Below, in pieces: positions 1-64,000 of a stretch of DNA of 64,000 nt; positions within the stretch are counted from its first letter, which is position 1, and every line of letters begins with the position of its first letter. The position numbers and the translations under genes are program-made. The DNA comes from a bacterium BMS3Abin14 (GTDB taxonomy: Bacteria; BMS3Abin14): NCBI GenBank assembly GCA_002897695.1, contig BDTG01000043.1:71934-135933 (forward strand), written 5' to 3'. The notes below the pieces were generated by a model. That model ran no database searches, had not been told where the DNA came from, and saw only the letters and a program-made list of their open reading frames with translations.

Positions 1-1409
1 TCGCACTCATACTCGCCGGAGGTTCCGGAACACGACTCTGGCCTTTGAGCAGGCGTTATTCCCCGAAACAGCTTCTTAGCCTCGCCGACGAGGGCGGACT
101 GTCCCTCCTGCAGGATACCGTCAGGCGCCTGGAATCGAGGGTCGCTTCGGACAGGATGGTTATTGTAACCTCCCATGGGCTTCGCCCCGAGATCAAGAGG
201 CAGATTTCGGATTATCTCGCCCCCGCCGCCGACAATTGCCTCATTGTCGGTGAGCCGTCGGGGCGCAACACGGCGCCCGCCATCCTCCTGGGGGCGATGC
301 TGATTCAAAGGAGGGATTCGGACGCCGTCGTCATTGTCGCTCCGGCCGACCACATAATCCAGGACCCGGGGGCATTCGGACGGGCGCTGGATACCGCCGA
401 AAAAGCCGCCGCCGCGGGGTCCATTGTCACCTTCGGAATCCCTCCCTTGCGGCCGGAAACCGGTTACGGCTATATCCAGGCCGGCGAGAAGATGAACGGC
501 TGCTTTGTTGTGGAAAAGTTTGAGGAAAAACCAACGCTTGAGAGAGCAGAGAACTTCCTGGAAAAGGGCGATTACCTCTGGAACAGCGGCATGTTCTGTT
601 TTACGGCTTCCACCATCATAGATGAGGCGAGACGATACCTGCCGGAAATGATGACGGCCCTTGAAATGGTGGAGCTGGAGTCCCTTTCCGGCCTCGAACG
701 CGCCTACGATGAATTAGAGGCCATCTCCATAGACCATGGGGTCATGGAGAAAACCCGAAAGGCCGTGGTGGTCCCCCTCTCAGCCGGCTGGAGCGATGTG
801 GGAAGCTGGGATTCCCTGTACGAGATCGGGAGCAGGGACGCCGACGGGAACCTTATCCGGGGCGACGTCATGGCGTTCGACACATCGGGCAGCCTTCTGG
901 TGGGGAGCGGAAAGATGCTGGCCGTCACGGGGATGAAGGATGTCATCGTCGTGGATGCCGAGGACGCACTTCTCATCTGTCCCAGGGGTGAGTCGCAGGA
1001 CGTGAGAAAGATCGTCGGACGCCTGGATGAGGAAGGGAGGACGGAGCATCTCATGCACCCCACGGTCCAAAAACCGTGGGGATCCTACAGGGTCCTGGAG
1101 GAGGGGAGCGGTTACCTCGTCAAGAGAATAACCGTTGACCCGGGACAGAAACTGAGCCTTCAGATGCATCGGCACCGAAGCGAGCACTGGGTCGTCGTTG
1201 CCGGCAGGGCACTGGTTACGGTGGGTGAGGAGACAACGGTCCAGGAGGTCAACGAGAAAACCTTCATCCCCACGCAGACCCGGCATCGCCTCGAAAATGC
1301 CGGCCCGGAGTCCCTGAACATCATCGAGGTGCAGCTTGGGGATGTCATCAGCGAGGATGACATCGTCAGGTTCGAGGATATCTATGGAAGGATCCATGAC
1401 CGGCGCTGA
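1..1409 (+). CDS. manC: mannose-1-phosphate guanylyltransferase / mannose-6-phosphate isomerase (5' end outside window)
   Basis: Cytosolic enzyme that makes GDP-mannose from mannose-1-phosphate and GTP; the fused C-terminal domain interconverts fructose-6- and mannose-6-phosphate. In-frame codons from base 3 read ALILAGGSGTRLWPLSRRY, the nucleotidyltransferase signature, so only a few N-terminal residues are missing and the TTG at 45 is internal. A VEKFEEKP motif follows near base 515. The last ~110 residues are a cupin with SLQMHRHRSEHWVVVAG (the family usually has HHHRSEHW). The 3' end overlaps the phosphomannomutase start by 14 nt, so the two are probably co-translated. GDP-mannose would feed polysaccharide or glycolipid synthesis. 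Confidence 0.95.
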   Translation, partial: ALILAGGSGTRLWPLSRRYSPKQLLSLADEGGLSLLQDTVRRLESRVASDRMVIVTSHGLRPEIKRQISDYLAPAADNCLIVGEPSGRNTAPAILLGAMLIQRRDSDAVVIVAPADHIIQDPGAFGRALDTAEKAAAAGSIVTFGIPPLRPETGYGYIQAGEKMNGCFVVEKFEEKPTLERAENFLEKGDYLWNSGMFCFTASTIIDEARRYLPEMMTALEMVELESLSGLERAYDELEAISIDHGVMEKTRKAVVVPLSAGWSDVGSWDSLYEIGSRDADGNLIRGDVMAFDTSGSLLVGSGKMLAVTGMKDVIVVDAEDALLICPRGESQDVRKIVGRLDEEGRTEHLMHPTVQKPWGSYRVLEEGSGYLVKRITVDPGQKLSLQMHRHRSEHWVVVAGRALVTVGEETTVQEVNEKTFIPTQTRHRLENAGPESLNIIEVQLGDVISEDDIVRFEDIYGRIHDRR

Positions 1410-2868
1410 TTTTCCACAGCATATTTTCAGGGCCTACGATATCCGCGGGACCTATGAAACGGAGGTCACGGACAGCATCTCCTTCGCGATCGGATGGGCT
1501 TTCGGCCGCATGATCCGGGAGCGGGTTGAGACCTCATCACCACTCGTTTCAGTTGGAATGGACGCACGCCTCCATTCCCCTGCTCTTAAAGATGCCTTTA
1601 TGTCCGGCCTCCATCTTGCTGGATGCAGAATAATGGACCTGGGCCTGTGCCCGTCCCCGCTGACCTACTACTCGGCGTTTAAACTTGGCCCTGATGCGTT
1701 TGCCATGATAACGGCGAGCCACAATCCACCCGAGGATAACGGTTTTAAACTCGGCATAGGAAGGGACACGATCCACTCAGAGGACATGCAACTTCTGGGT
1801 CGGATGGCGCGATCAGCCCCGCCCTTTGCACCCGCGGAGGTTACACCAGAGGTCGAGGAGATTGATATTATCTCCCTTTACGTGGAGGAGATCGTCGGGA
1901 GGTTTACGGACCTTCCGGAGATTCTCACGGATATAGGCAGACCGGTGAAGATCGTAATCGATTCCGGGAACGGAACCGCCGGTCCGGTCCTTCCGGAGAT
2001 AATGAGGAGGCTGGGCTTCGAGATCGTAGAGATGTTCAGCGAGCCCGATGGACGATTTCCAAACCACCACCCCGATCCGACCCTTCCGGAGGCCATGGAG
2101 GCCCTCAGAGAGGCCATACGGGCGGCCGGAGCGGACGTGGGTGTTGCCCTGGACGGCGATGCCGACCGCATAGGGCTGCTGGATGAGAATGGAAACGTCA
2201 TCTGGGGGGATATGCTCCTTCTTATCCTCGCCAGGGACATAATCGAGGCAGCCGGCGGCAGGGGAGGGGATGAACATCCTCTCATCATCTCTGAGGTAAA
2301 GGCATCCCAGGTTCTTTACGACGAGGTTGAGAAATATGGGGGCAGTGCCCTGATGTGGAAAACGGGCCATTCGCTCATCAAGGCAAAGATGAAGGAAACC
2401 GGAGCTGCACTGGCCGGGGAGGTGAGCGGCCATCTCTTTTTTGCGGACAGGTATTACGGATATGACGACGGGCTTTATGCTGCTGTCAGGCTGGCGGAGG
2501 TGTACGCAAGATCACTCGCCTCCGGAAAAATTACATCATTTTCCCAACTTCTCGATGGTGTTCCGAAGGTGTTTAACACACCGGAAATTCGCATCCCGTG
2601 CCCTGAGACGGAAAAAACCCGGATTATCTCCAGGGTCGCAGAGGCGCTGGCTCGTCATAAAAAGGATAACGAAAAGCCGGCCGTTCGCAGGATCGTTGAT
2701 ATTGACGGTGTCAGAGCCGTTTTCGACGGGGGATGGGGCCTTGTTCGTTTCAGCAATACCCAGCCGGTCCTGGTGATGAGGTTCGAGGCCCGGGATCAGC
2801 CCCTTCTGGATTCCTACCAATCGTTTTTCCGTCATATCCTGGCGGAGGTAACGGAGAGGAGCCCATGA
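1396..2868 (+). CDS. phosphomannomutase / phosphoglucomutase
   Basis: Alpha-D-phosphohexomutase family (ManB/AlgC-like, about 490 residues), interconverting hexose-6- and hexose-1-phosphates; beside manC it should supply mannose-1-phosphate. The phosphoserine loop TASHNPPEDNGFKL begins near residue 106, the metal loop DGDADR near 253, the sugar-binding loop GEVSGH near 341, and the C-terminal phosphate loop reads RFSNTQPVLVMRFE. The ATG at 1396 is chosen because GGAAGGA lies just upstream and the protein then begins MTGADFPQHIFRAYDIRG, the usual family N-terminus. A longer frame from 1336 would only read through the manC end. Confidence 0.93.
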   Translation: MTGADFPQHIFRAYDIRGTYETEVTDSISFAIGWAFGRMIRERVETSSPLVSVGMDARLHSPALKDAFMSGLHLAGCRIMDLGLCPSPLTYYSAFKLGPDAFAMITASHNPPEDNGFKLGIGRDTIHSEDMQLLGRMARSAPPFAPAEVTPEVEEIDIISLYVEEIVGRFTDLPEILTDIGRPVKIVIDSGNGTAGPVLPEIMRRLGFEIVEMFSEPDGRFPNHHPDPTLPEAMEALREAIRAAGADVGVALDGDADRIGLLDENGNVIWGDMLLLILARDIIEAAGGRGGDEHPLIISEVKASQVLYDEVEKYGGSALMWKTGHSLIKAKMKETGAALAGEVSGHLFFADRYYGYDDGLYAAVRLAEVYARSLASGKITSFSQLLDGVPKVFNTPEIRIPCPETEKTRIISRVAEALARHKKDNEKPAVRRIVDIDGVRAVFDGGWGLVRFSNTQPVLVMRFEARDQPLLDSYQSFFRHILAEVTERSP

Positions 2869-3743
2869 GCCTCAACCCGTTCTGGCGGCTTATGAGGCCG
2901 CATCAGTGGCTGAAAAACGGTTTCGTGCTGGCGGCCCTTGTATTTTCCCGGCACCTGCTCGAGTTATCCTATGTTTCCAGGGCCTTGGTAGCAGTGGCTG
3001 CTTTCTGCCTCGCCTCCAGCGCCGTTTACGTTTTTAACGATATCGTCGATCGTGAGCAGGACCGGACCCACTCGGACAAAAAGAACCGTCCCATCGCCTC
3101 GGGTGAGGTTTCCGTGGGGAGTGCGCTGCCATTCGGGATCATGCTTCTGGCGGGGGCGCTGGCCCTGACCGTGTCCCTCGGCGCCGCTTTTTCCATGTCG
3201 GTGCTGGCCTACCTCGGTCTTCAGCTCGCCTATAACCTGTTTTTAAAGAATGTCGTTCTTCTCGACATATTCACCATTGCCCTTGGTTTCGTTATCCGGG
3301 CGGTGGCCGGCGCGCTTGCCATCAAGGTGGTCATCTCTCCGTGGCTGATCCTGTGCACCCTGCTTATCGCCCTTTTTCTGGGTTTTGCGAAAAGGCGGCA
3401 TGAGATAGTTCTCATGGGCGATAACGCCGTTCTCCACAGGGGTATCCTCAGGGAATATTCCATCCCGTTCCTTGACCAGCTCATATCCATCGTCACGGCC
3501 TCCACCATCGTTTCCTACGCCATTTACACCCTCTCACCCGAGGTGGCCGCAAATTTCGGCGGCCGTTACATGATACTGACGCTTCCATTTGTTATCTACG
3601 GGATCTTCCGTTATCTCTATCTGGTACAAATCCGCGAAAGCGGGGGAAGCCCGACCCGCTCCCTTATGCTCGACGGCCCGCTGCTGTTATCTGTCCTCCT
3701 ATGGGGCATGGCGGCAGTTGCGATAATCTATCTTGCGGGATAA
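2865..3743 (+). CDS. UbiA-family prenyltransferase (polyprenyl-phosphate phosphoribosyltransferase-like)
   Basis: Integral membrane protein of about 292 residues with roughly eight or nine hydrophobic segments. The aspartate-rich motif NDIVDREQDRTHSDKKNRP followed by IASGEVS is typical of the UbiA branch that includes decaprenyl-phosphate 5-phosphoribosyltransferase, which moves phosphoribose onto a polyprenyl phosphate. A second basic/acidic motif, FAKRRHEI, sits in a cytoplasmic loop. The ATG overlaps the preceding stop (ATGA) behind AGGAG, showing translational coupling to the mannose genes. The exact acceptor and donor cannot be read from sequence; a quinone or other isoprenoid role is the alternative, but no quinone genes are nearby. 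Confidence 0.78.
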   Translation: MSLNPFWRLMRPHQWLKNGFVLAALVFSRHLLELSYVSRALVAVAAFCLASSAVYVFNDIVDREQDRTHSDKKNRPIASGEVSVGSALPFGIMLLAGALALTVSLGAAFSMSVLAYLGLQLAYNLFLKNVVLLDIFTIALGFVIRAVAGALAIKVVISPWLILCTLLIALFLGFAKRRHEIVLMGDNAVLHRGILREYSIPFLDQLISIVTASTIVSYAIYTLSPEVAANFGGRYMILTLPFVIYGIFRYLYLVQIRESGGSPTRSLMLDGPLLLSVLLWGMAAVAIIYLAG

Positions 3744-3755
3744 AGGCAGGCCATG

Positions 3756-3811
3756 GGCTATAGGCAATAGGCTGTAGGGTAAAACAAGTCCAGAGTCCAG
3801 TGTCCAGAGGG
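3756..3811. repeat. heptad repeat module A
   Basis: Two 7-bp tandem families side by side. First GGCTATA, GGCAATA, GGCTGTA; then a linker TAGGGTAAAACAA; then GTCCAGA, GTCCAGT, GTCCAGA. The linker and order resemble module B at 13781-13866 (TAGGGTAAAATAG then GTCCAAC units), so the two loci are copies of one modular element. Non-coding; the translated shadow contains LQPIAYS in both places. Confidence 0.8.
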
Positions 3812-3854
3812 GAAAAACGGACGCGGGGACACGTGGAGGATAAGCACAAGGCCT

Positions 3855-3891
3855 GTCATCGCGAACCGTCACAATGTGAAGCGATCTCGTG
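3855..3891. repeat. REP-like palindrome (GTCATYGCGA type)
   Basis: GTCATCGCGA, a short spacer, then GAAGCGATCTCG. The left half is similar to GTCATTGCGAGG at 29569 and the right half to the GCGGCAATCCC end of that copy. It lies just downstream of heptad module A, the same association seen at 29.4-29.7 kb. ATTGCGAGG...GCAATC palindromes of this kind are widespread in environmental bacterial genomes. Confidence 0.6.
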
Positions 3892-3932
3892 CAAAGACTC
3901 GATTTATCAGGAATGAAGGGAATAGTACCGTA

Positions 3933-3961
3933 TGGACTATAGGTACTTACACAATTATATT
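3933..3961 (+). promoter_or_regulatory. possible promoter for the DUF362 gene
   Basis: TGGACT at 3933-3938 and TATATT at 3956-3961 with a 17-nt spacer, followed 36 nt later by the coding start. The -35 matches only 4 of 6, so this is weak. The gene is separated from the upstream operon by 253 nt of repeats, which makes its own promoter likely. Confidence 0.35.
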
Positions 3962-3996
3962 AATGTAAAACATCAAGCCGTTGGAGGATAAACAGG

Positions 3997-5076
3997 ATGT
4001 CTGGATCCAGAGTGGTGGTCCTGAAAACAACACCTGAGTCGGTCGTTGACGATTATGGGAAGCTCATGCGGCAGGCAGGGTACAGGAAGGCCATAAGCAG
4101 GGAAATTCCTACGATGCTGAAGTTGAACCTTTCGTGGACAAAATATTTTCCAGCCTGTTCCTCCCAGCCATGGCAGGTCCACGGGGTGGTAAAGACCATG
4201 ATTGAAGACGGGTATCCCCTGGACATGATCGTCCCTGTGGAGAACAGGACCGTCGTGACCGACCCCATCAAGGGAGCGCGAAACAACCGATGGATGTCCG
4301 TTCTCGATTCCCATGGACTGAAGTTTACCCCCCTTACCGACGTCAAGTGGGTAAAGCACGAATTCAGGGAGCCGCTGCTCAAGCTGGATCAGATATTTCC
4401 TGAGGGGATCGAGATCCCTGAAATGTACATCGGCAAGAACGTGATCCATCTGCCTACCGTTAAGACACATGGTCACAGCACCACCACCGGAGCCATCAAG
4501 AACTCCTTTGGGGGGCTCCTTAAAACCGTCAGACACTATGCCCATAAGTACATTCACGAGGTTCTGGTGGACCTTCTTATCATGCAGAAGGAGCTTCATC
4601 CCGGCATTTTTGCCGTTATGGACGGGACCGTGTGCGGAAACGGCGCCGGCCCGAGGACCATGATACCCGTTGAGAAGGATTACATCATTGCGAGCTCCGA
4701 CAGCGTGGCCATCGATTCGGTGGCAGCGGCGATGATGGGGTTTGAACCCATGACAATCCCTTATCTGAGAATGGCCCATGAGAGAGGTCTCGGCACAGCC
4801 GATCTCACCGAGATCGAGATCCAGGGGGAGGATATCGCGGGGGTTAATTTCGGTTTCACCGTCAAGAGAAGTTTCGTTATCTGGGGGGACCAGCTGATAC
4901 GGAAGGGCGCCCTGCAGCCCTTTGAAAAGTTACTTCTCCATTCGCCGCTCGTCTTCTGGGCGCCAATGGCATCGAACATCTACCATGACTATTTCTGGTA
5001 TCCCCTGGTCGGCAAGGGTATTATCCGGAAGTTCAACGACGGCAAGTGGGGCAGGCTTTTTGACACCTATCGCTAA
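3997..5076 (+). CDS. DUF362 domain-containing protein
   Basis: Soluble protein of 359 residues belonging to the DUF362 family, whose biochemical role is not established. Family-like stretches are LPTVKTHGHSTTTGAIKN (about residue 150), NSFGGLL, and SSDSVAIDSVAAAMMG near residue 232. Unlike many members it has no CxxCxxC ferredoxin domain at either end, so it is the iron-sulfur-free form. The start follows TTGGAGGATAAAC. It lies between a UbiA prenyltransferase and a flippase-like membrane protein whose start overlaps its 3' end, suggesting a joint role in lipid-linked chemistry; that role is inference. Confidence 0.85.
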   Translation: MSGSRVVVLKTTPESVVDDYGKLMRQAGYRKAISREIPTMLKLNLSWTKYFPACSSQPWQVHGVVKTMIEDGYPLDMIVPVENRTVVTDPIKGARNNRWMSVLDSHGLKFTPLTDVKWVKHEFREPLLKLDQIFPEGIEIPEMYIGKNVIHLPTVKTHGHSTTTGAIKNSFGGLLKTVRHYAHKYIHEVLVDLLIMQKELHPGIFAVMDGTVCGNGAGPRTMIPVEKDYIIASSDSVAIDSVAAAMMGFEPMTIPYLRMAHERGLGTADLTEIEIQGEDIAGVNFGFTVKRSFVIWGDQLIRKGALQPFEKLLLHSPLVFWAPMASNIYHDYFWYPLVGKGIIRKFNDGKWGRLFDTYR

Positions 5077-6064
5077 ACCAAAGAGGAGGTGGAAGGGGAA
5101 GACCCTCCTGATCTGGACCGTGGTCGGCGCCATCGCCGTTTTTGCCCTGCTCTCCTTGATTGCTGATTTTCACGGGCTTGTTTCGGCTCTCGAAAATTTT
5201 CCTCCTCACATCCTCCTTGAGGTGGGCCTTCTGGCTCTTGGCAATTACCTCCTCCGGTTTATCAAGTGGCATTGGTACCTGTCGAGCATGAACCACCGGA
5301 TCGCTCCCGGGCCCAACGCCCTGGTCTTTGTGTCTGCTTTCGCCTTTACCGTCACCCCCGCGAAGGTGGGGGAGTTTATCAAGGCGTTCATTCTCAAGGC
5401 CAGGTACCGTGTGCCGTACACCGTATCCACGGCAGTCCTCCTGATGGAGAGGTTTACCGACGTCCTCGCCATACTCCTGTTGTCCTTTTCAGGCCTTTTG
5501 CTGGGGTCACTTAACCCGTTCTGGACCGGGGGAGCCGGGGCTTTAATTGTCGTGTTTCTCCTGCTTGTCAGGAACAAAAAATTTGTGCGGGCGATAATCG
5601 AGTGGCTAGGGCGATTCAAACGCCTGAGGGGTATTACCGAGGATGCTCACGAGTTCTACGACTACGGCTGGGGCCTTATGGCTCCCGGGATTTTCACGGG
5701 GTCCATGATCCTCAGCCTGGCCGCATGGTTTCTTGAAGGATTCGGTTACTATCTGGTGGCCAACGGCCTGGGATTTCACCTTTCAATCCTCGAGGGAGTT
5801 TTCATCTACTCGGCATCGATCATGGGCGGGGCTTTGACCCTCTTTCTAGGTGGATTGGGCGCAACCGAGGGATCCCTGGTGGGCCTGGGCATTATCTTTG
5901 GAATGTCCAATAGCCTTTCCGTTGCCGCTGCGATCATTATTCGCATCATGACCCTGTGGTTAGCCGTGGTTATCGGCTGGCTTGCATTTCTGTTTACCCC
6001 GACCCTCAGATCGCTCCTCGGAGCCTCGTATGAGGATGAGCCGCCAACCTCGGAACTCCTCTAG
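5060..6064 (+). CDS. flippase-like / lysylphosphatidylglycerol synthase TM-domain protein (UPF0104)
   Basis: Polytopic membrane protein of about 334 residues with 7-8 hydrophobic segments. The region FIKWHWYLSSMN, then AFTVTPAKVGEFIKAFIL and LLMERFTDVLAI, is characteristic of the UPF0104/AglD/MprF-N family linked to polyprenyl-glycan or aminoacyl-lipid handling. The soluble aminoacyl-transferase half of MprF is absent. A TTG at 5060 (after GGGGCAGG) is chosen: it overlaps the DUF362 stop and gives MTPIAKPKRRWKG, a basic N-terminus before the first membrane helix. Codons further upstream are only an out-of-frame reading of the neighbour. Start confidence is moderate. Confidence 0.8.
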   Translation: MTPIAKPKRRWKGKTLLIWTVVGAIAVFALLSLIADFHGLVSALENFPPHILLEVGLLALGNYLLRFIKWHWYLSSMNHRIAPGPNALVFVSAFAFTVTPAKVGEFIKAFILKARYRVPYTVSTAVLLMERFTDVLAILLLSFSGLLLGSLNPFWTGGAGALIVVFLLLVRNKKFVRAIIEWLGRFKRLRGITEDAHEFYDYGWGLMAPGIFTGSMILSLAAWFLEGFGYYLVANGLGFHLSILEGVFIYSASIMGGALTLFLGGLGATEGSLVGLGIIFGMSNSLSVAAAIIIRIMTLWLAVVIGWLAFLFTPTLRSLLGASYEDEPPTSELL

Positions 6065-6074
6065 CACCCCTGAT

Positions 6075-6099
6075 CACCCCTGTGTCAGAGACAGGGGTG
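6075..6099. terminator. inverted repeat between convergent genes
   Basis: CACCCCTGT, 7-nt loop, ACAGGGGTG: a perfect 9-bp stem 10 nt past the flippase stop and 87 nt past the adenine deaminase stop on the other strand. Position suits a bidirectional terminator, but no T-tract follows on either side, so it may be only a 3'-end stabilising hairpin. Confidence 0.45.
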
Positions 6100-6185
6100 G
6101 GGATGGGTCTGGAACGTATTCCATAACATATTTTTATTCGCATAATGTATATTATGTAAAGTCAGAACGGTAAGAACCAGAATCA

Positions 6186-7919
6186 TTATTCACTCACTTC
6201 CAGTTCCACCGGGGAAAATGCAGTAACGTCAAAAAGGCCCCTGTCGGTAAGCTTCAACTCCGGAATTACGGGCAGGGCCAGAAAAGACAGGATCATAAAA
6301 GGATCTTCAAGCGGGCACCCGGTTTTTCCCGCCCTGGATTTCACTTCCCTCAGTTTTCTCACCAGGGAATCGGCGGCGCCATCATAAAGCAGGCCTGAAA
6401 TCGGCAGAGCGAGCGTAGCCAGGCATTCCCCATCCACAGCTACGGAAAGCCCGCCTCCACTATCGATAAGAGCATTGACGGCAGCAGCGGCACTCTTTGA
6501 ATCTGCTGACACACAGACGATATTGTGAGAATCGTGTGCCACGCTGGATGCTATGGCCCCCCTCTGGAGCCCGAAACCCTTCACGATCCCTTTACCGCAT
6601 CTTCCGCTGCCGTGGTGCCTCTCCAGGACAAACAGTGAAGCGAGATCCATCGAGGAATCATGCAGAAAAAAACCATCCTCATCAGTCTTTATTTCTTCGA
6701 CGGAACCCTTCGTTATTAATGCCCCCGGGACAATCTCCATGATCCTTGCCAACGGGTTGGTTGTAGAGAAAAAAATCCTTAAATAATCATCGGTTATCCT
6801 GCGCAAGTTAATTGAATTTCTCAATTTATTCTGAACCGATGCCGGCTCTACTTCAGGAAAGTAAATTCCGTTCGATGACACCTTTTTGCCCGATTTGAAT
6901 ACAGCTCTGATCTGAAATGATTTCATGTCGTCAAAAACAACCAGATCTGCCAGATACCCTGGCGCCACGGCTCCACGGCCCTTTAAACCGAAGTGCTCAG
7001 CCGGATTAATGGTGACCATCCTGATCGCCTGTACCGGGTCGAGCCCATGCTTTGCCGCCTTCCTCAATAAGAGGTCCAGGTGTCCTGACTCCATGAGTTC
7101 ATCAGGGTGGCGGTCATCCGTGACCAGCATGAAGCGGCTGAAGTTGTCCTGGGTAACGGCCGGAAGGAGGTTTGCCAGGTCATGGGCGCTCGTTCCCTCC
7201 CTCATCATGATGCGCAAGCCCAGTCGGACCTTTTCGCGAGCTTCCTCAGCATTTGTACACTCGTGATCAGACTGTATCCCGGCTGCGGCGTAGGCGTTCA
7301 GAGGTTTGCCTGAAAGCATGGGGGCATGCCCGTCGATCGGTTTCCCTGCACTGGCAAGGATCTTTGTGATAATCGAATCATCTCCATGGACCACACCGGG
7401 AAAGTTCATAACCTCAGCCAATCCGAGTACCCTTGGATGGTTGAGAAGGCGCTCTATCTCCCTGATGCCGATTTCGGCGCCCGATGTTTCGAACGTAGTT
7501 GCCGGAACGCAGGAGGGGGCCATGAGATAAAGGTCAAGAGGGATCCCCTCACTGTCGGCCAGAATAAATTCGATCCCTTCAAGGCCCGATACGTTAGCTA
7601 TTTCATGTGGATCCGCCACCATGCAGGTGGTCCCACGTGGGACGATGACCCTTGCCAGCTCACCTGGCCGGAGCATGGTACTTTCAATGTGGAAGTGGGC
7701 CTCAATGAACCCGGGGGCAACGTACGAGCCTTCGAGGTCGATGACCTCATCCGCATCATATTCACCCAGGCCGGCAATCCTGTCCTCCATAATGGCGATG
7801 CCGGTTTCCTGGATCTCACCGGTGAATGTATTGATCAACCTGGCGTTTTTCAGGAGTAGACTTGCCGGTTCATCCCCACGGGAAACGGCAAGAACCCTTT
7901 GAAGGAAGCGATCCGTCAA
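6186..7919 (-). CDS. ade: adenine deaminase
   Basis: Amidohydrolase of 577 residues converting adenine to hypoxanthine and ammonia (purine salvage). Metal-ligand motif GFIEAHFHIESTM lies near residue 70, followed by VADPHEIANVSG, DGHAPMLSG and QSDHECTN; TDDRHPDEL carries the later aspartate. Length is normal for the bacterial Ade family. The TTG start overlaps the upstream amrS stop (TTGA) and is preceded by GGAGGGGAG, so the two genes are coupled. No other purine genes are nearby, so the pairing with a radical SAM enzyme is unexplained. Confidence 0.93.
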   Translation of the reverse strand: MTDRFLQRVLAVSRGDEPASLLLKNARLINTFTGEIQETGIAIMEDRIAGLGEYDADEVIDLEGSYVAPGFIEAHFHIESTMLRPGELARVIVPRGTTCMVADPHEIANVSGLEGIEFILADSEGIPLDLYLMAPSCVPATTFETSGAEIGIREIERLLNHPRVLGLAEVMNFPGVVHGDDSIITKILASAGKPIDGHAPMLSGKPLNAYAAAGIQSDHECTNAEEAREKVRLGLRIMMREGTSAHDLANLLPAVTQDNFSRFMLVTDDRHPDELMESGHLDLLLRKAAKHGLDPVQAIRMVTINPAEHFGLKGRGAVAPGYLADLVVFDDMKSFQIRAVFKSGKKVSSNGIYFPEVEPASVQNKLRNSINLRRITDDYLRIFFSTTNPLARIMEIVPGALITKGSVEEIKTDEDGFFLHDSSMDLASLFVLERHHGSGRCGKGIVKGFGLQRGAIASSVAHDSHNIVCVSADSKSAAAAVNALIDSGGGLSVAVDGECLATLALPISGLLYDGAADSLVRKLREVKSRAGKTGCPLEDPFMILSFLALPVIPELKLTDRGLFDVTAFSPVELEVSE

Positions 7920-8938
7920 CTCCCCTCCCCCGGAATGCCGTTAAATGCCGTGCCGCATTTCGGGCAGGCACCGTCCTGTGAAAGGTTCGAGTTTATGAGG
8001 GTAAAACCGCTTCGCTCAAGGAGAAGATTACCGCACCTGTGGCATAAGGTCTGGTCGTCTTCATGGGAGATGTTCCCGATGTAGGTGTACTTGAGGCCTG
8101 CGGACTTTCCGTCTCTCTCAGCCCTCCTGAGGGCGCCCAGAGGTGTCGGGGGATGATCAGTCATCTTGTAGGTCGGGAAAAAGCGGGATATGTGCCATGG
8201 GATGAGCGGGTCGATGGAGGCGATAAATTCCGAAATAAACCCAAGGGACCGTTGGTCATCGTTCAGCCCTGGAATCAGGAGGGTGGTCACCTCTATCCAG
8301 ATACCCGCCTCGTAAAGGGCTCTGATTGTTTCAAGGACCGGTTCCATGTGCCCGCCGCAGACCTGACGATAGAAGTCCTCCGTAGCTCCCTTCAGATCCA
8401 CATTAGCAGCGTCAAGGCAGGGCGTAAGCACCTTAACAGCCTCGGGAGTCATGAACCCGTTGGTTACGAAGACGTTTCTCAACCCTGCGTCCCTCCCCTG
8501 CCGGCAGCAGTCCAGGGCATATTCAAGAAAGATGGTCGGCTCGGTGTACGTGTAAGATATGGATCGGCATCCGGATTCCAGGGCTTTTTTTACAACTTCG
8601 TCAGGTTCCCTGTATTGGCCCGGAATAGCGGTGTCGACGGATGGCAGGATGCTTATCTCATAATTCTGGCAATGTCGGCAGGACAGGTTGCAGCCGGCGG
8701 TCGCCACGGAGTATGAAAGGCTTCCCGGAAGGAAATGATAGAGGGGCTTCTTCTCGATGGGATCGACATGCTCGGCGACCAGTTTTCCGTAGACCATGCT
8801 GTAAAGGATCCCGTCCCTGTTCTCACGGACCCGGCATATTCCCCTTTTTCCAGGAAATATTCTGCATCTGTGAGCACACAGGAGGCAATGAACGCTGTTA
8901 TCGTCCCTCTTTTCGTAAAGAATTGCCTCGTGCCGCAT
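7916..8938 (-). CDS. amrS: AmmeMemoRadiSam-system radical SAM enzyme
   Basis: 340-residue radical SAM protein (COG1180). The cluster motif CNLSCRHC (CX3CX2C) is near residue 89. An N-terminal CLLCAHRC and a C-terminal pair CHRCGN...CPKCG look like extra metal sites. AmrS proteins normally co-occur with MEMO1 and AMMECR1 domain proteins, but neither is in this window. Their substrate is not established. Preceded by AGAGGA and followed by overlapping ade; the FHA gene ends 13 nt upstream, so FHA-amrS-ade looks like one transcription unit. Confidence 0.9.
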   Translation of the reverse strand: MRHEAILYEKRDDNSVHCLLCAHRCRIFPGKRGICRVRENRDGILYSMVYGKLVAEHVDPIEKKPLYHFLPGSLSYSVATAGCNLSCRHCQNYEISILPSVDTAIPGQYREPDEVVKKALESGCRSISYTYTEPTIFLEYALDCCRQGRDAGLRNVFVTNGFMTPEAVKVLTPCLDAANVDLKGATEDFYRQVCGGHMEPVLETIRALYEAGIWIEVTTLLIPGLNDDQRSLGFISEFIASIDPLIPWHISRFFPTYKMTDHPPTPLGALRRAERDGKSAGLKYTYIGNISHEDDQTLCHRCGNLLLERSGFTLINSNLSQDGACPKCGTAFNGIPGEGS

Positions 8939-8950
8939 CCGGTAAATCCT

Positions 8951-10138
8951 CTAGATCCCGGTGGGGGCAAACTTCTGGCCGCATTTCGGACACCTGAATC
9001 GGATCCGCTTTTTTCGGTAAATCTTCGACGCTTCCACGGCGCCGGCGGTTCCACATTCAGGGCAGGTAATCTTGATGCGGGCGTTCCGGTCCATTGCCAT
9101 TGTAGCATCCCCGGAAGCGGAAGAAAAAAGGCTGATATCCTCCGCAGGGGACCTGGGAAGAACGATCTGCAATATGTGGCTTCCCAGGGTGATCCTGTCT
9201 CCATCCTGCAGGGCGAATCTCCTTGTAAACTGGTCGTTTACGAGGATGCCATTCAGACTGCCCATGTCCGTGATAAATAGTTTTCCATCCTTCTCGCCCA
9301 GGGAGGCGTGTTTCCTGGAAACACCGGGATCGTTGAGGAAAAGGTCGGACCCGGGGTCCCGGCCAATGACAAAGGGGTATGAGGTAACACTGACCCTTTT
9401 CAGGGTCCTGGTCTGGTCGCGGATGATGATCTCGGGCATTGGTCTGGTATAATGTTTGAGAATCCCTCCCTGATAGGCCGGTTTTCCCTCAAGGTAGTCG
9501 GCGGCAGGCGTGGTTCGCAGGTTCTCGAATACCCTGATTCTGATGGTATTGCCCTTCATCTGGCTGATCTCGATCCTTTTGAAAAGGTCAATCCAGTCCA
9601 TTCCAGCCGAGGATTGAACCACCTGATCGGAGAAATAGGCCTTGATGACCTTTCCGCCCTTGACGAAGGCCAGGCTGAAACGGCCATCCTGGATCAGCGC
9701 TACGAGGGAATCCTTTCGGCCTTCCATGAGGCCGACCACCAGGTTTTCTATTTTTATGTGCTCGGCAGCCCCTTCAGTCTCAGGGGAGCGTTCCTGAAGG
9801 ACAAGGATTGATTTCAGCAGGACGGGATCGGTCTGGATGAAGGAAAGGCGGGTCTGTGGGTTCTGCGCGAGGTAAATAAAGAACTCCCTTATCCCGGTTC
9901 CATGAAGATCTCCCATCGGTGATATATTCCCCGCAGAGTAGGGTTTTCTCTGAAAAAACAGGACGTATCTGCGGGATGAATCAACCGGGGATGCGGATGT
10001 GATGCAGAAACCATACTCCATCAAGGACATTTCCCCTTCCCCCTTCAGTATCCGGTCGAACATATCGGGGTCCAGATGAACGTCCTCAAGGAGTGCGGAT
10101 GCGAATGGAAAAGGAATTATCTCCTCTGATTTGATCAT
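8951..10138 (-). CDS. FHA domain protein with C-terminal zinc ribbon
   Basis: 395 residues. The N-terminal ~220 residues are not recognised. An FHA phosphothreonine-binding domain follows at about 235-315, with VIGRDPGSDLFLNDPGVSRKH and DMGSLNGILVN carrying the conserved GR, SRKH and N residues. The C-terminus is a CPECG...CPKCGQKF ribbon of the MJ0042 type. It begins behind AGGAGGAAAG. A Ser/Thr kinase is encoded 1.2 kb away, so it may read that kinase's products; this is inference. It heads the amrS-ade unit. Confidence 0.88.
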   Translation of the reverse strand: MIKSEEIIPFPFASALLEDVHLDPDMFDRILKGEGEMSLMEYGFCITSASPVDSSRRYVLFFQRKPYSAGNISPMGDLHGTGIREFFIYLAQNPQTRLSFIQTDPVLLKSILVLQERSPETEGAAEHIKIENLVVGLMEGRKDSLVALIQDGRFSLAFVKGGKVIKAYFSDQVVQSSAGMDWIDLFKRIEISQMKGNTIRIRVFENLRTTPAADYLEGKPAYQGGILKHYTRPMPEIIIRDQTRTLKRVSVTSYPFVIGRDPGSDLFLNDPGVSRKHASLGEKDGKLFITDMGSLNGILVNDQFTRRFALQDGDRITLGSHILQIVLPRSPAEDISLFSSASGDATMAMDRNARIKITCPECGTAGAVEASKIYRKKRIRFRCPKCGQKFAPTGI

Positions 10139-10185
10139 TTACTCTTTCCTCCTTCCGGATTTCACATTAGCCCACAGTGGGGCTG

Positions 10186-10214
10186 TTGACAAGGGTCGGC
10201 TCGACCCTTAAAAT
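10186..10214 (+). promoter_or_regulatory. sigma70-type promoter with palindromic spacer (pentapeptide gene)
   Basis: TTGACA at 10186-10191 and TAAAAT at 10209-10214, spacer 17 nt. The palindrome AAGGGTCG-GCT-CGACCCTT (8-bp arms, 10191-10209) fills the spacer, so a repressor or MerR-like regulator could bind between the boxes. The divergent FHA gene starts 48 nt to the left. Confidence 0.6.
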
Positions 10215-10240
10215 GTCGACCTGAATGGAGGATGTGACTA

Positions 10241-11332
10241 TTGTCTGATCTAACACCCGAGGAGATTTTGCAGAAAAAGGAATCCGGCGAAAGTCTGGCA
10301 GGCCTGAACCTGGTCAGAATCTCCCTGAAGGGGAAGGATCTGGCGGGTCTGGACCTGCATGGCGTTAATCTGCAATATGCCGACCTTTCCAACGCCGACC
10401 TGAGCCGGGCAAACCTCTCAGGTGCGGATCTCTCCTACGCCGACCTGGCCGGGGCCATGCTCAGAGGCGCCAACATGAAGAAAACCCGTATGGTTGCCGC
10501 CGATATTACCAACGCCGACCTCAGGGAGACAAATCTTTCCGGCGCAGCGGTTGACGATGCCAAACTGACCGGGTGTGACCTTTCAGCCTCAAACCTTTCA
10601 GGGGCCACGATAAGACGCTCCGAGGCCCGGAACATCAATGCTAATGGCGCCATTATGGATGGTGTCGACATGGAAGAATCACGGTTGGACGGCGCTTCCT
10701 TGAGAGGGGCCTCTCTTGTTGGAGCAAATTTGTCGGGGGCAGTCCTTGCCGGGGCCGATCTGTCGGGGGCGGACCTGAAGAAAAGCACCCTGATCAGGAC
10801 GGATTTCAGTAAATCGAAGCTTTCTTCCACGGGGTTTGTGGAGGCTAACCTCATGAATTCAACCCTTCAGGATGTCCAGGCGCCGGCAGCCGATTTTTCC
10901 CTGGCAAACCTTGCGGGGGTAAACCTTGGCAATGCCGGTCTTCGGAAGGCCATTTTTCGGAGTACCGAGATGACGCAGGCGGAACTTTCAAATTCAGATT
11001 GCGCCGAGGGTGATTTCAGCTATTCTAAAATGACCTACGTCACCGCTGAAGGGTCCAATCTGGCAAAGTGTTTCTTCGTTGAAACTACGCTTACCGATGC
11101 CAAACTGAAGAAATGCAGGATGGGGGGGGCCGACATGAGGGGCGCCATCGTGGCCGGATGCAGCCTTCTGGGCTCGGATCTTTCAGGTGCAAACCTTCAA
11201 AACGCCGATCTCTCGAGGGCAATTGTGACGGGGGCCGATTTTTCAAGGGTCGACATGACCGGAGCCAACATTGTGGGCACCGATTTCCGGGATGCCAAGC
11301 TGGAAGGGACACGGCATCCGGGGTCCGATTGA
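10241..11332 (+). CDS. pentapeptide-repeat protein
   Basis: 363 residues, almost entirely A(D/N)LXX repeats from about residue 20 to the C-terminus (ADLSNADLSRANLSGADLS and so on), which in this family fold into a right-handed quadrilateral beta-helix. No signal peptide or enzymatic domain is seen. The N-terminal 20 residues (LTPEEILQKKESGESL) are a short cap. TTG start behind GGAGG. It stands between the divergent FHA gene and the convergent Ser/Thr kinase gene, which ends 8 nt away. Some relatives bind gyrase, but nothing here shows that role. Confidence 0.92.
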   Translation: MSDLTPEEILQKKESGESLAGLNLVRISLKGKDLAGLDLHGVNLQYADLSNADLSRANLSGADLSYADLAGAMLRGANMKKTRMVAADITNADLRETNLSGAAVDDAKLTGCDLSASNLSGATIRRSEARNINANGAIMDGVDMEESRLDGASLRGASLVGANLSGAVLAGADLSGADLKKSTLIRTDFSKSKLSSTGFVEANLMNSTLQDVQAPAADFSLANLAGVNLGNAGLRKAIFRSTEMTQAELSNSDCAEGDFSYSKMTYVTAEGSNLAKCFFVETTLTDAKLKKCRMGGADMRGAIVAGCSLLGSDLSGANLQNADLSRAIVTGADFSRVDMTGANIVGTDFRDAKLEGTRHPGSD

Positions 11333-11339
11333 AACCTGT

Positions 11340-13772
11340 TTACTTCACCAAGGTCCTCAGCTCCGTCAGGGCCGCTTCCGCATCATGGAAGCGTTTATCC
11401 ACGTTTTTCTCCATACATTTGAGAATGAACCTCGACAACGCCGGGGGGATTGAAGGGTTGAATTTTTCAGGGGGCGGTGGAGCGGTGTGAACGTGATGGT
11501 ACATAACGTCCCCCTCTTTGAACGGTACCGTGCCGGTGAGAAATTCATAGATAGTAACGCCGACGGCATACAGGTCGGCCCGGTGGTCGATCTCTCCGCC
11601 GAGAATCTGTTCCGGCGACATGTAAAACGGTGTCCCGGCCATCTGCGTGTGGGTCTTTCTACCCTCCGCGACGGCTCTCGCAAGCCCAAAGTCGGTTATT
11701 TTTACCAGCTTTTCATCCCTTGACCAGAGAAGATTGGCGGGTTTAATGTCCCTGTGGACGATGTCCTTGCTGTGGGCGTATGCCAGGGCACGCAGGACCT
11801 GTCCCGCGATGACAAGCGCCGGCTTTAATTCAAACATACCCTGTTTTTCAAGTATCTCCTTAAGAGAGTCCCCATCGACGAACTCCATGACGATATAGTA
11901 CTCGCCCCTTCTCTGGTCGGCATCGTAAATGACGACAATGTTGGGATGTGAAAGCCTGGCCGCCGATTTGGCTTCCCTCAGGAACATCTCCAGAACCCTC
12001 TGATTTCTCTGAACCTGGGGCGGAAGAACTTTATAGGCCACGACTCTGTCCAGCAGGGTGTCCCTCGCCTTGTAAACGACCCCCATCCCCCCCCTGCCAA
12101 CCTCCTCGATGATCTCGTATCGGCCGTCCTTTGCCGAAGGCCCGGGCCCGCCGGAGACCATGGTAGAGTCGAGGGGAAACTTGTCGGCAACAATCCTGCC
12201 CTGCCCCGGGGAAGAGGCCCCCAGAAGGGCCTTCATGGATGTCAGCTGGTCCTTTACGTCCCTGTAATGATAATCCACAAGAAGAATTTTTTCCAGAATC
12301 GATACCGCCCCATGGAGTTGGTCGTCTTCCTTCAGGGACGCGGCGTACCTGTAAAAGGAATCCAGATTGTCCCTCCGGGGGGTCTCGTTCGCAATGGCGT
12401 TCTGGTATGCGGCAATGGCAAGGGACCACATCCTCTGGCCGAAAAAGAGATCTCCCAGAAGCCGGTTCGCTTCGGTGTAATCCGGGCTGGAGTTTTCAAC
12501 CTTCTGGAGGGCATCTGTAGCTCTCTCTTCTTTTCCCAGAGAGATAAAGAATCGTGCCGCCTGAAAGAAGGCGCCGGCGTCAAAAAGTGCACTGGCCTCT
12601 TGCTCAGTTTCCCCCAAATCCCGAAAAATCACGGCTGCATCTTCAGGCCGGCCGCCGGCCAGGAGGAGGTGTGCCGCATCGGAAGACCTCCCCAATTCGA
12701 TGAGAATGTCCGCGGCAAGACGGTAATCGCCCGCTTTTTCGAAGGCTTCAACAGCCTTTTCCCTGTCTCCGGCCGCAACGAAAACTTCTGCCGCTTTTCT
12801 CCATTCGCCAATACGCCCGAACAGCTCACCGGCCTCCATCGTCTTCCCTTCTTCCAGGAGGGCACTGGCGACATCCAATCCTCCCTCCTCAGGTGTGTCT
12901 GACGATCCCAGAATACGGGCAGCAGAAGCTGCATCCTTGGCCCTCATGTAGAGTTCGGATGCTTTTCGACCCTTACCCAATTCCTCATAAAGCCTGGCGG
13001 CCTGCTTGAAGTGGCCCCCGGTTTCGAGAACTTTTGCGGCTTTCCCTCTCTGGTTGGCCTGCAAGAGGCTGAGGGATGCCAGCGCTGCCAGGTTTTTCGA
13101 GACACGGTCCTCCTCAGGGGCAACGGATGGATCCCTGTGGCTCACCCTTTCCTGCAGTGCCCTGACAAGGAGTGGAGCTGCTCTGGAATGCTTACCAGCC
13201 TCGGCAAGAAGCTCACCCGCTTTCTGGTGGTGACCTGTTCTGGAAAAAAACTCTGACGCGTGCAGGGAGTCCCCTCCTTTCTCAAAAAACAGGGCAGCCT
13301 CATGGAAACGATCAACCTTGACCAGGTTCTCCGCGGCCTGAATAAAATTCTTTGTTCTTGCGAAAAACTCGGCTGCCTGGCCGTGAGCACCTACCCTTAC
13401 CAGGCATTCCGCCGCGTTCCCGTAATCGCTCATGGCAACGCAGGATTCCGCGGCCTTTTCATATTCTCCCACCTTGACAAAAGCCGCAGCCGATTCCTTA
13501 AAGCGTTTTGCGGATGCGTACAGGGCCCCTGCTTCGGCGTAATTGCCCTTTTTATCAGCCTTCTTTGCCTTCCTGATGAAAAAACGGGCGGGCCGATCCG
13601 CTGAAGCTTTATTCTCGCGATTCCTGAATGCAAAGAGGATGAGGCATAGAAGCGAAAGCCCACCTGCAGTCACCGTAATGGTGTCTGTCAGGCCCAGCAT
13701 CCAGGGTGAGGGAATGGAATACCGTGCGAGGGCGGCTTCGGCAACGGCTTGATAGCTGAAAATAGCGGACAT
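11340..13772 (-). CDS. Ser/Thr protein kinase with N-terminal helical repeats
   Basis: 810 residues. A membrane segment (TVTAGGLSLLCLILFAF, about 33-50) is followed by a long array of TPR/SEL-like helical repeats (about 75-500, many AAxxFxxxGxxxxA units), and the kinase domain is C-terminal (about 551-800). The kinase is complete: GRGGMGVVYKA loop, YKVL lysine, VHRDIKPANL near 672, DFGLAR near 693, and a TPFYMSPEQI activation segment. Most bacterial Hanks kinases have the kinase first and sensor last; here the order is reversed. No clear Shine-Dalgarno precedes the ATG; a TATAAT sits 8 nt before it. Confidence 0.92.
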   Translation of the reverse strand: MSAIFSYQAVAEAALARYSIPSPWMLGLTDTITVTAGGLSLLCLILFAFRNRENKASADRPARFFIRKAKKADKKGNYAEAGALYASAKRFKESAAAFVKVGEYEKAAESCVAMSDYGNAAECLVRVGAHGQAAEFFARTKNFIQAAENLVKVDRFHEAALFFEKGGDSLHASEFFSRTGHHQKAGELLAEAGKHSRAAPLLVRALQERVSHRDPSVAPEEDRVSKNLAALASLSLLQANQRGKAAKVLETGGHFKQAARLYEELGKGRKASELYMRAKDAASAARILGSSDTPEEGGLDVASALLEEGKTMEAGELFGRIGEWRKAAEVFVAAGDREKAVEAFEKAGDYRLAADILIELGRSSDAAHLLLAGGRPEDAAVIFRDLGETEQEASALFDAGAFFQAARFFISLGKEERATDALQKVENSSPDYTEANRLLGDLFFGQRMWSLAIAAYQNAIANETPRRDNLDSFYRYAASLKEDDQLHGAVSILEKILLVDYHYRDVKDQLTSMKALLGASSPGQGRIVADKFPLDSTMVSGGPGPSAKDGRYEIIEEVGRGGMGVVYKARDTLLDRVVAYKVLPPQVQRNQRVLEMFLREAKSAARLSHPNIVVIYDADQRRGEYYIVMEFVDGDSLKEILEKQGMFELKPALVIAGQVLRALAYAHSKDIVHRDIKPANLLWSRDEKLVKITDFGLARAVAEGRKTHTQMAGTPFYMSPEQILGGEIDHRADLYAVGVTIYEFLTGTVPFKEGDVMYHHVHTAPPPPEKFNPSIPPALSRFILKCMEKNVDKRFHDAEAALTELRTLVK

Positions 13773-13780
13773 GGACTGGG

Positions 13781-13810
13781 ATTATAGGGTAAAATAGGTC
13801 CAACGTCCAA
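13781..13810 (-). promoter_or_regulatory. possible repeat-embedded promoter for the kinase gene
   Basis: On the minus strand a perfect TATAAT (13786-13781) stands 8 nt before the kinase ATG, and a heptad unit supplies TTGGAC (13810-13805) 18 nt upstream. If used, transcription would start at or near the ATG, giving a leaderless message, consistent with the missing Shine-Dalgarno. The -35 matches only 3 of 6. Confidence 0.35.
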
Positions 13811-13866
13811 CGTCCAATGTCCAACGTGAAAAGCAGGCTGTAAGCTGTAGGCTATAGGCTGTAGGT
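13781..13866. repeat. heptad repeat module B
   Basis: From left to right: TATAGGGTAAAATAG linker, then GTCCAAC, GTCCAAC, GTCCAAT, GTCCAAC, a short spacer, then GCTGTAA, GCTGTAG, GCTATAG, GCTGTAG. It carries the same linker and the same two 7-bp families as module A at 3756. The rest of the 13773-13994 gap shows no gene; TGACCACTCCCAGGTCA near 13925 is a loose inverted repeat. Confidence 0.8.
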
Positions 13867-13994
13867 AAAGGCAGTATAGGTATCGAAGAACCTCAAATCT
13901 CAAACTTCATTATTTTACCACAGCGTGACCACTCCCAGGTCACACCACGGGGTTGTTACTCAAGGTGAAATAAGGGGGTTTGCAGGCGGAAGTT

Positions 13995-14678
13995 CTACCG
14001 GAACAGGTGCAGCAGGAGGAATGTGCCTAAAAGCTGAAGCCCTACCAGGCCGCTGGTGTAGATTTTGGCGGGCCGGGTGACAATGGAGGTTTTCCCCTCC
14101 CGGATAGCGGTAAAGATGCTTTTCTGGTCAGGTTCTGAATCAATAACAGTGAAAGTATAATCAAGCTGCTTCAGAGAATGTGCGTCTGAAAGCCCAAGGA
14201 TGGGGAGATTGTTTTCAGATGCAAAGGTTTGGGCTTTATGGTTGAAGTTGACCTTTTTTGTGTAAAGATGCGAGTACTCCACAGCATCAAACAGGCCTGA
14301 AAATCGTTTCAGGAGGGTTCCAAGACAGTTATAATTTGGGTAAAAAGGGTGCGGCGCTACAACGAACGCCCCATTGGCCCTGACCCTTTTCAGGTCAAAG
14401 AAGGTCATCTGGCCCCACTTTTCATCCATTTCGCCAACGCCGTAAATAAGAACGTGCTTTCCCATCACAGTGGCCTCAACTCCGGGGATCAGGAGGATCC
14501 CGCGCATGGAGGCATATCGCGCCAGCTGCTCGCTGTAGGTAACGGTGTTATGGTTGCTGATGGAGATGACCTGGTAGCCCCTTTCGGCCGCACGGTCTAT
14601 CAACTCTTCAGCCGTATAGTTCAACTGATGCCGGGGGTCTTCCTTGGTATGAATGTGCAGATCGCATTTAAGCTTCAT
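13995..14678 (-). CDS. PHP-domain metal-dependent hydrolase with C-terminal membrane anchor
   Basis: 227 residues. PHP (polymerase and histidinol phosphatase) metal motifs are all visible: DLHIH at residue 6, ISNHNTVT, PGVEAT, APHPFYP and SDAHS near 175. The last ~20 residues (TSGLVGLQLLGTFLLLHLF) form a single hydrophobic segment, suggesting a tail-anchored protein facing the cytoplasm. Family members act as phosphoesterases; the substrate is unknown. The ATG is preceded by a weak Shine-Dalgarno. It stands alone between the kinase and SH3 genes. Confidence 0.85.
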   Translation of the reverse strand: MKLKCDLHIHTKEDPRHQLNYTAEELIDRAAERGYQVISISNHNTVTYSEQLARYASMRGILLIPGVEATVMGKHVLIYGVGEMDEKWGQMTFFDLKRVRANGAFVVAPHPFYPNYNCLGTLLKRFSGLFDAVEYSHLYTKKVNFNHKAQTFASENNLPILGLSDAHSLKQLDYTFTVIDSEPDQKSIFTAIREGKTSIVTRPAKIYTSGLVGLQLLGTFLLLHLFR

Positions 14679-14779
14679 TGTGAGTCGATGACCTCAGTTA
14701 GTCCAGAGTATCGGGTCCAGGGTACATGAAAATGCGCTCAGTCAATAACAAATCTGAAATGAGTTGTCAATTAAATCCA

Positions 14780-15289
14780 TCACAATTCCCACCGGTCTTT
14801 TTCCGGAGGGCGTTCATCATATCGAAACGGGCTTTCCCTTCTGTATCCGGAAATATCACGCATCTTCCGGGTCCAGGACCGGACAATTTTTTTTCTTTTC
14901 CATACGAGGACACCGCCCAGAAGGAGCAGTCCTGCAGGAAAAAAGTATTTATCCATGCCGTTTTTTTTAATTTTCGCGGAGCCTTTAGTGGCCCGTTTCC
15001 CGACATTCGGCATGGTCCCCGGCAACACGGCTACGAGCCTGCGAAAAACCCACGCTTCCCGGCCCCCATCGAGGGTGATGCGGCACCAGAGGCCCTCCAG
15101 ACTCACAAGTGAATATTCCTCGCCCGCATCCGCCTGGAAAAGGACCGGAAATGTTGTGCCGGGGCCCTGCCTGACGTTGACGACGCTGCCTTCAATGCGG
15201 ATGTAATCTGCATGGGCGACATTTGGGTAGATGACGGCCGCCAGGAGGAGTAAGAGCGACAAAAGTATTTTTACTGTAAATGTAAACAT
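14780..15289 (-). CDS. exported SH3-domain protein with C-terminal TM
   Basis: 169 residues: a signal peptide (about 1-27, ending VAHA), then a bacterial SH3 domain (about 30-92) with NVRQGPGTTFPVLFQ and GREAWVF, then a linker, a second hydrophobic segment (FFPAGLLLLGGVLVW, about 116-130) and a very basic tail (KRKKIVRSWTRK). The SH3 domain should lie outside the inner membrane, where such domains usually bind peptidoglycan or envelope partners. No catalytic domain is fused. Confidence 0.82.
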   Translation of the reverse strand: MFTFTVKILLSLLLLLAAVIYPNVAHADYIRIEGSVVNVRQGPGTTFPVLFQADAGEEYSLVSLEGLWCRITLDGGREAWVFRRLVAVLPGTMPNVGKRATKGSAKIKKNGMDKYFFPAGLLLLGGVLVWKRKKIVRSWTRKMRDISGYRRESPFRYDERPPEKDRWEL

Positions 15290-15301
15290 CTGGTAGGGAA
15301 T

Positions 15302-16504
15302 CTAGTATCTAGGATGCCCATTGTCAAGAGCATGGGGCAAGGGAGTTTTTCTCCACAGAAACAGCAGGGCCAGACACCCTGCAATCCCTACGGCGCCTCC
15401 AAGGGGAAAGACACTCCGTATCCCCCAGGTATCAGCCATAAACCCCCCTATGATGGGACCCAGCATGGTGCCGAGGCTCAGTGATGTATTGTATAACCCC
15501 ATGACAGTTCCCATTCCGCGTTCCTGTCCTATTCTCACCGCCAGGGCAGATCCTGCAGGCACAACCAACCCACCCGCAATTCCCATGGCAAGGAAGACGA
15601 TAATCAGATCCCTGAAATTGCCGGCCCATGAGATGCCGGCAACTGCAAACGCACCAATGACGCTTCCCAGAAATAAACTCTTCAGGTGGCCGAAACGGTC
15701 AGACATGTGTCCGAATGGGGCCTGAAGGATGGTCGTAATGCCGGTGTTAACTGAAAGGAGCACACCCACCTGGAAAGAGGACAGATGAAGTTCCCCAACG
15801 GCGAATAGGGGCATCAGGACCCACGTAAAACCGATGCCGATAGCTCGGCTGAAACGAAAGATCAAAAGGCCCGCCAGATCCGCAGTCGGGAGCAGTTGCC
15901 GTTTTTCGACGCGGGCCTTTACGCGTTTTCTCGTTCCGTGCTGCGGGTGCTCGTCGGTGGGGAGTGTAACTATGACGACAATGAGGGCCGCCAGAGACAG
16001 AATGCCCATCCCATAAAAAGCGGCATCCATGGAGTAGCGGTCCCTGAGGTATCCGCCGATAAGCGGGCCACCTCCAAGACCGGCAAAAAATGCTGACGTG
16101 AAGGTTCCCATGACGAAGCCCTCCCTGCCTTTGGGAGCAAGGTCCCCCATATAGGACATGGCCACAGGCAGTATCATTGCGGCGGCGAGGCCCTGGAGAA
16201 AACGTACGAGCACCAGGTGGATCACTCCGTTTGCCATCGCATATAGGGGGGAGACTGTGGTAAAGAGGGCCAACCCTGTGACGATGAACACCTTCCTGCT
16301 TATGCGGTCGGAAAGATATCCGATGGGTGTCATAAAAATGGTCCTGGAGGCGGAGTAGGCGCCGAACACGAGACCGAGGGTCAATGCGCTCGTGGCAAAA
16401 CGGTCCACATATGATGGAAGGATGGGACTCAGAATCCCCAGGCCGAGGGATGATATGAAGATGGCGGCGTAAAGAGAGAGGAAAACCCTTTTGAAGTAGG
16501 ACAT
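15302..16504 (-). CDS. MFS transporter
   Basis: About 400 residues with 12 predicted membrane helices. The loop 2-3 motif GYLSDRISRK and the equivalent in the second half (GHMSDRFGHLK) mark a drug:H+ antiporter-like major facilitator; the substrate is unknown. ATG at 16504 (MSYFKRVFLSLYAAIF) is chosen because nine codons further upstream, to 16531, lie inside a dispersed hairpin repeat. That hairpin ends 1 nt before the chosen ATG, leaving no Shine-Dalgarno, so the true start is uncertain. Confidence 0.88.
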   Translation of the reverse strand: MSYFKRVFLSLYAAIFISSLGLGILSPILPSYVDRFATSALTLGLVFGAYSASRTIFMTPIGYLSDRISRKVFIVTGLALFTTVSPLYAMANGVIHLVLVRFLQGLAAAMILPVAMSYMGDLAPKGREGFVMGTFTSAFFAGLGGGPLIGGYLRDRYSMDAAFYGMGILSLAALIVVIVTLPTDEHPQHGTRKRVKARVEKRQLLPTADLAGLLIFRFSRAIGIGFTWVLMPLFAVGELHLSSFQVGVLLSVNTGITTILQAPFGHMSDRFGHLKSLFLGSVIGAFAVAGISWAGNFRDLIIVFLAMGIAGGLVVPAGSALAVRIGQERGMGTVMGLYNTSLSLGTMLGPIIGGFMADTWGIRSVFPLGGAVGIAGCLALLFLWRKTPLPHALDNGHPRY

Positions 16505-16505
16505 G

Positions 16506-16585
16506 TTGATGACTTTGTAAAAAGTCATCAATGCGCCCGTTGAAGGGCGTCCAAATCATGGATTTTTTGCGACTCTATCATGTTG
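16506..16585. repeat. GATGACTT-type hairpin repeat, copy 1
   Basis: TTGATGACTTT-GTAA-AAAGTCATCAA, a perfect 11-bp stem (16506-16531), followed by CGCCC-GTTGAA-GGGCG and then ATGGATTTTTTGCGACT. The latter, reversed, matches the AGTCGCAAAAGATCCAT stretch at 56853. Related copies are at 18935, 22291, 22748, 47118 and 56852. Confidence 0.7.
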
Positions 16586-16589
16586 GCCG

Positions 16590-17315
16590 TCAGGGAAGGT
16601 TCCTCTCGATGATTGCCCTTGTCTCCTCAAGGAGTCTGTCCCGGTCGTCGTAGGTCATCCCGACGGTGGAAACCGGTTTGTCGATGACAAGCTCGGCTGC
16701 CCCGCCCCAGGAGGTGTAGCCGCTTTTTGGCATTGCATCCCGGGTCCCTCTGACGGTAATCGGCAGTACCGGTAAACCGGCCTGGATAGCAAGGACAAAG
16801 GCTCCCTTTTTAAATGGGAGCAATTTGCCGTCGGGGGATCTTGTGCCTTCGGGAGCGACAACCACTGAAACGCCGGTGCGAACCATCAGGGCGCCGGCGT
16901 CCGCAAAAGCGGCAGTAGCCACAGCGTGGTCTTTCCGATCAATTAAGAAATGCCCCATCCGCCTCACGGCCCGGCCGAAAATGGGGATCCTGCTCAGCTC
17001 GATCTTCCCGACAAACCGAAGCTGAAGGGGAAGGGCGAAAACAACCAGGGGGATATCCAGCTGGCTCTGGTGGTTCATGACCACAACGAAAGGGCCGGTA
17101 TGCTCTGACAGGATATCCAGGCCTCTTACCGAAACCCTTATGTCCGCGATCCTGAGAACTGATCTGGCCCAGCCCCGGGCGAAAATCCTGTGGACCGCGA
17201 ACCCGCTCCTGTCGAAAAAACTGAACCCGATGGCTGCGGCGGAAATAAGGATGGTGCATGGATAGATGCACAGCAGGGACCGAATGGCCACCATGTAACT
17301 GGAAACGGCACGCAT
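16590..17315 (-). CDS. plsC: 1-acyl-sn-glycerol-3-phosphate acyltransferase (PlsC-like)
   Basis: 241 residues, an N-terminal hydrophobic anchor, then the acyltransferase motifs: NHQSQLD (HX4D, near residue 82), a basic/Phe block RIPIFGRAVRRMGHFLID, PEGTRSPDG, and LPVLPITVRG. It transfers an acyl chain to lysophosphatidic acid to make phosphatidic acid at the inner membrane. Length fits the family. No lipid genes are adjacent, and it is followed at 66 nt by a lone response regulator gene. Confidence 0.88.
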   Translation of the reverse strand: MRAVSSYMVAIRSLLCIYPCTILISAAAIGFSFFDRSGFAVHRIFARGWARSVLRIADIRVSVRGLDILSEHTGPFVVVMNHQSQLDIPLVVFALPLQLRFVGKIELSRIPIFGRAVRRMGHFLIDRKDHAVATAAFADAGALMVRTGVSVVVAPEGTRSPDGKLLPFKKGAFVLAIQAGLPVLPITVRGTRDAMPKSGYTSWGGAAELVIDKPVSTVGMTYDDRDRLLEETRAIIERNLP

Positions 17316-17380
17316 GGGGGCAACCTACCACCGCCGGGATGGGGAGTAAAGTCGAGAGGAGACGGGTTTCACACCGGAAG

Positions 17381-17761
17381 TTACACTAGCCCATGTATGG
17401 TTCCGGTGAGCTCCCTGAACGGGATGGGTTTCGTGAACGTCTTCATCGCTCCTGCCTCCTCTGCCGCCAGAACCTTGTCAGAGGAGTCGTCTGCCGTAAT
17501 AACGAGAACGATAAGGTCGGGGTTGCGGGCAACGGCTTTTCTGATTAACTCCACCCCGTCCATCTCGGGCATCATCAGATCGGTTATGAGAATATCGATG
17601 GCTTCGGTCTCCATAATCTCCAGAGCACGAGAACCCCCATCCGCCTCGAAAGCCTCGAATCCCTCAGCTTCGAGGTACCGGCGCACCGACCACCGCACCA
17701 ACTGCTCGTCGTCGACAACCAGTATTTTCCTGCTGTAACAGAACATATCCAGCGGTTTCAA
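17381..17761 (-). CDS. single-domain response regulator (CheY-like)
   Basis: About 126 residues, a receiver domain only. The acidic pair VVDDEQ, the phospho-acceptor in ITDLMMPEMDG, the Thr in VITAD and the Lys in FTKPIP are all present, so it should be phosphorylatable. There is no output domain. The first codon is TTG at 17761 or ATG at 17746; neither has a clear Shine-Dalgarno. No histidine kinase adjoins it. Confidence 0.88.
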   Translation of the reverse strand: MKPLDMFCYSRKILVVDDEQLVRWSVRRYLEAEGFEAFEADGGSRALEIMETEAIDILITDLMMPEMDGVELIRKAVARNPDLIVLVITADDSSDKVLAAEEAGAMKTFTKPIPFRELTGTIHGLV

Positions 17762-17856
17762 GCAAAAGTTGCACCATTTTATGCGAGGGACAAATTAAAT
17801 ATTCTTTCGTTTTTTCAACGAGTTACGAACAATACAAAATTGAAATAACGGTTAAT

Positions 17857-17891
17857 GGGTGTTAAATAACCCTGTTAAGGGGTTATCACCC
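17857..17891 (-). terminator. hairpin after the CsgG-like gene
   Basis: GGGTG...ATAACCC-loop-GGGTTAT...CACCC, about 12 bp with a TTAA bulge, 14 nt past the stop of the CsgG-like gene. The following minus-strand sequence is AT-rich but has no strong U-run. The rest of the 17762-17904 gap is AT-rich with no gene seen. Confidence 0.45.
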
Positions 17892-17904
17892 ACATTGCGC
17901 GGAA

Positions 17905-18885
17905 TTATTGCAGCTTCAAGATGTCTCCTCTCTTGAAACCGGACCCCTCCAGGGTCTCGGCCACGGAGAACTTTTCCATTACCTGGGTAACCCTGATGGT
18001 TCCTGCCCTGGACTGGACGCTCCCGAGGCTCAGTCCCGTGTCAGGATCGATCAGTTCATCCCCCTTGGAGTATACGGAAAAAATTGTCCCGGTCGTAATA
18101 TTCATGTTCGCCCCGCCGTTGACGTACACCGTCCCGCCGGTGGCCTTCACGACTCTCCCTTCCCATGGACGCGCATCCATGGCGTTTACGATATAGCTCA
18201 CGGCGTTCTGAACAGCCTGCCTCGTTGCCTTGCCCAGTGCGGTTTTATTGTATGCCGCCCCGCCGAATGCCAGCCCGTGAAAGAAGGCAATACCGCCAAA
18301 TCCGGTGCTCTTTATCCGGCCCTCGGAGCGGTGGGACTGTTGAACCTGTCCGGTTGTTGAGTCGATCAGCCTCAAATCGATGGCCACATGCCCGGTATCC
18401 GTTCTCCCCACAATGCCGATCCCGTGTATGGCCAGGCCTCCGATGCCGCCGCTCTCCTTCTGGGCAAACTCCGTGACAGCCCCTTTAATCAGGACCTGAG
18501 CGCCCAGAAGTTCCCCGACTTTGGCTGCTGTTTCCCGGCGGATCCTTCCGGAAGATCCCAGGTCCTGTTCAGCCAGTATTTCGTCCAGAGCTCCTCTTTC
18601 CACAACAATGAAGCGATTTGTCTTCATCAGTTCCGTGGTAACCATATCGGTAAGCCTTCTCGATATATTCCAGCTTCTATCCCACCAGTGTCCCTGGATG
18701 TCGTTATCGAATTCCAGCACAGCTATCCGTTTTTTGGGACCATCATACGGTGGATAGGTGATCTCGTTCTGTACGGCGGGCGTCTGGCCCGGACTGCCAT
18801 AGGTCGCGCAACCGGCAGCCGCCATCAGAATAATCGACACCAATGCCGTGGCTAATGTCATAGTTAACCTTCGATTTCTTAACAT
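17905..18885 (-). CDS. CsgG-like lipoprotein
   Basis: 326 residues. The N-terminus is a lipoprotein signal with lipobox LMAAAGC. Then comes a CsgG-type domain (IAVLEFDND, LTDMVTTELMKTNRFIVVER, LGAQVLIKGAVTEF), known from curli secretion pores and many uncharacterised outer-membrane lipoproteins. The C-terminal ~80 residues (from GGTVYVNGGANMNITTG) form an extra beta-rich domain. The ATG at 18885 is used because GGAGGT lies 10 nt upstream; frame upstream of it is non-coding. No csgA, csgE or csgF is nearby, so a curli role is not supported. It is the last gene after the pseudo-domain signalling genes. Confidence 0.85.
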   Translation of the reverse strand: MLRNRRLTMTLATALVSIILMAAAGCATYGSPGQTPAVQNEITYPPYDGPKKRIAVLEFDNDIQGHWWDRSWNISRRLTDMVTTELMKTNRFIVVERGALDEILAEQDLGSSGRIRRETAAKVGELLGAQVLIKGAVTEFAQKESGGIGGLAIHGIGIVGRTDTGHVAIDLRLIDSTTGQVQQSHRSEGRIKSTGFGGIAFFHGLAFGGAAYNKTALGKATRQAVQNAVSYIVNAMDARPWEGRVVKATGGTVYVNGGANMNITTGTIFSVYSKGDELIDPDTGLSLGSVQSRAGTIRVTQVMEKFSVAETLEGSGFKRGDILKLQ

Positions 18886-18934
18886 GACGGCTCTACCTCC
18901 AGTTAATCCGGTTCTTGCTGAACTCCATAGACGC

Positions 18935-18957
18935 GATGATGACTTCAAGTCGTCATC
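18935..18957. repeat. GATGACTT-type hairpin, copy 2
   Basis: GATGATGACT-TCA-AGTCGTCATC, a 10-bp stem with one G-U pair, 1 nt beyond the response regulator stop. It shares the GATGACTT core with the copy at 16506 but lacks the distal arm. Confidence 0.5.
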
Positions 18958-18958
18958 C

Positions 18959-19342
18959 TTAACCATCCAGAAGCCCCTCGACAGCGTCAAGGAGCTGTCG
19001 CTGAGTGAAGGGCTTGGAAAGGAACGCATCGGCGCCGCAGCGTTCCGCGTTATCACGGTTTCCCTGATCGTCATAAAAAGCGCTGACAAGGAGTATGGGG
19101 GTTTTCTTCTCCTTCCCTTCCTTGCTCCGAATGAGGATAGCCACATTGAAACCATCCCCTTTGGGCATGGAGATATCGCTGATCACAAGATCAGGCCCGA
19201 CATCCAGAAATCTGCTTATAGCCTTCTCCCCATCCTCGGCGATATGCACGCGGTAGCCCTGTCTTTCCAGGACTATTCTCATTATCTCCTGAATGCCGGG
19301 ATCGTCGTCAACGATCAGTATGTTAGTTTTTTTATGGCTCAT
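18959..19342 (-). CDS. single-domain response regulator
   Basis: 127 residues, receiver only. LIVDDDPG, the acceptor Asp in VISDISMPKGDG, LLVSAF and FLSKPFT are intact, so it should accept phosphate. Its ATG overlaps the stop of the PATAN protein (ATGA), so the two are coupled. It is the only clearly phosphorylatable member of this three-gene set, whose other receiver is degenerate. Confidence 0.9.
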   Translation of the reverse strand: MSHKKTNILIVDDDPGIQEIMRIVLERQGYRVHIAEDGEKAISRFLDVGPDLVISDISMPKGDGFNVAILIRSKEGKEKKTPILLVSAFYDDQGNRDNAERCGADAFLSKPFTQRQLLDAVEGLLDG

Positions 19343-20823
19343 GCAGGTCTGATCTCCTGGTTGTTCTCCTCCTCTGACAGGAGGTCAAAAAGGGACTTGA
19401 ATACCTCGGTAGCTGAAACCCGGTCCGCTCCTTCCGGCTCGATTTCCCAATGAACAAGGGGATGCTTGAGAGATTGGTGGACAAATTCCGTCACAAGCGT
19501 CAGGTCGTTCACGTCACTTTCGTTTCCGTGAGTGAGAAGAACGGCGCCGATGGAACCCTCGGAGAACGGTTTCCAGAGTGGTTGGAAAACATCCCTGGAG
19601 GGCAAAACAAATAGTTGGAGACGTGTTTTATCACTGATCTCCAACGATCCCAGCGAACCGAAGGAGGCGTTGAGCACCTCCTGATTGGAGAAGTTATCCC
19701 TGGAAAGTTGAAACTCGTCAAGGTTTCCCGCATCGGCGAGAAAAAATTTGATGAGATCGGGTGATGACGCAAAAAGGAGAACCTTCCCCCATCCCAGGCC
19801 CATCCCGTCTTCCAGACTCAAAATTCTGCGGATGAGAAGGGCCTGTTCGGCGGTTACCAGAGGCGATCCGCCACGGATGACTGATCGATCTTCCTGTATG
19901 GGGGTCAGGATTCCCTTCTGTATGAGCCCCAGTATAGATTTGCAGATTTCGTAGTCGGTGTGGGAAGATTTTTCGATAATGTCGGCAACGGAGCTGTAGA
20001 ACTCGAGGAGGAGAAGAACCTCCCTGGTAACCGGCCTCAGGTCCCTGGGCATGTCATCCTGGTCCTTGTTCAGTTTCAGAACCGCGGAACCCGGCGGCAT
20101 CTGCTCCTGAAGGGATTCCCACTCGTCCAGCTGACGCATCCCCTCCATAAGGAGGGCATCAATCGGTCGGGCGATGTTTCTGGATACGTTGGATTCAATC
20201 GGTTGGTAATAGAAAGTCCCCTCGTGCCATCGCAGGATTCTGTAAAGGGCTTTTTCTCCTTTTGTCTCCCCGAGGACCGCGCTGACCACATCCCCCTTTT
20301 TAAGGTAAACCTTTCCCTCAAACCCATCGTGGGCCAACGTTACTACCCCTGTCCGTCTGTTCAGGGAAAAGATCTGAAGAAGGTCAACGAGGGATACTTC
20401 CTTGATGCTTCCCTCGACACCGGACCCGACTTCTCTCACGCGGTCCCTGTGGTTCCCGGTCTTATCAAAAGCCTGGGTGATTTTTGCGCTGATGTCATCC
20501 CAGCGGAAGGGTTTTACAAGAAAGGGGTCCGGCCCAATGGAAGCCAGCGTTGAGTCCTTCTCATTACCGTTATCCACGAGGAAAATTATTGGGATATGGA
20601 ACGTGGTGGGATTGTTTCTGAGAAAAGCCCGAAGCCGTTCGCCGCTGAAGATGGGGAGATGGTAGTTGGTGATGAGAAGGTCGGGTTTTCCGACAATGGC
20701 CTCCTCAAGTGCCCCGACGCCGTCCGAGGCCGTTTTAACCACGAACTGGGCCTTTGTAAGGCGTTTGCCCAATTTTTTCAATAGTTTGGGATCTGCGTCA
20801 ACCAGCAGGAGCTTTTGTGCCAT
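19339..20823 (-). CDS. pseudo-receiver / PATAN (DUF4388) / degenerate GTPase-like protein
   Basis: 494 residues. Residues 1-115 are a receiver domain, but the phospho-acceptor is Asn53 (LLITNYHLP) and the usual Thr/Ser is Val (FLVDN), so it should not be phosphorylated. Residues ~136-235 are a DUF4388/PATAN domain (VSLVDLLQIFSLNRRTG), an interaction module. Residues ~340-480 resemble the MglA-like GTPase fold (VLLFASSPDLIKFF, then LQLFVLPSRDVFQPLW and GAVLLTHGNE), but the GKT/S P-loop is lost. The fold assignment of the last part is by pattern only. TAATG overlap with the upstream gene. Confidence 0.82.
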   Translation of the reverse strand: MAQKLLLVDADPKLLKKLGKRLTKAQFVVKTASDGVGALEEAIVGKPDLLITNYHLPIFSGERLRAFLRNNPTTFHIPIIFLVDNGNEKDSTLASIGPDPFLVKPFRWDDISAKITQAFDKTGNHRDRVREVGSGVEGSIKEVSLVDLLQIFSLNRRTGVVTLAHDGFEGKVYLKKGDVVSAVLGETKGEKALYRILRWHEGTFYYQPIESNVSRNIARPIDALLMEGMRQLDEWESLQEQMPPGSAVLKLNKDQDDMPRDLRPVTREVLLLLEFYSSVADIIEKSSHTDYEICKSILGLIQKGILTPIQEDRSVIRGGSPLVTAEQALLIRRILSLEDGMGLGWGKVLLFASSPDLIKFFLADAGNLDEFQLSRDNFSNQEVLNASFGSLGSLEISDKTRLQLFVLPSRDVFQPLWKPFSEGSIGAVLLTHGNESDVNDLTLVTEFVHQSLKHPLVHWEIEPEGADRVSATEVFKSLFDLLSEEENNQEIRPA

Positions 20824-22262
20824 TATATCTGGTCCTGGAGGGAATACTCTTCCCGGAGTTTGAAAGCCAGCCTCTCGACAAGTTTGTCATGGGATGAATG
20901 AACGCTCTTCCATGTATCCTCCTTTTGCTGTACAGCCACGAGCCCGTAGGCGTGCACGTCGGAAAGGTACAGGATGAACTGAAATGCCGATGCCCTTTCG
21001 GGGGGAAGGGGAATTGTGTTGATGTTAAGATTCCTAAGTGTCTGTACGCCGGACATATCCCCGAAAACGCTGATCCGGGTGGCCGCTTTTGCTATGGCGA
21101 CATTCCGCTGCAAAAGCGCTTCGGTGATATAAATGTTGTCGGTACCGACGAAAAGCAGTCCCCGCCTTCCAGGATGCAGTACGATATCGTTTGTCACGGT
21201 CTCCTGCAGCAGATATGTAAACCCTGTATGGAACTCGACGAATTTGGTGTCCCGAATTCGGGATAACTCACGTTTTCCTCCGGGGCCTGTGAAATTCTCG
21301 ACCAGATCCCAGAATGACCTGTTCTTCCACTGAATCAGGTTAAAGGGATCTTTACGATTTTGCTCGGTCTGTTCGAGGGCCGCCATCAGAAGCGAATCCA
21401 CATCCGTTCCGTCTTCCGGAAAACACGCAAACCCGAAATGGGGTTCCAGGGCATACCGGGAGAAACGTTCACCAAGAAAATCAAGCTTTTCGAAACCTTT
21501 CCTTATCCTCTCAATGGTGAACCGGCAACCGATGCTGTCACCGTCGGGCAAGGCCATCAGGAAGCGGAAATTTCCGACGTGGGAAACAACATCGTAGTCT
21601 CTGACAATACCTTTCAGGGTCTCCGATATGTCTCTGAGCATGATCTGGACCACCCGGTAGGACTGATTTTTCTGGAAAGCTTCCACCCCCTGGAAGTCGA
21701 GGCTGATAAGGCCGAGCCTCCGATGATACCGCTGGCTTATGGTGACCTGGCGGGCCAGAAAATCCAGGATGAACGGCTCATTGTAACTTTCCGAGTCCAG
21801 ATCCATCAGGGGAGTGCGCCGCGTCCTGTCCAGGGTCAGCGCGCTGTTTAGAAAAGGGGTAAATTCCTGGACTATTTCGCGGGCGGAATCAAGAATTTCC
21901 TCTTCCAGCGCCTTTTCCTTGGAAGAGCTCTTCAGCTGGAGATGAACCACCCCTGTGAGGAGGTCATGATGGAGGATGGGCAGGAAAATGCTGTCAAGAA
22001 TGATTTTGCCATTCCGGCGTTCAAAGAACGGTGAACCGCTTGAAACCTGTCCGTGCCTCTGCAGGACATCCGCCACATCGATTTGCCTTGGCGTTGGGAT
22101 CACGTTCCCTTTTGAAAGCACTTTCCGAAAGGACCTCTCCTGATCGTGAATCCACACGATGCCGGACACCCCGTCGAGTTTTTCCATGAGGCTCGAAACA
22201 AGACGGTCGGACATTCCGGCCAGGTCCAGGATGTCCTCAGCCTTTCGGACGATCTGTGTCAC
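20823..22262 (-). CDS. GAF and degenerate GGDEF protein
   Basis: 479 residues. An N-terminal GAF-like domain (about 15-140) is followed by a region shaped like a diguanylate cyclase (about 160-310): RRLGLISLDFQGVEAFQ matches the substrate strand, but the GG(D/E)EF loop is replaced by VGNFRF near residue 229, so catalysis is not expected. The last ~170 residues form a further domain of uncertain type (a DICT-like sensor is possible). GTG start behind GGGGGG. First gene of the three-gene overlapping set leading to the PATAN protein and response regulator. Confidence 0.78.
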   Translation of the reverse strand: MTQIVRKAEDILDLAGMSDRLVSSLMEKLDGVSGIVWIHDQERSFRKVLSKGNVIPTPRQIDVADVLQRHGQVSSGSPFFERRNGKIILDSIFLPILHHDLLTGVVHLQLKSSSKEKALEEEILDSAREIVQEFTPFLNSALTLDRTRRTPLMDLDSESYNEPFILDFLARQVTISQRYHRRLGLISLDFQGVEAFQKNQSYRVVQIMLRDISETLKGIVRDYDVVSHVGNFRFLMALPDGDSIGCRFTIERIRKGFEKLDFLGERFSRYALEPHFGFACFPEDGTDVDSLLMAALEQTEQNRKDPFNLIQWKNRSFWDLVENFTGPGGKRELSRIRDTKFVEFHTGFTYLLQETVTNDIVLHPGRRGLLFVGTDNIYITEALLQRNVAIAKAATRISVFGDMSGVQTLRNLNINTIPLPPERASAFQFILYLSDVHAYGLVAVQQKEDTWKSVHSSHDKLVERLAFKLREEYSLQDQI

Positions 22263-22290
22263 CGGTCCCCCCTTTTAACGGACGATATAT

Positions 22291-22305
22291 GATGACTTCG
22301 TAAAA
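22291..22305. repeat. GATGACTT-type half element
   Basis: GATGACTTCGTAAAA, matching the left arm of the copy at 16506 but without a pairing right arm. It sits between the GGDEF-like and VanZ genes. Confidence 0.45.
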
Positions 22306-22309
22306 CTAA

Positions 22310-22690
22310 TCAACCTTCGGTTCGGCGAAGATAAATCACCAGGGCAACCGATCCGGTCAGGGCTCCGAGGGTATCAACCATTATATCCATTGTATCAAAG
22401 ACACGGTTGGGTATGGCGAATTGATGCAATTCATCAAGAAGACCGTAACCCACACAGATTACTACGGCGAACAGAATGGTGTCAATCGTTCCGGTGGCAA
22501 CTCCTGTCTGCCTGAGCGCCCTTGCCAGAAAAAACGCAAGGAGAGTAAACTCGGCAAAATGGGCAGCGACATTGGCGATTTCAGGATGGCTCGGATAGTC
22601 GTTGCCCGGGATGGAAGACAGGACAAATATGGAACCGGCAACCAGCGCGGGCGGCCCCCAGATACGGATCAGTCTCATAAATCTGCCCAT
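22310..22690 (-). CDS. VanZ-family membrane protein
   Basis: 126 residues with four hydrophobic segments and the family pattern HFAEFTLLAFFLARALR, GYGLLDELHQFAIPNR and DTMDIMVDTLGALTGS. VanZ in enterococci confers low-level teicoplanin resistance, but the family at large is of unknown function. It is flanked on both sides by GATGACTT-type repeats and is probably its own transcription unit. Confidence 0.85.
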   Translation of the reverse strand: MGRFMRLIRIWGPPALVAGSIFVLSSIPGNDYPSHPEIANVAAHFAEFTLLAFFLARALRQTGVATGTIDTILFAVVICVGYGLLDELHQFAIPNRVFDTMDIMVDTLGALTGSVALVIYLRRTEG

Positions 22691-22747
22691 CTCTGTGGAT
22701 TCAGGCGATTTTGCGATGGTGCTGTCCTTTTCTGATAATCGTTGTCG

Positions 22748-22799
22748 TGGTGACAGATTCGTAAAAAGTCCATCAGAAGACTTTTTGTGAAGCCATCAC
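22748..22799. repeat. GATGACTT/GTAAAAAGTC-type long hairpin
   Basis: GTGGTGACAGATTCGTAAAA continues AGTC, an 8-nt loop, then GACTTTTTGTGAAGCCATCAC: a stem of about 20 bp with a few mismatches. It abuts the stop codon of the BFN nuclease gene and may also act as its terminator. The same outline (TCG-AAAA-CCAT...TGTGAAGYCATCA) recurs at 56852. Confidence 0.65.
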
Positions 22800-23302
22800 A
22801 TTTTATATTTGCTGAAATCTTTTGGATCTGATTTTTTCAATAATTCCGCCAAGTTATCATCTTCCACATTATGTTTTTCATCAATTGATGAGAGGTCGAT
22901 GGCGGAGTGGATAAATAATTCATCCTTGACATAAATAGGGCATCCCATGCGGACGGCAAGGGCAATGGCATCGGAAGGTCTGGAATCCACCGAAAATTCT
23001 CTTCCTCCCAGTTTCAGATGAATTGCGGCGTAGAAAATATTGTCCTTCAGGTCCGTGATGGCCACACTGTCAACGCCGGCCCCGATGACTTCGAGGAGCG
23101 ACTTGACAAGGTCATGGGTCATGGGACGCGGCGGTTCAACGCCGCTCAGGTTCATGGCGATTGCGTTGGCCTCCAAAATACCTATCCAGATGGGCATTGC
23201 CCTTTTACCCTCCTGGTCTTTCAGAAGGATGATCGGGCTGTTGTTGCCAGGGTCCATCGTAACCCCGTGAACCGTAACCTCGATGATGTCTCTTTCGTCC
23301 AT
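22796..23302 (-). CDS. bifunctional nuclease family protein (DUF151)
   Basis: 168 residues of the BFN/DUF151 family; characterised homologues show nuclease activity, but the bacterial role is unclear. Family motifs are MPIWIGILEANAIAMNLSG, RPMTHDLVKSLLE and SRPSDAIALAVRMGCPIYV. Its start (ATG 23302, or GTG 23305) overlaps the miaB stop and follows GGAGGGAAAG, so the two genes are coupled. The miaB-BFN pairing is frequent in deltaproteobacterial-type genomes, as far as I recall. Confidence 0.9.
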   Translation of the reverse strand: MDERDIIEVTVHGVTMDPGNNSPIILLKDQEGKRAMPIWIGILEANAIAMNLSGVEPPRPMTHDLVKSLLEVIGAGVDSVAITDLKDNIFYAAIHLKLGGREFSVDSRPSDAIALAVRMGCPIYVKDELFIHSAIDLSSIDEKHNVEDDNLAELLKKSDPKDFSKYKM

Positions 23303-24723
23303 CACAATACCTTTCCCTCCAGGTGTATGCCGTGGGAACGGGATATCCTGACCTTTATTGTCTCTCCGACCAGTATCTTCGGACCATGAAAGTGAACAAT
23401 GTAGTTGTTACGGGTTCTTCCCTCAAGCCCGGCGTTTTCCCGACGGTCATAACCCTCAACGAGAACCTCAACGATCTTCCCGGCCATTGAAGCGTGCTTC
23501 TGGGATGTTATAAGGTTCTGAACCTCCTGGAGTTCCGGCAGCCAGGGACGTTTTTTTTTCTGCGGGACGGGATCCTCCATATTCGCCGCAGCTGTGCCGG
23601 GGCGGGGAGAGAACCTGAAGGAGAAGACATTCTGGTAGCGAACCTTCTCCAGTAACGAAATGGTTTTCAGAAAATCATCTCTCCCCTCCCCCGGAAATCC
23701 GACGATGATATCTGTCGAGATCTCAACTCCCGGGACCAGTTCCCTCAAAACGGAAACCGTGTCCAGGTATTCTTCAATGGTGTATCCCCTTTTCATGGCT
23801 TTCAGAACCCTGTCCGAACCGGCCTGGACCGGAAGATGTACATGTTCACAGACGCTCCGGAGGCCTGCCATGGCATGGGCCATGTCGCTGGAAAAATTTT
23901 TCGGATGTGAAGTGACGAAACGGAGCCGCTTAAGGGAACCAATGGAGTCCAACTTCTCCAGAAGCTCCAGAAAGCCGGACCCGGTTTCAGGGTCGTGGTA
24001 GGAGTTGACGTTCTGCCCGAGCAGGGTTATCTCCCTGACCCCGCTGTCAACAAGATGCCGCGCCTCATCCATGATCCCGGACATTCCACGGCTGGCTTCC
24101 CGGCCGCGGACCATGGGAACGATGCAGTAGGCACAGTAATTATCGCACCCCTTCATGATGGTCAAAAGGGCGGTTGGGCTCCGGACGCCCTCGGTTCTCG
24201 GGGCGGCTGCCGACGAAACCTGGAACCTGTCCTTTTCCACACGGCACACTCTTCGTCCGGTGGATAAACGCTCATCGATAATCCGGGTCAGTTCATTGAT
24301 GTTGTGGGTGCCGAAAACAAGGTCCACCTGAGGCAATCGCCGAAGCATCCGTTCGCCTTCCTGCTGAGCTACGCAGCCCCCTACCCCGATGAGGAGATCG
24401 GGATTACTCTCCTTCAGGGAGCGGAACCGCCCCAGAAGGCTGTAAACCTTCTGCTCAGCCTTGTCGCGGATGGAACAGGTGTTCAGGATAATCAGGTCGG
24501 CATTCTCCACCGAATCGGTTGGAAGATAACGGTCCTGGAGAAATGCGAGGATTTTCTCCGAATCGTAAACATTCATCTGACATCCGAAGGTTCGAATGTA
24601 AACACGTCCGGGTGTTTCGGGTACGGCCTGATATTCCGTCGCCAAATACCCCGCCTCAAAGGCGGTTTCGTCATCCATGCTGGCTTGGCTGCCGAATCCG
24701 ATGACCCCGATGAACTTTTTCAA
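23302..24723 (-). CDS. miaB: tRNA-2-methylthio-N6-dimethylallyladenosine synthase
   Basis: 473 residues. Adds the 2-methylthio group to i6A37 of tRNAs reading UNN codons. N-terminal UPF0004 domain with three cysteines (FGCQMN, LNTCSIRDKAE, GVGGCVAQ) for the auxiliary cluster; the radical SAM cluster is CDNYCAYC near residue 197; a C-terminal TRAM domain ends in GIHLEGKVL. A TTG start at 24723, 3 nt after the small basic protein gene, gives an unusually long N-terminal extension of about 40 residues before the YIRTFGCQMN core; ATG 24678 is an alternative but lacks a Shine-Dalgarno. Confidence 0.95.
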   Translation of the reverse strand: MKKFIGVIGFGSQASMDDETAFEAGYLATEYQAVPETPGRVYIRTFGCQMNVYDSEKILAFLQDRYLPTDSVENADLIILNTCSIRDKAEQKVYSLLGRFRSLKESNPDLLIGVGGCVAQQEGERMLRRLPQVDLVFGTHNINELTRIIDERLSTGRRVCRVEKDRFQVSSAAAPRTEGVRSPTALLTIMKGCDNYCAYCIVPMVRGREASRGMSGIMDEARHLVDSGVREITLLGQNVNSYHDPETGSGFLELLEKLDSIGSLKRLRFVTSHPKNFSSDMAHAMAGLRSVCEHVHLPVQAGSDRVLKAMKRGYTIEEYLDTVSVLRELVPGVEISTDIIVGFPGEGRDDFLKTISLLEKVRYQNVFSFRFSPRPGTAAANMEDPVPQKKKRPWLPELQEVQNLITSQKHASMAGKIVEVLVEGYDRRENAGLEGRTRNNYIVHFHGPKILVGETIKVRISRSHGIHLEGKVL

Positions 24724-24726
24724 CCT

Positions 24727-24816
24727 CTACTTCCTCTTGTGGCGACTCTTGGCAAGAAGTTTCTTATGTTTGTGTCTTCTGATCTTTTTTCTGCGCTTCT
24801 TGATGACGCTTCCCAA
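24727..24816 (-). CDS. small basic AURKAIP1/COX24-like protein
   Basis: 29 codons. The product starts MGSVIKKRRKKIRRHKHKK and ends LLAKSRHKRK. TTG start with AGGAGG 8 nt upstream. This matches the short Lys/Arg-rich family that in mitochondria includes AURKAIP1/COX24 and in bacteria is often annotated as a ribosome-associated or uncharacterised small protein. It lies 3 nt before miaB, so the two are co-transcribed. It is below usual gene-calling length. Confidence 0.8.
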   Translation of the reverse strand: MGSVIKKRRKKIRRHKHKKLLAKSRHKRK

Positions 24817-24869
24817 TAGCTGACCCTCCTTTCCACGAATTTTTCTGAAGGTACGGAGTAACGCAAGAT

Positions 24870-24875
24870 ATTATA
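24870..24875 (-). promoter_or_regulatory. candidate -10 box for the COX24-like/miaB/BFN unit
   Basis: A perfect TATAAT on the minus strand, 54 nt before the TTG of the small gene, in the short gap after thiD. No good -35 hexamer lies at 16-18 nt, so the assignment rests on the -10 alone. Confidence 0.4.
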
Positions 24876-24897
24876 GGGTGTTTAAAAAGGCAAGGTG

Positions 24898-25731
24898 TTA
24901 ATCCGGGCGGCCCTCTGGGAACAAAAGCCGCTGGTTTCCTGTTATCGTGGACCGCTCAATGAAGCCGGCAACCAGGTCAATTGACGAGCGAACCGCCTTT
25001 TCCAGGGAATACCCGGCTGCCGCATGGGCGGCAAGGGCGGATGAAAGGGCACAACCGGTGCCCCTTGGGACCTGTCCATGCGCCCTGGGATGACGGTAGG
25101 AAACGGGATCTCCGGAAGGGAGGTAAAGTGTGTCGATGCAGGATTTTCCAGCGCCCTCACCCCCCGTGACCAGGACAGCTCCGACCCCCAGATCGAGGAG
25201 AAGGGCGGCCGCCTCTTCCTCGTTTTCCGTCTTTTTCCCCAGTCGTCGGGCAAGGGTGAGCGCCTCCTCCCGATTTGGGGTGGTTATAAAGCACATGGGA
25301 AGGAGACGGTTAAGCAGTATGTCCAGCCCCTCGTCGTCTATAAGCGGAGAACCGGAAGTGGACCGGATGACGGGGTCAAGCACGATTGGTATTTTTGACT
25401 CCGCGAGGGACTCCAGCGATTGTGCAACGGCCATGGCGGTTGGGGCGTCGGCCAGCATGCCGACTTTTACGCCGGCTATCCCGGGGGCGTCGGTACATGC
25501 GGTGAGTATGGTGGCCCGGATGATTCCGGGAGGCAGGAAGGCTGCATCCAGCACCCCCTCGTCACCCTGAACGGTCACGGCCGTTAGGGCGCATCGGACG
25601 GCAAGACCCATGCTGTCGATAACGCGCAGGTCAAGGGCCATCCCGGCAGCGCCGCTGCTGTCCATTGCCGAGACGATGAGGATGGGAGCCTGTGAGCCCC
25701 GCGTACGGTCACTCGTGCCTGAAATGGTCAT
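24898..25731 (-). CDS. thiD: hydroxymethylpyrimidine / phosphomethylpyrimidine kinase
   Basis: 277 residues of the ribokinase-like HMP kinase family; phosphorylates HMP and HMP-P for thiamin synthesis. Visible motifs are SAMDSSGAAGMALDLRVID (family SGGAGI replaced by SSGAAG), QGDEGV, KVGMLA, LDPVIRSTSG and the C-terminal anion-hole region GTGCALSSALAAHAAAG. ATG 25731 (or 25740) follows a GGGGGG stretch and lies within the 3' end of thiL. Last gene of the thi operon. Confidence 0.92.
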   Translation of the reverse strand: MTISGTSDRTRGSQAPILIVSAMDSSGAAGMALDLRVIDSMGLAVRCALTAVTVQGDEGVLDAAFLPPGIIRATILTACTDAPGIAGVKVGMLADAPTAMAVAQSLESLAESKIPIVLDPVIRSTSGSPLIDDEGLDILLNRLLPMCFITTPNREEALTLARRLGKKTENEEEAAALLLDLGVGAVLVTGGEGAGKSCIDTLYLPSGDPVSYRHPRAHGQVPRGTGCALSSALAAHAAAGYSLEKAVRSSIDLVAGFIERSTITGNQRLLFPEGRPD

Positions 25732-26719
25732 ACCCCCCATCGCGGGGCAAGGTATAGGGTTTTTTCCCCCTGGAAAGTTCAATGCCCTCCTCCTCCACGA
25801 TCTCCCCGATCCGGCAAATCGCCGTCAACCCCTCACTCACAACCAGTTCCTCCATGTTCCTTTTGTTATCCCGGGAGACGGTGAAGATGAGGCTGTAATC
25901 CTCCCCGCCCGTCAGGGGCCAGAAGAGGGTTTCAACGCCGTTTTCACGAGCGGCGCTCACCATCTGCGGGCTTATGGGTATGAGTTCAGCCTCGATTTTC
26001 GCCCCTACCCTGGAGGATTCGCAGATGTGGCCGAGGTCCTGAAGAAAACCGTCGCTCACGTCTATGGCGCAGGCGGAAAGGCCTGAGGAGGACAGGGCGA
26101 TCCCCACGGCTGTCTGTGGCTGGGGACGATTATGGGAATGGATGAGAAACTCGGCCGTCCCCCGGTTTTTTACGATCGACTTGCCCAGGATGAGGGCCAG
26201 GCCCGCGGCCGAGTCGCCCAAGGGGCCTGAGACGAAAACGGTGTCCCCCGGCCTTGCAGAGTCTCTCCTGAGGGCCTTCCCGGCGGCGACCTGGCCGATC
26301 AGCGTCACGGATATTATCCATCCGTGAGGGGACGAAACTGTATCTCCCCCGGAGATCTGCATGGCCGGTCCGGCGGCATCCAGGACCCCCGAGTAAAAGA
26401 GGTCCACATCCTCGACCCTGGCGTCAGGCGGCAGGCCTATGGACACGAAGGCCTGGATGGGTTCGGCGCCCATGGCGGCCAGGTCGCTGATGTTGACGGC
26501 CAGTGATTTGAAACCGAGATCCTGCGGAGGCATATGCTCACGGGTAAAGTGTACCCCCTCCACGAGCATGTCCGTGGTAGTTGCGATCTGACGTCCGGGT
26601 GAGGGCTGGAGGAGGGATGCATCATCGCCCACTCCGAGAACAACCGGCTCACGCGCTTTCCCCACACGGCGGGCGATCATCTCGATGAGGCCGAACTCAC
26701 CCAGTTCGGAAACCTTCAT
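25709..26719 (-). CDS. thiL: thiamine-monophosphate kinase
   Basis: 336 residues; phosphorylates TMP to TPP, the final step of the pathway. AIR-synthase-like fold with GVGDDASLL, TTDMLVEGVHF, NISDLAAMGA, SIGLPPD, GGDTVSS, and GGEDYSLIFTV near the C-terminus. The ATG overlaps the thiE stop (ATGA). Frame to 26761 is possible, but MKVSELGEFGLIEMI is the typical N-terminus. Confidence 0.93.
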   Translation of the reverse strand: MKVSELGEFGLIEMIARRVGKAREPVVLGVGDDASLLQPSPGRQIATTTDMLVEGVHFTREHMPPQDLGFKSLAVNISDLAAMGAEPIQAFVSIGLPPDARVEDVDLFYSGVLDAAGPAMQISGGDTVSSPHGWIISVTLIGQVAAGKALRRDSARPGDTVFVSGPLGDSAAGLALILGKSIVKNRGTAEFLIHSHNRPQPQTAVGIALSSSGLSACAIDVSDGFLQDLGHICESSRVGAKIEAELIPISPQMVSAARENGVETLFWPLTGGEDYSLIFTVSRDNKRNMEELVVSEGLTAICRIGEIVEEEGIELSRGKKPYTLPRDGGYDHFRHE

Positions 26720-27345
26720 GAAGCCCTTCCCTTCGAAACGGCCGAAAGAAGAATGCCGCATCGCCCCTCTATGTCGTCGTGATGGATGACATCGGAAACG
26801 ACGGCCACTCCCGCCGCGCCTGCCCGGATAATGCTTGCCGCGTTGAAAGAGTCGATGCCGCCGATGGCAACCAGTGGCAGGTCCGTGGCTTCCGCGAGCG
26901 CCCGTACCCCTTCGATCCCGAGGGGGCTTCCCAGATCGGTCTTCGTGGCGGTGGGGAATACTCCGTTTGCGGCGAGGTAATCGGCGCCCGCATCCCTTGC
27001 CCTGAGGGCCTCGTCCCGGGTGGTGATGGAGACGCCGATGATGAACCCGGGGCCCGCAATTTTCCGGGCGTCCTCCGGATCCATGTCATCCTGTCCCAGG
27101 TGAACCCCGGCCGCCCCGCATGCCAGAGCCACATCAAGACGGTCATTGACGATGAGGGGTATGCCGCCGGATCGACATATCCGGACCAGTTCCCGGCCCG
27201 TTCTTACCATGGCCCCTCCGTCGGCGCCTTTATCACGGTACTGGATGACGGTGGCCCCCACCGAGACGGCCCGCCGGACTACCTCCTCGTCGGTTCGTCC
27301 AAGGGAAAGGCTCCGGTCGGTGACGATGTAAAGGGATAGATCCAT
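26716..27345 (-). CDS. thiE: thiamine-phosphate synthase
   Basis: 209 residues, a TIM-barrel enzyme that joins HMP-PP and THZ-P to thiamine phosphate. Motifs are LYIVTDRSLS, QYRDKGADGG, LIVNDRLDVAL, GVHLGQDDM, GVSITTRDEA and VAIGGID. Starts 10 nt after thiM and overlaps thiL. Length is normal. Confidence 0.94.
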   Translation of the reverse strand: MDLSLYIVTDRSLSLGRTDEEVVRRAVSVGATVIQYRDKGADGGAMVRTGRELVRICRSGGIPLIVNDRLDVALACGAAGVHLGQDDMDPEDARKIAGPGFIIGVSITTRDEALRARDAGADYLAANGVFPTATKTDLGSPLGIEGVRALAEATDLPLVAIGGIDSFNAASIIRAGAAGVAVVSDVIHHDDIEGRCGILLSAVSKGRAS

Positions 27346-27355
27346 TGTGCGTCTT

Positions 27356-28162
27356 TCAAACCTCAGTAATTTTAAGCCGCGATCCAAGGCCCAGGGAGGG
27401 GGCGTTGTACAGGGCATCGATCAGCGCCACCTGGAATCCTCCGGGTCCGGAGGAGTTTTCCGCAGCCACCTCGCCGCATGCGCCGAAAACGGAAAGCCCG
27501 AGGGTGCAGGACTCAACCCGGGGAAGTCCCGATGTGCTGAAGACGGCCACCGCGGTAGATGACGAGCATCCGGTCCCCGTTACGTTGGACATCATTGGGT
27601 GTCCGTTGTGGACGCTGAAGGTTCTCTTCCCGTCTGTCACCCAGTCCACCTCACCGGTTACGCAGACCACCGAGTTGGTTTTTACGGCAAGCTCCCTGTA
27701 CAGGTCAATGGGCGCGGCCCCGGTCTCAAGGGAATCTACACCCTGGATCCTGGCCGTCCCTCCCGCCAGGGTCGCCACCTCCGCCTGGTTGCCGCGGATG
27801 ATGCCCGGACCTACTTCAGTCAGGATGCGCATTGAAACATCGGTCCTGAGCTTTGTGGCCCCGGCCCCAACCGGGTCAAGGATTATGGGGATTCCCTTTT
27901 CCCGGGCCTTCTTTCCCGCCTTGACCATCGCCTCCACCCAGTGCGGCGACAGCGTTCCGATGTTTATGACCAGGGCCGACGCAAAGTTGACCAGTTCCTC
28001 CACCTCCCGGGTATCATGAGCCATAACCGGGGAAGCGCCCATGGACAGCGTGACGTTGGCTGTGACGTTCATGACGACGTAGTTGGTGATGTGGTGGACC
28101 ATGGGGCGGTTTGCCCTTATGTCCCGGTCCGTTTTTTCCCATATTTTATCCCATTTTGCCAT
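27356..28162 (-). CDS. thiM: hydroxyethylthiazole kinase
   Basis: 268 residues; phosphorylates salvaged thiazole alcohol to THZ-P. Motifs are RPMVHHITNYVVMNVTAN, GASPVMAHD, NIGTL, LDPVGAGATKLR, GNQAEVATLAG and SNVTGTGCSSSTAVAVF. The ATG follows GGGAGGAATC. First gene of thiM-E-L-D, directly behind the riboswitch and its terminator. With no thiC, thiG or thiH here, the operon is salvage plus the last steps. Confidence 0.94.
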   Translation of the reverse strand: MAKWDKIWEKTDRDIRANRPMVHHITNYVVMNVTANVTLSMGASPVMAHDTREVEELVNFASALVINIGTLSPHWVEAMVKAGKKAREKGIPIILDPVGAGATKLRTDVSMRILTEVGPGIIRGNQAEVATLAGGTARIQGVDSLETGAAPIDLYRELAVKTNSVVCVTGEVDWVTDGKRTFSVHNGHPMMSNVTGTGCSSSTAVAVFSTSGLPRVESCTLGLSVFGACGEVAAENSSGPGGFQVALIDALYNAPSLGLGSRLKITEV

Positions 28163-28185
28163 GTTCCGATTCCTCCCGCAGCAAT

Positions 28186-28217
28186 AAAAAAAACCCCCGG
28201 ACACTACTCCAGGGGCT
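28186..28217 (-). terminator. intrinsic terminator of the TPP riboswitch
   Basis: On the minus strand: CCCCTGGA, short loop, TCCGGGGG, then eight T residues. It lies between the riboswitch and thiM, so TPP binding would end transcription early, the classical off-switch design. Confidence 0.75.
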
Positions 28218-28232
28218 TTACTTGTTGGGTCC

Positions 28233-28320
28233 GGCAGATCTTCTTACGCTGGAATGATCCAGATCAAGTTCGAAGGGTGTTGTCTCAGGCCTCGTCATGC
28301 TCAGCCTCCCCCGACCTGCC
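28233..28320 (-). promoter_or_regulatory. TPP riboswitch
   Basis: Conserved THI-box elements: GGCTGAG, CCTGAGA, ACCCTTCGAACTTGATCTGG and CAGCGTAAGAAG. The P1 stem is GGCAGGTC paired with GATCTGCC. It stands 70 nt upstream of thiM, followed by an intrinsic terminator, and controls thiMELD by TPP. Confidence 0.93.
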
Positions 28321-28333
28321 CCTGTATGAATTC

Positions 28334-28362
28334 ATACTAGAATTAAAAGTAAAAAATTTCAA
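28334..28362 (-). promoter_or_regulatory. promoter of the thi operon
   Basis: TTGAAA (28362-28357), 17-nt spacer, TAGTAT (28339-28334). It lies in the 46-nt gap between the hypE stop and the riboswitch, so the thi operon is transcribed separately from the hyp genes. Confidence 0.6.
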
Positions 28363-28366
28363 CCTT

Positions 28367-29386
28367 TCAGCAGATCCTCGGGAGCATTTCCCCCGAGAGC
28401 CTGTCTACCAGCCTGTGCCCCCCCAGGGGGGTATTCATGACAACCCTGCCGGGGTGCTCCCCCACAACCTCCCCTATTATGGCCGTTTCTCTCCCTAGAG
28501 GATCCGAACGCATCAACCGGAGCGCATCCTCCGCGGCCACGGATGAGACAATGGCCACGAGCTTGCCCTCATTTGCCAGATACAAAGGGTCGTACCCAAA
28601 CAGTTCACAGGCTCCCTGGACCCCCGCACTTACCGGAATGGCCCCCTCGTTGATGCGGATGCCGACGTTCGATTGGGCTGATATCTCGTTAAGAACGGTG
28701 GCCAGCCCTCCCCTCGTGGGGTCCCGGAGGACGTGGACCCGGTCGCCGAGCGTCCCGACGAGAGCCGAGACCATACTATTGAGGGGCGCGCTGTCGCTCC
28801 TGACGACCGTTTCGAACTGGATACCCTCTCTCGATGACGCTACGGCGATCCCATGATCCCCGATGGTCCCCGAGAGAAGGATCACGTCATCCGTTTTCGC
28901 CATCTGTCCACCGATTGTGCGGCCTTCCGGAATGATCCCGATGCCGGTGGTGTTGATGAAGATCCTGTCCGCGGCCCCCCTGGGGACGACTTTGGTGTCG
29001 GCGGTGACTATCCGGACACCGGCCGTTGCAGCGGCCGTCGCCATGGAAGCCGCGATTATCTCCAGGTCTTCCAGGGGCAGACCCTCCTCGAGGATAAAAC
29101 CGGCGCTAATGGCAACGGGGACGGCCCCGCACATGGCCACATCGTTGACGGTGCCGTGCACGGAGAGGCTCCCGATGTCGCCGCCGGGAAAGAAGATGGG
29201 GTCTATGGTGTATGTGTCGGTACTCATGGCGACGCGCCCCCCCGGCACATCGAATACCGCGTTGTCATTGAGCATCAACAGGGCCGGGTCGTGGAAATAT
29301 TTCAGAAAAATACGCTCGGTCAGGGCCTGGCTCATCTTCCCTCCGGCCCCGTGTGCCGTCAATATACGATCGTTCTTCAAAATCAT
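28367..29386 (-). CDS. hypE: hydrogenase maturation protein HypE
   Basis: 339 residues. Dehydrates the carbamoyl group received from HypF on its C-terminal cysteine to make the cyanide ligand of the NiFe site. The end PRIC is the expected conserved terminus. The ATP-binding AIR-synthase-like core shows LNDNAVF, STDTYTIDP, GTVNDVAMCGA and DPTRGGLATVLNE. The ATG at 29386 follows GGAGGG. It is separated from hypD by a 330-nt repeat island. Confidence 0.96.
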   Translation of the reverse strand: MILKNDRILTAHGAGGKMSQALTERIFLKYFHDPALLMLNDNAVFDVPGGRVAMSTDTYTIDPIFFPGGDIGSLSVHGTVNDVAMCGAVPVAISAGFILEEGLPLEDLEIIAASMATAAATAGVRIVTADTKVVPRGAADRIFINTTGIGIIPEGRTIGGQMAKTDDVILLSGTIGDHGIAVASSREGIQFETVVRSDSAPLNSMVSALVGTLGDRVHVLRDPTRGGLATVLNEISAQSNVGIRINEGAIPVSAGVQGACELFGYDPLYLANEGKLVAIVSSVAAEDALRLMRSDPLGRETAIIGEVVGEHPGRVVMNTPLGGHRLVDRLSGEMLPRIC

Positions 29387-29398
29387 CCCTCCAGCGTG

Positions 29399-29719
29399 AG
29401 AGTCCAAAGTCCAAAGTCGCGGAGTTCAAAGATAACTGATGTTTGGTTTTTTGTCCTTCCCTACATCTCTGTCGTCGATTTTCGAACTATGGTGGACAAG
29501 CTGCATGAGACCAGTCTTTTGATCTTCGGGATCGCTTCGCATGGTTTCAGCTCGCGATGACCAACGAAGTCATTGCGAGGAACATCGAGGGAGACGAGAG
29601 TGACGCGGCAATCCCGGGCGGAGTTGAAAAGGTCGTCACGGCGTCCGCCTTTTCCCTCTGGACTCTGGACTCTGGACTGCTCTTCTCCTCTGGACACTGG
29701 ACTTTGGACTCTGGACTTT
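29399..29719. mobile_element. composite repeat island with terminal inverted heptad arrays
   Basis: The left end has GTCCAAA units (29399-29418), the right end TCTGGAC-type units (29657-29719). The outer 20 bases of the two ends are inverted repeats with 18 matches. Between them lie two inverted REP-like palindromes (29521-29561 and 29569-29615). No coding frame is credible. It fills the whole gap between the hypD stop and the hypE ribosome site in an otherwise compact operon. It looks like a non-autonomous element; no target duplication was established. Confidence 0.6.
29521..29615. repeat. inverted pair of REP-like palindromes
   Basis: GATCGCTTCGCATGG...CTCGCGATGAC, a 7-nt gap, then GTCATTGCGAGGAAC...GACGCGGCAATCCC. 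The two copies face each other; the right copy resembles the one at 3855. The RNA could fold as one long cruciform. Confidence 0.65.
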
Positions 29720-30839
29720 AATATCCGGTCCCACTCCCACCGGAATATTTGAACCAGGCGGCACAGGATCCCTCAGAGGACACCATGCATGATCCAATGG
29801 GCGTGTCCGGGGTACACCCCACCCCGAACAGGGGACATTCCGGAGGGGTTTTTACGCCCCGCAGAACCTCACCGCAGGCGCATTCCGGGGGATCTGACCC
29901 GGTGGGGACTGTGTCGAGGCCAAACCGTTCCACGGCGTCAAAGGCCATGTGGGTATCTCTGAAGGCGAGACCGGAAGAGGGTATGGATCCCAACCCTCTC
30001 CACGGAGCATCGCTCGGCTTGAAAATCTCAAGGAGAAGGGACATGGCCCTCCGGTTTCCTTCGTTGGAAACCGCCCGTGAATAAGCGTTATCAACCTCAT
30101 GTTTATTGTCAAGTAACTGGTCTAAAATCATTGATATTCCTAGCAAAACATCAATAGGTTCAAAGCCGGCGATAACACACGGTTTTCCATATTTCGAACT
30201 GAATAGGCGGTAGGCATCAGCACCCAGCATTACGCTGACGTGCCCGGGGCAGAGGAACCCGTCAATGGCCACCTCTCCGCCGTCGAGAAGCGCCCCAAGC
30301 GCCGGGGGAAGGAGCTTGAAAGCCGGATAGACCGAAAAATTGTCCAGCCCTGCCTGTTCAGCCCGTTTTACCACCGCGGCGATGGTGGGCGAGGTGGTTT
30401 CGAACCCTACTCCCAGAAACACAACCTCTTTTTCCGGGTTTTCCCTGGCCCAGGTGAGTGAATCGAGGGGTGATGCGGTCACACGCACGTCCGCGCCCGC
30501 TGCCGATTCCCTTTCCAGGCTCGATACGGTGCCGGGAACACGGATCATGTCCCCGAATGTCGCAATAATGCGCCTGTCCCGGCACTCCCCGCAGGCAAGT
30601 GAGATCATCCGGTCCATGTCCTCCATTGCCGTTACGCACACGGGACACCCGGGACCGGAAATCATGGTGACGTTGGCGGGAAGGACGCTTTTTATGCCTG
30701 ATCTGAAAATGGCGACCGTATGGCTTCCGCAGATCTCCATGATCCTGACCGGTCGCGAAAGCCTCTCGGCCGAAGATCGGATTTTCCCTGCCAGTGCTCT
30801 TGCTATTGAAGGATCCCGGAACTCGTCAAGGTACTTCAT
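29718..30839 (-). CDS. hypD: hydrogenase maturation protein HypD
   Basis: 373 residues. 4Fe-4S scaffold on which, with HypC, the Fe(CN)2CO unit is built. MEICGSHTVAIFRSGI and SGPGCPVCVT carry the conserved cysteines; the C-terminus has CACGEVLRG, CPLFGVGC and the cluster region. The ATG lies inside the hypC end (14-nt overlap). The TAA stop falls exactly at the edge of the repeat island. Confidence 0.96.
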   Translation of the reverse strand: MKYLDEFRDPSIARALAGKIRSSAERLSRPVRIMEICGSHTVAIFRSGIKSVLPANVTMISGPGCPVCVTAMEDMDRMISLACGECRDRRIIATFGDMIRVPGTVSSLERESAAGADVRVTASPLDSLTWARENPEKEVVFLGVGFETTSPTIAAVVKRAEQAGLDNFSVYPAFKLLPPALGALLDGGEVAIDGFLCPGHVSVMLGADAYRLFSSKYGKPCVIAGFEPIDVLLGISMILDQLLDNKHEVDNAYSRAVSNEGNRRAMSLLLEIFKPSDAPWRGLGSIPSSGLAFRDTHMAFDAVERFGLDTVPTGSDPPECACGEVLRGVKTPPECPLFGVGCTPDTPIGSCMVSSEGSCAAWFKYSGGSGTGY

Positions 30840-31062
30840 TCTTCACAATCCCCATGTATTCATCGAACAGCTTCATGGTTTCCATGGCCTCCTCCTCATC
30901 AAGACGGTTGATGGCAAACCCGGCGTGAACCAGGACGTAATCTCCCACCGCCGCCTCGGGGATCAGGTCGAGGGATGCAGATTTGGTGACGCCGCCGTAA
31001 TCAACTATGGCCATATTGACGTCGTCAATGGAGATGATCTTCCCGGGTACCGCGATGCACAT
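30826..31062 (-). CDS. hypC: hydrogenase maturation chaperone HypC
   Basis: 78 residues, starting MCIAVPGKI with the essential Cys2. Carries the iron unit from HypD to the large subunit. DYVLVHAGFAINRLDEEEA is the usual family C-terminus. It starts 1 nt after the hypF stop, preceded by GGAAAGG inside hypF. Confidence 0.96.
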   Translation of the reverse strand: MCIAVPGKIISIDDVNMAIVDYGGVTKSASLDLIPEAAVGDYVLVHAGFAINRLDEEEAMETMKLFDEYMGIVKNEVP

Positions 31063-31063
31063 G

Positions 31064-33403
31064 TTAAAAACCTTTCCGGAGCGCCTCGAGGGCGAAAACG
31101 GCCTGGCCGAGGGAAATCCCGCCGTCGTTGGTGGGGACCGTCCGGTGGAGGAGCGGCCTTAAGGACCGGCCGGAAAGCTCCCGCCGGATCATTTCGGAGA
31201 AAACCGCATTCTGGAACACACCGCCGCCCATGGGGATCGACTCCTGTACCCTCTCTGAGGCGTTCAGGGTCTCCCGGCAGGCCGAAAGGGCCTGTGCCAG
31301 GGCTGCGGCAAGGGTCCTGTGGAACATTCCCCCTAACCTTTCCAGGGGCTCACCGGCCAGATGGAGGTCCAGAGCCGCGTCGAAGGCGGGAAGCAGGTCA
31401 ACGATTGCCGTTCCATCCCGGTCGAAGTCCACGGAAAAGGGCAGGGTATCCGTAACCGATGGGTCCGTCAACATCTCAAGCTCGATGGCGGCCTGGCCCT
31501 CGTAGCTGGTGAAAAGGCAGATTCCCAGCATGGCCGAGAAAGCATCGAAGATCCGGCCGCAGCTGGAGGTCATCATGCCGTTGGTTCTCCTCTCGACGAA
31601 ACCTGAGAGGATCTCCATGTCGCCTTCAGGTACCTCGGGAAAAAGGACAGGAGCGAGCTTCAATGCATCCTTTCTCCCCCGGCATTCAACCATACAGGAA
31701 AGGGCCATGCGGTATGGTTCACGGACCGCCTGATCGCCCCCCGGCATCCAGAGCGTCCGCATGTGTCCGAGCCGGTCCATGCGGGTTCCGTCAACCAGGA
31801 GGATCTCTCCGCCCCAGACTGTCCCGTCCGTGCCGAAACCGGCGCCGTCAAGTGCAAGGCCGAGGGCTGGTTCGTTTACCCCGTGTTCGGCCAGGCAGCT
31901 GAGGATATGGGCATGGTGGTGCTGGACCCGAAAGACCGGAAGACCCTCCTCCCACGGGTTCTCCCCGCCCTCCTCGACCAGACGGGAGGTCAGGTAATCG
32001 GGGTGAAGGTCGCAAGCCAGGGCTTTGGGAGAAACCTGGAGGATGTCCATGAGATGGGCAACGACCTCCCGGAGAAAATTGAGCGTCTCCAGGTTCTTCA
32101 GATCACCGAGATGCTGGCCGATGAATGCCTGGTTCCCCCTGGTCAGGCAGACTGAACCCTTGAGTTCAGGCCCCAGGGCCAGGACCGGATCACCCGACAT
32201 GGGCAGCGGGACGGGGGCGGGTACGAATCCCCTGGCCCGCCTGAGGACAACCGGGCCTCTTCCCGAACTATTTCCGTCCGGCATGACGATGGAGTCGTCG
32301 CATCTCAGGACGATGTCCCTGTCGTGAACCAGGTAGACGTCGGCGATGCCCGAAAGCCGTTTTTGTGCTTCGTCGTTGTCCGCGCAAAGGGGTTCCTCGG
32401 CGACATTGGCGCTGGTCATGATCAGGGTGTCGAATTCTTCCATCAGGAGGGTGTGAAGGGGGGTGTATGGGAGCATAAGGCCGAAATATCTGCTTTTCGG
32501 GGCTACCTCCGCGGCGATGGCCAGACCGGGATCCGGGTGTTTATCCAGCAGTACGATGGGGCTCTCCGTGCTTGCCAGCAGGCCCTCAGACCTTTCTTTG
32601 ATCTTGCAAAGTCTGCGGGCCGTCTCCAGATCACGGACCATTAAGGCAAAGGGCTTTTCCTCTCTCCCCTTCCGGGCACGGAGCCTTCTGACTGCCTGGG
32701 CATTGAAAGGGTCGACGGCAAGGTGAAAACCGCCGAGGCCCTTTACGGCGGCCACCTTGCCCTGTTTGATGGCCGTGACCGTCAGCATGAAAGGGTCGCC
32801 TGGAAGGACTGACCCGTCCGCCAGGCGGAATTGCAGTCGCGGGCCGCACTTTTCGCACGCATTGGGCTGCGCGTGAAACCTCCTGTCGGCGGGGTCGTCG
32901 TATTCAGTCCTGCATAGCGTGCACATGGTGAACCTGGCCATGGAGGTATTGGGGCGGTCATAGGGAACGGAGTTTATTATGGTGTACCGCGGCCCGCAGT
33001 TGGTGCAGTTTATGAAAGGATAACCGCAGCGGCGGTCCTCCGGATCGAGGAGTTCCCTTCTGCAATCGGGGCAGATTGCGGTGTCCGGCGAGACGAGTAC
33101 CCTGCTGTCCGGCCGGGCGATGCTGCCCCTGATAGTGAAATCCCTGTAGCCGGCGGTCGGGAGACTGTGCTTTGCAAGTGAGGTGATGTTCGCAAGGGGC
33201 GGTGCCTTCCTCTCCAGGTGACCGGCGAAGGCTTCAAGCGCTTCACCCTCCCCTTCCACCTCGATGAGGACCCCGTGGGAGGTGTTGGTGACCCACCCTG
33301 TGAGCCCCATTTCCTCGGCAATACGGTAGACGAAGGGCCTGAAACCGACGCCCTGGACGATCCCTTCGATCTCGATGCGATATCTGGATCTGATACGGCT
33401 CAC
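31064..33403 (-). CDS. hypF: carbamoyltransferase HypF
   Basis: About 779 residues. Makes thiocarbamate on HypE from carbamoyl phosphate and ATP. An acylphosphatase domain (GIVQGVGFRPFVYRI) is N-terminal, then two CX2C zinc pairs (CPDCRREL, CTNCGPRYT, CTLCRTEY, CEKCGPRL), a YrdC-like domain, and a Kae1-like C-terminal domain with VQHHHAHILSCLAEHG. GTG 33403 is chosen because it overlaps the hypB stop by 4 nt; ATG 33436 with GGAAGGG upstream is the alternative. Confidence 0.95.
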   Translation of the reverse strand: MSRIRSRYRIEIEGIVQGVGFRPFVYRIAEEMGLTGWVTNTSHGVLIEVEGEGEALEAFAGHLERKAPPLANITSLAKHSLPTAGYRDFTIRGSIARPDSRVLVSPDTAICPDCRRELLDPEDRRCGYPFINCTNCGPRYTIINSVPYDRPNTSMARFTMCTLCRTEYDDPADRRFHAQPNACEKCGPRLQFRLADGSVLPGDPFMLTVTAIKQGKVAAVKGLGGFHLAVDPFNAQAVRRLRARKGREEKPFALMVRDLETARRLCKIKERSEGLLASTESPIVLLDKHPDPGLAIAAEVAPKSRYFGLMLPYTPLHTLLMEEFDTLIMTSANVAEEPLCADNDEAQKRLSGIADVYLVHDRDIVLRCDDSIVMPDGNSSGRGPVVLRRARGFVPAPVPLPMSGDPVLALGPELKGSVCLTRGNQAFIGQHLGDLKNLETLNFLREVVAHLMDILQVSPKALACDLHPDYLTSRLVEEGGENPWEEGLPVFRVQHHHAHILSCLAEHGVNEPALGLALDGAGFGTDGTVWGGEILLVDGTRMDRLGHMRTLWMPGGDQAVREPYRMALSCMVECRGRKDALKLAPVLFPEVPEGDMEILSGFVERRTNGMMTSSCGRIFDAFSAMLGICLFTSYEGQAAIELEMLTDPSVTDTLPFSVDFDRDGTAIVDLLPAFDAALDLHLAGEPLERLGGMFHRTLAAALAQALSACRETLNASERVQESIPMGGGVFQNAVFSEMIRRELSGRSLRPLLHRTVPTNDGGISLGQAVFALEALRKGF

Positions 33404-34050
33404 AGGGCGGCGAAAGACCTGACAAATTCCATCCACCCTTCCAGGCCTTCCCCCGTGCGGCAGGAGGTCCTGAGGATTTTGATGGCAGGGTTGGTGGACC
33501 GTGCGTTTTCGATGACGGATTCCATTGAAAAATCGGTGAATGGCAGGAGATCGGTTTTGTTTATTACCATGAGATCGGACGTATGGAACATGGCGGGGTA
33601 TTTCAGCGGTTTATCGTCGCCCTCGGTGACGCTGATGATGGCCACTCTTGCCCCTTCCCCAAGGTCGAAGGCGGAAGGGCACACGAGGTTTCCCACATTT
33701 TCGATAAAGAGCAGGTCCAGGCCATTCAGGTCGAAATGGTCGAGGGCGTCCCGGACCATAGCCGCTTCCAGGTGACATGCGCCTCCGGTGTTGATCTGGT
33801 GGACCGGGACCCCGGTCACGGCGATGCGCCGGGCGTCGTTTGCAGTCTGGATATCACCCTCAATGACGCCGATGGAAAGTTTATCGGACAAAGGTTCAAG
33901 ACTTTTTTCCAGGAGAGAGGTCTTTCCGGACCCCGGGGAACTGACCATGTTGATGACGGACACACCGGCGAACCGGAAACGCTCCCGGACCTGGTCCGCA
34001 ACGTGGTCGTTTCTGGTGAGGATCTTTTTCTCAAGCTTTATGGGATCCAT
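33400..34050 (-). CDS. hypB: hydrogenase nickel incorporation GTPase HypB
   Basis: 216 residues. GTPase that drives nickel insertion with HypA. P-loop SSPGSGKTSLLEKS, then GDIQT, NTGGACHLEA, FIENVGNLVCPSAFDLGE (metal-binding Cys) and NKTD. There is no N-terminal CxxCGC motif or His-rich nickel store. ATG 34050 with AGGG upstream is chosen; a GTG at 34089 would add 13 unusual residues. Confidence 0.95.
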   Translation of the reverse strand: MDPIKLEKKILTRNDHVADQVRERFRFAGVSVINMVSSPGSGKTSLLEKSLEPLSDKLSIGVIEGDIQTANDARRIAVTGVPVHQINTGGACHLEAAMVRDALDHFDLNGLDLLFIENVGNLVCPSAFDLGEGARVAIISVTEGDDKPLKYPAMFHTSDLMVINKTDLLPFTDFSMESVIENARSTNPAIKILRTSCRTGEGLEGWMEFVRSFAAL

Positions 34051-34101
34051 GAAACCCTGTTTTGCCTCCTCCCTCGCGCGTTTTTTCACGTTGGACGTTC
34101 T

Positions 34102-34446
34102 TTATTCTACCTCAAAATCAATTATGTTCAACTCGTCGCCCTCAAGCAGCTCAGTATCAAGGCCTCCGCAGGAGGGACAGCGAAGGAGGCGCCCCTCCCC
34201 CTCGAATTCATCGTCGCACGGCCCGCATCGAATCCTCACGGGAACCCTCACGATTGTGAGCTCCGCGTGTCTGGTCACCATCTTTTCGCCTCGAACCGCC
34301 TCGAAACAGAACCTCAGACTGTCCGTCTCAACCCCTGACAGGTCCCCTATTCTGAGACGGATGTCCGTTACCTGTCCGGCGCCGTGGTTTTGCGCCTCCC
34401 TTTCCACAATATCCAGAATCTCCATGGCGATGGAAAGTTCGTGCAC
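34102..34446 (-). CDS. hypA: hydrogenase nickel chaperone HypA
   Basis: 114 residues. Starts MHELSIAMEILD with the nickel-binding MHE. The zinc site is formed by CGPCDDEF and CPSCGG near residues 75-95. GTG start after GGAG. It sits between the maturation endopeptidase and hypB genes. Confidence 0.94.
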   Translation of the reverse strand: MHELSIAMEILDIVEREAQNHGAGQVTDIRLRIGDLSGVETDSLRFCFEAVRGEKMVTRHAELTIVRVPVRIRCGPCDDEFEGEGRLLRCPSCGGLDTELLEGDELNIIDFEVE

Positions 34447-34467
34447 GATGGTTGTCTCCAGGGGAAA

Positions 34468-35016
34468 TCAGGCGGGAACCGGCGCCCGGTGATCGGGGCC
34501 GGGTTTAATGAACGGAGCTTTCAGGTAATGGCTGTATTTGGCGGGGTCGACCCCTGCAGCCTCGATGACCAACTCCATGATTTTCGGCAGTTTCTCCTGT
34601 ACCGGCGGCGACAGCTCCATGGACATGGACACCTCGGCCGGCTCGATGCCTATGATGGTGGTACGCGGCGGATCCCGAAAAGCCCCCGTCAGGGATATGA
34701 CCTCCTCGATGCTGACCTGGTGCACCGATGTCTTGTAGACGTCCGGGAAATGTCGGTAATCGTCGATATCGAAGCGATATATGGAAGCAGGCGCACCGCC
34801 GCCTTTAACACAATCGACGACGATGAGCCTGTCGGTTTCAAGAATGAGGTTGAAAAGACCAAAGCCGTCAGTGCCCCCCTCAACGACATCGATGTAATCG
34901 GGGAATGGACACTCCATGAGGTTCACAGCAACATGAACGCCAACCCCCTCGTCCCGCAGGAGGAGGTTTCCGACCCCGAGGATCATTGTTTTTGCCTGGC
35001 TATCTGTTCCTTCCAT
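34468..35016 (-). CDS. hydrogenase maturation endopeptidase
   Basis: 182 residues of the HybD/HyaD family, which cleaves the large-subunit C-terminus once nickel is in. GVGNLLLRDEGVGVHVA carries the nickel-binding Glu, and LIVVDCVKGGG the second acidic site; the His is in STRIGHT-type positions further on. The target here should be the large subunit cut after DPCLACAVH. ATG 35016 is used; ATG 34986 (MILGVGNLL) is also possible. Confidence 0.9.
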   Translation of the reverse strand: MEGTDSQAKTMILGVGNLLLRDEGVGVHVAVNLMECPFPDYIDVVEGGTDGFGLFNLILETDRLIVVDCVKGGGAPASIYRFDIDDYRHFPDVYKTSVHQVSIEEVISLTGAFRDPPRTTIIGIEPAEVSMSMELSPPVQEKLPKIMELVIEAAGVDPAKYSHYLKAPFIKPGPDHRAPVPA

Positions 35017-35052
35017 CTCTTTTCCGGTTGGCCGCCATCCCGGACCGGGATG

Positions 35053-35673
35053 TCAGACGGCCTCCCCGGGCTGCGGTGATTCCTCCGTTTCTATTCCCAG
35101 GAACATGAGCTTGAACGATCTGAAATCCTCGAACAGCACCAGGTAGATATGGACCATCGTGGTGACTATAAAAACCCACATGGTCAGGTAGTGGATCATG
35201 TGCACGTTGGCAAGTCCGCCCATGGCGGCCACCAGGGAAGCCCAGCCGGGATCCATGTTCCAGAGCATCGCGAAACCGGTAATCGCCTGAAAAAGCAGGA
35301 GCAGGAACCAGAATGCATAGGTGGATTTCTGGAGTGTATTGTATTTTGCCGTAACCGGCCGGGTCCTTCTCGTGAACGTGTAGTAGGCGAGCATGGGAAA
35401 AAACTTGCCCCGGTTTTCTTTCTCGGGCAGAAAGTTCCCAATATCCCCGGGAGCGCCGAAAATGGACCAGTAGAAACGGGTCACAAGGTTCAGGATTATG
35501 ACGAAACCGGCATAGTTGTGAATAAGCCTGGCCGTGTGCATGCTGAGCCCGAAGAGGCTGAAGTTGGGCTTGTGAAGGAAAAAGCCCGTGGCGACGAGGG
35601 TTATAATGGACAGGAGGTGTACCAGGTGCATGGCCCTCGCGGGAACGGGATGATCAGCTTTAGTCGCAGCCAT
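35053..35673 (-). CDS. Ni/Fe-hydrogenase b-type cytochrome subunit
   Basis: 206 residues with four hydrophobic segments. Haem-ligand candidates are in MHLVHLLSIITL, HTARLIHNYAGF and HYLTMWVFIVTTMVHIYL. It should link the periplasmic hydrogenase to the quinone pool. The ATG follows AAAGGGGG, 15 nt after the large-subunit stop. Confidence 0.92.
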   Translation of the reverse strand: MAATKADHPVPARAMHLVHLLSIITLVATGFFLHKPNFSLFGLSMHTARLIHNYAGFVIILNLVTRFYWSIFGAPGDIGNFLPEKENRGKFFPMLAYYTFTRRTRPVTAKYNTLQKSTYAFWFLLLLFQAITGFAMLWNMDPGWASLVAAMGGLANVHMIHYLTMWVFIVTTMVHIYLVLFEDFRSFKLMFLGIETEESPQPGEAV

Positions 35674-35688
35674 CGTTGTGCCCCCTTT

Positions 35689-37248
35689 CTACTCTACCTG
35701 GAACTTCAGGATCTCGTTGGTCCTCGGGTGGATGACATGAACGGCGCACGCGAGGCATGGATCGAAGGACCGTATCACCCGAACGATGTTGATGGGGTTC
35801 TCGGGGTCGGGTATGGGAACCCCGATGAGGGATTCCTCGTATTGCCCCCGTTGTCCCTTCTCGTCCCTGGGCGAAGCGTTCCAGGTGGAGGGGACCACCG
35901 CCTGGTAGTTTGCGATCTTCCTGTCCTTGATCCTTATCCAGTGTCCCAACGCCCCACGGGGAGCCTCGTAAAAACCGGCGCCTTCCGCCGTTACGGGCGG
36001 TTCGTAATGTGCCGAATCGTGGATCTTAAAGCCCGGTTTGCCGGCAAGATCGATAAGCTGCCCAAGCCAGACCTGCATCCTGTCGGCCATCATGACCGTC
36101 TCAAGCATCCTGGCGGCATGTCTCGCCACGGCTCCGGGTTTAACCCCATGGTCGGTGATAAGGCCCATAAGATTAGGCTCTTTCATGATGAGCATGCGGG
36201 CAAGAGGACCGACCTCCATGGGCATATTTTCATACCTGGGAGCCTTTACAAAGCTGTAGGCGTCCTTTTTATCCAGGTCGAAGATCTGCTCGCCGTCGAA
36301 AGGATGGACAGGCTCCTTTGGTTTATACCAGGCGTGCTTGACGGATTCTGTTATCAACTTCTGGTCGAACTTTTCCACGTTGCCCAGGTTCCCGTTCTTG
36401 ATAACGCCGGGCTTGAAAAAAAGTTCCTCGCCGGTGGAATCCTCGGGGAACGCTCCGTAAGACAGGTAGTTTAGATGCCCGCCCCCTATCCCGGCCTGGG
36501 CCAGGGGGAGAAGCGGCCCCGTGCCGAACAGAAGAACGTCCTTCATATACACGTTTTTCACGAACGCGGTGACCTCTTCGAGCATGGTCTTGAATTTGAT
36601 GATCAGATCTGCGTCCGGCAGCTGTGTGATGCCTCCCACAATAATGCTCTGGTAATGAGGCGCCCGGCCTCCGAAGATGGCGCCCATATTCTTTGCAACC
36701 ACCTGGATTTTCAGCGCATCAAGGTAGTGTTTTACGGCCATTGTTACGATTTCCGGATCATTGACGGAGAACTGGTCGGGTTTATATCTGGGAGTGAGGG
36801 GATAAGTGTCCCCTCTTTTGACCAGGCCGACAATTTTGTCCTTGACCGCCAGGAGTTCCTTGTCCGAGCCCTTGTAGGCAGCCACGGCCATGATATCCAG
36901 GTAGTCGAGGGCGCTCAGCTGGTAGAACTGGATAATATGGTCATACAGGTACTCGGCGCCCATGACGAGGTTCCGGAGGATACGTCCTCCATCGGGCACC
37001 TCGGCCCCGAAGGCATCGTCCAGGGCCGCAACTGAGGCCATGGTGTGGACTGAAAAACAGACACCGCAAAAACGGCTTGTCACGTAGCTCGCGTCCCTGG
37101 GATCCTTTCCGGTGAGGAGGGCCTCAAAACCGCGAGCCATGGTTCCGCTGCTCCATGCATTTTTGATCTTTCCGTTCTCGACCTCGACCTCGATCTTCAG
37201 GTGTCCTTCAATCCGCGTAACGGGGTCAACCGTGATTCTCTGGCCCAT
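35689..37248 (-). CDS. [NiFe] hydrogenase large subunit
   Basis: 519 residues holding the NiFe active site. N-terminal RFCGVC and C-terminal DPCLACAVH supply the four cysteines; RITVDPVTRIEGHLKIEVE is the family start. The 16 residues after His (VIHPRTNEILKFQVE) are the peptide removed by the endopeptidase. Its ATG overlaps the small-subunit stop by 1 nt. It is a group 1 membrane-bound uptake type by motif and by the attached cytochrome b; the exact subgroup is not fixed. Confidence 0.96.
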   Translation of the reverse strand: MGQRITVDPVTRIEGHLKIEVEVENGKIKNAWSSGTMARGFEALLTGKDPRDASYVTSRFCGVCFSVHTMASVAALDDAFGAEVPDGGRILRNLVMGAEYLYDHIIQFYQLSALDYLDIMAVAAYKGSDKELLAVKDKIVGLVKRGDTYPLTPRYKPDQFSVNDPEIVTMAVKHYLDALKIQVVAKNMGAIFGGRAPHYQSIIVGGITQLPDADLIIKFKTMLEEVTAFVKNVYMKDVLLFGTGPLLPLAQAGIGGGHLNYLSYGAFPEDSTGEELFFKPGVIKNGNLGNVEKFDQKLITESVKHAWYKPKEPVHPFDGEQIFDLDKKDAYSFVKAPRYENMPMEVGPLARMLIMKEPNLMGLITDHGVKPGAVARHAARMLETVMMADRMQVWLGQLIDLAGKPGFKIHDSAHYEPPVTAEGAGFYEAPRGALGHWIRIKDRKIANYQAVVPSTWNASPRDEKGQRGQYEESLIGVPIPDPENPINIVRVIRSFDPCLACAVHVIHPRTNEILKFQVE

Positions 37249-38306
37249 CAGTTCTCACCTCCCTCTTCCTTCGGCCCGCCCTTTCCGAGCCTCCCTGTCG
37301 CGGCCTGACCGATAAAGTGCCCAGCCAGACCCGCCGCAACGACGCCTCCCATCACCGCACCCACGGTCTCGATCCTGAGTCCGGCGATCTCCTTCGTCTT
37401 GACATAAAGGGGAGCCATGCCGGCGTAGAACTCGGGTTCGGCGCACCCCTGACATGGGGCGCTGGACCCGATGCACCAGTTCAGCCCATCGTTCCATCGG
37501 CGTTTGGGACAGTCCGAATGGGTGAACGGCCCCTTGCAGCCCTGAAGGTACATACACCAGTTTCTCTGGGAAGGCTCGTTCCAGTCGGTAAGAAACTCGC
37601 CATTTTCAAAGTGGCCCCGTCTCTCACAGTTGTCATGTATAAGCTTGTCGAAGAACATGATGGGCCTGCCAAGATGGTCCATGGGAGGAGGCTTGTTGTA
37701 AAGGAGATAATATACAATTGTCCCTACAAGGTGGTCCGGATGAACCGGGCAGAGGGGAACGTTTATGAGGGGTTTTTTGGGAACGAGGCCCTTGTCCATG
37801 GCAGCGCCAATGCCCATGCCTTTTGACGGAGTGTTCCCCGGGATCCCGCCATAGGTGGCGCACGCTCCGATGGCGATCACGGCGGCGGCGCCGGCCGCAG
37901 CTTCGCTGACGCTCTTGACGAATGGCTCGCCGGCCACCTTGCAGAACCGCTCGTCGGCTCCGGGAATGGACCCTTCAACGATGAGGACATACCCTCCTTC
38001 CTCGATGGTCTTTTTTCGAGCCTCTTCAGCCTGATAACCTGAGGCCGCCATTATCGTCTCGTGATACCTGAGCGAGATGGTATCAAGGATGATCTCGGCC
38101 GTTCCAGGGCGGTTAGAATTGATGAAGGAGATGGTACACCCGGCGCAGTCCTGGCCCTCCAGCCAGATCACGGGAGGCTTTTTGGCGGCGGCCTCCATGG
38201 CCCTTGCGACCCTGGGTACCGCAGCCTCGGAAAGGCCCAGCAGCGCCGCCGTGCCGGCACAGAACTTGAGAAAATCGCGTCTGTCTACATTACCGAATAA
38301 TGTCAT
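37248..38306 (-). CDS. [NiFe] hydrogenase small subunit
   Basis: 352 residues. A Tat signal with RRDFLKFCAGTAALLG (residues 9-24) sends the folded dimer to the periplasm. Cluster ligands are in GQDCAGCTISF, GACATYGG, CPVHPDH, HDNCERRGHF, CKGPFTHSDC and CQGCAEPEF. The C-terminus has a glycine-rich hydrophobic stretch (VMGGVVAAGLAGHFIG) and a charged tail, a likely membrane anchor. ATG 38306 behind GGGGAG. Confidence 0.95.
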   Translation of the reverse strand: MTLFGNVDRRDFLKFCAGTAALLGLSEAAVPRVARAMEAAAKKPPVIWLEGQDCAGCTISFINSNRPGTAEIILDTISLRYHETIMAASGYQAEEARKKTIEEGGYVLIVEGSIPGADERFCKVAGEPFVKSVSEAAAGAAAVIAIGACATYGGIPGNTPSKGMGIGAAMDKGLVPKKPLINVPLCPVHPDHLVGTIVYYLLYNKPPPMDHLGRPIMFFDKLIHDNCERRGHFENGEFLTDWNEPSQRNWCMYLQGCKGPFTHSDCPKRRWNDGLNWCIGSSAPCQGCAEPEFYAGMAPLYVKTKEIAGLRIETVGAVMGGVVAAGLAGHFIGQAATGRLGKGGPKEEGGEN

Positions 38307-38623
38307 CGAATCGACTCCCCTTTCTATAACAAGTAGTACTCTACCCGGTACCCTGTCGATTTGCACTTCCGATCAACATGTTTTCGAAAGCCAGACGGAT
38401 AAATGAGGGCGGTTTTGCAGGTACTCACTATCTCTCCCATGGCGAGAGTATACACTTACCAGATGTGAAGTCAATACCTGCAGGTGTCATAACATGTTGA
38501 AGATATTGCACAAATTACATTGATTTAGTCGACAAAATGCTGTTTCTTTTTGACTGAAGTCTGTGATCAACCGGAATTCAACTGGGGGGGCATACAATAC
38601 AAATTAACGGATTATTGAAATAT
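38307..38623. other. intergenic: hydrogenase control region
   Basis: Holds the promoter described separately and palindromes ACCTGCAGGT (38476-38485), AACATGTT twice (38375-38382 and 38491-38498), and a CTCTC...GAGAG pair (38432-38448). The right half, next to rluB, is AT-rich with no gene. Confidence 0.6.
38447..38474 (-). promoter_or_regulatory. hydrogenase operon promoter
   Basis: TTGACT (38474-38469), 16-nt spacer, TATACT (38452-38447), about 140 nt before the small-subunit ATG. Just upstream is the palindrome ACCTGCAGGT and just downstream CTCTCGCCATGGGAGAG, both suitable operators. It looks like sigma70; no sigma54 GG/GC pair was found. Confidence 0.65.
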
Positions 38624-39349
38624 TCAGTCGTACAGGGCCTTGATTTCGGCAGGGGCCAGTTTGCGGAAGGTTCCGGGCTTCATGCGCCTGGTCACCTGGA
38701 TGGGACCAATGGCGATACGCATGATGCTGAGGACCGGATGGTCCACGGCGGCGGCCATCCGCTTGATCTGGTTCCTCCTCCCCTCCAGCAAGGTCATCCT
38801 GATCCATGAGTTTTTTCTGGACCTTTCGGATTCCACGAGGGTTATCATCGCAGGAAGGGTCCGGCCGTCATCCAGTTCCACGCCGTCTCTGAGACGCTTA
38901 ATTGATCGGGGACCGATTTTACCCTTCAGCTTTACCATGTAGGTCTTGGAAATGTGGTGTTTAGGATGTGTCAGATGCAGCGTGAGGTCGCCGTCGTTTG
39001 TAAGGATGATAAGCCCTTCGGCGTCGTAATCCAGACGCCCTGCGCTGTGGAGGCCCTCCCGGAGGTCCTCGGGAAGGAGGTCGAAAACCGTCCTGCGTCC
39101 TTCCGGATCGTGCCTGGTGCAGATTACGTTTTCAGGCTTGTACACCAGGTAGGTTCTCTTCTTCCTGGGCCCCTGCAGGGAAATGCCGTCAATTACGATG
39201 GAATCGGACCGTGGATCGACCATGACCCCCATGGTAGTAACGGTCTCACCGTTGACCGCTACCCTGCCCTCGGCGATCATTTTCTCCGCCGCGCGGCGGG
39301 AAGCAACTCCCGCATCGGCTATGGCCTTGTGAAGACGTATCTTTCCCAC
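38624..39349 (-). CDS. rluB: 23S rRNA pseudouridine synthase (RluB family)
   Basis: 241 residues. An N-terminal S4 RNA-binding domain (IRLHKAIADAGVASRRAAEK) and a pseudouridine synthase domain with catalytic GRLDYDAEGLIILTNDGD near 95. Modifies 23S rRNA near position 2605. GTG start. Gene order scpA-scpB-rluB is the common one in many bacteria. Confidence 0.94.
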   Translation of the reverse strand: MGKIRLHKAIADAGVASRRAAEKMIAEGRVAVNGETVTTMGVMVDPRSDSIVIDGISLQGPRKKRTYLVYKPENVICTRHDPEGRRTVFDLLPEDLREGLHSAGRLDYDAEGLIILTNDGDLTLHLTHPKHHISKTYMVKLKGKIGPRSIKRLRDGVELDDGRTLPAMITLVESERSRKNSWIRMTLLEGRRNQIKRMAAAVDHPVLSIMRIAIGPIQVTRRMKPGTFRKLAPAEIKALYD

Positions 39350-39369
39350 GTTGAACCTCTATTCCATTT

Positions 39370-39957
39370 TCAACCGGAACCTGGAGTCGGCAACCCGGAC
39401 CCCGGACTCGATTCCCCCTCGGGTGGACCTATTTCTCCGAGATCCGCGATCTCCTCTAAACTGGGCAGTGATTCGATGTCCCTGAGTTCAAAGTACTCCA
39501 GGAAATCCCTCGTCGTCCCGAAGAGCATGGGCCGGCCGGGAGATTCCTTTCTTCCGAGAATACGGATCATCCCCTGGACAAGAAGGGTCTTCATTACCGC
39601 TCCCGAGTCAACCCCGCGGATGTTTTCGATCTCCGATCGCGTCACAGGCTGTCTGTACGCCACAATGGCAAGAGCCTCGAGGCTCGATCTGGAAAGGCGC
39701 CTCCTCGGCCGGGACCGATACATCGCGCTTATCTGCTCGGAAAATTCAGGTCTCGTTCGTATCTGAAATCCTCCGGCGACCTCTTTCAGGGCAATTCCCC
39801 TGTCCTCGGCATCGAACTCCCCGGCAAGGGCCACGAGCGTCTCCCGGACGGTCTCGCCGCTGAGCCCCGTAATTTCCTGAAGGATATCCGCTGTGACTGG
39901 TTTGGATGATGCGAACAGCAGGGCTTCTATGAGGGCTTTTCCGCTTTTTTCCATCAT
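39370..39957 (-). CDS. scpB: segregation and condensation protein B
   Basis: 195 residues, two winged-helix domains; part of the SMC-ScpA-ScpB complex. LIEALLFASSKPVT, RRRLSRSSLEALAIVAYRQP and FGTTRDFLEYF are family motifs. The last 14 residues (SSPGSGLPTPGSG) are not typical: they translate a GTCCGGG tandem repeat. ATG overlaps the scpA stop by 4 nt. Confidence 0.94.
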   Translation of the reverse strand: MMEKSGKALIEALLFASSKPVTADILQEITGLSGETVRETLVALAGEFDAEDRGIALKEVAGGFQIRTRPEFSEQISAMYRSRPRRRLSRSSLEALAIVAYRQPVTRSEIENIRGVDSGAVMKTLLVQGMIRILGRKESPGRPMLFGTTRDFLEYFELRDIESLPSLEEIADLGEIGPPEGESSPGSGLPTPGSG

Positions 39958-40754
39958 TGACCCGCTTTCTCCTGCTTTTCCGGCCCTGAACCGGCATCAC
40001 CCTGGACCCTGATCAATCTGAGCGGGGCATCATGATCCTTCTGTACCGCCTGCAGCCGGCCCTTCTTGATGAGTTCCAGAATCGCCAGGAATATGGTGAC
40101 GATCCTCCTCCGGCCTGAACCAGCTTCAAAAAGCTCCGCAAACCTCACGCTGCCACTGTTGGAGAGGAGGGCCTCAATATGTTCTATGCCGTCATCGACG
40201 GTGAATCCCTCCCTGGTAACCTCGTGGGGTCTCCTCCTGTCGGCCTCGGCGAGGATCCTGTTGAAAGCATCCATGAGTTGAAACATGTTAGCCTCGATGA
40301 ACCTTTCCTCGCCTTTGACAGGGAGCTTTTCCTCGGGTCTCGAAAAAACGTCCCGGCCCAGAAACGGGCGTGTCGAAAACTCCTCCGCCGCCCTCTTGTA
40401 CTTCTGGTACTCAATGAGCCTCTGGACCAGTTCTTCCCTGGGGTCCTTCTCCTCTTCCTCCTCACCATCCTCCGCATCAAAGGGCAGAAGCATACGGGAT
40501 TTCAGGTGAATAAGGGTGGACGCCATGACGAGGAACTCACTGGCAACGTCAAGATCAAGCTCCCTCATGAGGTCCAGATACTCGACATATTGGCTGGTGA
40601 GCCGGGCGATGGGGATGTCGTAGATATCCACCTCGTTTTTCTTGATGAGGTGCAAAAGCAGATCCAGGGGCCCCTGAAAGTTGTCAAGTTCAACCCGATA
40701 ATCGCCCAGTGTGGTATTTTCTCCGTTTTCGGGAGACCTGTCGGATGAAGCCAT
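39954..40754 (-). CDS. scpA: segregation and condensation protein A
   Basis: 266 residues, kleisin that bridges SMC heads. FQGPLDLLLHLIKKNEVDIYDIPIA is the family start. An acidic insert (EDGEEEEEKDPREE) follows near 105. C-terminal winged helix VTIFLAILELIKKGRL. It begins 3 nt after trpS. Confidence 0.94.
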   Translation of the reverse strand: MASSDRSPENGENTTLGDYRVELDNFQGPLDLLLHLIKKNEVDIYDIPIARLTSQYVEYLDLMRELDLDVASEFLVMASTLIHLKSRMLLPFDAEDGEEEEEKDPREELVQRLIEYQKYKRAAEEFSTRPFLGRDVFSRPEEKLPVKGEERFIEANMFQLMDAFNRILAEADRRRPHEVTREGFTVDDGIEHIEALLSNSGSVRFAELFEAGSGRRRIVTIFLAILELIKKGRLQAVQKDHDAPLRLIRVQGDAGSGPEKQEKAGQ

Positions 40755-40757
40755 GGG

Positions 40758-41777
40758 TTATCCCCCCAGTCTCCCCGTGGAAAGAGGATAAAGCTGGACT
40801 GCCCTTCTGACGACGTCCATAGTCCTCTCGCACTCCGCTTTGGCCCTCTTGTTTCCATGGGCAAGGATTTCCCCGACCAGACCGGGTTTGTTTTCGTAAA
40901 CAACTCTTCTCTCACGAATCGGCCCGAGGGCCTTCTCCATCTCTTTGTAAAGGATCTTTTTACAATCGATGCACCCGATGGAGGCTATGCGACACCCCTC
41001 AGCGGCCTCATTCCTCCGTTCCTCCGGGGTGAAGAAGCCGTGAAGCTCGAACACCGGGCATTTTCCCGGGTCGCCGGGATCGGTTCTTCTGACCCTCGCC
41101 GGGTCCGTGACCATGGGACGGAGTTTTTCCCATACCTCTTCGGCCGTGTCCTTCAGGAAGATGGCATTGCCATAGCTCTTGCTCATCTTCCTTCCATCTG
41201 TTCCGGGGACCTTGGGAGCCTCTGTCAGCAGGTGCATGGGTTCCGGAAATATCTCCTTGCCGACGGAGCCATACATATTGTTGAAGCGCCTGACAATCTC
41301 CCGCGACAGTTCAAGGTGCGGAAGCTGATCGATGCCCACGGGCACGAAGTCGGCTCTGTAGATTATGATGTCGGCCGTCTGAAGGAGTGGGTATCCCAGA
41401 AAACCGAAGGTGGAGAGGTCCTTGTGGGAGAGCTGCTGCCGGACCTCCTTGTAGGAGGGAACTCTCTCGAGCCACGAAAGGGGCGTTATCATGGAGAGGA
41501 GGACGAAAAGCTCCGCGTGCTCAAGGATGGCGGACTGGAGAAAAAGGGTTGACCGCTCCGGATCGAGCCCGACACTGAGCCAATCCATGACGATGTCTCC
41601 TGTGTAGTTCTCGAGGGAGGCAGGGTCATCGTACATGGTGGAAAGAGCATGCCAGTCGGCGACGAAGTAGAAGCACTCGTACTTATCCTGGAGGTCGATC
41701 CAGTTGCTCAGCGCTCCGAGATAATGCCCTATGTGAAGCGGTCCAGTGGGCCGCATGCCGGAAAGGACCCGTTTCAT
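40758..41777 (-). CDS. trpS: tryptophan-tRNA ligase
   Basis: 339 residues. Class I synthetase with GMRPTGPLHIGHYLGAL (HIGH motif) and KMSKSYGNAI. It also has a cysteine cluster in CRIASIGCIDCKK near 270-285, as in the 4Fe-4S-containing TrpS forms, though I cannot confirm a cluster. ATG at 41777. Confidence 0.95.
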   Translation of the reverse strand: MKRVLSGMRPTGPLHIGHYLGALSNWIDLQDKYECFYFVADWHALSTMYDDPASLENYTGDIVMDWLSVGLDPERSTLFLQSAILEHAELFVLLSMITPLSWLERVPSYKEVRQQLSHKDLSTFGFLGYPLLQTADIIIYRADFVPVGIDQLPHLELSREIVRRFNNMYGSVGKEIFPEPMHLLTEAPKVPGTDGRKMSKSYGNAIFLKDTAEEVWEKLRPMVTDPARVRRTDPGDPGKCPVFELHGFFTPEERRNEAAEGCRIASIGCIDCKKILYKEMEKALGPIRERRVVYENKPGLVGEILAHGNKRAKAECERTMDVVRRAVQLYPLSTGRLGG

Positions 41778-41791
41778 TCAATGACCTCCAT

Positions 41792-42457
41792 TCAGATTCC
41801 GAACATGGCTCTGATTATCATGTAGATCACGCGATAGAAAGGAACGATGATCGCATTGAGCACTCCCGTAAAGAGAAGCGCCAGGAGGATGATCCACCCG
41901 TACCGCGCCATACGCGAATAGGCCATGGCCTGCTTGGCAGGGAGAAGGCCCTCCAGTATGTGACTCCCGTCCAGCGGGTGGATAGGAAGAAGGTTGAACA
42001 CCCCGAGGTAGATGGATATCTGGATCCCTACAACCAACATGGTGGCCAGGGGTTCTAAAATGGCAGAGTTCCTGATGGCGTTGGCCCCCGGGAACCAGAG
42101 CAGAATCCGGAATATAAGCGCGAACCCCATGGCAAGGAGCAGGTTGCTCGCGGGGCCGGCAAGGGATACGCTCACCATGTCCTTCCTGGGAGACTTGAAA
42201 TTAAAGGAGTTGACGGGTACGGGCTTGGCCCACCCGAAGATTATGCCCGTCCCGGACATGGCCAGCATCAGGGGAAAAAGGACGGATCCGATAGGGTCGA
42301 GGTGCTTGATGGGGTTCAGGGTGATCCTCCCCATGAGTCTCGCCGTGTGATCCCCCTTGCGGTAGGCTATGTAGCCGTGGGCCACCTCGTGTACCGTTAT
42401 GGCAAGGAGAAACGGCGGGAGGCTGATAATGTAGGGTAAAAGTTGTCTGGCGGTCAT
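41792..42457 (-). CDS. site-2 protease family membrane protease (M50)
   Basis: 221 residues and about six hydrophobic segments. Zinc motif AITVHEVAHGY (HEXXH) near 20-30 and the distal NLLPIHPLDGSHIL, both with conserved residues. Family members cleave membrane proteins, but this short form without a PDZ domain has no known substrate. Starts at ATG 42457. Confidence 0.92.
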   Translation of the reverse strand: MTARQLLPYIISLPPFLLAITVHEVAHGYIAYRKGDHTARLMGRITLNPIKHLDPIGSVLFPLMLAMSGTGIIFGWAKPVPVNSFNFKSPRKDMVSVSLAGPASNLLLAMGFALIFRILLWFPGANAIRNSAILEPLATMLVVGIQISIYLGVFNLLPIHPLDGSHILEGLLPAKQAMAYSRMARYGWIILLALLFTGVLNAIIVPFYRVIYMIIRAMFGI

Positions 42458-42640
42458 TTGGATGCCCTTTTGTCAGAGTGAAATCCGGGATCATGAATCA
42501 TTCGGAAAAACCCATATATACGAACTTGACAGTAACGGAAAACCGGACGGCTTTTCTGATTAACACGCGGTTGGCGCGGGGTCAAGCCTTGCCTTGGGCC
42601 CAGAGATCCATTACCGGTTCGGGCCGCACGGGCACATGGT

Positions 42641-45283
42641 TTACGTGCTGGGAAAATGATTTTTCACCCATGCCTTCTCCTCAGCCAGGGTTTTAACCTC
42701 GCCGTCAACCCTCGCGTCCTGCGCCGCCTGCAGGATGCTTCTGAAAATTGGCCCGGATTCATACCCCATGGCCTGCAATATTTTTCCATCCAGCTCGCTT
42801 TTTATGGCCCGAAGCCGGGAAAGGTAGAGGGATACGGCTCTGGCGGTTCCTTCCCTTTTTGTCAGAGCCATGATGATGAGGAGGTCCTCGGTGGTCAGAT
42901 CGGCGAGAAGACGGGCGATCCTGCTGTGCCGGATCGAGGGCTCATCCTCCCGGGCAAGAGCTTTGAGCGTGGATGTGATCTTCGACCACCTTCCCCTGAA
43001 AGTGTCCTGCCGATGCCCTTCTATCTGAAACACCTCCATGATTTCGTCCCTGGCCACAGTGGGTCTGAGCAGGAGAATCGTGTTGAAATAGATGTCGGAG
43101 ATATCGGGCTCCTTCTCAAGGTAGAGATATCCATACCAGGTGTGGATCTTCTCCACCTGCTCGAAATTCTCACTGATCTTTCGGTCGAATGCCAGCGCCG
43201 GATGGATCGCGGGAAGGATTCCGAGCTGGTTCATCCTTTCAAATGCCCTTTCCGGTCGTGCTTCCTTGAGGATCGCCATCAGTTCAGAAAACGTCCGATG
43301 TCCCTGCGCCCGGGCCAGATACCCGTTCCTGACCGCTCCTTTCAGGAGATACTGGGTGTGCTTCCCTATCTTGAATCCAAACTTCTGCTCAAATCGCACT
43401 GCTCTGATTATCCTCGTCGGATCATCTACGAAACTGAGGTTGTGAAGGATGCGGATCGTTCTTTCCTTGAGGTCGCGCTGTCCGCCGAAAAAATCCACAA
43501 CCTGTCCGAACAACCCGGGATTGAGCCTGATTGCCAGGGCGTTGACGGAAAAATCACGCCGGTACAGATCCAGTTTGATGGAACCCCTCTCCACCATGGG
43601 GTAGGCGCCGGGAAATTCATAGTACTCCGTGCGGGCGGTGGCAACATCCATCTTGAAGCCCCGTTCCATGATCAGGACCGCTGTCTGGAACTTCCGGTGT
43701 GTCCTTATTCTCGCCTTCAACCGACTTGCAAGCCTGTGCCCGAATTCAATCCCGTCACCCTCCACCACCAGGTCCACATCCTGGTTTTTGTTCCGAAGGA
43801 TGATGTCGCGAACGAGCCCCCCGACCAGATAGGCTCTGAAACCCATGGACTCTGACACTTCTCCGGCGACAACCAGGACATTGAGGGTCCTTTCCGACAG
43901 GGTCTCCTTCATCAGTTCACGGATGTTCCTGGCCCGCTCTGTCCCGGCGGCCTCAATCCCCTTGAAATCCTCATAGGCCCGTGTCCTTTTGAAGTCCTCG
44001 TGCATCGCCTCCAGCAGATCCGTCCTCGTGATGACGCCGATTATCTTCCGTTCATCCATGACGGGCAGCATTCGTTGATGCTTCTCGATGATGTATTCCT
44101 GGACGAGTTCGAGAGGAGCTTCCTCATTCACCCACTGGAATTCAGTGAGCATGTATTCCCTGACAGGCGAACCGGACAGGTGGTGCAGAATAGCCCTTTC
44201 GACCACGCCTCTGGTAATGATCCCCTCCAGATCGCCATCGCCGCTGTTCACCGGGAGGGAATTGATATTGAACCTCGACATCATCTCCGCAGCGGCTGAA
44301 ATGGGTGCGTCGGGGGCAATGTCCAGCACCGGGGCTGACATAATGGCGCCGGCATTGAATTTCTCGCCGATCACCCGGGCAAGGAGCTTTAACAGTTCTT
44401 CTTTGACCTGAACCAGGGTCAGTTCCCTGATGGATGCGGAAGCGGCGGTGGGATGTCCGCCCCCGCCGAACTCTTCGGCGATCTTCCCGACATCGACCTC
44501 CGGGACCCTGCTCCGGCAGACGAGAACAACCCGTTCCTCCATCCTGGCAAGGGTGAAAAGAACATCCAGCTGCTCCATTTCCATTATCTGGTGAACGAGA
44601 AGAGCGAGTTCTCCAAGGTATTCCTCGGAGCTCCCAACCGTGATTGCCACGTGCAGGCCGTGGATATCGTGGATATCGAGGGAGTTGAGGAGGTCGTTGA
44701 GGAGCTGCACCTGTTTTGCGTCCAGGTCCCTCCTGATGGACGACGGCACAAGATCGAGTTTGGCCCCCTTCTTCAGAAGAAAGGCCACCGCATTGAGATC
44801 CCGGGGAGTGGTTGAGGAGAAGGTCAACGAACCCGTGTCCTCATATATCCCGTGGGCCATGAGAGTTGCTTCCGCGGGCGTGATTTTCTTCCTTCTTTTT
44901 CTGATCTCCTCAATCAGCAGGGTTGTTGTCGCACCAACGCTGTCCTGGATCTCGATCTTTCCGGAGTAGTCCCGATCCGTCGCGGGATGGTGGTCATAGA
45001 TAATCAGTTCCACGTCCTCCCTTGCGGCCACCGCGTCAAGAGGTCCGAGCCTTCCCTGGATCTTGATATCCACCAGTATCATCCTGGTTACGGTGTCAAG
45101 ATCGATATCCCTTATACGGTGGAAAGTGATCCCGGAAGGGAGGGTTTTGCTCAGGAATTCCCGGAGGTTCTTCTCCTGAGAGCCCGGAAAAACCATAAGG
45201 GCCTTCGGATAGAGCTTCTTCGCCGCCACCATGGAGGCCATGGCGTCGAAGTCGGCATTCAGGTGCGTGGTTATAATTTCCAA
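42641..45283 (-). CDS. DHH/CBS/tRNA nucleotidyltransferase fusion (A- or CCA-adding)
   Basis: 880 residues in four parts. A DHH phosphoesterase (NADFDAMASM, YDHHPATD, GGGGHPTAASA) occupies 1-310, two CBS domains 318-440, a class II nucleotidyltransferase head (GGLVRDIIL near 486, then DVDLVVEGDG), and an RNA-binding tail. It is roughly twice the length of a plain CCA enzyme. The fusion is known in some bacteria, where the polymerase part may add only A. TTG start behind GAGGGGAT. Confidence 0.92.
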   Translation of the reverse strand: MEIITTHLNADFDAMASMVAAKKLYPKALMVFPGSQEKNLREFLSKTLPSGITFHRIRDIDLDTVTRMILVDIKIQGRLGPLDAVAAREDVELIIYDHHPATDRDYSGKIEIQDSVGATTTLLIEEIRKRRKKITPAEATLMAHGIYEDTGSLTFSSTTPRDLNAVAFLLKKGAKLDLVPSSIRRDLDAKQVQLLNDLLNSLDIHDIHGLHVAITVGSSEEYLGELALLVHQIMEMEQLDVLFTLARMEERVVLVCRSRVPEVDVGKIAEEFGGGGHPTAASASIRELTLVQVKEELLKLLARVIGEKFNAGAIMSAPVLDIAPDAPISAAAEMMSRFNINSLPVNSGDGDLEGIITRGVVERAILHHLSGSPVREYMLTEFQWVNEEAPLELVQEYIIEKHQRMLPVMDERKIIGVITRTDLLEAMHEDFKRTRAYEDFKGIEAAGTERARNIRELMKETLSERTLNVLVVAGEVSESMGFRAYLVGGLVRDIILRNKNQDVDLVVEGDGIEFGHRLASRLKARIRTHRKFQTAVLIMERGFKMDVATARTEYYEFPGAYPMVERGSIKLDLYRRDFSVNALAIRLNPGLFGQVVDFFGGQRDLKERTIRILHNLSFVDDPTRIIRAVRFEQKFGFKIGKHTQYLLKGAVRNGYLARAQGHRTFSELMAILKEARPERAFERMNQLGILPAIHPALAFDRKISENFEQVEKIHTWYGYLYLEKEPDISDIYFNTILLLRPTVARDEIMEVFQIEGHRQDTFRGRWSKITSTLKALAREDEPSIRHSRIARLLADLTTEDLLIIMALTKREGTARAVSLYLSRLRAIKSELDGKILQAMGYESGPIFRSILQAAQDARVDGEVKTLAEEKAWVKNHFPST

Positions 45284-45285
45284 TT

Positions 45286-46176
45286 CTATCCCCTCGGATG
45301 AAATCGACGGTGCGTCTCACGGAGATGGTCGGGGGATACATGGGTGTAAATCTGGGTTGTGGCAATGCTGGCGTGACCGAGCAGTATCTGGACGGTTCTC
45401 AGATCCGCACCACCCTCCAGCATGTGGGTGGCAAAGCTGTGGCGGAAGGTGTGCGGTGAAACAGCCGTGCCAAGGTCGGCCTTCCGGGCGCATGTCTTGA
45501 CCATCTGCCAGACGGCCTGTCTGCTTATTGCGCCGCGAGCGCCGCGGCCCGGAAAGAGGAACGGTGACAGGTTTTTTTTAAGGAGACCGGGCCGGACCTC
45601 CGAACGGTACTTCTGGATCCAAAGCATGGAAATCGAGCCCAAAGGAGCCAGCCTTTCCCTGTCCCCTTTTCCCGTTACCCTGACATAACCGCCATCAAGG
45701 TTTATCTCCTCATCCATGATCCGAATCAGTTCGGAGACTCTGAGGCCGGCCGCGTAAAGGGTTTCGAGCATGGCACGGTCCCTGACGCCGGAACCGGTGG
45801 TTATGTCAGGTTGATCGAGAAGTCTCACGACCTCCCTGGTGCTCAGGACCCCGGGAAGATGCCTCGGGACCTTCATGACGCCCATATTTTCAGTGGGGTT
45901 AACAAGGGATGAGCCTTCCGACACCAGATGCCTGTGAAACCCGCGAATGGACACCACCATTCTCCGTATGCTTCTGGGAGAAAGGCCCGAGCGGCGCATT
46001 TCGGAAATGAAAGATATTACGTCCCCTGAACGCACCTTCCCCGGATCGATGACCTCCCGGCCTTTAAGAAATTCACCATAGGATTGAAGGTCGTGGCGGT
46101 AGGCTGAAAGGGTGTTGTCCGACAGACCCTTCTCAATAAGAAGATAATCAAGGTAGGTGTCGACGTATGGTTGCAT
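45286..46176 (-). CDS. xerD: tyrosine recombinase XerD/XerC
   Basis: 296 residues. N-terminal SAM-like core-binding domain; catalytic residues are visible in AAGLRVSELIRI (Arg), the Lys in VTGKGDRER, HTFRHSFATH (His, Arg), LGHASIATTQIYTHVS (His, Tyr). Resolves chromosome dimers at dif. It is 2 nt from the DHH/CCA start and precedes it in the same direction. No phage genes are near, so it is the housekeeping enzyme. Confidence 0.92.
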   Translation of the reverse strand: MQPYVDTYLDYLLIEKGLSDNTLSAYRHDLQSYGEFLKGREVIDPGKVRSGDVISFISEMRRSGLSPRSIRRMVVSIRGFHRHLVSEGSSLVNPTENMGVMKVPRHLPGVLSTREVVRLLDQPDITTGSGVRDRAMLETLYAAGLRVSELIRIMDEEINLDGGYVRVTGKGDRERLAPLGSISMLWIQKYRSEVRPGLLKKNLSPFLFPGRGARGAISRQAVWQMVKTCARKADLGTAVSPHTFRHSFATHMLEGGADLRTVQILLGHASIATTQIYTHVSPDHLRETHRRFHPRG

Positions 46177-46203
46177 TTTTCATGTCCCTTCTCCCCCACC
46201 CCG

Positions 46204-47064
46204 TCAGACATACTTGCCGATAATGGGCCGCAGTTTTTCCTTTGTCTCATCGGTAATTGTCGCAGGATCGGTAATAATGGCAAATTTGAGCGACTCCGGG
46301 CACCCGCACGGGGCCTTTTCGGAAATCATCGTCGACACCCGGAGCAGGACTCTTTTGGCCGCTTCCACATTTCGGTGCATGATCTGAAGGATCGCCTCCA
46401 CGGAAACATCATCCTCCGTTTCATGCCAGCAGTCGTAGTCTGTCGCAAGGGCCAGGGTGGCGTAGCACATCTCCGCCTCCCGCACGAGTTTCGCCTCCGG
46501 AATGTTGGTCATCCCTATTACGTCCACACCCCACGATCGATAAAGGAAAGACTCGGCCCGGGTGGAAAATTGGGGCCCTTCCATACACAGGTAGGTTCCT
46601 CCACGGTGAACGGTCTCACCATCATCCTCGACACAGGCGGCAAGTATGTCAGAAAGAGGGTGACAGACGGGATCGGCGAAAGCCACATGGGCAACGATAC
46701 CTTCCCCGAAAAAGGTGGAGGGGCGCCCTTTGGTCCTGTCAATGAACTGAAATGGGACAATCATGTCTCCCGGCTTGATCTCCTCCTTCATGCTCCCGAC
46801 GGCCGAAACGGAGATGATGGAATCGACCCCGAGGGACTTCAGTGCAAAAATGTTGGCCCGATAGTTGATTTCGGATGGAAGAAGCCGGTGACCCCTTCCG
46901 TGGCGGGGCAAAAACGCCATTTCCACGTCGTTGAGCATCCCGGTGACAATATCATCCGATGGATTGCCGAAAGGTGTGGAAACACGTCTGGTTTCCATTT
47001 TGGTGAGCCCCTCCATCTCGTACAGACCGCTTCCTCCGATAATTCCAAGATAATTTCTCATCAT
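46204..47064 (-). CDS. mtnP: S-methyl-5'-thioadenosine phosphorylase
   Basis: 286 residues. Cleaves MTA with phosphate to adenine and methylthioribose-1-phosphate; the released adenine could feed the adenine deaminase at 6-8 kb. GGSGLYEM, RHGRGHRLLPSEINYRAN, SAVGSM, GPQFSTRAES and GMTNIPEAKL are family motifs. ATG 47064 follows GGAGGAAG. Confidence 0.95.
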   Translation of the reverse strand: MMRNYLGIIGGSGLYEMEGLTKMETRRVSTPFGNPSDDIVTGMLNDVEMAFLPRHGRGHRLLPSEINYRANIFALKSLGVDSIISVSAVGSMKEEIKPGDMIVPFQFIDRTKGRPSTFFGEGIVAHVAFADPVCHPLSDILAACVEDDGETVHRGGTYLCMEGPQFSTRAESFLYRSWGVDVIGMTNIPEAKLVREAEMCYATLALATDYDCWHETEDDVSVEAILQIMHRNVEAAKRVLLRVSTMISEKAPCGCPESLKFAIITDPATITDETKEKLRPIIGKYV

Positions 47065-47117
47065 CGTCTTCCTCCAAACCCCCTTGATCACGCCATTCGT
47101 CCCCTCCCCGGGGCGCA

Positions 47118-47143
47118 TTGATGACTTATTACAAAGTCATCAA
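47118..47143. repeat. GATGACTT-type hairpin, copy
   Basis: TTGATGACTT-ATTACA-AAGTCATCAA, a perfect 10-bp stem between the divergent mtnP and thioesterase genes. Near-identical arms to the copy at 16506. Confidence 0.7.
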
Positions 47144-47269
47144 TAAATGATTTGCTGATTTTCAGGGTAAATTTATGTTAACGTTTCCATATTGTCAAAG
47201 CGACATAAAAATTCAAGCGCAGTGACGTCCCTGCCGAAGCGGGCGTGGAAAGATGTAAGGGAGGAGATC

Positions 47270-47734
47270 ATGAAACAGGTGCTTTTCGACGGATGCTTCG
47301 TGTGCGGGCCGGACAACCGATGTGGTCTTAACGCCACCTTCCGGACCCTTGAAAATGGCGAAGTGGAGGGCATTTTTACGCCGAAGGACGTTCACTGCGG
47401 TTACGATGGAATCGTTCATGGAGGGGTTGTAATGGGGTTCCTCGACGAGACCCTGGGCCGCCTGTCCTTTGCGAAGGATCGTCTGTTCCTGACGCACACA
47501 CTGGAAGTGTCTTTTCGTCAGGCCGCAGCCCCTGATGTCCCGTTGAGGGCGGTGGCGCATCTCAAGGAGTGGAAAAAAAGGCAGTTCATCACGGAAGGGA
47601 CGGTTTTTGATTCGGATGGAGAGATTATAGCCACGGCCAAGGGCCGTTTCCTGGTAATGAGCGAAAAAATGGAAAGGGACCTCTTGCCCGAGGACAGGAG
47701 GATTGCAGGAAAATCCCCTATGGAGAAGCCCTGA
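47270..47734 (+). CDS. hotdog-fold thioesterase (PaaI-like)
   Basis: 154 residues, single hotdog domain. HGGVVMGFLDETLG carries the usual catalytic region. The substrate acyl-CoA is unknown. N-terminal CFVCGPDN has two cysteines that recur in some members. ATG 47270 with GGAGGAG is chosen over the earlier in-frame start at 47192. Confidence 0.88.
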   Translation: MKQVLFDGCFVCGPDNRCGLNATFRTLENGEVEGIFTPKDVHCGYDGIVHGGVVMGFLDETLGRLSFAKDRLFLTHTLEVSFRQAAAPDVPLRAVAHLKEWKKRQFITEGTVFDSDGEIIATAKGRFLVMSEKMERDLLPEDRRIAGKSPMEKP

Positions 47735-47735
47735 T

Positions 47736-48305
47736 TTGCAGGCACAACGGCTTTCCCGTCTTTCCCTGGTGGCGGCCCTTTACGTTGTTCTCACCTACCT
47801 TGCCAACATTCTCGGACCCGGGTTGAACCTCGGTTACGGTCCTATCCAGATCCGCATATCCGAGGGCCTGACCATGTTGGCTCTCTTCGATCCGCTCATG
47901 CCGCTGGCCCTATACGCGGGCTGCCTGATGGCCAACGTCATCGGCGGCCTGGGCCTGCCGGACATCATCTTCGGTCCCCTCCTGACTGTAGCCGCGGGTT
48001 ATGCCACATGGTTAACCCGGCGCATCCCGGCGCTCCCGTTTGTCCCCCCCATCCTTTTCAACGCCCTCGGGGTCGCCGGCTACCTCTATTTTCTCCTGGG
48101 GATCAACTTCGGCTTCGCCCCTGTTAGTGGAACCGGCCCTTTTGCCCTGATACTCAATCTGGCCGCTTCCCACCCATATTGGGCCATGGTGTTCTCCATC
48201 GGGATAGGACAGACGATCTCGGTAGTTTTCTTCGGGCTGATCTTCATGAAGATATGGAAAAGGTCGGGAGGGATCCCCGAAGGGGGCCTGGGAAACAGGG
48301 TTTAA
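47736..48305 (+). CDS. queT: QueT-like transporter
   Basis: 189 residues, five or six hydrophobic segments. IQIRISEGLTMLALFDP and NVIGGLGLPDIIFGPLLT are QueT-family signatures (queuosine precursor uptake, possibly an ECF S-component). TTG start behind GGAGAAG, 1 nt after the thioesterase. No preQ1 riboswitch was found upstream, and no queuosine gene is close. Confidence 0.85.
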   Translation: MQAQRLSRLSLVAALYVVLTYLANILGPGLNLGYGPIQIRISEGLTMLALFDPLMPLALYAGCLMANVIGGLGLPDIIFGPLLTVAAGYATWLTRRIPALPFVPPILFNALGVAGYLYFLLGINFGFAPVSGTGPFALILNLAASHPYWAMVFSIGIGQTISVVFFGLIFMKIWKRSGGIPEGGLGNRV

Positions 48306-48357
48306 TGTCCAGGTTCTGGTGTCTGGGAACTGGGGTCCAGTGTAATCCATGACACAC

Positions 48358-48384
48358 AAAAAAGCCGGCCAACCGGCCGGCTTT
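48358..48384 (-). terminator. intrinsic terminator of the HU gene
   Basis: AAAGCCGGCC-AACC-GGCCGGCTTT, 10-bp stem, with six T residues on the minus strand. It also faces the QueT gene, so it may work both ways. Confidence 0.8.
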
Positions 48385-48411
48385 ACTAAAACACAAGGGG
48401 AAGATGAAGTA

Positions 48412-48684
48412 CTATTTGATGGCGTCCTTGAGACCTTTCCCAGGCTTGAACCTTGGAACCTTGGAGGCTGGAATGTCAATCTTGGCGCCGGTCCTGGGAT
48501 TTCGCCCCGTCCTTGCAGCACGATAGCTGACACTGAAAGTCCCAAAACTGACCAGAGAAACCTTGTCTCCGGCTTTCAATGTTTCCCCAACCCCGTCAAC
48601 AAAGGCATTAAGGGCTCTTTCAGCCGCTGCTTTGCTGATCCCGGCATCGGCAGCCATCTTGGCAATCAGATCACTTCTGTTCAT
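48412..48684 (-). CDS. hup: HU family DNA-binding protein
   Basis: 90 residues. [18 protein letters not shown], then [20 protein letters not shown] and [19 protein letters not shown] are standard HU/IHF motifs, including the intercalating RNPxTG loop. A nucleoid protein. ATG 48684 behind GAGGAGGAG. Confidence 0.96.
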
Positions 48685-48754
48685 CTTCTCCTCCTCCTGG
48701 TCAATGGTCAACTGGGAAAAATAAAAGGGCAAGTTTCATATCCTGATGATTCTT

Positions 48755-48783
48755 GAGATAACAGATGAACCAGGCTGTGTCAA
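48755..48783 (-). promoter_or_regulatory. promoter of the HU gene
   Basis: TTGACA (48783-48778), 17-nt spacer, TATCTC (48760-48755), 71 nt before the ATG. The -35 is perfect, the -10 poor. Confidence 0.5.
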
Positions 48784-48902
48784 GGGCAATCAGGTTCCAG
48801 CCCGCATAAACATGAGGTTTCCGAGAATAACGCTTGAAACGGACTGGGGATAAGAGTAGGATTTCACATGCCCCGTTATTGTCACTATTAGCCAAGGAAA
48901 AA

Positions 48903-50378
48903 ATGCTCTTCGGAAACGTCCCGCATAAGAGACAGGTCCTTTTTTCCATTGCTCTCTTTTTTATCGCCGCTTTCGTACTGACAGTGAGCGATTATTTGAC
49001 GGCGCGGAAAACGATAATTAAGGAATCCGGGGAATACGCAGGGAAAATTGCGAATTACCTCAGCGGTATGCTGCCGATCCGTTCGTTGCCGGACACAGGT
49101 GATTTCCTGCCGAGAGAAAGCCTGCCTGCCTACGGCGAGAAAATCCAGAATGTCATTTTCAGCTTTCATTTGACAAACATCAAGGTCTATTCCCTTGATG
49201 GAAAGATCCTTTTCTCCCTGGATTCCGAAATGATCGGGAAGACCGCAAAAAATCACCAGGCGTTGGACCGGGCCCTTGAGGGGGTTGAGTCGTCCCATGT
49301 CGCCACATCATCCTATTACCAACAGGTCTACGGTCGCGGTTTGAACCATCCCTTGCTGGAAACCTACATTCCCATTCATGAACGAACCACTGGGAAAATT
49401 ATCGGTGCGTTCGAGATATACCAGGATTATCGTCCCATGAGGTCCCATGTCAGAAAGGAAACTCTTCGGTCGAGCATCGCCCATAACATCCTCCTGGTGG
49501 TCTTTGTCCTCCTCTTTTTCGGGTACGGGCGGACCACATCCAGAACAATCGAGAACGAGCGAATTAAAATGATCAATGATCTCGAAGACCGCATTGAAGA
49601 AAGGACCTCCGAACTGACGGTGTCAAAGAAAAAAATCGATGATCTGCTCGAACGGACAGGCCGGATGTACAGGGACCTGAAAATTGCAGACGAATACCAG
49701 AAAAATTTTATCGGCCTGGTCAGTCATGAATTAAAGACTCCCCTCACTGTTATCAAGGGTTACCTTGCCCTGCTTGAGGATGGTGTATTGAAACCCGGGC
49801 ATCCTGATACCATGGCGGCTCTGGAGACCAGTCTGGATGAGGTCGGCAATCTCGAGTCAATAGTAAACAACATCATTGAGCTGTCCCAGCTTGACCAGAA
49901 TGATCAACAGGTTTTCAGGGAAGAGATCGATGTCAAAGTCCTTCTGGACGATGCGGTCTCATTGGTGGGGAAAGAGATCAGGAACCAGGGAGTCGAGGTA
50001 CTTATCAACCTTCCACCCGGGGCCATGGTGATCCATTCCGACCGCATGAAAGTCCTTCAGGTCCTCAACCAGCTGGTCTCAAACGCGGTAAAATTTTCAC
50101 CGGACGCTGGGAGAATTACTATCACAGCCGTTCCCGGCGAAAGCGGGCTGCTGTTTTCCATCAGTGATGATGGCGTTGGGATACCCGAGTCTCAGCTGAA
50201 AGATATTTTCAACCGCTTCTATCAGGTAGACATCACCACAACGAGGAACTATGAGGGAACAGGTCTGGGGTTGGCCATCGTCCGAAAAATAGCGGAGCTT
50301 ATGGGCGGCAGAGTCTGGGTTGACAGCCGGGAAGGGGTCGGCAGCACCTTTTTCTTCGAAGTGCCGGAGATGAAATAA
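48903..50378 (+). CDS. membrane sensor histidine kinase
   Basis: 491 residues. Two membrane helices (about 12-32 and 197-217) enclose an extracytoplasmic sensor of about 160 residues. Then a coiled coil, HisKA with VSHELKTPLTVIKG (His near 275), and HATPase with QVLNQLVSNAVKF, DDGVGIPE, FNRFYQVD and GTGLGLAIV. The phosphorylation path is complete. No response regulator adjoins; the lone receivers at 17.4 and 19.0 kb are possible partners. ATG 48903 behind AAGGA. Confidence 0.93.
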   Translation: MLFGNVPHKRQVLFSIALFFIAAFVLTVSDYLTARKTIIKESGEYAGKIANYLSGMLPIRSLPDTGDFLPRESLPAYGEKIQNVIFSFHLTNIKVYSLDGKILFSLDSEMIGKTAKNHQALDRALEGVESSHVATSSYYQQVYGRGLNHPLLETYIPIHERTTGKIIGAFEIYQDYRPMRSHVRKETLRSSIAHNILLVVFVLLFFGYGRTTSRTIENERIKMINDLEDRIEERTSELTVSKKKIDDLLERTGRMYRDLKIADEYQKNFIGLVSHELKTPLTVIKGYLALLEDGVLKPGHPDTMAALETSLDEVGNLESIVNNIIELSQLDQNDQQVFREEIDVKVLLDDAVSLVGKEIRNQGVEVLINLPPGAMVIHSDRMKVLQVLNQLVSNAVKFSPDAGRITITAVPGESGLLFSISDDGVGIPESQLKDIFNRFYQVDITTTRNYEGTGLGLAIVRKIAELMGGRVWVDSREGVGSTFFFEVPEMK

Positions 50379-50434
50379 GAGGAAACGGCCCAGATGGAAC
50401 CGTTCCCCCCTGAGGTTGACTGAGAAAAGGAATC

Positions 50435-52720
50435 TTAAAGGACAGGGCTGTTGTGCATCGCCTTGATGCGTTCCCACCTCCGGTCCACCTCCCGCTGAAA
50501 TTCCTCGACGATATGCGCGTTTTCCGGCTTGGTGAGGTGGCGCGTCTTTCCCATGGTCTTGAGCCAATCCATTGTGGGTATCTTGTTTCCCTTATCCTCC
50601 GGATTATAGGTGAGGCGGGTTATCCCGTGCCTGATCTCGTAAAGCGGGAAGAAGCACGAATCCACGGCCTTCTGGATGATACTCACGGAATCTCTCTCCA
50701 CCGTCCTCCAGCCCAGAGGGCAGATGGAAAGTATCTTGGCGAAAACGAACCCTTCCTCTCCGGCCACCTTCTGGGCTATGGCGGCTTTACGCACCATGTC
50801 CCTCGGCTGGGATTCAACGGCGGTGAACACATAGGGCATGTGGCACCCGGCCATTATCTGCACCGTGTCCTTGTGGTGGAAGGATTTGCCCTTCTCCGCC
50901 GGCCCCACGTTGGATGTGGAAGTGCGGTGTCCCAGGGGCGTCGTGAAGGACAACTGGGCGCCGGTATTCATGTATCCCTCGTTATCATACTCGAGGAGGA
51001 TCATCCTGTGTCCACGGAGTGCGGTCCCTATGCTCGGACCCTGCCCGATGTCGTGCCCACCGTCACCGGTAACCATGATGAAGGTAAAGTCCTCATCCCC
51101 CGGCAGTTCTCCCCTCTCTACCCTGGTGTGGTAGGCCTCCACCAGCCCGCTCATGGTTGGGGCCCCGTTCTGGAAGAGGTTGTGAATATACGTCACCCGG
51201 TGGGAGCTGTAGGGATAACCGGTGGTAACGACCATCCCGCATCCTGTGGCAAAAAGAACCACCACGTTTCCCTCGATTCCTTTAAGGAAAATGTTCAGAT
51301 TGGGAAAGATTCCGCATCCGGGGCAGGCGCCGTGCCCCGGGAGTATCCTCTTGGGCTTGGCGGCAAGCTTTCTCTTGTTGAAGCCTTTCAGCAATACCCC
51401 TTCGTCCGTCTCCTCCAGGCGGAAGATCCCCGGGGATGTCCTTTCCTTTGTCAACGGATCGAGCACCCTCTCCATGGGGGATTCGGGATCGCCGGGATTT
51501 GCCCCATGATACTCGAAAGGGACCTGGACCTTCCCGGTCTTTGCGGTCTCAAGGGCCTCTCCAAGCATCTCAACAGCATCCTCGATGTAGAAGTCCCTGC
51601 CTCCCAGTCCATAAATCCTCGATATTACGCGTGTTTTATTGGCAGGATCGTCCTTGAGGGCGGCCTTGACCTCCATGGCCATGTTTCCGTTCCAGGCCCC
51701 GTAGCTGTCGGCCCTGTCACCAACCAGGAGGCCCTTTGTCCCGGAGAAAAGCCGGATTACCTCCTCCCTGGGAAATGGCCTGATCACGTTGGGAGCGACA
51801 ATGCCGACTTTTTTGCCCTCGGCACGAAGCATGTCGACAGCGATTTTGGCAGTGTCGTAGGCCGAGTTCAGGACAAACAGGGCAGCGTCCGCGTCCTCCA
51901 TCTGGTAGGTATTCATGAGCGAATAGGTGCGCCCGGACATGGCTCCGTACTCCTGGAACATTCCGGGAAGCGCCTTGTATGCGGCCTCCATGGCCATGGA
52001 TTGCTGTTTCTTGTTGTTTATGAGGTCGGGTTCATTCATATAGGGCCCGATGGTAACCGGGTTGTTCGGGTCAAGAGCGTGATTTTCCTGGACTTTCGTC
52101 CCGAGCCAGTCCCGGACGACCTGAGGATCCTCGAAATAGTGGACACGCCTCTTCTGGTGGCTGGTGAAGAAGCCGTCGTAGGCGACCATGACAGGAAGCC
52201 TCACATCGGGAAGTTCCCCAAGCTTGACCGCCACGATGTCCAGGTCATAGACCATCTGGGGATCTTTAGCCAGAAGGATGATCCAGCCCGTGTTCAGGGC
52301 CATCATGATGTCGCTGTGGTCGCCCTTGATATTCAGAGGCCCGGAAACCGAGCGGGTAGCGACATTCAGGACCATCGGGTACCGGCATCCGGATTGGACC
52401 GGAAGCTGTTCCATGGAAAAGAGAAGGCCGTTGGCGGAGGTGGCGTTGAAAACGCGTGCACCGCCGGCTGTCGCCCCGAAACAGATACCCGCTGCGCCAT
52501 GCTCTCCGTCTCCCGGGATCATGGTGATATTGTGCTTGCCCTCCGCCTTCATGGCGTCCAGGGCTTCGGCAACCTGGGTGGACGGGGTAATGGGATAGTA
52601 GCCCATAATCGTGAAATCGATATGCTGGGCGGCAATGGCGCCTATGTGGTTGCCATCCTGGAGGTCCACTTTCTGAGGGTATGGTGTTGTGGTTTTACCG
52701 GCTTTTTTTGCTGTGCTCAT
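50435..52720 (-). CDS. 2-oxoacid:ferredoxin oxidoreductase, fused alpha/beta
   Basis: 761 residues. The N-terminal ~430 residues are the pyrimidine-binding alpha part (MGYYPITPSTQVAEALD), the C-terminal ~300 the TPP-binding beta part (GHGACPGCGIFPNLNIFLKG, GDGGHDIGQGPS). CX2C and a further Cys in TGCGMV bind a 4Fe-4S. Converts a 2-oxoacid and CoA to acyl-CoA with reduced ferredoxin. Substrate (pyruvate, 2-oxoisovalerate or other) is not fixed. ATG overlaps the gamma gene stop. Confidence 0.9.
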   Translation of the reverse strand: MSTAKKAGKTTTPYPQKVDLQDGNHIGAIAAQHIDFTIMGYYPITPSTQVAEALDAMKAEGKHNITMIPGDGEHGAAGICFGATAGGARVFNATSANGLLFSMEQLPVQSGCRYPMVLNVATRSVSGPLNIKGDHSDIMMALNTGWIILLAKDPQMVYDLDIVAVKLGELPDVRLPVMVAYDGFFTSHQKRRVHYFEDPQVVRDWLGTKVQENHALDPNNPVTIGPYMNEPDLINNKKQQSMAMEAAYKALPGMFQEYGAMSGRTYSLMNTYQMEDADAALFVLNSAYDTAKIAVDMLRAEGKKVGIVAPNVIRPFPREEVIRLFSGTKGLLVGDRADSYGAWNGNMAMEVKAALKDDPANKTRVISRIYGLGGRDFYIEDAVEMLGEALETAKTGKVQVPFEYHGANPGDPESPMERVLDPLTKERTSPGIFRLEETDEGVLLKGFNKRKLAAKPKRILPGHGACPGCGIFPNLNIFLKGIEGNVVVLFATGCGMVVTTGYPYSSHRVTYIHNLFQNGAPTMSGLVEAYHTRVERGELPGDEDFTFIMVTGDGGHDIGQGPSIGTALRGHRMILLEYDNEGYMNTGAQLSFTTPLGHRTSTSNVGPAEKGKSFHHKDTVQIMAGCHMPYVFTAVESQPRDMVRKAAIAQKVAGEEGFVFAKILSICPLGWRTVERDSVSIIQKAVDSCFFPLYEIRHGITRLTYNPEDKGNKIPTMDWLKTMGKTRHLTKPENAHIVEEFQREVDRRWERIKAMHNSPVL

Positions 52721-53718
52721 AGCACCCTCCTGAGATCTGCTCTGATGCTCTTGACGTCAACGCCGGACTCCTCTTCCGCGGTCAGCGCTTCCACGGGACA
52801 GATCTCCACGCATCGCAGACATCCCTTGCAGTATTGGTAGTCAACTCCGAGCATGAAGGCGGTCTCACGCCCCTTTTCATCCTTTCCCATCTCGAAAACC
52901 ATACAGTAATCAGGACAGGTAATGTCACAGTCGCCGCAGTGAATGCATTTGTCCTCATGCCAGAGGGGGAAATATCCCACGCGGGAGGCGTGATTGTTTT
53001 TGAGGATCGTATTCCCGGGGTTGGTGATTACCCCGCCCATCGGTTCCGTCAGGTAGCCAAGAGCCGGCTGGGGCCTGTGGCTTTCAAGGGCGGGGAACTT
53101 TTCAATCGAGGAAAAATCCTGCGTTTCAATGTCACTGTAACCCCTGTCGAAAGCCCTCATGTTTCCATCGATCAGATGTGGATAACGTTTGCCTATCTTG
53201 TCCTTGATGATGTTTTTAATCGCCTCCGGATCGATGAATCCGGAGGCCCTGCTGATGGCCCCCAGCATGGCCGTGTTAAGGGGGACTTTCTCCTCCATGG
53301 AGATCTTCATGGCATCCACACAGAATACCTTGCAGCCGGTTATTTCCATGAGGGTCATGGCATCCTCAGGGGATCGCGTGGTGTTGATAACCACAACCCC
53401 GCCCCTGGAAAAGCCCTGTGTTATGGGGACGGATCCAATGAGCTGTTCCGTGAAAACGGCCAGAAGGTGGGGCTCCTCTACGGGGGAATTGTTTGTAATG
53501 GCCTTATCGCCGGCGCACAACCTGACAAATGCCTTCACCGGCGTGCCTTTCTTCTCGGATCCATAACTGGAGAAGTTGACCGCGTTCAACCCCATTTCGA
53601 TTATTAAGGCCTCGGTGAGGATCTGCCCTGCAAGGTTGGCCCCCATTCCCCCGATGCTCTCCATGCGGATCTCGTAGTAACCCAGTTCATTGGTAATGGG
53701 TATCCTGGTTTCCGACAT
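52717..53718 (-). CDS. 2-oxoacid:ferredoxin oxidoreductase, fused gamma/delta
   Basis: 333 residues. Gamma domain (ESIGGMGANLAGQILTEA) plus a C-terminal ferredoxin domain with two 4Fe-4S sites, CIHCGDCDITCPDYC and CKGCLRCVEICP. Works with the fused alpha/beta product. ATG 53718 behind GGAG; the frame upstream reads through the tRNA and is not coding. Confidence 0.9.
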   Translation of the reverse strand: MSETRIPITNELGYYEIRMESIGGMGANLAGQILTEALIIEMGLNAVNFSSYGSEKKGTPVKAFVRLCAGDKAITNNSPVEEPHLLAVFTEQLIGSVPITQGFSRGGVVVINTTRSPEDAMTLMEITGCKVFCVDAMKISMEEKVPLNTAMLGAISRASGFIDPEAIKNIIKDKIGKRYPHLIDGNMRAFDRGYSDIETQDFSSIEKFPALESHRPQPALGYLTEPMGGVITNPGNTILKNNHASRVGYFPLWHEDKCIHCGDCDITCPDYCMVFEMGKDEKGRETAFMLGVDYQYCKGCLRCVEICPVEALTAEEESGVDVKSIRADLRRVL

Positions 53719-53775
53719 TCCCTGCTCTCCTTTCCTGCGGTACTGCCATATCCGTTTGTAATCAATAAAGTAAAG

Positions 53776-53798
53776 AAAGGGGAGAAGACCTCCCCTTT
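53776..53798 (-). terminator. leader hairpin of the oxidoreductase operon
   Basis: AAAGGGGAG-loop-CTCCCCTTT, perfect 9-bp stem with a T-rich 3' side, inside the leader. Possible attenuator. Confidence 0.5.
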
Positions 53799-53821
53799 TA
53801 ATCTCATCCTGCAACCCGATA

Positions 53822-53849
53822 CTTATAATGGATGCGATTGACCTGTCAA
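53822..53849 (-). promoter_or_regulatory. promoter of the oxidoreductase operon
   Basis: TTGACA (53849-53844), 16-nt spacer, TATAAG (53827-53822), between the tRNA 3' end and the gamma gene. The leader would be about 95 nt. Confidence 0.65.
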
Positions 53850-53856
53850 GATGAAA

Positions 53857-53943
53857 TGGTGGGGAAGGAGGGAATCGAACCCTCACGCCGTTACCGGCCC
53901 GGGATTTTAAGTCCCGTGCGTCTACCATTTCCGCCACTCCCCC
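53857..53943 (-). tRNA. tRNA-Leu (anticodon TAA)
   Basis: 87 nt with encoded CCA. Acceptor GGGGGAG pairs with CTTCCCC; anticodon stem-loop CGGGA-CTTAAAA-TCCCG; a long variable arm (GGGCCGGTAACGGC region) and GGTTCGATTCC T-arm, as in class II tRNAs. Reads UUA and UUG. Confidence 0.95.
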
Positions 53944-54165
53944 ATAAGATAACCAATTCAACGGGTTATTTATCTGTTGCTGATGTATAACTTAAAGTTT
54001 TTGTGCACAATTCACTCTGTCCTGCCTGCCTTGTCTGCCCCGTCTGCCCGCCGAAGCTTCATGCGAAGGTGGGAGCTAAGCCGAAGGGAGCAAGTGAAGC
54101 GTGTCCAAGGGTGGTGCATCAGCTTGTTGTCAGCGGCAAACATTCTAGCAGGAATCGGATGCAGG
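53944..54165. other. intergenic between tRNA-Leu and the acyltransferase
   Basis: No gene seen. Carries CCCGCC-GAAGCTTCATGCGAA-GGTGGG (54047-54073), an imperfect palindrome, and a CTGCC-rich stretch before it. The tRNA promoter should lie in the AT-rich left part, but I could not define it. Confidence 0.5.
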
Positions 54166-55083
54166 TCAATACTGCCCTTTCGCGTAGATTGTCCTGTTAT
54201 CCCCCTCCGGCCGCGTCTTGAACCGCTTGTAGCTCCAGAGGTACTGTCCGGGATCCTCCCGGACACAGCTTTCCACCGCCCTGTTCAGGGCAGCTGCCGA
54301 TATCTCCGGGTCATCACTTTTTATCTCCTCAGGGACAGTTCGAATGAAAACATCGTATCCCCCACCTCGGGGCAGCCTCAGTGCGAAGTTTGCAAGCACC
54401 TCGGCTCCTGATCTCCTGGCCAGCCTTGAGGCAAGGAGCATGGTGCTCGCCTGGACCCCAAAGAACGGGGCGAAGACACTTCCTTCTCGCCCCGGATCCT
54501 GATCAGGCAGGATAGCGACGAGTTCCCCGCGCTGGAGGGCGCGGAACAGGGAACGAATGCCGGCAGGCGTTGTGGGAACGAGCCGGGCACCCTCGAGTTG
54601 GCGCCCGGACAGAACAAAACCCTGGAGAGAGGGCATCCGGAGGGGCCTGAAAAGAGCGGTAATCGGATAGTTCAGGGCAAGATAGTGGGACAGAAACTCC
54701 CAGGATCCAAGGTGCGGCACGAGCAGGATCACTCCTTTTCCTGTTTTGAATGCCGATTCGAGGATCTCCCCTCCGTTTACCTGCTGCACAAATTTACCGG
54801 AGTCGGGTCTCCTGCGGCCCCAGAAAACGGCAAGCTCCATGAACCCCTTGCAGGTCTCCTTCAGGCTGCCTTGCTCCAGTTCTCTGAATCGGTCTGCATC
54901 AATCCCGGGGAAGCACACATTCAGGTTCGAGCGGGTGATCCACCTCGGTTCGTTGGGAAAAGAGGCCAGTATTAACCCGATGCCAGAGCCTATTCCGTGC
55001 AGGACACGGAGCGGCAGCACGGACCCGGCTTTCAGAAAAAGGATGATGAATCTGGATAAAAGGGTATGCACCTTTCCCGTCAA
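54166..55083 (-). CDS. lysophospholipid acyltransferase (LpxL/HtrB family)
   Basis: 305 residues, N-terminal membrane segment, then VPHLGSWEFLSHY (HX4E catalytic), PDQDPGREGSVFAPFFG and GAEVLANFALRLPRGGGYDVFI. Late acylation of lipid A, or a related lipid. TTG 55083 overlaps the pckA stop; GTG 55071 is an alternative. Implies a Gram-negative envelope. Confidence 0.88.
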   Translation of the reverse strand: MTGKVHTLLSRFIILFLKAGSVLPLRVLHGIGSGIGLILASFPNEPRWITRSNLNVCFPGIDADRFRELEQGSLKETCKGFMELAVFWGRRRPDSGKFVQQVNGGEILESAFKTGKGVILLVPHLGSWEFLSHYLALNYPITALFRPLRMPSLQGFVLSGRQLEGARLVPTTPAGIRSLFRALQRGELVAILPDQDPGREGSVFAPFFGVQASTMLLASRLARRSGAEVLANFALRLPRGGGYDVFIRTVPEEIKSDDPEISAAALNRAVESCVREDPGQYLWSYKRFKTRPEGDNRTIYAKGQY

Positions 55084-56684
55084 TCTATGTGCGGTCCAGC
55101 CGCCTTGACCTCCGGAATGAGATTGGCATCGAATTCCTTGAAGTTTTCGACGAACAGGCCGGCCAGTTCTCTGGCTTTAGCGTCGTATGCTCCCTTATCA
55201 GCCCAGCTCTCCCGGGGATCGAGGATCTTTGTCGGGACTCCCTCACACAGTGTCGGGACGTCGAAACCGAAGACAGGGTCACGACGCATGGGGACATCGT
55301 CCAGTTTCCCCTCGAGGGCGGCGTTGAGAAGGGCGCGGGTGTGCAAAATGGATATCCTCTCCCCCACGCCATACGGCCCACCTATCCATCCTGTATTGAC
55401 CAGCCAGCACTTCGAGCCGTGACGGGTTATCTTGTCTCTCAGGAGCTCAGCGTAGACGGATGGAGGAAGAGCCATGAAGGGCGCGCCAAAACAGGCGCTG
55501 AACGTTGCCTCCGGCTCGGCCCCCATTCCGGCGACAGTTCCGCTGACCACGGCGGTGTATCCGGAAAGGAAATAGTATTTGGCCTGCATGGGTGATAGAC
55601 GGGCGATGGGCGGCATGATCCCGAAGGCATCGGCGGTCAGCATGACGACATTCCTGGGGTGCCCCGCGACACCCGGGACAATGGAATTGGGAATCCGATC
55701 TATATTGTAGGCGGCCCTTGTATTTTCCGTAAGGGTATTATCGTCAAGATTGACCCTGTGGGTTTTTCCGTCGAGGGTGACGTTCTCAAGGATGGTCCCG
55801 AACTTCCTGGTAGCCTCGTATATGGCGGGCTCGGCCTCCCTGGACAGGCGGATGACCTTGGCGTAGCACCCTCCTTCAAAGTTGAAAATGCCCTCATCGC
55901 TCCAGCCGTGCTCATCATCGCCGATAAGATTCCTGTTGGGGTCCGACGAGAGGGTTGTTTTTCCGGTCCCTGACAGCCCGAAAAAGACGGCAGCATCACC
56001 GTCTTTTCCGACATTGGCGCTGCAGTGCATGGAGAGGACTTTTTTCTGAGGCAAAAGGTAGTTCAGGATCGTGAATATGGATTTTTTCATCTCCCCGGCA
56101 TAACTCGTCCCACCAATGAGGACCAGTTTTCTGGCAAAATTGACGATGATGAACGCTTCGGAGTTGGTACCGTCAATTTCGGGAACCGCGTGGAATTTGG
56201 GCATGTGGATGACTGTAAACTCCGGGATGAAGCCCTTGAGTTTTTCCCGATCGGCTATCTGGACGAACATGTTCCGCGCAAAGAGGCTCAGCCATGCCTT
56301 TTCGGTGATAATCCTGATGGGAATGCTGTAGCGTGGGTCCGTTCCTGCGTGACAGTCCTGAATAAAGAGATCCTCGCCCTGAAGGTATCCCAGAAGCCTG
56401 TGGTATAGAGCCTGGAAACGTTCAGGTTCGAAAGGGCGGTTAGCCTTGCCCCACCAGATCATGTCCTGGCTGGACGGTTCTCTTACGAGGAACTTGTCGT
56501 TGGCTGCCCTGCCCGTGTAATGTCCCGTCCTGACCAGCAGCGGCCCCATGTGTCCCAGAAGACCTTCACGCCTTCTGATGGCCTCCTCGTAAAGAACGGG
56601 GGTTGAGGACGTCCAGAAGACATTCCCGACATTCCTGATCCCATGTTCTTCGATGGGATAATATCCGTGATCCATTCCTTCCAT
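55080..56684 (-). CDS. pckA: phosphoenolpyruvate carboxykinase (ATP)
   Basis: 534 residues. Oxaloacetate plus ATP to PEP and CO2. Kinase-1a motif GLSGTGKTTLSSD, DDEHGW metal site, EGGCYAK, MPPIARLSPMQAKYYFLSGYTA. Family length. ATG 56684 after GAGGAGG. Confidence 0.95.
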   Translation of the reverse strand: MEGMDHGYYPIEEHGIRNVGNVFWTSSTPVLYEEAIRRREGLLGHMGPLLVRTGHYTGRAANDKFLVREPSSQDMIWWGKANRPFEPERFQALYHRLLGYLQGEDLFIQDCHAGTDPRYSIPIRIITEKAWLSLFARNMFVQIADREKLKGFIPEFTVIHMPKFHAVPEIDGTNSEAFIIVNFARKLVLIGGTSYAGEMKKSIFTILNYLLPQKKVLSMHCSANVGKDGDAAVFFGLSGTGKTTLSSDPNRNLIGDDEHGWSDEGIFNFEGGCYAKVIRLSREAEPAIYEATRKFGTILENVTLDGKTHRVNLDDNTLTENTRAAYNIDRIPNSIVPGVAGHPRNVVMLTADAFGIMPPIARLSPMQAKYYFLSGYTAVVSGTVAGMGAEPEATFSACFGAPFMALPPSVYAELLRDKITRHGSKCWLVNTGWIGGPYGVGERISILHTRALLNAALEGKLDDVPMRRDPVFGFDVPTLCEGVPTKILDPRESWADKGAYDAKARELAGLFVENFKEFDANLIPEVKAAGPHID

Positions 56685-56987
56685 GCAAGTTCCTCCTCTT
56701 CTGCAGAAAATAAAGGTTCATTCAGCTAAACTGCAAGTATTTTAGCAGATTTACCGTATAACCACCATATCCCTCGAGGATCATGGATCATGTGCCTGCG
56801 CACTCTTCCTTCCCCTTGCCCAAAGAAGAACCATTATGTATACCCTTGATATAGTCGCAAAAGATCCATTGATGGCTGCTTGTGAAGTCATCATCCATAG
56901 GTAGGGTCCTGGAAAGTCCAGCTGTGTAGGTGAGATGCATTGTTTTTCAGGAAAGATCCTGTGCGAGGCGGCTAAAGGGAGAGAACG
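56685..56987. other. intergenic between divergent pckA and chemotaxis-like gene
   Basis: No gene seen. CTGCAAGTATTTTAGCAG at about 56730 is a small inverted repeat and possible operator for pckA. A GATGACTT-type repeat copy is at 56852. No strong promoter was identified. Confidence 0.5.
56852..56895. repeat. GATGACTT-type element, copy
   Basis: TAGTCGCAAAAGATCCAT, then TGTGAAGTCATCATC. Matches both the long hairpin at 22748 and, reversed, the distal part of the copy at 16506. Confidence 0.6.
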
Positions 56988-59003
56988 ATGGATAGGGAAA
57001 AGACAAGGGAAGGCGCCGAAGTAAAAATGCGGCCACGGGCAGGAAACCAGATCACCACCAATGCCGTCAAGGGGAGCCTTATAGGGATCTGTGCTCCCGT
57101 TGGGTGGCTGGCCATTGACGCCCTCTTTTTCAGATCCTCCGGATCCTCCATTTTCGGGTATCTGGCGAACCAGATCGCCGGGGACGTCCATTCCCTCTTC
57201 ATCCTCCTTTACATGCTCTTCGGCACATCCCTGGCAATGGGAACTTTCGGCGCTCTCATCGGGAGGAAGAACATGAGGCTGCTGGATGAAGAAAAACGGA
57301 TGTCGGATACCTACAAACTTTTCATGCAGAAGGAGGAAAAGTTCGAACAGCGCCTTTTCAGTCTCCAGAACAGGATGCGGGGAATTACCAAAGTCAGCGC
57401 TTCCATCCAGGCATCCGCCGAGCTCAAGGATGTTTTTCGTCTGTGCGCCGACGGTATACACGACGTGCTGGATTTCGACAGGGTTAATATTTTTCTTGTG
57501 AACCGGAAAACCGGCATGCTCGAATGCCAGGAGACGAGGGGCAATCTTAACGAGGCCATTACCGACATTCGGGTCCCTTTGACCGATGCCGGGGGCATCC
57601 TTAATCTCACAATCCAAGATGACCGTGCCTATGTTGTGAGGGGGGTGGAGGAGATGAAGCCTGAGTACCGCCTTGGCCACCCCTACGACCGCATAAAGGC
57701 GATCCGGTCCATATCCTTCATGCTCATTCCTTTTCACGACGGCCAGGAACCGGTGGGTCTGTTCGCCGTCGACAACAAGTTCAAAAAAGAGGCCATCAAC
57801 GACGAGGAGGTTGACATCATCATGGTTCTGGCGGATCAGACCTCGGTGGCCATCTCCAACATCAGGCTTATTAATGGGATCAGGCGAATGGACGACCTCA
57901 TGGGGCAGGCGTTTACCACCATAAAGGACAGGAGAGAACGATACGCGGAGGAGACCCAGAAGTTGGCCATGTCCACCACCAGTTTCAGGAAGTCCGCCGA
58001 AACCATGACCATGGATGCGGAAGAGATGCTTGTGGCCTCGGACCAGGAGATGAAAATTGCTGACGATTTCGACCGTGCTGGAGTTGAGGTGGCCAACCAG
58101 ATGGATGAGCTGACATCCTCCATGGAGGAGATAACCCGGGTGGTCCGGAACATGGGGGAAACCCTCCAGGATATCAGGACAAGGGCGGAAGAATCCGCCC
58201 TTGCGGACGAACGGGTCAAGGAAGAGGTGTCATCCGGGGAGGACGTCTTCAGGGAGGCCGGTCAGGGCATCGAGAACCTTGATCAGTCGACCGATGCGTT
58301 TTTCAGGACCATGGAGGACTTGGCGGCCAGATCGGAGGACGTCCAGGAGATGGTCAAGGTCATAGACGATGTAATGGCTCAGACCAAGCTTCTGGCCCTG
58401 AATGCATCTATTATCGCCGCCCAGGCGGGAAGCCATGGTAGAAGCTTTGCCGTCGTAGCCGATGAGATAGGGAAACTTTCCAGAGATGTTGAGGGCTTCA
58501 CCGGAAAAATCAAATCCGCCATGGACGGATTTAAAAGTGACCTCCAGAAACTCATCGGGGGAACAGGAGAAATAAAGGCTGAGGTGAATACCGCGGTTGA
58601 TAATTCCAGAAAAATGGAAGGCATTTTCAACAGAATAAGCCAGACCTTCGAAAAATCACACGACATCAGCCTTTCCATACGGGATGAGACCCAGCGCCAG
58701 GTGAAATCCGTGGTGAGCGTGGTCGAAACCGCAGAGCAGGTCCAATCCCTGGCTTCAGGCCTCAGGGAAGGGGCCGATCAGTACAGGGCCAAGGCGGACA
58801 TCATCACCAAATCGGCCAATAGCATGCGGGAGATTTCAAACAGGCTGACCACCACGGCCAAAAGCAACCAGTCCGAGAGTAAAACCCTTCTTCAGACGGT
58901 CAACGACTCCGAGCAGATTTTAGAGACACTCTTCGTAAGCCTGCAGGAGTGGAGGGAATTGGGAAAGGATCTGCTGAAGGAACTGGAGGCTTTCGGAGTC
59001 TGA
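56988..59003 (+). CDS. GAF and methyl-accepting chemotaxis-like signalling protein
   Basis: 671 residues. Two membrane segments (about 28-48 and 65-90), a coiled coil, a GAF domain (about 130-295), and a C-terminal MCP-type helical signalling domain whose hairpin reads LLALNASIIAAQAGSHGRSF, against the usual NAxIEAARAGExGRGF. The Glu-Ala-Ala-Arg core is thus altered, so CheA/CheW coupling may be weak. No che genes are near. ATG behind GGGAGAG. Confidence 0.88.
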   Translation: MDREKTREGAEVKMRPRAGNQITTNAVKGSLIGICAPVGWLAIDALFFRSSGSSIFGYLANQIAGDVHSLFILLYMLFGTSLAMGTFGALIGRKNMRLLDEEKRMSDTYKLFMQKEEKFEQRLFSLQNRMRGITKVSASIQASAELKDVFRLCADGIHDVLDFDRVNIFLVNRKTGMLECQETRGNLNEAITDIRVPLTDAGGILNLTIQDDRAYVVRGVEEMKPEYRLGHPYDRIKAIRSISFMLIPFHDGQEPVGLFAVDNKFKKEAINDEEVDIIMVLADQTSVAISNIRLINGIRRMDDLMGQAFTTIKDRRERYAEETQKLAMSTTSFRKSAETMTMDAEEMLVASDQEMKIADDFDRAGVEVANQMDELTSSMEEITRVVRNMGETLQDIRTRAEESALADERVKEEVSSGEDVFREAGQGIENLDQSTDAFFRTMEDLAARSEDVQEMVKVIDDVMAQTKLLALNASIIAAQAGSHGRSFAVVADEIGKLSRDVEGFTGKIKSAMDGFKSDLQKLIGGTGEIKAEVNTAVDNSRKMEGIFNRISQTFEKSHDISLSIRDETQRQVKSVVSVVETAEQVQSLASGLREGADQYRAKADIITKSANSMREISNRLTTTAKSNQSESKTLLQTVNDSEQILETLFVSLQEWRELGKDLLKELEAFGV

Positions 59004-59016
59004 CTCCGCCTCGCCC

Positions 59017-60333
59017 TCACCCCTCTCCCCGTCCACGCCGGAACCTCAATCGTATGGGGGTCCCGGCGAAGCCCGCCTCCTCCCTGATCCGCCCCTCAAG
59101 ATATTTCACATAGTTCTCCCGGATCTCACCGGGACGATTTGTGAAGATAAGGAATGTTGGTGGATGGGTCAAAGTCTGGGTAGCGTAGTAAAAGCGGACC
59201 CGTTTGCCCCTTACCAGGGGGGGTTGATGGCGTTCAATCGCCCTTGTTAGAAGATCGTTCACCTCCCTCGTGGGGATCTTTTTCCCGGCTTCTCCATAGA
59301 CGGCTTCCACCGCCTCAAAGATCCTCCCGACTCGCATACCGGTGAGGCCCGACAGGGACAATATGGGCGCATGGCCGAAAAAAAAGAGCTGATCCCGGAT
59401 ATCCTTGCACATACGGTCAAACGTCATGTGGTCCTTCTCCATCAGGTCCCATTTATTTAAAACAATGATCATTCCCCTGCCGCGGTCCTCGGCGAGCCCA
59501 GCAAGGCGGATGTCCTGTTCCACCAGGCCCTCGACGCTGTCAAGGAGAAGAAGGCATACGTCACACCGTTCCAGCGCGGATATTGTTCTCGTGACCGAAT
59601 GGCGTTCCAGGTCTATCCTGATCCTGCTTCGCCTGCGCACCCCGGCGGTATCGACAAGCAGATAGCTTCTCTCCCCATGCTTCAACAGCGTATCAACGCT
59701 GTCCATGGTTGTCCCCGGGACCTCGGAAACGAGCAGCCTCTCCTCCCCCAACAGACGGTTGATGAGTGTGGATTTTCCCGTATTTGGACGTCCTATGACA
59801 GCAACCCGTATATCCCACTCCTCCGGGGTGTTCTCTTTGGCATCCGGCAGCTTGCGGACAACCTCCTCCAGCAGCTCGGCCACTCCGGCCCCATGGATGG
59901 CTGAAACGGGCAGCACACTTCCTAACCCCAGTTCGAAAAACTCCGCGGCCTCCATCCCGCGCCTGTCCCCTTCGGACTTGTTGGCGGTGACGATAACGGA
60001 TTTTTCGGTTCTCCTGAGAACGTCGGCAATCTCCATGTCGGCGGGGGTAAGGCCGTCGCGGGTATCCAGGATAAAAAGAATGACGTCCGCCTCATTAATT
60101 GCCAGCATGGCCTGCTCCCGAATAAGAGGGAAAAACCCCTCCTCAACCGTCGGATCCAGCCCCCCCGTATCCACAAGGGTGAACTCCCTTCCAGTCCAGG
60201 ACGCATTGCCGTAGTTTCTGTCTCTGGTAACCCCGGAGACGTCATCCACAATGGCCTTTCTCCTGCCAAGAATACGGTTGAACAGCGTTGATTTGCCGAC
60301 GTTAGGGCGGCCGACGATGGCTACGACAGACAT
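59017..60333 (-). CDS. der: ribosome biogenesis GTPase Der
   Basis: 438 residues with two tandem G domains (GRPNVGKSTLFNR at 8 and GRPNTGKSTLINR near 183) and a C-terminal KH-like domain. DTGG, NKSE and DTAG, NKWD are present. Needed for 50S assembly. ATG 60333 behind GGAGGG. It begins 4 nt after the peptidase gene. Confidence 0.96.
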   Translation of the reverse strand: MSVVAIVGRPNVGKSTLFNRILGRRKAIVDDVSGVTRDRNYGNASWTGREFTLVDTGGLDPTVEEGFFPLIREQAMLAINEADVILFILDTRDGLTPADMEIADVLRRTEKSVIVTANKSEGDRRGMEAAEFFELGLGSVLPVSAIHGAGVAELLEEVVRKLPDAKENTPEEWDIRVAVIGRPNTGKSTLINRLLGEERLLVSEVPGTTMDSVDTLLKHGERSYLLVDTAGVRRRSRIRIDLERHSVTRTISALERCDVCLLLLDSVEGLVEQDIRLAGLAEDRGRGMIIVLNKWDLMEKDHMTFDRMCKDIRDQLFFFGHAPILSLSGLTGMRVGRIFEAVEAVYGEAGKKIPTREVNDLLTRAIERHQPPLVRGKRVRFYYATQTLTHPPTFLIFTNRPGEIRENYVKYLEGRIREEAGFAGTPIRLRFRRGRGEG

Positions 60334-60337
60334 CCTT

Positions 60338-61537
60338 TCAACCCTCCTTTTGCAGGTCCTTGATGAAGTCCGCCTGCAGGTCACTGATATCCTTTTTGGT
60401 GAAGGCCCTCATGGCTTCCTCGAGGGTAAGCCCTTGCTGCAGGTCCGATACGATCACCGGGATCATGTTTTCCCCGTATTTTCCTTCCAGATATTCAATA
60501 AACAGGTAGCTGTCAGCATAGGCCAGGTTCCTCTCATCGGCCGGCAGGCTGACGAAACTGTCCCCGTAAGACAGAAGATCGGGAGTAAAGACGCCCTCCA
60601 TAGCGTTCCGCAGCGCCCTTTTCATCTCCAGCGCTTTCCCGGCGGAGGGCCTTTCCCCCAACTTCTGTGCAACACCCTCCTGGAACCAGGCTGGAAGAAT
60701 ACCGCCTGCCTGATGAAGGAGGGCGTGGACCATCTCATGACGAACCGTACCTGTCCACATCTCCCGGTCGTTTAATGAATCTCCCGGATACAGACGAATC
60801 CTTCCATCATATATACCTTTAAAAACAGGGTCCACCGGTTTGGCCTTTTCACCAAGGTCCTTGGTCATGAGCAGAACATCGATGGGGTGGGATGGGAAAA
60901 TCCCAAGGGCCGCGGTCAGGGAATCCATCTGCTCCTGCAGGATGAACAGCAGCTCCCCCTCAAACTCAAGCTGTCTGGCTCCGCTGTACAGAAGCCGGAA
61001 ATACTGTCCCTCCTCGGCGACCATGCCCTTGTCCTCCTCCATTAGCCCTTTCAGGCGGGCGATATAATCACTGAGATGGGGAAGATCGGGATTAAAGGCC
61101 GCCAATCTCACGGCGAGGTTCCACGCATCCCTGTATCTGCCATCCTCATAGTAGCGGAACGAAAGGCTGTTTAAGGCCTCCGGGTTTTCAGGCCACAAAT
61201 TCAAGGCTTCCTTTAACAAGGCCTCGCTTCTCCTGGACCCCGCACTGTTCCCGTTCACTTTGGATAATCTGGCCAATCCCAGAGAAAGATTATGGGCTAT
61301 AACCAGGTCTTTGGGATCCATGGCCCCGGCGGCACGGAATTTTTCCACAGCTTTCTGGAATTTTCCTTTCTTCAGAAAACCGACACCCTGTTGGTTCAGG
61401 GCGTGGGACTCTGACGTTCCTTCCTTTTTTTTCAAAACAGATTTTTGCCCGATGTACGATGGCAGCTGATTGCTGAGGATCAGAATAAGGGTGACGCACA
61501 TAACTCCTGCGATCAGTGTTCCGACAACCTTGTTCAC
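60338..61537 (-). CDS. peptidase MA-like metallohydrolase with TPR
   Basis: 399 residues. An N-terminal membrane/signal segment (GTLIAGVMCVTLILI), then TPR-like helices (about 45-170), and a gluzincin domain with RHEMVHALLHQ (HEXXH) near 263 and SYLFIEYLEGKYG. It should face the periplasm. The substrate is unknown. GTG start overlaps the thermonuclease stop. Confidence 0.85.
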   Translation of the reverse strand: MNKVVGTLIAGVMCVTLILILSNQLPSYIGQKSVLKKKEGTSESHALNQQGVGFLKKGKFQKAVEKFRAAGAMDPKDLVIAHNLSLGLARLSKVNGNSAGSRRSEALLKEALNLWPENPEALNSLSFRYYEDGRYRDAWNLAVRLAAFNPDLPHLSDYIARLKGLMEEDKGMVAEEGQYFRLLYSGARQLEFEGELLFILQEQMDSLTAALGIFPSHPIDVLLMTKDLGEKAKPVDPVFKGIYDGRIRLYPGDSLNDREMWTGTVRHEMVHALLHQAGGILPAWFQEGVAQKLGERPSAGKALEMKRALRNAMEGVFTPDLLSYGDSFVSLPADERNLAYADSYLFIEYLEGKYGENMIPVIVSDLQQGLTLEEAMRAFTKKDISDLQADFIKDLQKEG

Positions 61538-62373
61538 GGGGCGCCCCCGGTGTCAAGCCGGCCTCGGGTGTGTCCCAACGATGCGGCAGGGTCATCATAT
61601 ACCGGAAGAATCTGCTCCGGTCGGTTTACTATGATCTCAGGACCATCGTATTCCTGGACCTTCCCGAGAACGTATACCGTGCGTCCAAGGAGATCCTCAG
61701 GGTTCAATCCCATGGAGGCAAACCGGGCAATCCCCCTGGAAAAGAGCACTATAGTAAAGTCCGTCCTCCAGTTATCCCCGAAGTTGAGGTGAACAACTTT
61801 GCGTCCGTGATGGATGTTTCGGATCCTGCCGAGGACAACGCTCCGCCTCCCGACTACCGCACCGGCATTTCTATCTTTTACGGCCTTGAATACCCTGGAG
61901 CTGTAGATTCCTTTACGCTCTTTAATGGCGCTTCCGGATGCCAGAAGAGCCGGATTCGCAATTAATGCCCCGCAGGGCGGTATCAACAGCGGAACCGCCA
62001 ACCCCTCCTTTAAAAGACTGATGTTGATATTTACTCCACCCCGCTGTAAGACGGCCAGGGTTCGTCCGTACGGATCTTTCCTGGCACACTCTTTCAGGGT
62101 GACCATCTTTCCCATCGCCATTTTTTGCAAGGATCTCGTCGCCTCTTCGGCCCAGGGTTCACCAACTTCCGGAGTGTCTATTCCCAGAAGCCGAACCCTT
62201 GTTCCGCCCGTAAGCACCAGGGTATCACCGTCTATGACCCTTGCAACGAGGAACGTGCCGTCGGCGCAGGCAGGCATCGGCGCAAGGACGAGGCCCCATG
62301 CGGCCAATATTATGGCGGCAAGCTTGAATCGGATATTTTTTGCAGGTATTATCACAGGGTTAATTGATACCAT
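61534..62373 (-). CDS. thermonuclease (SNase-like) family protein
   Basis: 279 residues. Signal peptide ending in ACADG, then an SNase domain: RVIDGDTLVL, RLLGIDTPEVGEPWAEEA and DPYGRTLAVL carry the metal and catalytic Arg residues. The C-terminal ~115 residues contain a second beta-rich region (VVGRRSVVLGRIRNIHHGR, an OB-like fold perhaps). Secreted or periplasmic. ATG 62373; Shine-Dalgarno weak. Confidence 0.85.
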   Translation of the reverse strand: MVSINPVIIPAKNIRFKLAAIILAAWGLVLAPMPACADGTFLVARVIDGDTLVLTGGTRVRLLGIDTPEVGEPWAEEATRSLQKMAMGKMVTLKECARKDPYGRTLAVLQRGGVNINISLLKEGLAVPLLIPPCGALIANPALLASGSAIKERKGIYSSRVFKAVKDRNAGAVVGRRSVVLGRIRNIHHGRKVVHLNFGDNWRTDFTIVLFSRGIARFASMGLNPEDLLGRTVYVLGKVQEYDGPEIIVNRPEQILPVYDDPAASLGHTRGRLDTGGAP

Positions 62374-62417
62374 AAGACCATTGGATCTGACCAGAGAACA
62401 GAAAGGAAAATGACTCC

Positions 62418-63716
62418 ATGTGGAAAACACCGTTATCCATCCTGGCGATTATCGTTCTGGCCACAACAACTCCGATTAATGTTTACGCCCAAAAACAGGC
62501 ATCCTCCGGTCAAACTGCCGATGTCCTTCCAGAAGGATCGAAAGCGCCGCTATTTACGGCAACTGCACATTCAGGACGGACGGTCGATCTCGCGGATTTT
62601 CTCGGCAAGGGGCCGATTGTCCTCAACTTCTGGTCCATTTACTGCGACTCCTGCGTGGATGAAATGCTCTCCCTGCAGAAACTCGAGGACAAATATGGCG
62701 GGAAGGGTCTGACAATCCTGGCGATTAACGAAGACATCAATATATCGAGGGAAAGAATCCAACGATTTCTCGAACGCCTGGAACGCTTTCGGGGCAAGGT
62801 AACCTATCCCATCCTTTTCGACCGGGATTCAACCATCTTCAACTCATTCAAAGGCGATTATCTCCCCACGCTTGTCCTCATAGACAGAGATGGAAAGATC
62901 GTCTCAACATCCAGGGGATATACGGAGCAAAGTGAGCCTGACATCCTGGCAACCATTGAAAATCTCGTTTCCCCTGAAAGTGCGGCCACACCGGAAAAAC
63001 CACCTGCCGGTGCGGCAAAGGTCCAGTTTTTATCGGTCACCGGGATGGCATCACTTTGCGGGTTTTACAATGGGGGCAAGTGGACCAGGAGCTTCACAGG
63101 AAATAACAGTTTCGGGCAGGAGGTGGAGCTGACAAGGGAACTGGCCAGGAGGGACGCTACCAGGCGGACCGTCCTTGATGCCCTGGATGCCCAGGGGATC
63201 AGGCTTTTCTCAAATAAACCTTTGCGCGGCTGCATAGATGAGGCAGGGATCCATATTGACCGCGACCCATTGGACACTGGAGATCCGGCGTCCAACGTCC
63301 TGAGACTTCTGAACTACCCTGATTTTTTTACTGCCGCCAATGAGCAGGAAAAGCTTATAGGCAACATGTATTACGTTGCGAGGACCGTCAGGATAGACGT
63401 CGAGGCCCTGTCGGAAGAACTGGCCTCTTCAGGATACCTGTTCAGGCCAACGAGGATCAAGTTCACCTATGTCAACATGACCTCCCTGGACCGAAAAGCG
63501 TTCCTTCAGTCCCTCCTGAGACAATCCAGGTTCATCGGAAGTTTTGAAAACCCGGTAATCACACCCCACTCCACCTCTCAGGTGTTCGAGGTCTACACTA
63601 CATCACAGGGATTCGCCGATGAGATCCAGGATATGGATTTTTCGGACCTGCAGGTGTTCGTCGAACAGGTGACATCGTCATCGCTGGAGTTGGAGATCTG
63701 GAAAAAAGCGGATTAA
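62418..63716 (+). CDS. TlpA-like redoxin with unknown C-terminal domain
   Basis: 432 residues. A signal peptide (1-24, ending VYA), then a thioredoxin fold (about 35-190) with FWSIYCDSCVDEM (CXXC as CDSC) and the cis-Pro region DYLPTLVLID. The remaining ~240 residues (from VQFLSVTGMASLCGFYNGG) match no family I know. It has two further cysteines (LCGF, RGCID) and may be a client or partner domain. Periplasmic. Confidence 0.85.
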   Translation: MWKTPLSILAIIVLATTTPINVYAQKQASSGQTADVLPEGSKAPLFTATAHSGRTVDLADFLGKGPIVLNFWSIYCDSCVDEMLSLQKLEDKYGGKGLTILAINEDINISRERIQRFLERLERFRGKVTYPILFDRDSTIFNSFKGDYLPTLVLIDRDGKIVSTSRGYTEQSEPDILATIENLVSPESAATPEKPPAGAAKVQFLSVTGMASLCGFYNGGKWTRSFTGNNSFGQEVELTRELARRDATRRTVLDALDAQGIRLFSNKPLRGCIDEAGIHIDRDPLDTGDPASNVLRLLNYPDFFTAANEQEKLIGNMYYVARTVRIDVEALSEELASSGYLFRPTRIKFTYVNMTSLDRKAFLQSLLRQSRFIGSFENPVITPHSTSQVFEVYTTSQGFADEIQDMDFSDLQVFVEQVTSSSLELEIWKKAD

Positions 63717-63769
63717 AACCTTTCTCTCGCCTGTTCGCTCGCACTTCGCGGGAAGCCCGGTGTTTTATC

Positions 63770-64000
63770 TCAGGATTTGGGGAAAAGATCCTTCTGCTCC
63801 CCCGTCTCTCCGGGCGGTCTTCGTCCCAGATGACGGTAGGCGGTTTCGGTGGCAACCCTCCCCCGGGGCGTTCGCTGGAGAAAACCCTCCTGAAGCAGAA
63901 AGGGCTCGCAGATATCCTCGATCGTGTCCCTCTCCTCACCCACAGCAGCGGCAATCGTACCGATCCCCACCGGGCCGCCTCCGAACTTGTCGATGATCGC
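63770..64000 (-). CDS. ruvB: Holliday junction helicase RuvB (5' part outside window)
   Basis: Only the C-terminal ~76 residues are visible: [20 protein letters not shown] and [20 protein letters not shown], the RuvB winged-helix domain that contacts DNA, ending [20 protein letters not shown]. The reading frame is open to the window edge. Confidence 0.95.

Follow-up and report, generated by a model that had tools for sequence, protein, structure and literature searches.

The four genes considered here lie on the minus strand of the window (the whole stretch of 64,000 nucleotides that was analysed), in the order G, R, RR1 and CsgG-like lipoprotein:

20823-22262, minus strand: G, 479 amino acids, GTG start; GAF-like, degenerate GGDEF and DICT-like domains
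19339-20823, minus strand: R, 494 amino acids; degenerate receiver, PATAN and pseudo-GTPase domains
18959-19342, minus strand: RR1, 127 amino acids; stand-alone receiver with all phosphorylation residues
17905-18885, minus strand: CsgG-like lipoprotein, 326 amino acids; a neighbour whose membership of the unit is uncertain

G and R overlap by 1 nucleotide in the window and R and RR1 by 4 nucleotides, and a gap of 73 nucleotides separates RR1 from the lipoprotein gene. These ORF coordinates agree with an initial annotation of the locus, which had described three overlapping genes followed 73 nucleotides later by a CsgG-like lipoprotein. The mechanical ORF for the lipoprotein begins at 19155, and we placed its start at 18885 because the homologues are 321-331 amino acids long; the protein matches CsgG with an E value of 2e-42 and, more weakly, LpoB and FlgT. 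RR1, annotated as the one intact receiver of the operon, indeed retains the acid pair, Asp56, Ser87 and Lys110. In the following, "own family" stands for the taxonomic family of the window's genome, and "phylum" for the phylum of the same genome unless another is named.

Domains and inhibitory site of G

Two domains of G were delimited by profile comparisons:

21342..21785, minus strand: GGDEF fold, residues 160-307 (Pfam E 5e-9)
20826..21338, minus strand: DICT-like domain, residues 309-479 (hhalign P 1.6e-4)

G had been described as a GAF protein with a GGDEF-like domain devoid of the GGDEF loop. The second part of this description was confirmed, as GNFRF replaces GGDEF at residues 230-234. 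The motif was missing in 41 out of 41 G homologues (27 after reduction to <70% identity), and the positions of the metal and guanine ligands of PleD were occupied by other residues across this set. Given the loss of metal, base and motif residues, G was ruled out as an active diguanylate cyclase. The GAF assignment held in part: residues 1-115 are GAF-like but weakly so in the window protein, which gave no Pfam match to GAF, whereas GAF_2 was matched with an E value of 0.084 in one member of the own family and, more clearly, of 2.5e-5 in one distant homologue. The AlphaFold model of G, a single chain with a mean pLDDT of 83, matched structures of GGDEF domains and of proteins with a GAF-GGDEF architecture, PelD among them (4etz, E 4e-8), and neither the model nor the Pfam results revealed a membrane part.

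The C-terminal domain of G resembles the DICT domain (PF10069) with an hhalign score of 32.4, compared to a maximum of 18.2 in 60 column shuffles, a resemblance that appears in profile-profile comparison only and lies below Pfam's cut-off. No own-family protein matched PF10069 above that cut-off, the top single match had an E value of 0.13 (locus L038), and the isolated C-terminal domains of both G and R, when searched against Pfam, retrieved no family over the cut-off. In two loci, L037 and L120, a receiver is fused to the N-terminus of G. Neither the DICT-like domain nor the intact I-site described below had been noticed in the initial annotation.

The unusual point about G, as judged from its alignment, is that the whole I-site survives though the rest of the active site is lost. 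Its positions are the following:

21507..21602, minus strand: putative c-di-GMP inhibitory site (I-site) of G, comprising Arg221 and Asp224 (RxxD) and Arg252
21600-21602, minus strand: Arg221 codon
21591-21593, minus strand: Asp224 codon
21507-21509, minus strand: Arg252 codon

These residues are the equivalents of R359, D362 and R390 of PleD, a register that was confirmed by HMMER alignment with active GGDEF structures. Arg221 was kept in 40 of the 41 homologues, Asp224 in all 41 and Arg252 in 38; both arginines are lost in L229, and the Arg252 position is variable in L118 and L227. Among 161 columns, Arg221, Asp224 and Arg252 ranked 7th, 3rd and 10th in conservation, respectively, compared to ranks between 39th and 134th for the GGDEF positions. 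Previous work has shown that c-di-GMP binds PleD and DgcR via the I-site (PMC8041772), and that the dead GGDEF domain of PelD is a c-di-GMP receptor by virtue of Arg367, Asp370 and Arg402 (PMC7112168). Since the dead GGDEF-like domain of G retains the inhibitory site, c-di-GMP is a likely input of this protein, and the domain, which had been proposed to serve as a binding surface, seems to have a role beyond that. Genome G000 contained 11 GGDEF matches, so that c-di-GMP is probably made there.

Domains and lost residues of R

The initial annotation had read R as a receiver with Asn in place of Asp, joined to PATAN and to a GTPase-like domain without P-loop, and this composition was recovered by inspection of Asn53, by Pfam and by hhalign, respectively:

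20665..20667, minus strand: Asn53 codon, phospho-acceptor position of the receiver
20116..20415, minus strand: PATAN (DUF4388), residues 137-236 (Pfam E 3e-25)
19390..19797, minus strand: small-GTPase-like domain without P-loop, residues 343-478 (hhalign P 1e-6)

The receiver (REC) of R was matched by Pfam with an E value of 1.8e-11 and retains Lys104, but Asn53 takes the place of the phospho-acceptor, and Ala10 that of the second acid of the acid pair. The acceptor position is Asn throughout the own family; outside it, D, S, G, E, A, F or Y are found there. Many R homologues from the phylum of genome G039 retain the Asp acceptor, and R may therefore be phosphorylated there. As the window's genome also encodes L201, a REC-PATAN paralogue whose receiver is intact, loss of the phospho-acceptor is specific to R. 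The PATAN domain scored 89 bits, above the Pfam cut-off of 25, and a middle stretch separates it from the C-terminal domain.

The C-terminal domain of R aligned with MglA-type GTPases with an hhalign score of 44.3, the maximum in 60 column shuffles being 17.7. A P-loop was absent from all 39 R homologues readable in that region, and so were the other nucleotide-binding motifs. When its profile was searched against the PDB, Arf GTPases were matched weakly, with E values of 0.12 and above. The structure model of R, a single chain of low overall confidence (pTM 0.40), gave a fold search dominated by receiver domains and uninformative for the C-terminus. By sequence, then, the large domains of G and R are catalytically dead as annotated, with motif, ligand, acceptor and P-loop residues missing.

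Distribution, synteny and selection

A query of the genome contigs with the single protein retrieved no relatives, while a query with alignment A1 retrieved seven; relatives of the own family include the metagenome-assembled genomes SZUA-204 and SZUA-178. In the phylum, 12 out of 12 genomes encode G, and the same 12 are all that were found of the own family (another tally gives 11, because a contig ends within one copy). In a survey of 290 genomes, the C-terminal domain of G was detected in 24; two of the weakest matches are interrupted by stops and doubtful, and without them nine families remain. The G-R pair occurs once per genome, with both genes side by side, in at least nine families. The same domain was found, once per genome, in 57 of the 97 genomes of the G039 phylum and in 8 of the 9 genomes of the G031 phylum. 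Within the former, family f29, whose genomes are mostly of 9-12 Mb, had it in 33 of 34 genomes.

G and R were adjacent at every locus where both could be read: 10 of the own family including the window, 11 distant and 18 further ones. Their spacing in the own family ranges from an overlap of a few nucleotides to a gap of about 50 nucleotides. The gene order MiaB-BFN-VanZ-G-R is found in the own family and, in varied forms, in distant families, in which a gene for a PHP-domain protein often lies downstream of R. In genome G024, a PATAN gene adjoins a P-loop GTPase gene. With regard to intact copies in close relatives, which the initial annotation had considered as evidence of simple decay, all own-family orthologues retrieved share the losses of GGDEF, P-loop and Asp.

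G and R are under purifying selection, with dN/dS values of 0.05-0.16. Comparison of the window with its genus-mate L026 gave values of 0.109 for G and 0.123 for R and, by domain, of 0.054 (pseudo-receiver), 0.095 (GGDEF domain) and 0.162 (C-terminal domain of R); those of the neighbours (MiaB, BFN, VanZ, RR2, PlsC and MFS) were 0.13-0.22.

RR1 and the CsgG-like lipoprotein lie outside this conserved core. Among the eight own-family loci extending past R, RR1 was present in seven, being missing from L034, and the lipoprotein in five; it does not follow R in L033 or L034. In the loci examined outside the own family, neither gene was found beside G-R. Of the gene set that the initial annotation had suggested looking for in relatives, the G-R adjacency thus extends to many families while RR1 and the lipoprotein were found in the own family only, and for that reason neither can represent the general function of the pair. 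Since G bears an N-terminal receiver in L037 and L120, RR1 may stand in for a receiver that was once fused to G and has been lost; this is conjecture, and RR1 similarity scores did not single out an origin from the receiver fused to G elsewhere.

Proposed function and comparison with known systems

Our best reading, to which as a whole we assign a probability of about 0.45, is that G and R form a conserved, co-translated two-protein signalling unit. That both proteins function jointly appears quite likely, and G is probably a PelD-like c-di-GMP receptor. c-di-GMP would bind G at this site in the manner of PelD and thereby shift the GAF-like and DICT-like domains, and G would relay the signal to R. 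R, in turn, may act through PATAN, and perhaps also by mimicking an MglA-type GTPase, its target being either a motor of type IV pili or a component of cell polarity. This pilus or polarity output is tentative, PATAN homology being the sole pointer to the pilus; the window's genome has PilB/PilT-type ATPases, a protein family to which type II secretion ATPases belong as well. RR1 could, in the own family, add a phosphorylation input, a possibility to which we give somewhat less than even odds, and the lipoprotein might be either a neighbour or an output.

An alternative is that the unit is a pure scaffold that binds no ligand, its dead domains being protein-binding surfaces only and RxxD and the further Arg being kept by folding or inheritance. 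Indeed, RxxD was present in 35 of 36 active GGDEF domains, drawn from a set in which strong matches are over-represented, so that its conservation may be partly inherited or structural, and the fold residues R178, D242, G245, P282 and G285 are as conserved in the G homologues as the I-site itself. Nevertheless, Arg252 is kept in 38 of the 41 homologues whereas the corresponding PleD R390 position is Arg in only 21 of the 36 active domains, and the same residues bind c-di-GMP in PelD (PMC7112168); we therefore regard a ligand-free scaffold as unlikely. An envelope switch, with RR1 as main input, the CsgG-like lipoprotein as output and G and R connecting them, seems slightly less likely again. 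The close succession of RR1 and lipoprotein behind R, here and in several relatives, the presence of every receiver residue in RR1 and the control of polysaccharide production by PelD-type receptors (PMC7112168) speak for it. Against it stand the detection of both genes beside G-R in the own family only and the loci without lipoprotein after R; the envelope function, as originally put forward, hence relies on a lineage-specific adjacency.

It could also be argued, from the disappearance of catalytic residues from all three large domains, that G and R are decayed copies of ordinary signalling enzymes heading for loss. However, identical losses in all own-family orthologues, the low dN/dS values, the single-copy state, the adjacency conserved across families and the retention of the I-site are at odds with decay, which orthologues, selection and synteny together rule out. 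Compared to a decayed relic, a sensor is what the G-R pair probably is.

The signalling unit proposed here might, in a more far-reaching form that we consider rather doubtful, be a widespread and undescribed c-di-GMP effector module. Its dead GGDEF/DICT-like receptor would then control a protein with PATAN and pseudo-GTPase domains, the latter imitating or opposing polarity GTPases of the MglA type, and c-di-GMP would thereby be coupled to the control of pili or polarity. In Synechocystis, the pilus motor PilB is bound by PATAN response regulators (PMC10519157; PMC9090330), and PATAN genes have been found near mglA genes (PMC4316618). No description of the G-R pair was found in the literature on PATAN, DUF4388, DICT and degenerate GGDEF domains, searched mostly outside subscription journals. 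If true, this would be a conserved single-copy c-di-GMP effector pair new to the literature found by this search, and it would connect c-di-GMP, PATAN regulators and small-GTPase-like proteins. The pair occurs in lineages of which most is known through metagenomes, and nearly every genome of one family with genome sizes of 9-12 Mb carries it. The reading gives direct predictions from three named residues.

Several known systems come close to parts of the unit. The C-terminal domain of R aligns with MglA-type small GTPases but has no P-loop or other nucleotide-binding motif. Use of a pseudo-receiver without phosphorylation residues in pilus regulation is known from FrzS of Myxococcus (PMC11580455), which differs from R in having a long coiled coil and neither PATAN nor a GTPase-like domain. 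Like the PATAN response regulators PixG, PixE, PilG and LsiR of Synechocystis, R combines REC and PATAN, and the type IV pilus motor PilB is a target of PATAN proteins (PMC10519157; PMC7690835); R differs from them by its N-terminal, degenerate receiver, by the pseudo-GTPase attached to its C-terminal end and by having a dead GGDEF protein as partner. The C-terminus of G is akin to the DICT domain by profile comparison, though below the Pfam cut-off. Finally, G shares with PelD a GAF domain and a dead GGDEF domain with RxxD and a further Arg (PMC7112168), but it carries in addition the DICT-like C-terminal domain, and it lies outside a pel operon, among miaB, BFN, VanZ and R, so that its partner is R and not the Pel genes.

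Genes flanking the G-R pair

The gene for G, the predicted c-di-GMP receptor, is preceded in the window by the following genes:

22310-24723, miaB and two further genes, one coding for a bifunctional-nuclease-domain protein and the other for a VanZ-like protein

These three genes were found ahead of G in the window and in many distant families, and their order, with G following the VanZ-like gene, is unexpectedly stable. In distant families, a PHP-domain gene directly follows that of R, the adjoining PATAN protein (L117, L118, L121, L122, L123 and L124). The window's own PHP-domain gene (13995-14678) differs from this one and is located several genes downstream of R. Near the cluster (8951-13772), an FHA and zinc-ribbon protein and a TPR and Ser/Thr kinase protein are encoded, and a NiFe hydrogenase region including HypF occupies 31064-38366.

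PATAN proteins at other loci

At locus L144 (G024:C5), separate genes are adjacent:

23016-23327, PATAN, just upstream of the GTPase gene
23615-24136, small GTPase with intact P-loop, just downstream of the PATAN gene

In the genome of the window, the region L201:4851-11001 (G000:C8) encodes a REC-PATAN paralogue with an intact receiver, adjoining two large receiver/histidine-kinase-like proteins. The REC-PATAN proteins of L206 and L207 are large, with long C-terminal extensions, that of L206 being TPR-like as judged by eye. As in R, the L206 protein carries Asn at the receiver acceptor position.

I-site of a G homologue

A single G homologue, at L229 (G343:C13:48500-54000), lacks both Arg221 and Arg252 of the putative I-site. 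Judging from these residues, c-di-GMP binding may have been lost in its lineage, which makes L229 a natural test case.
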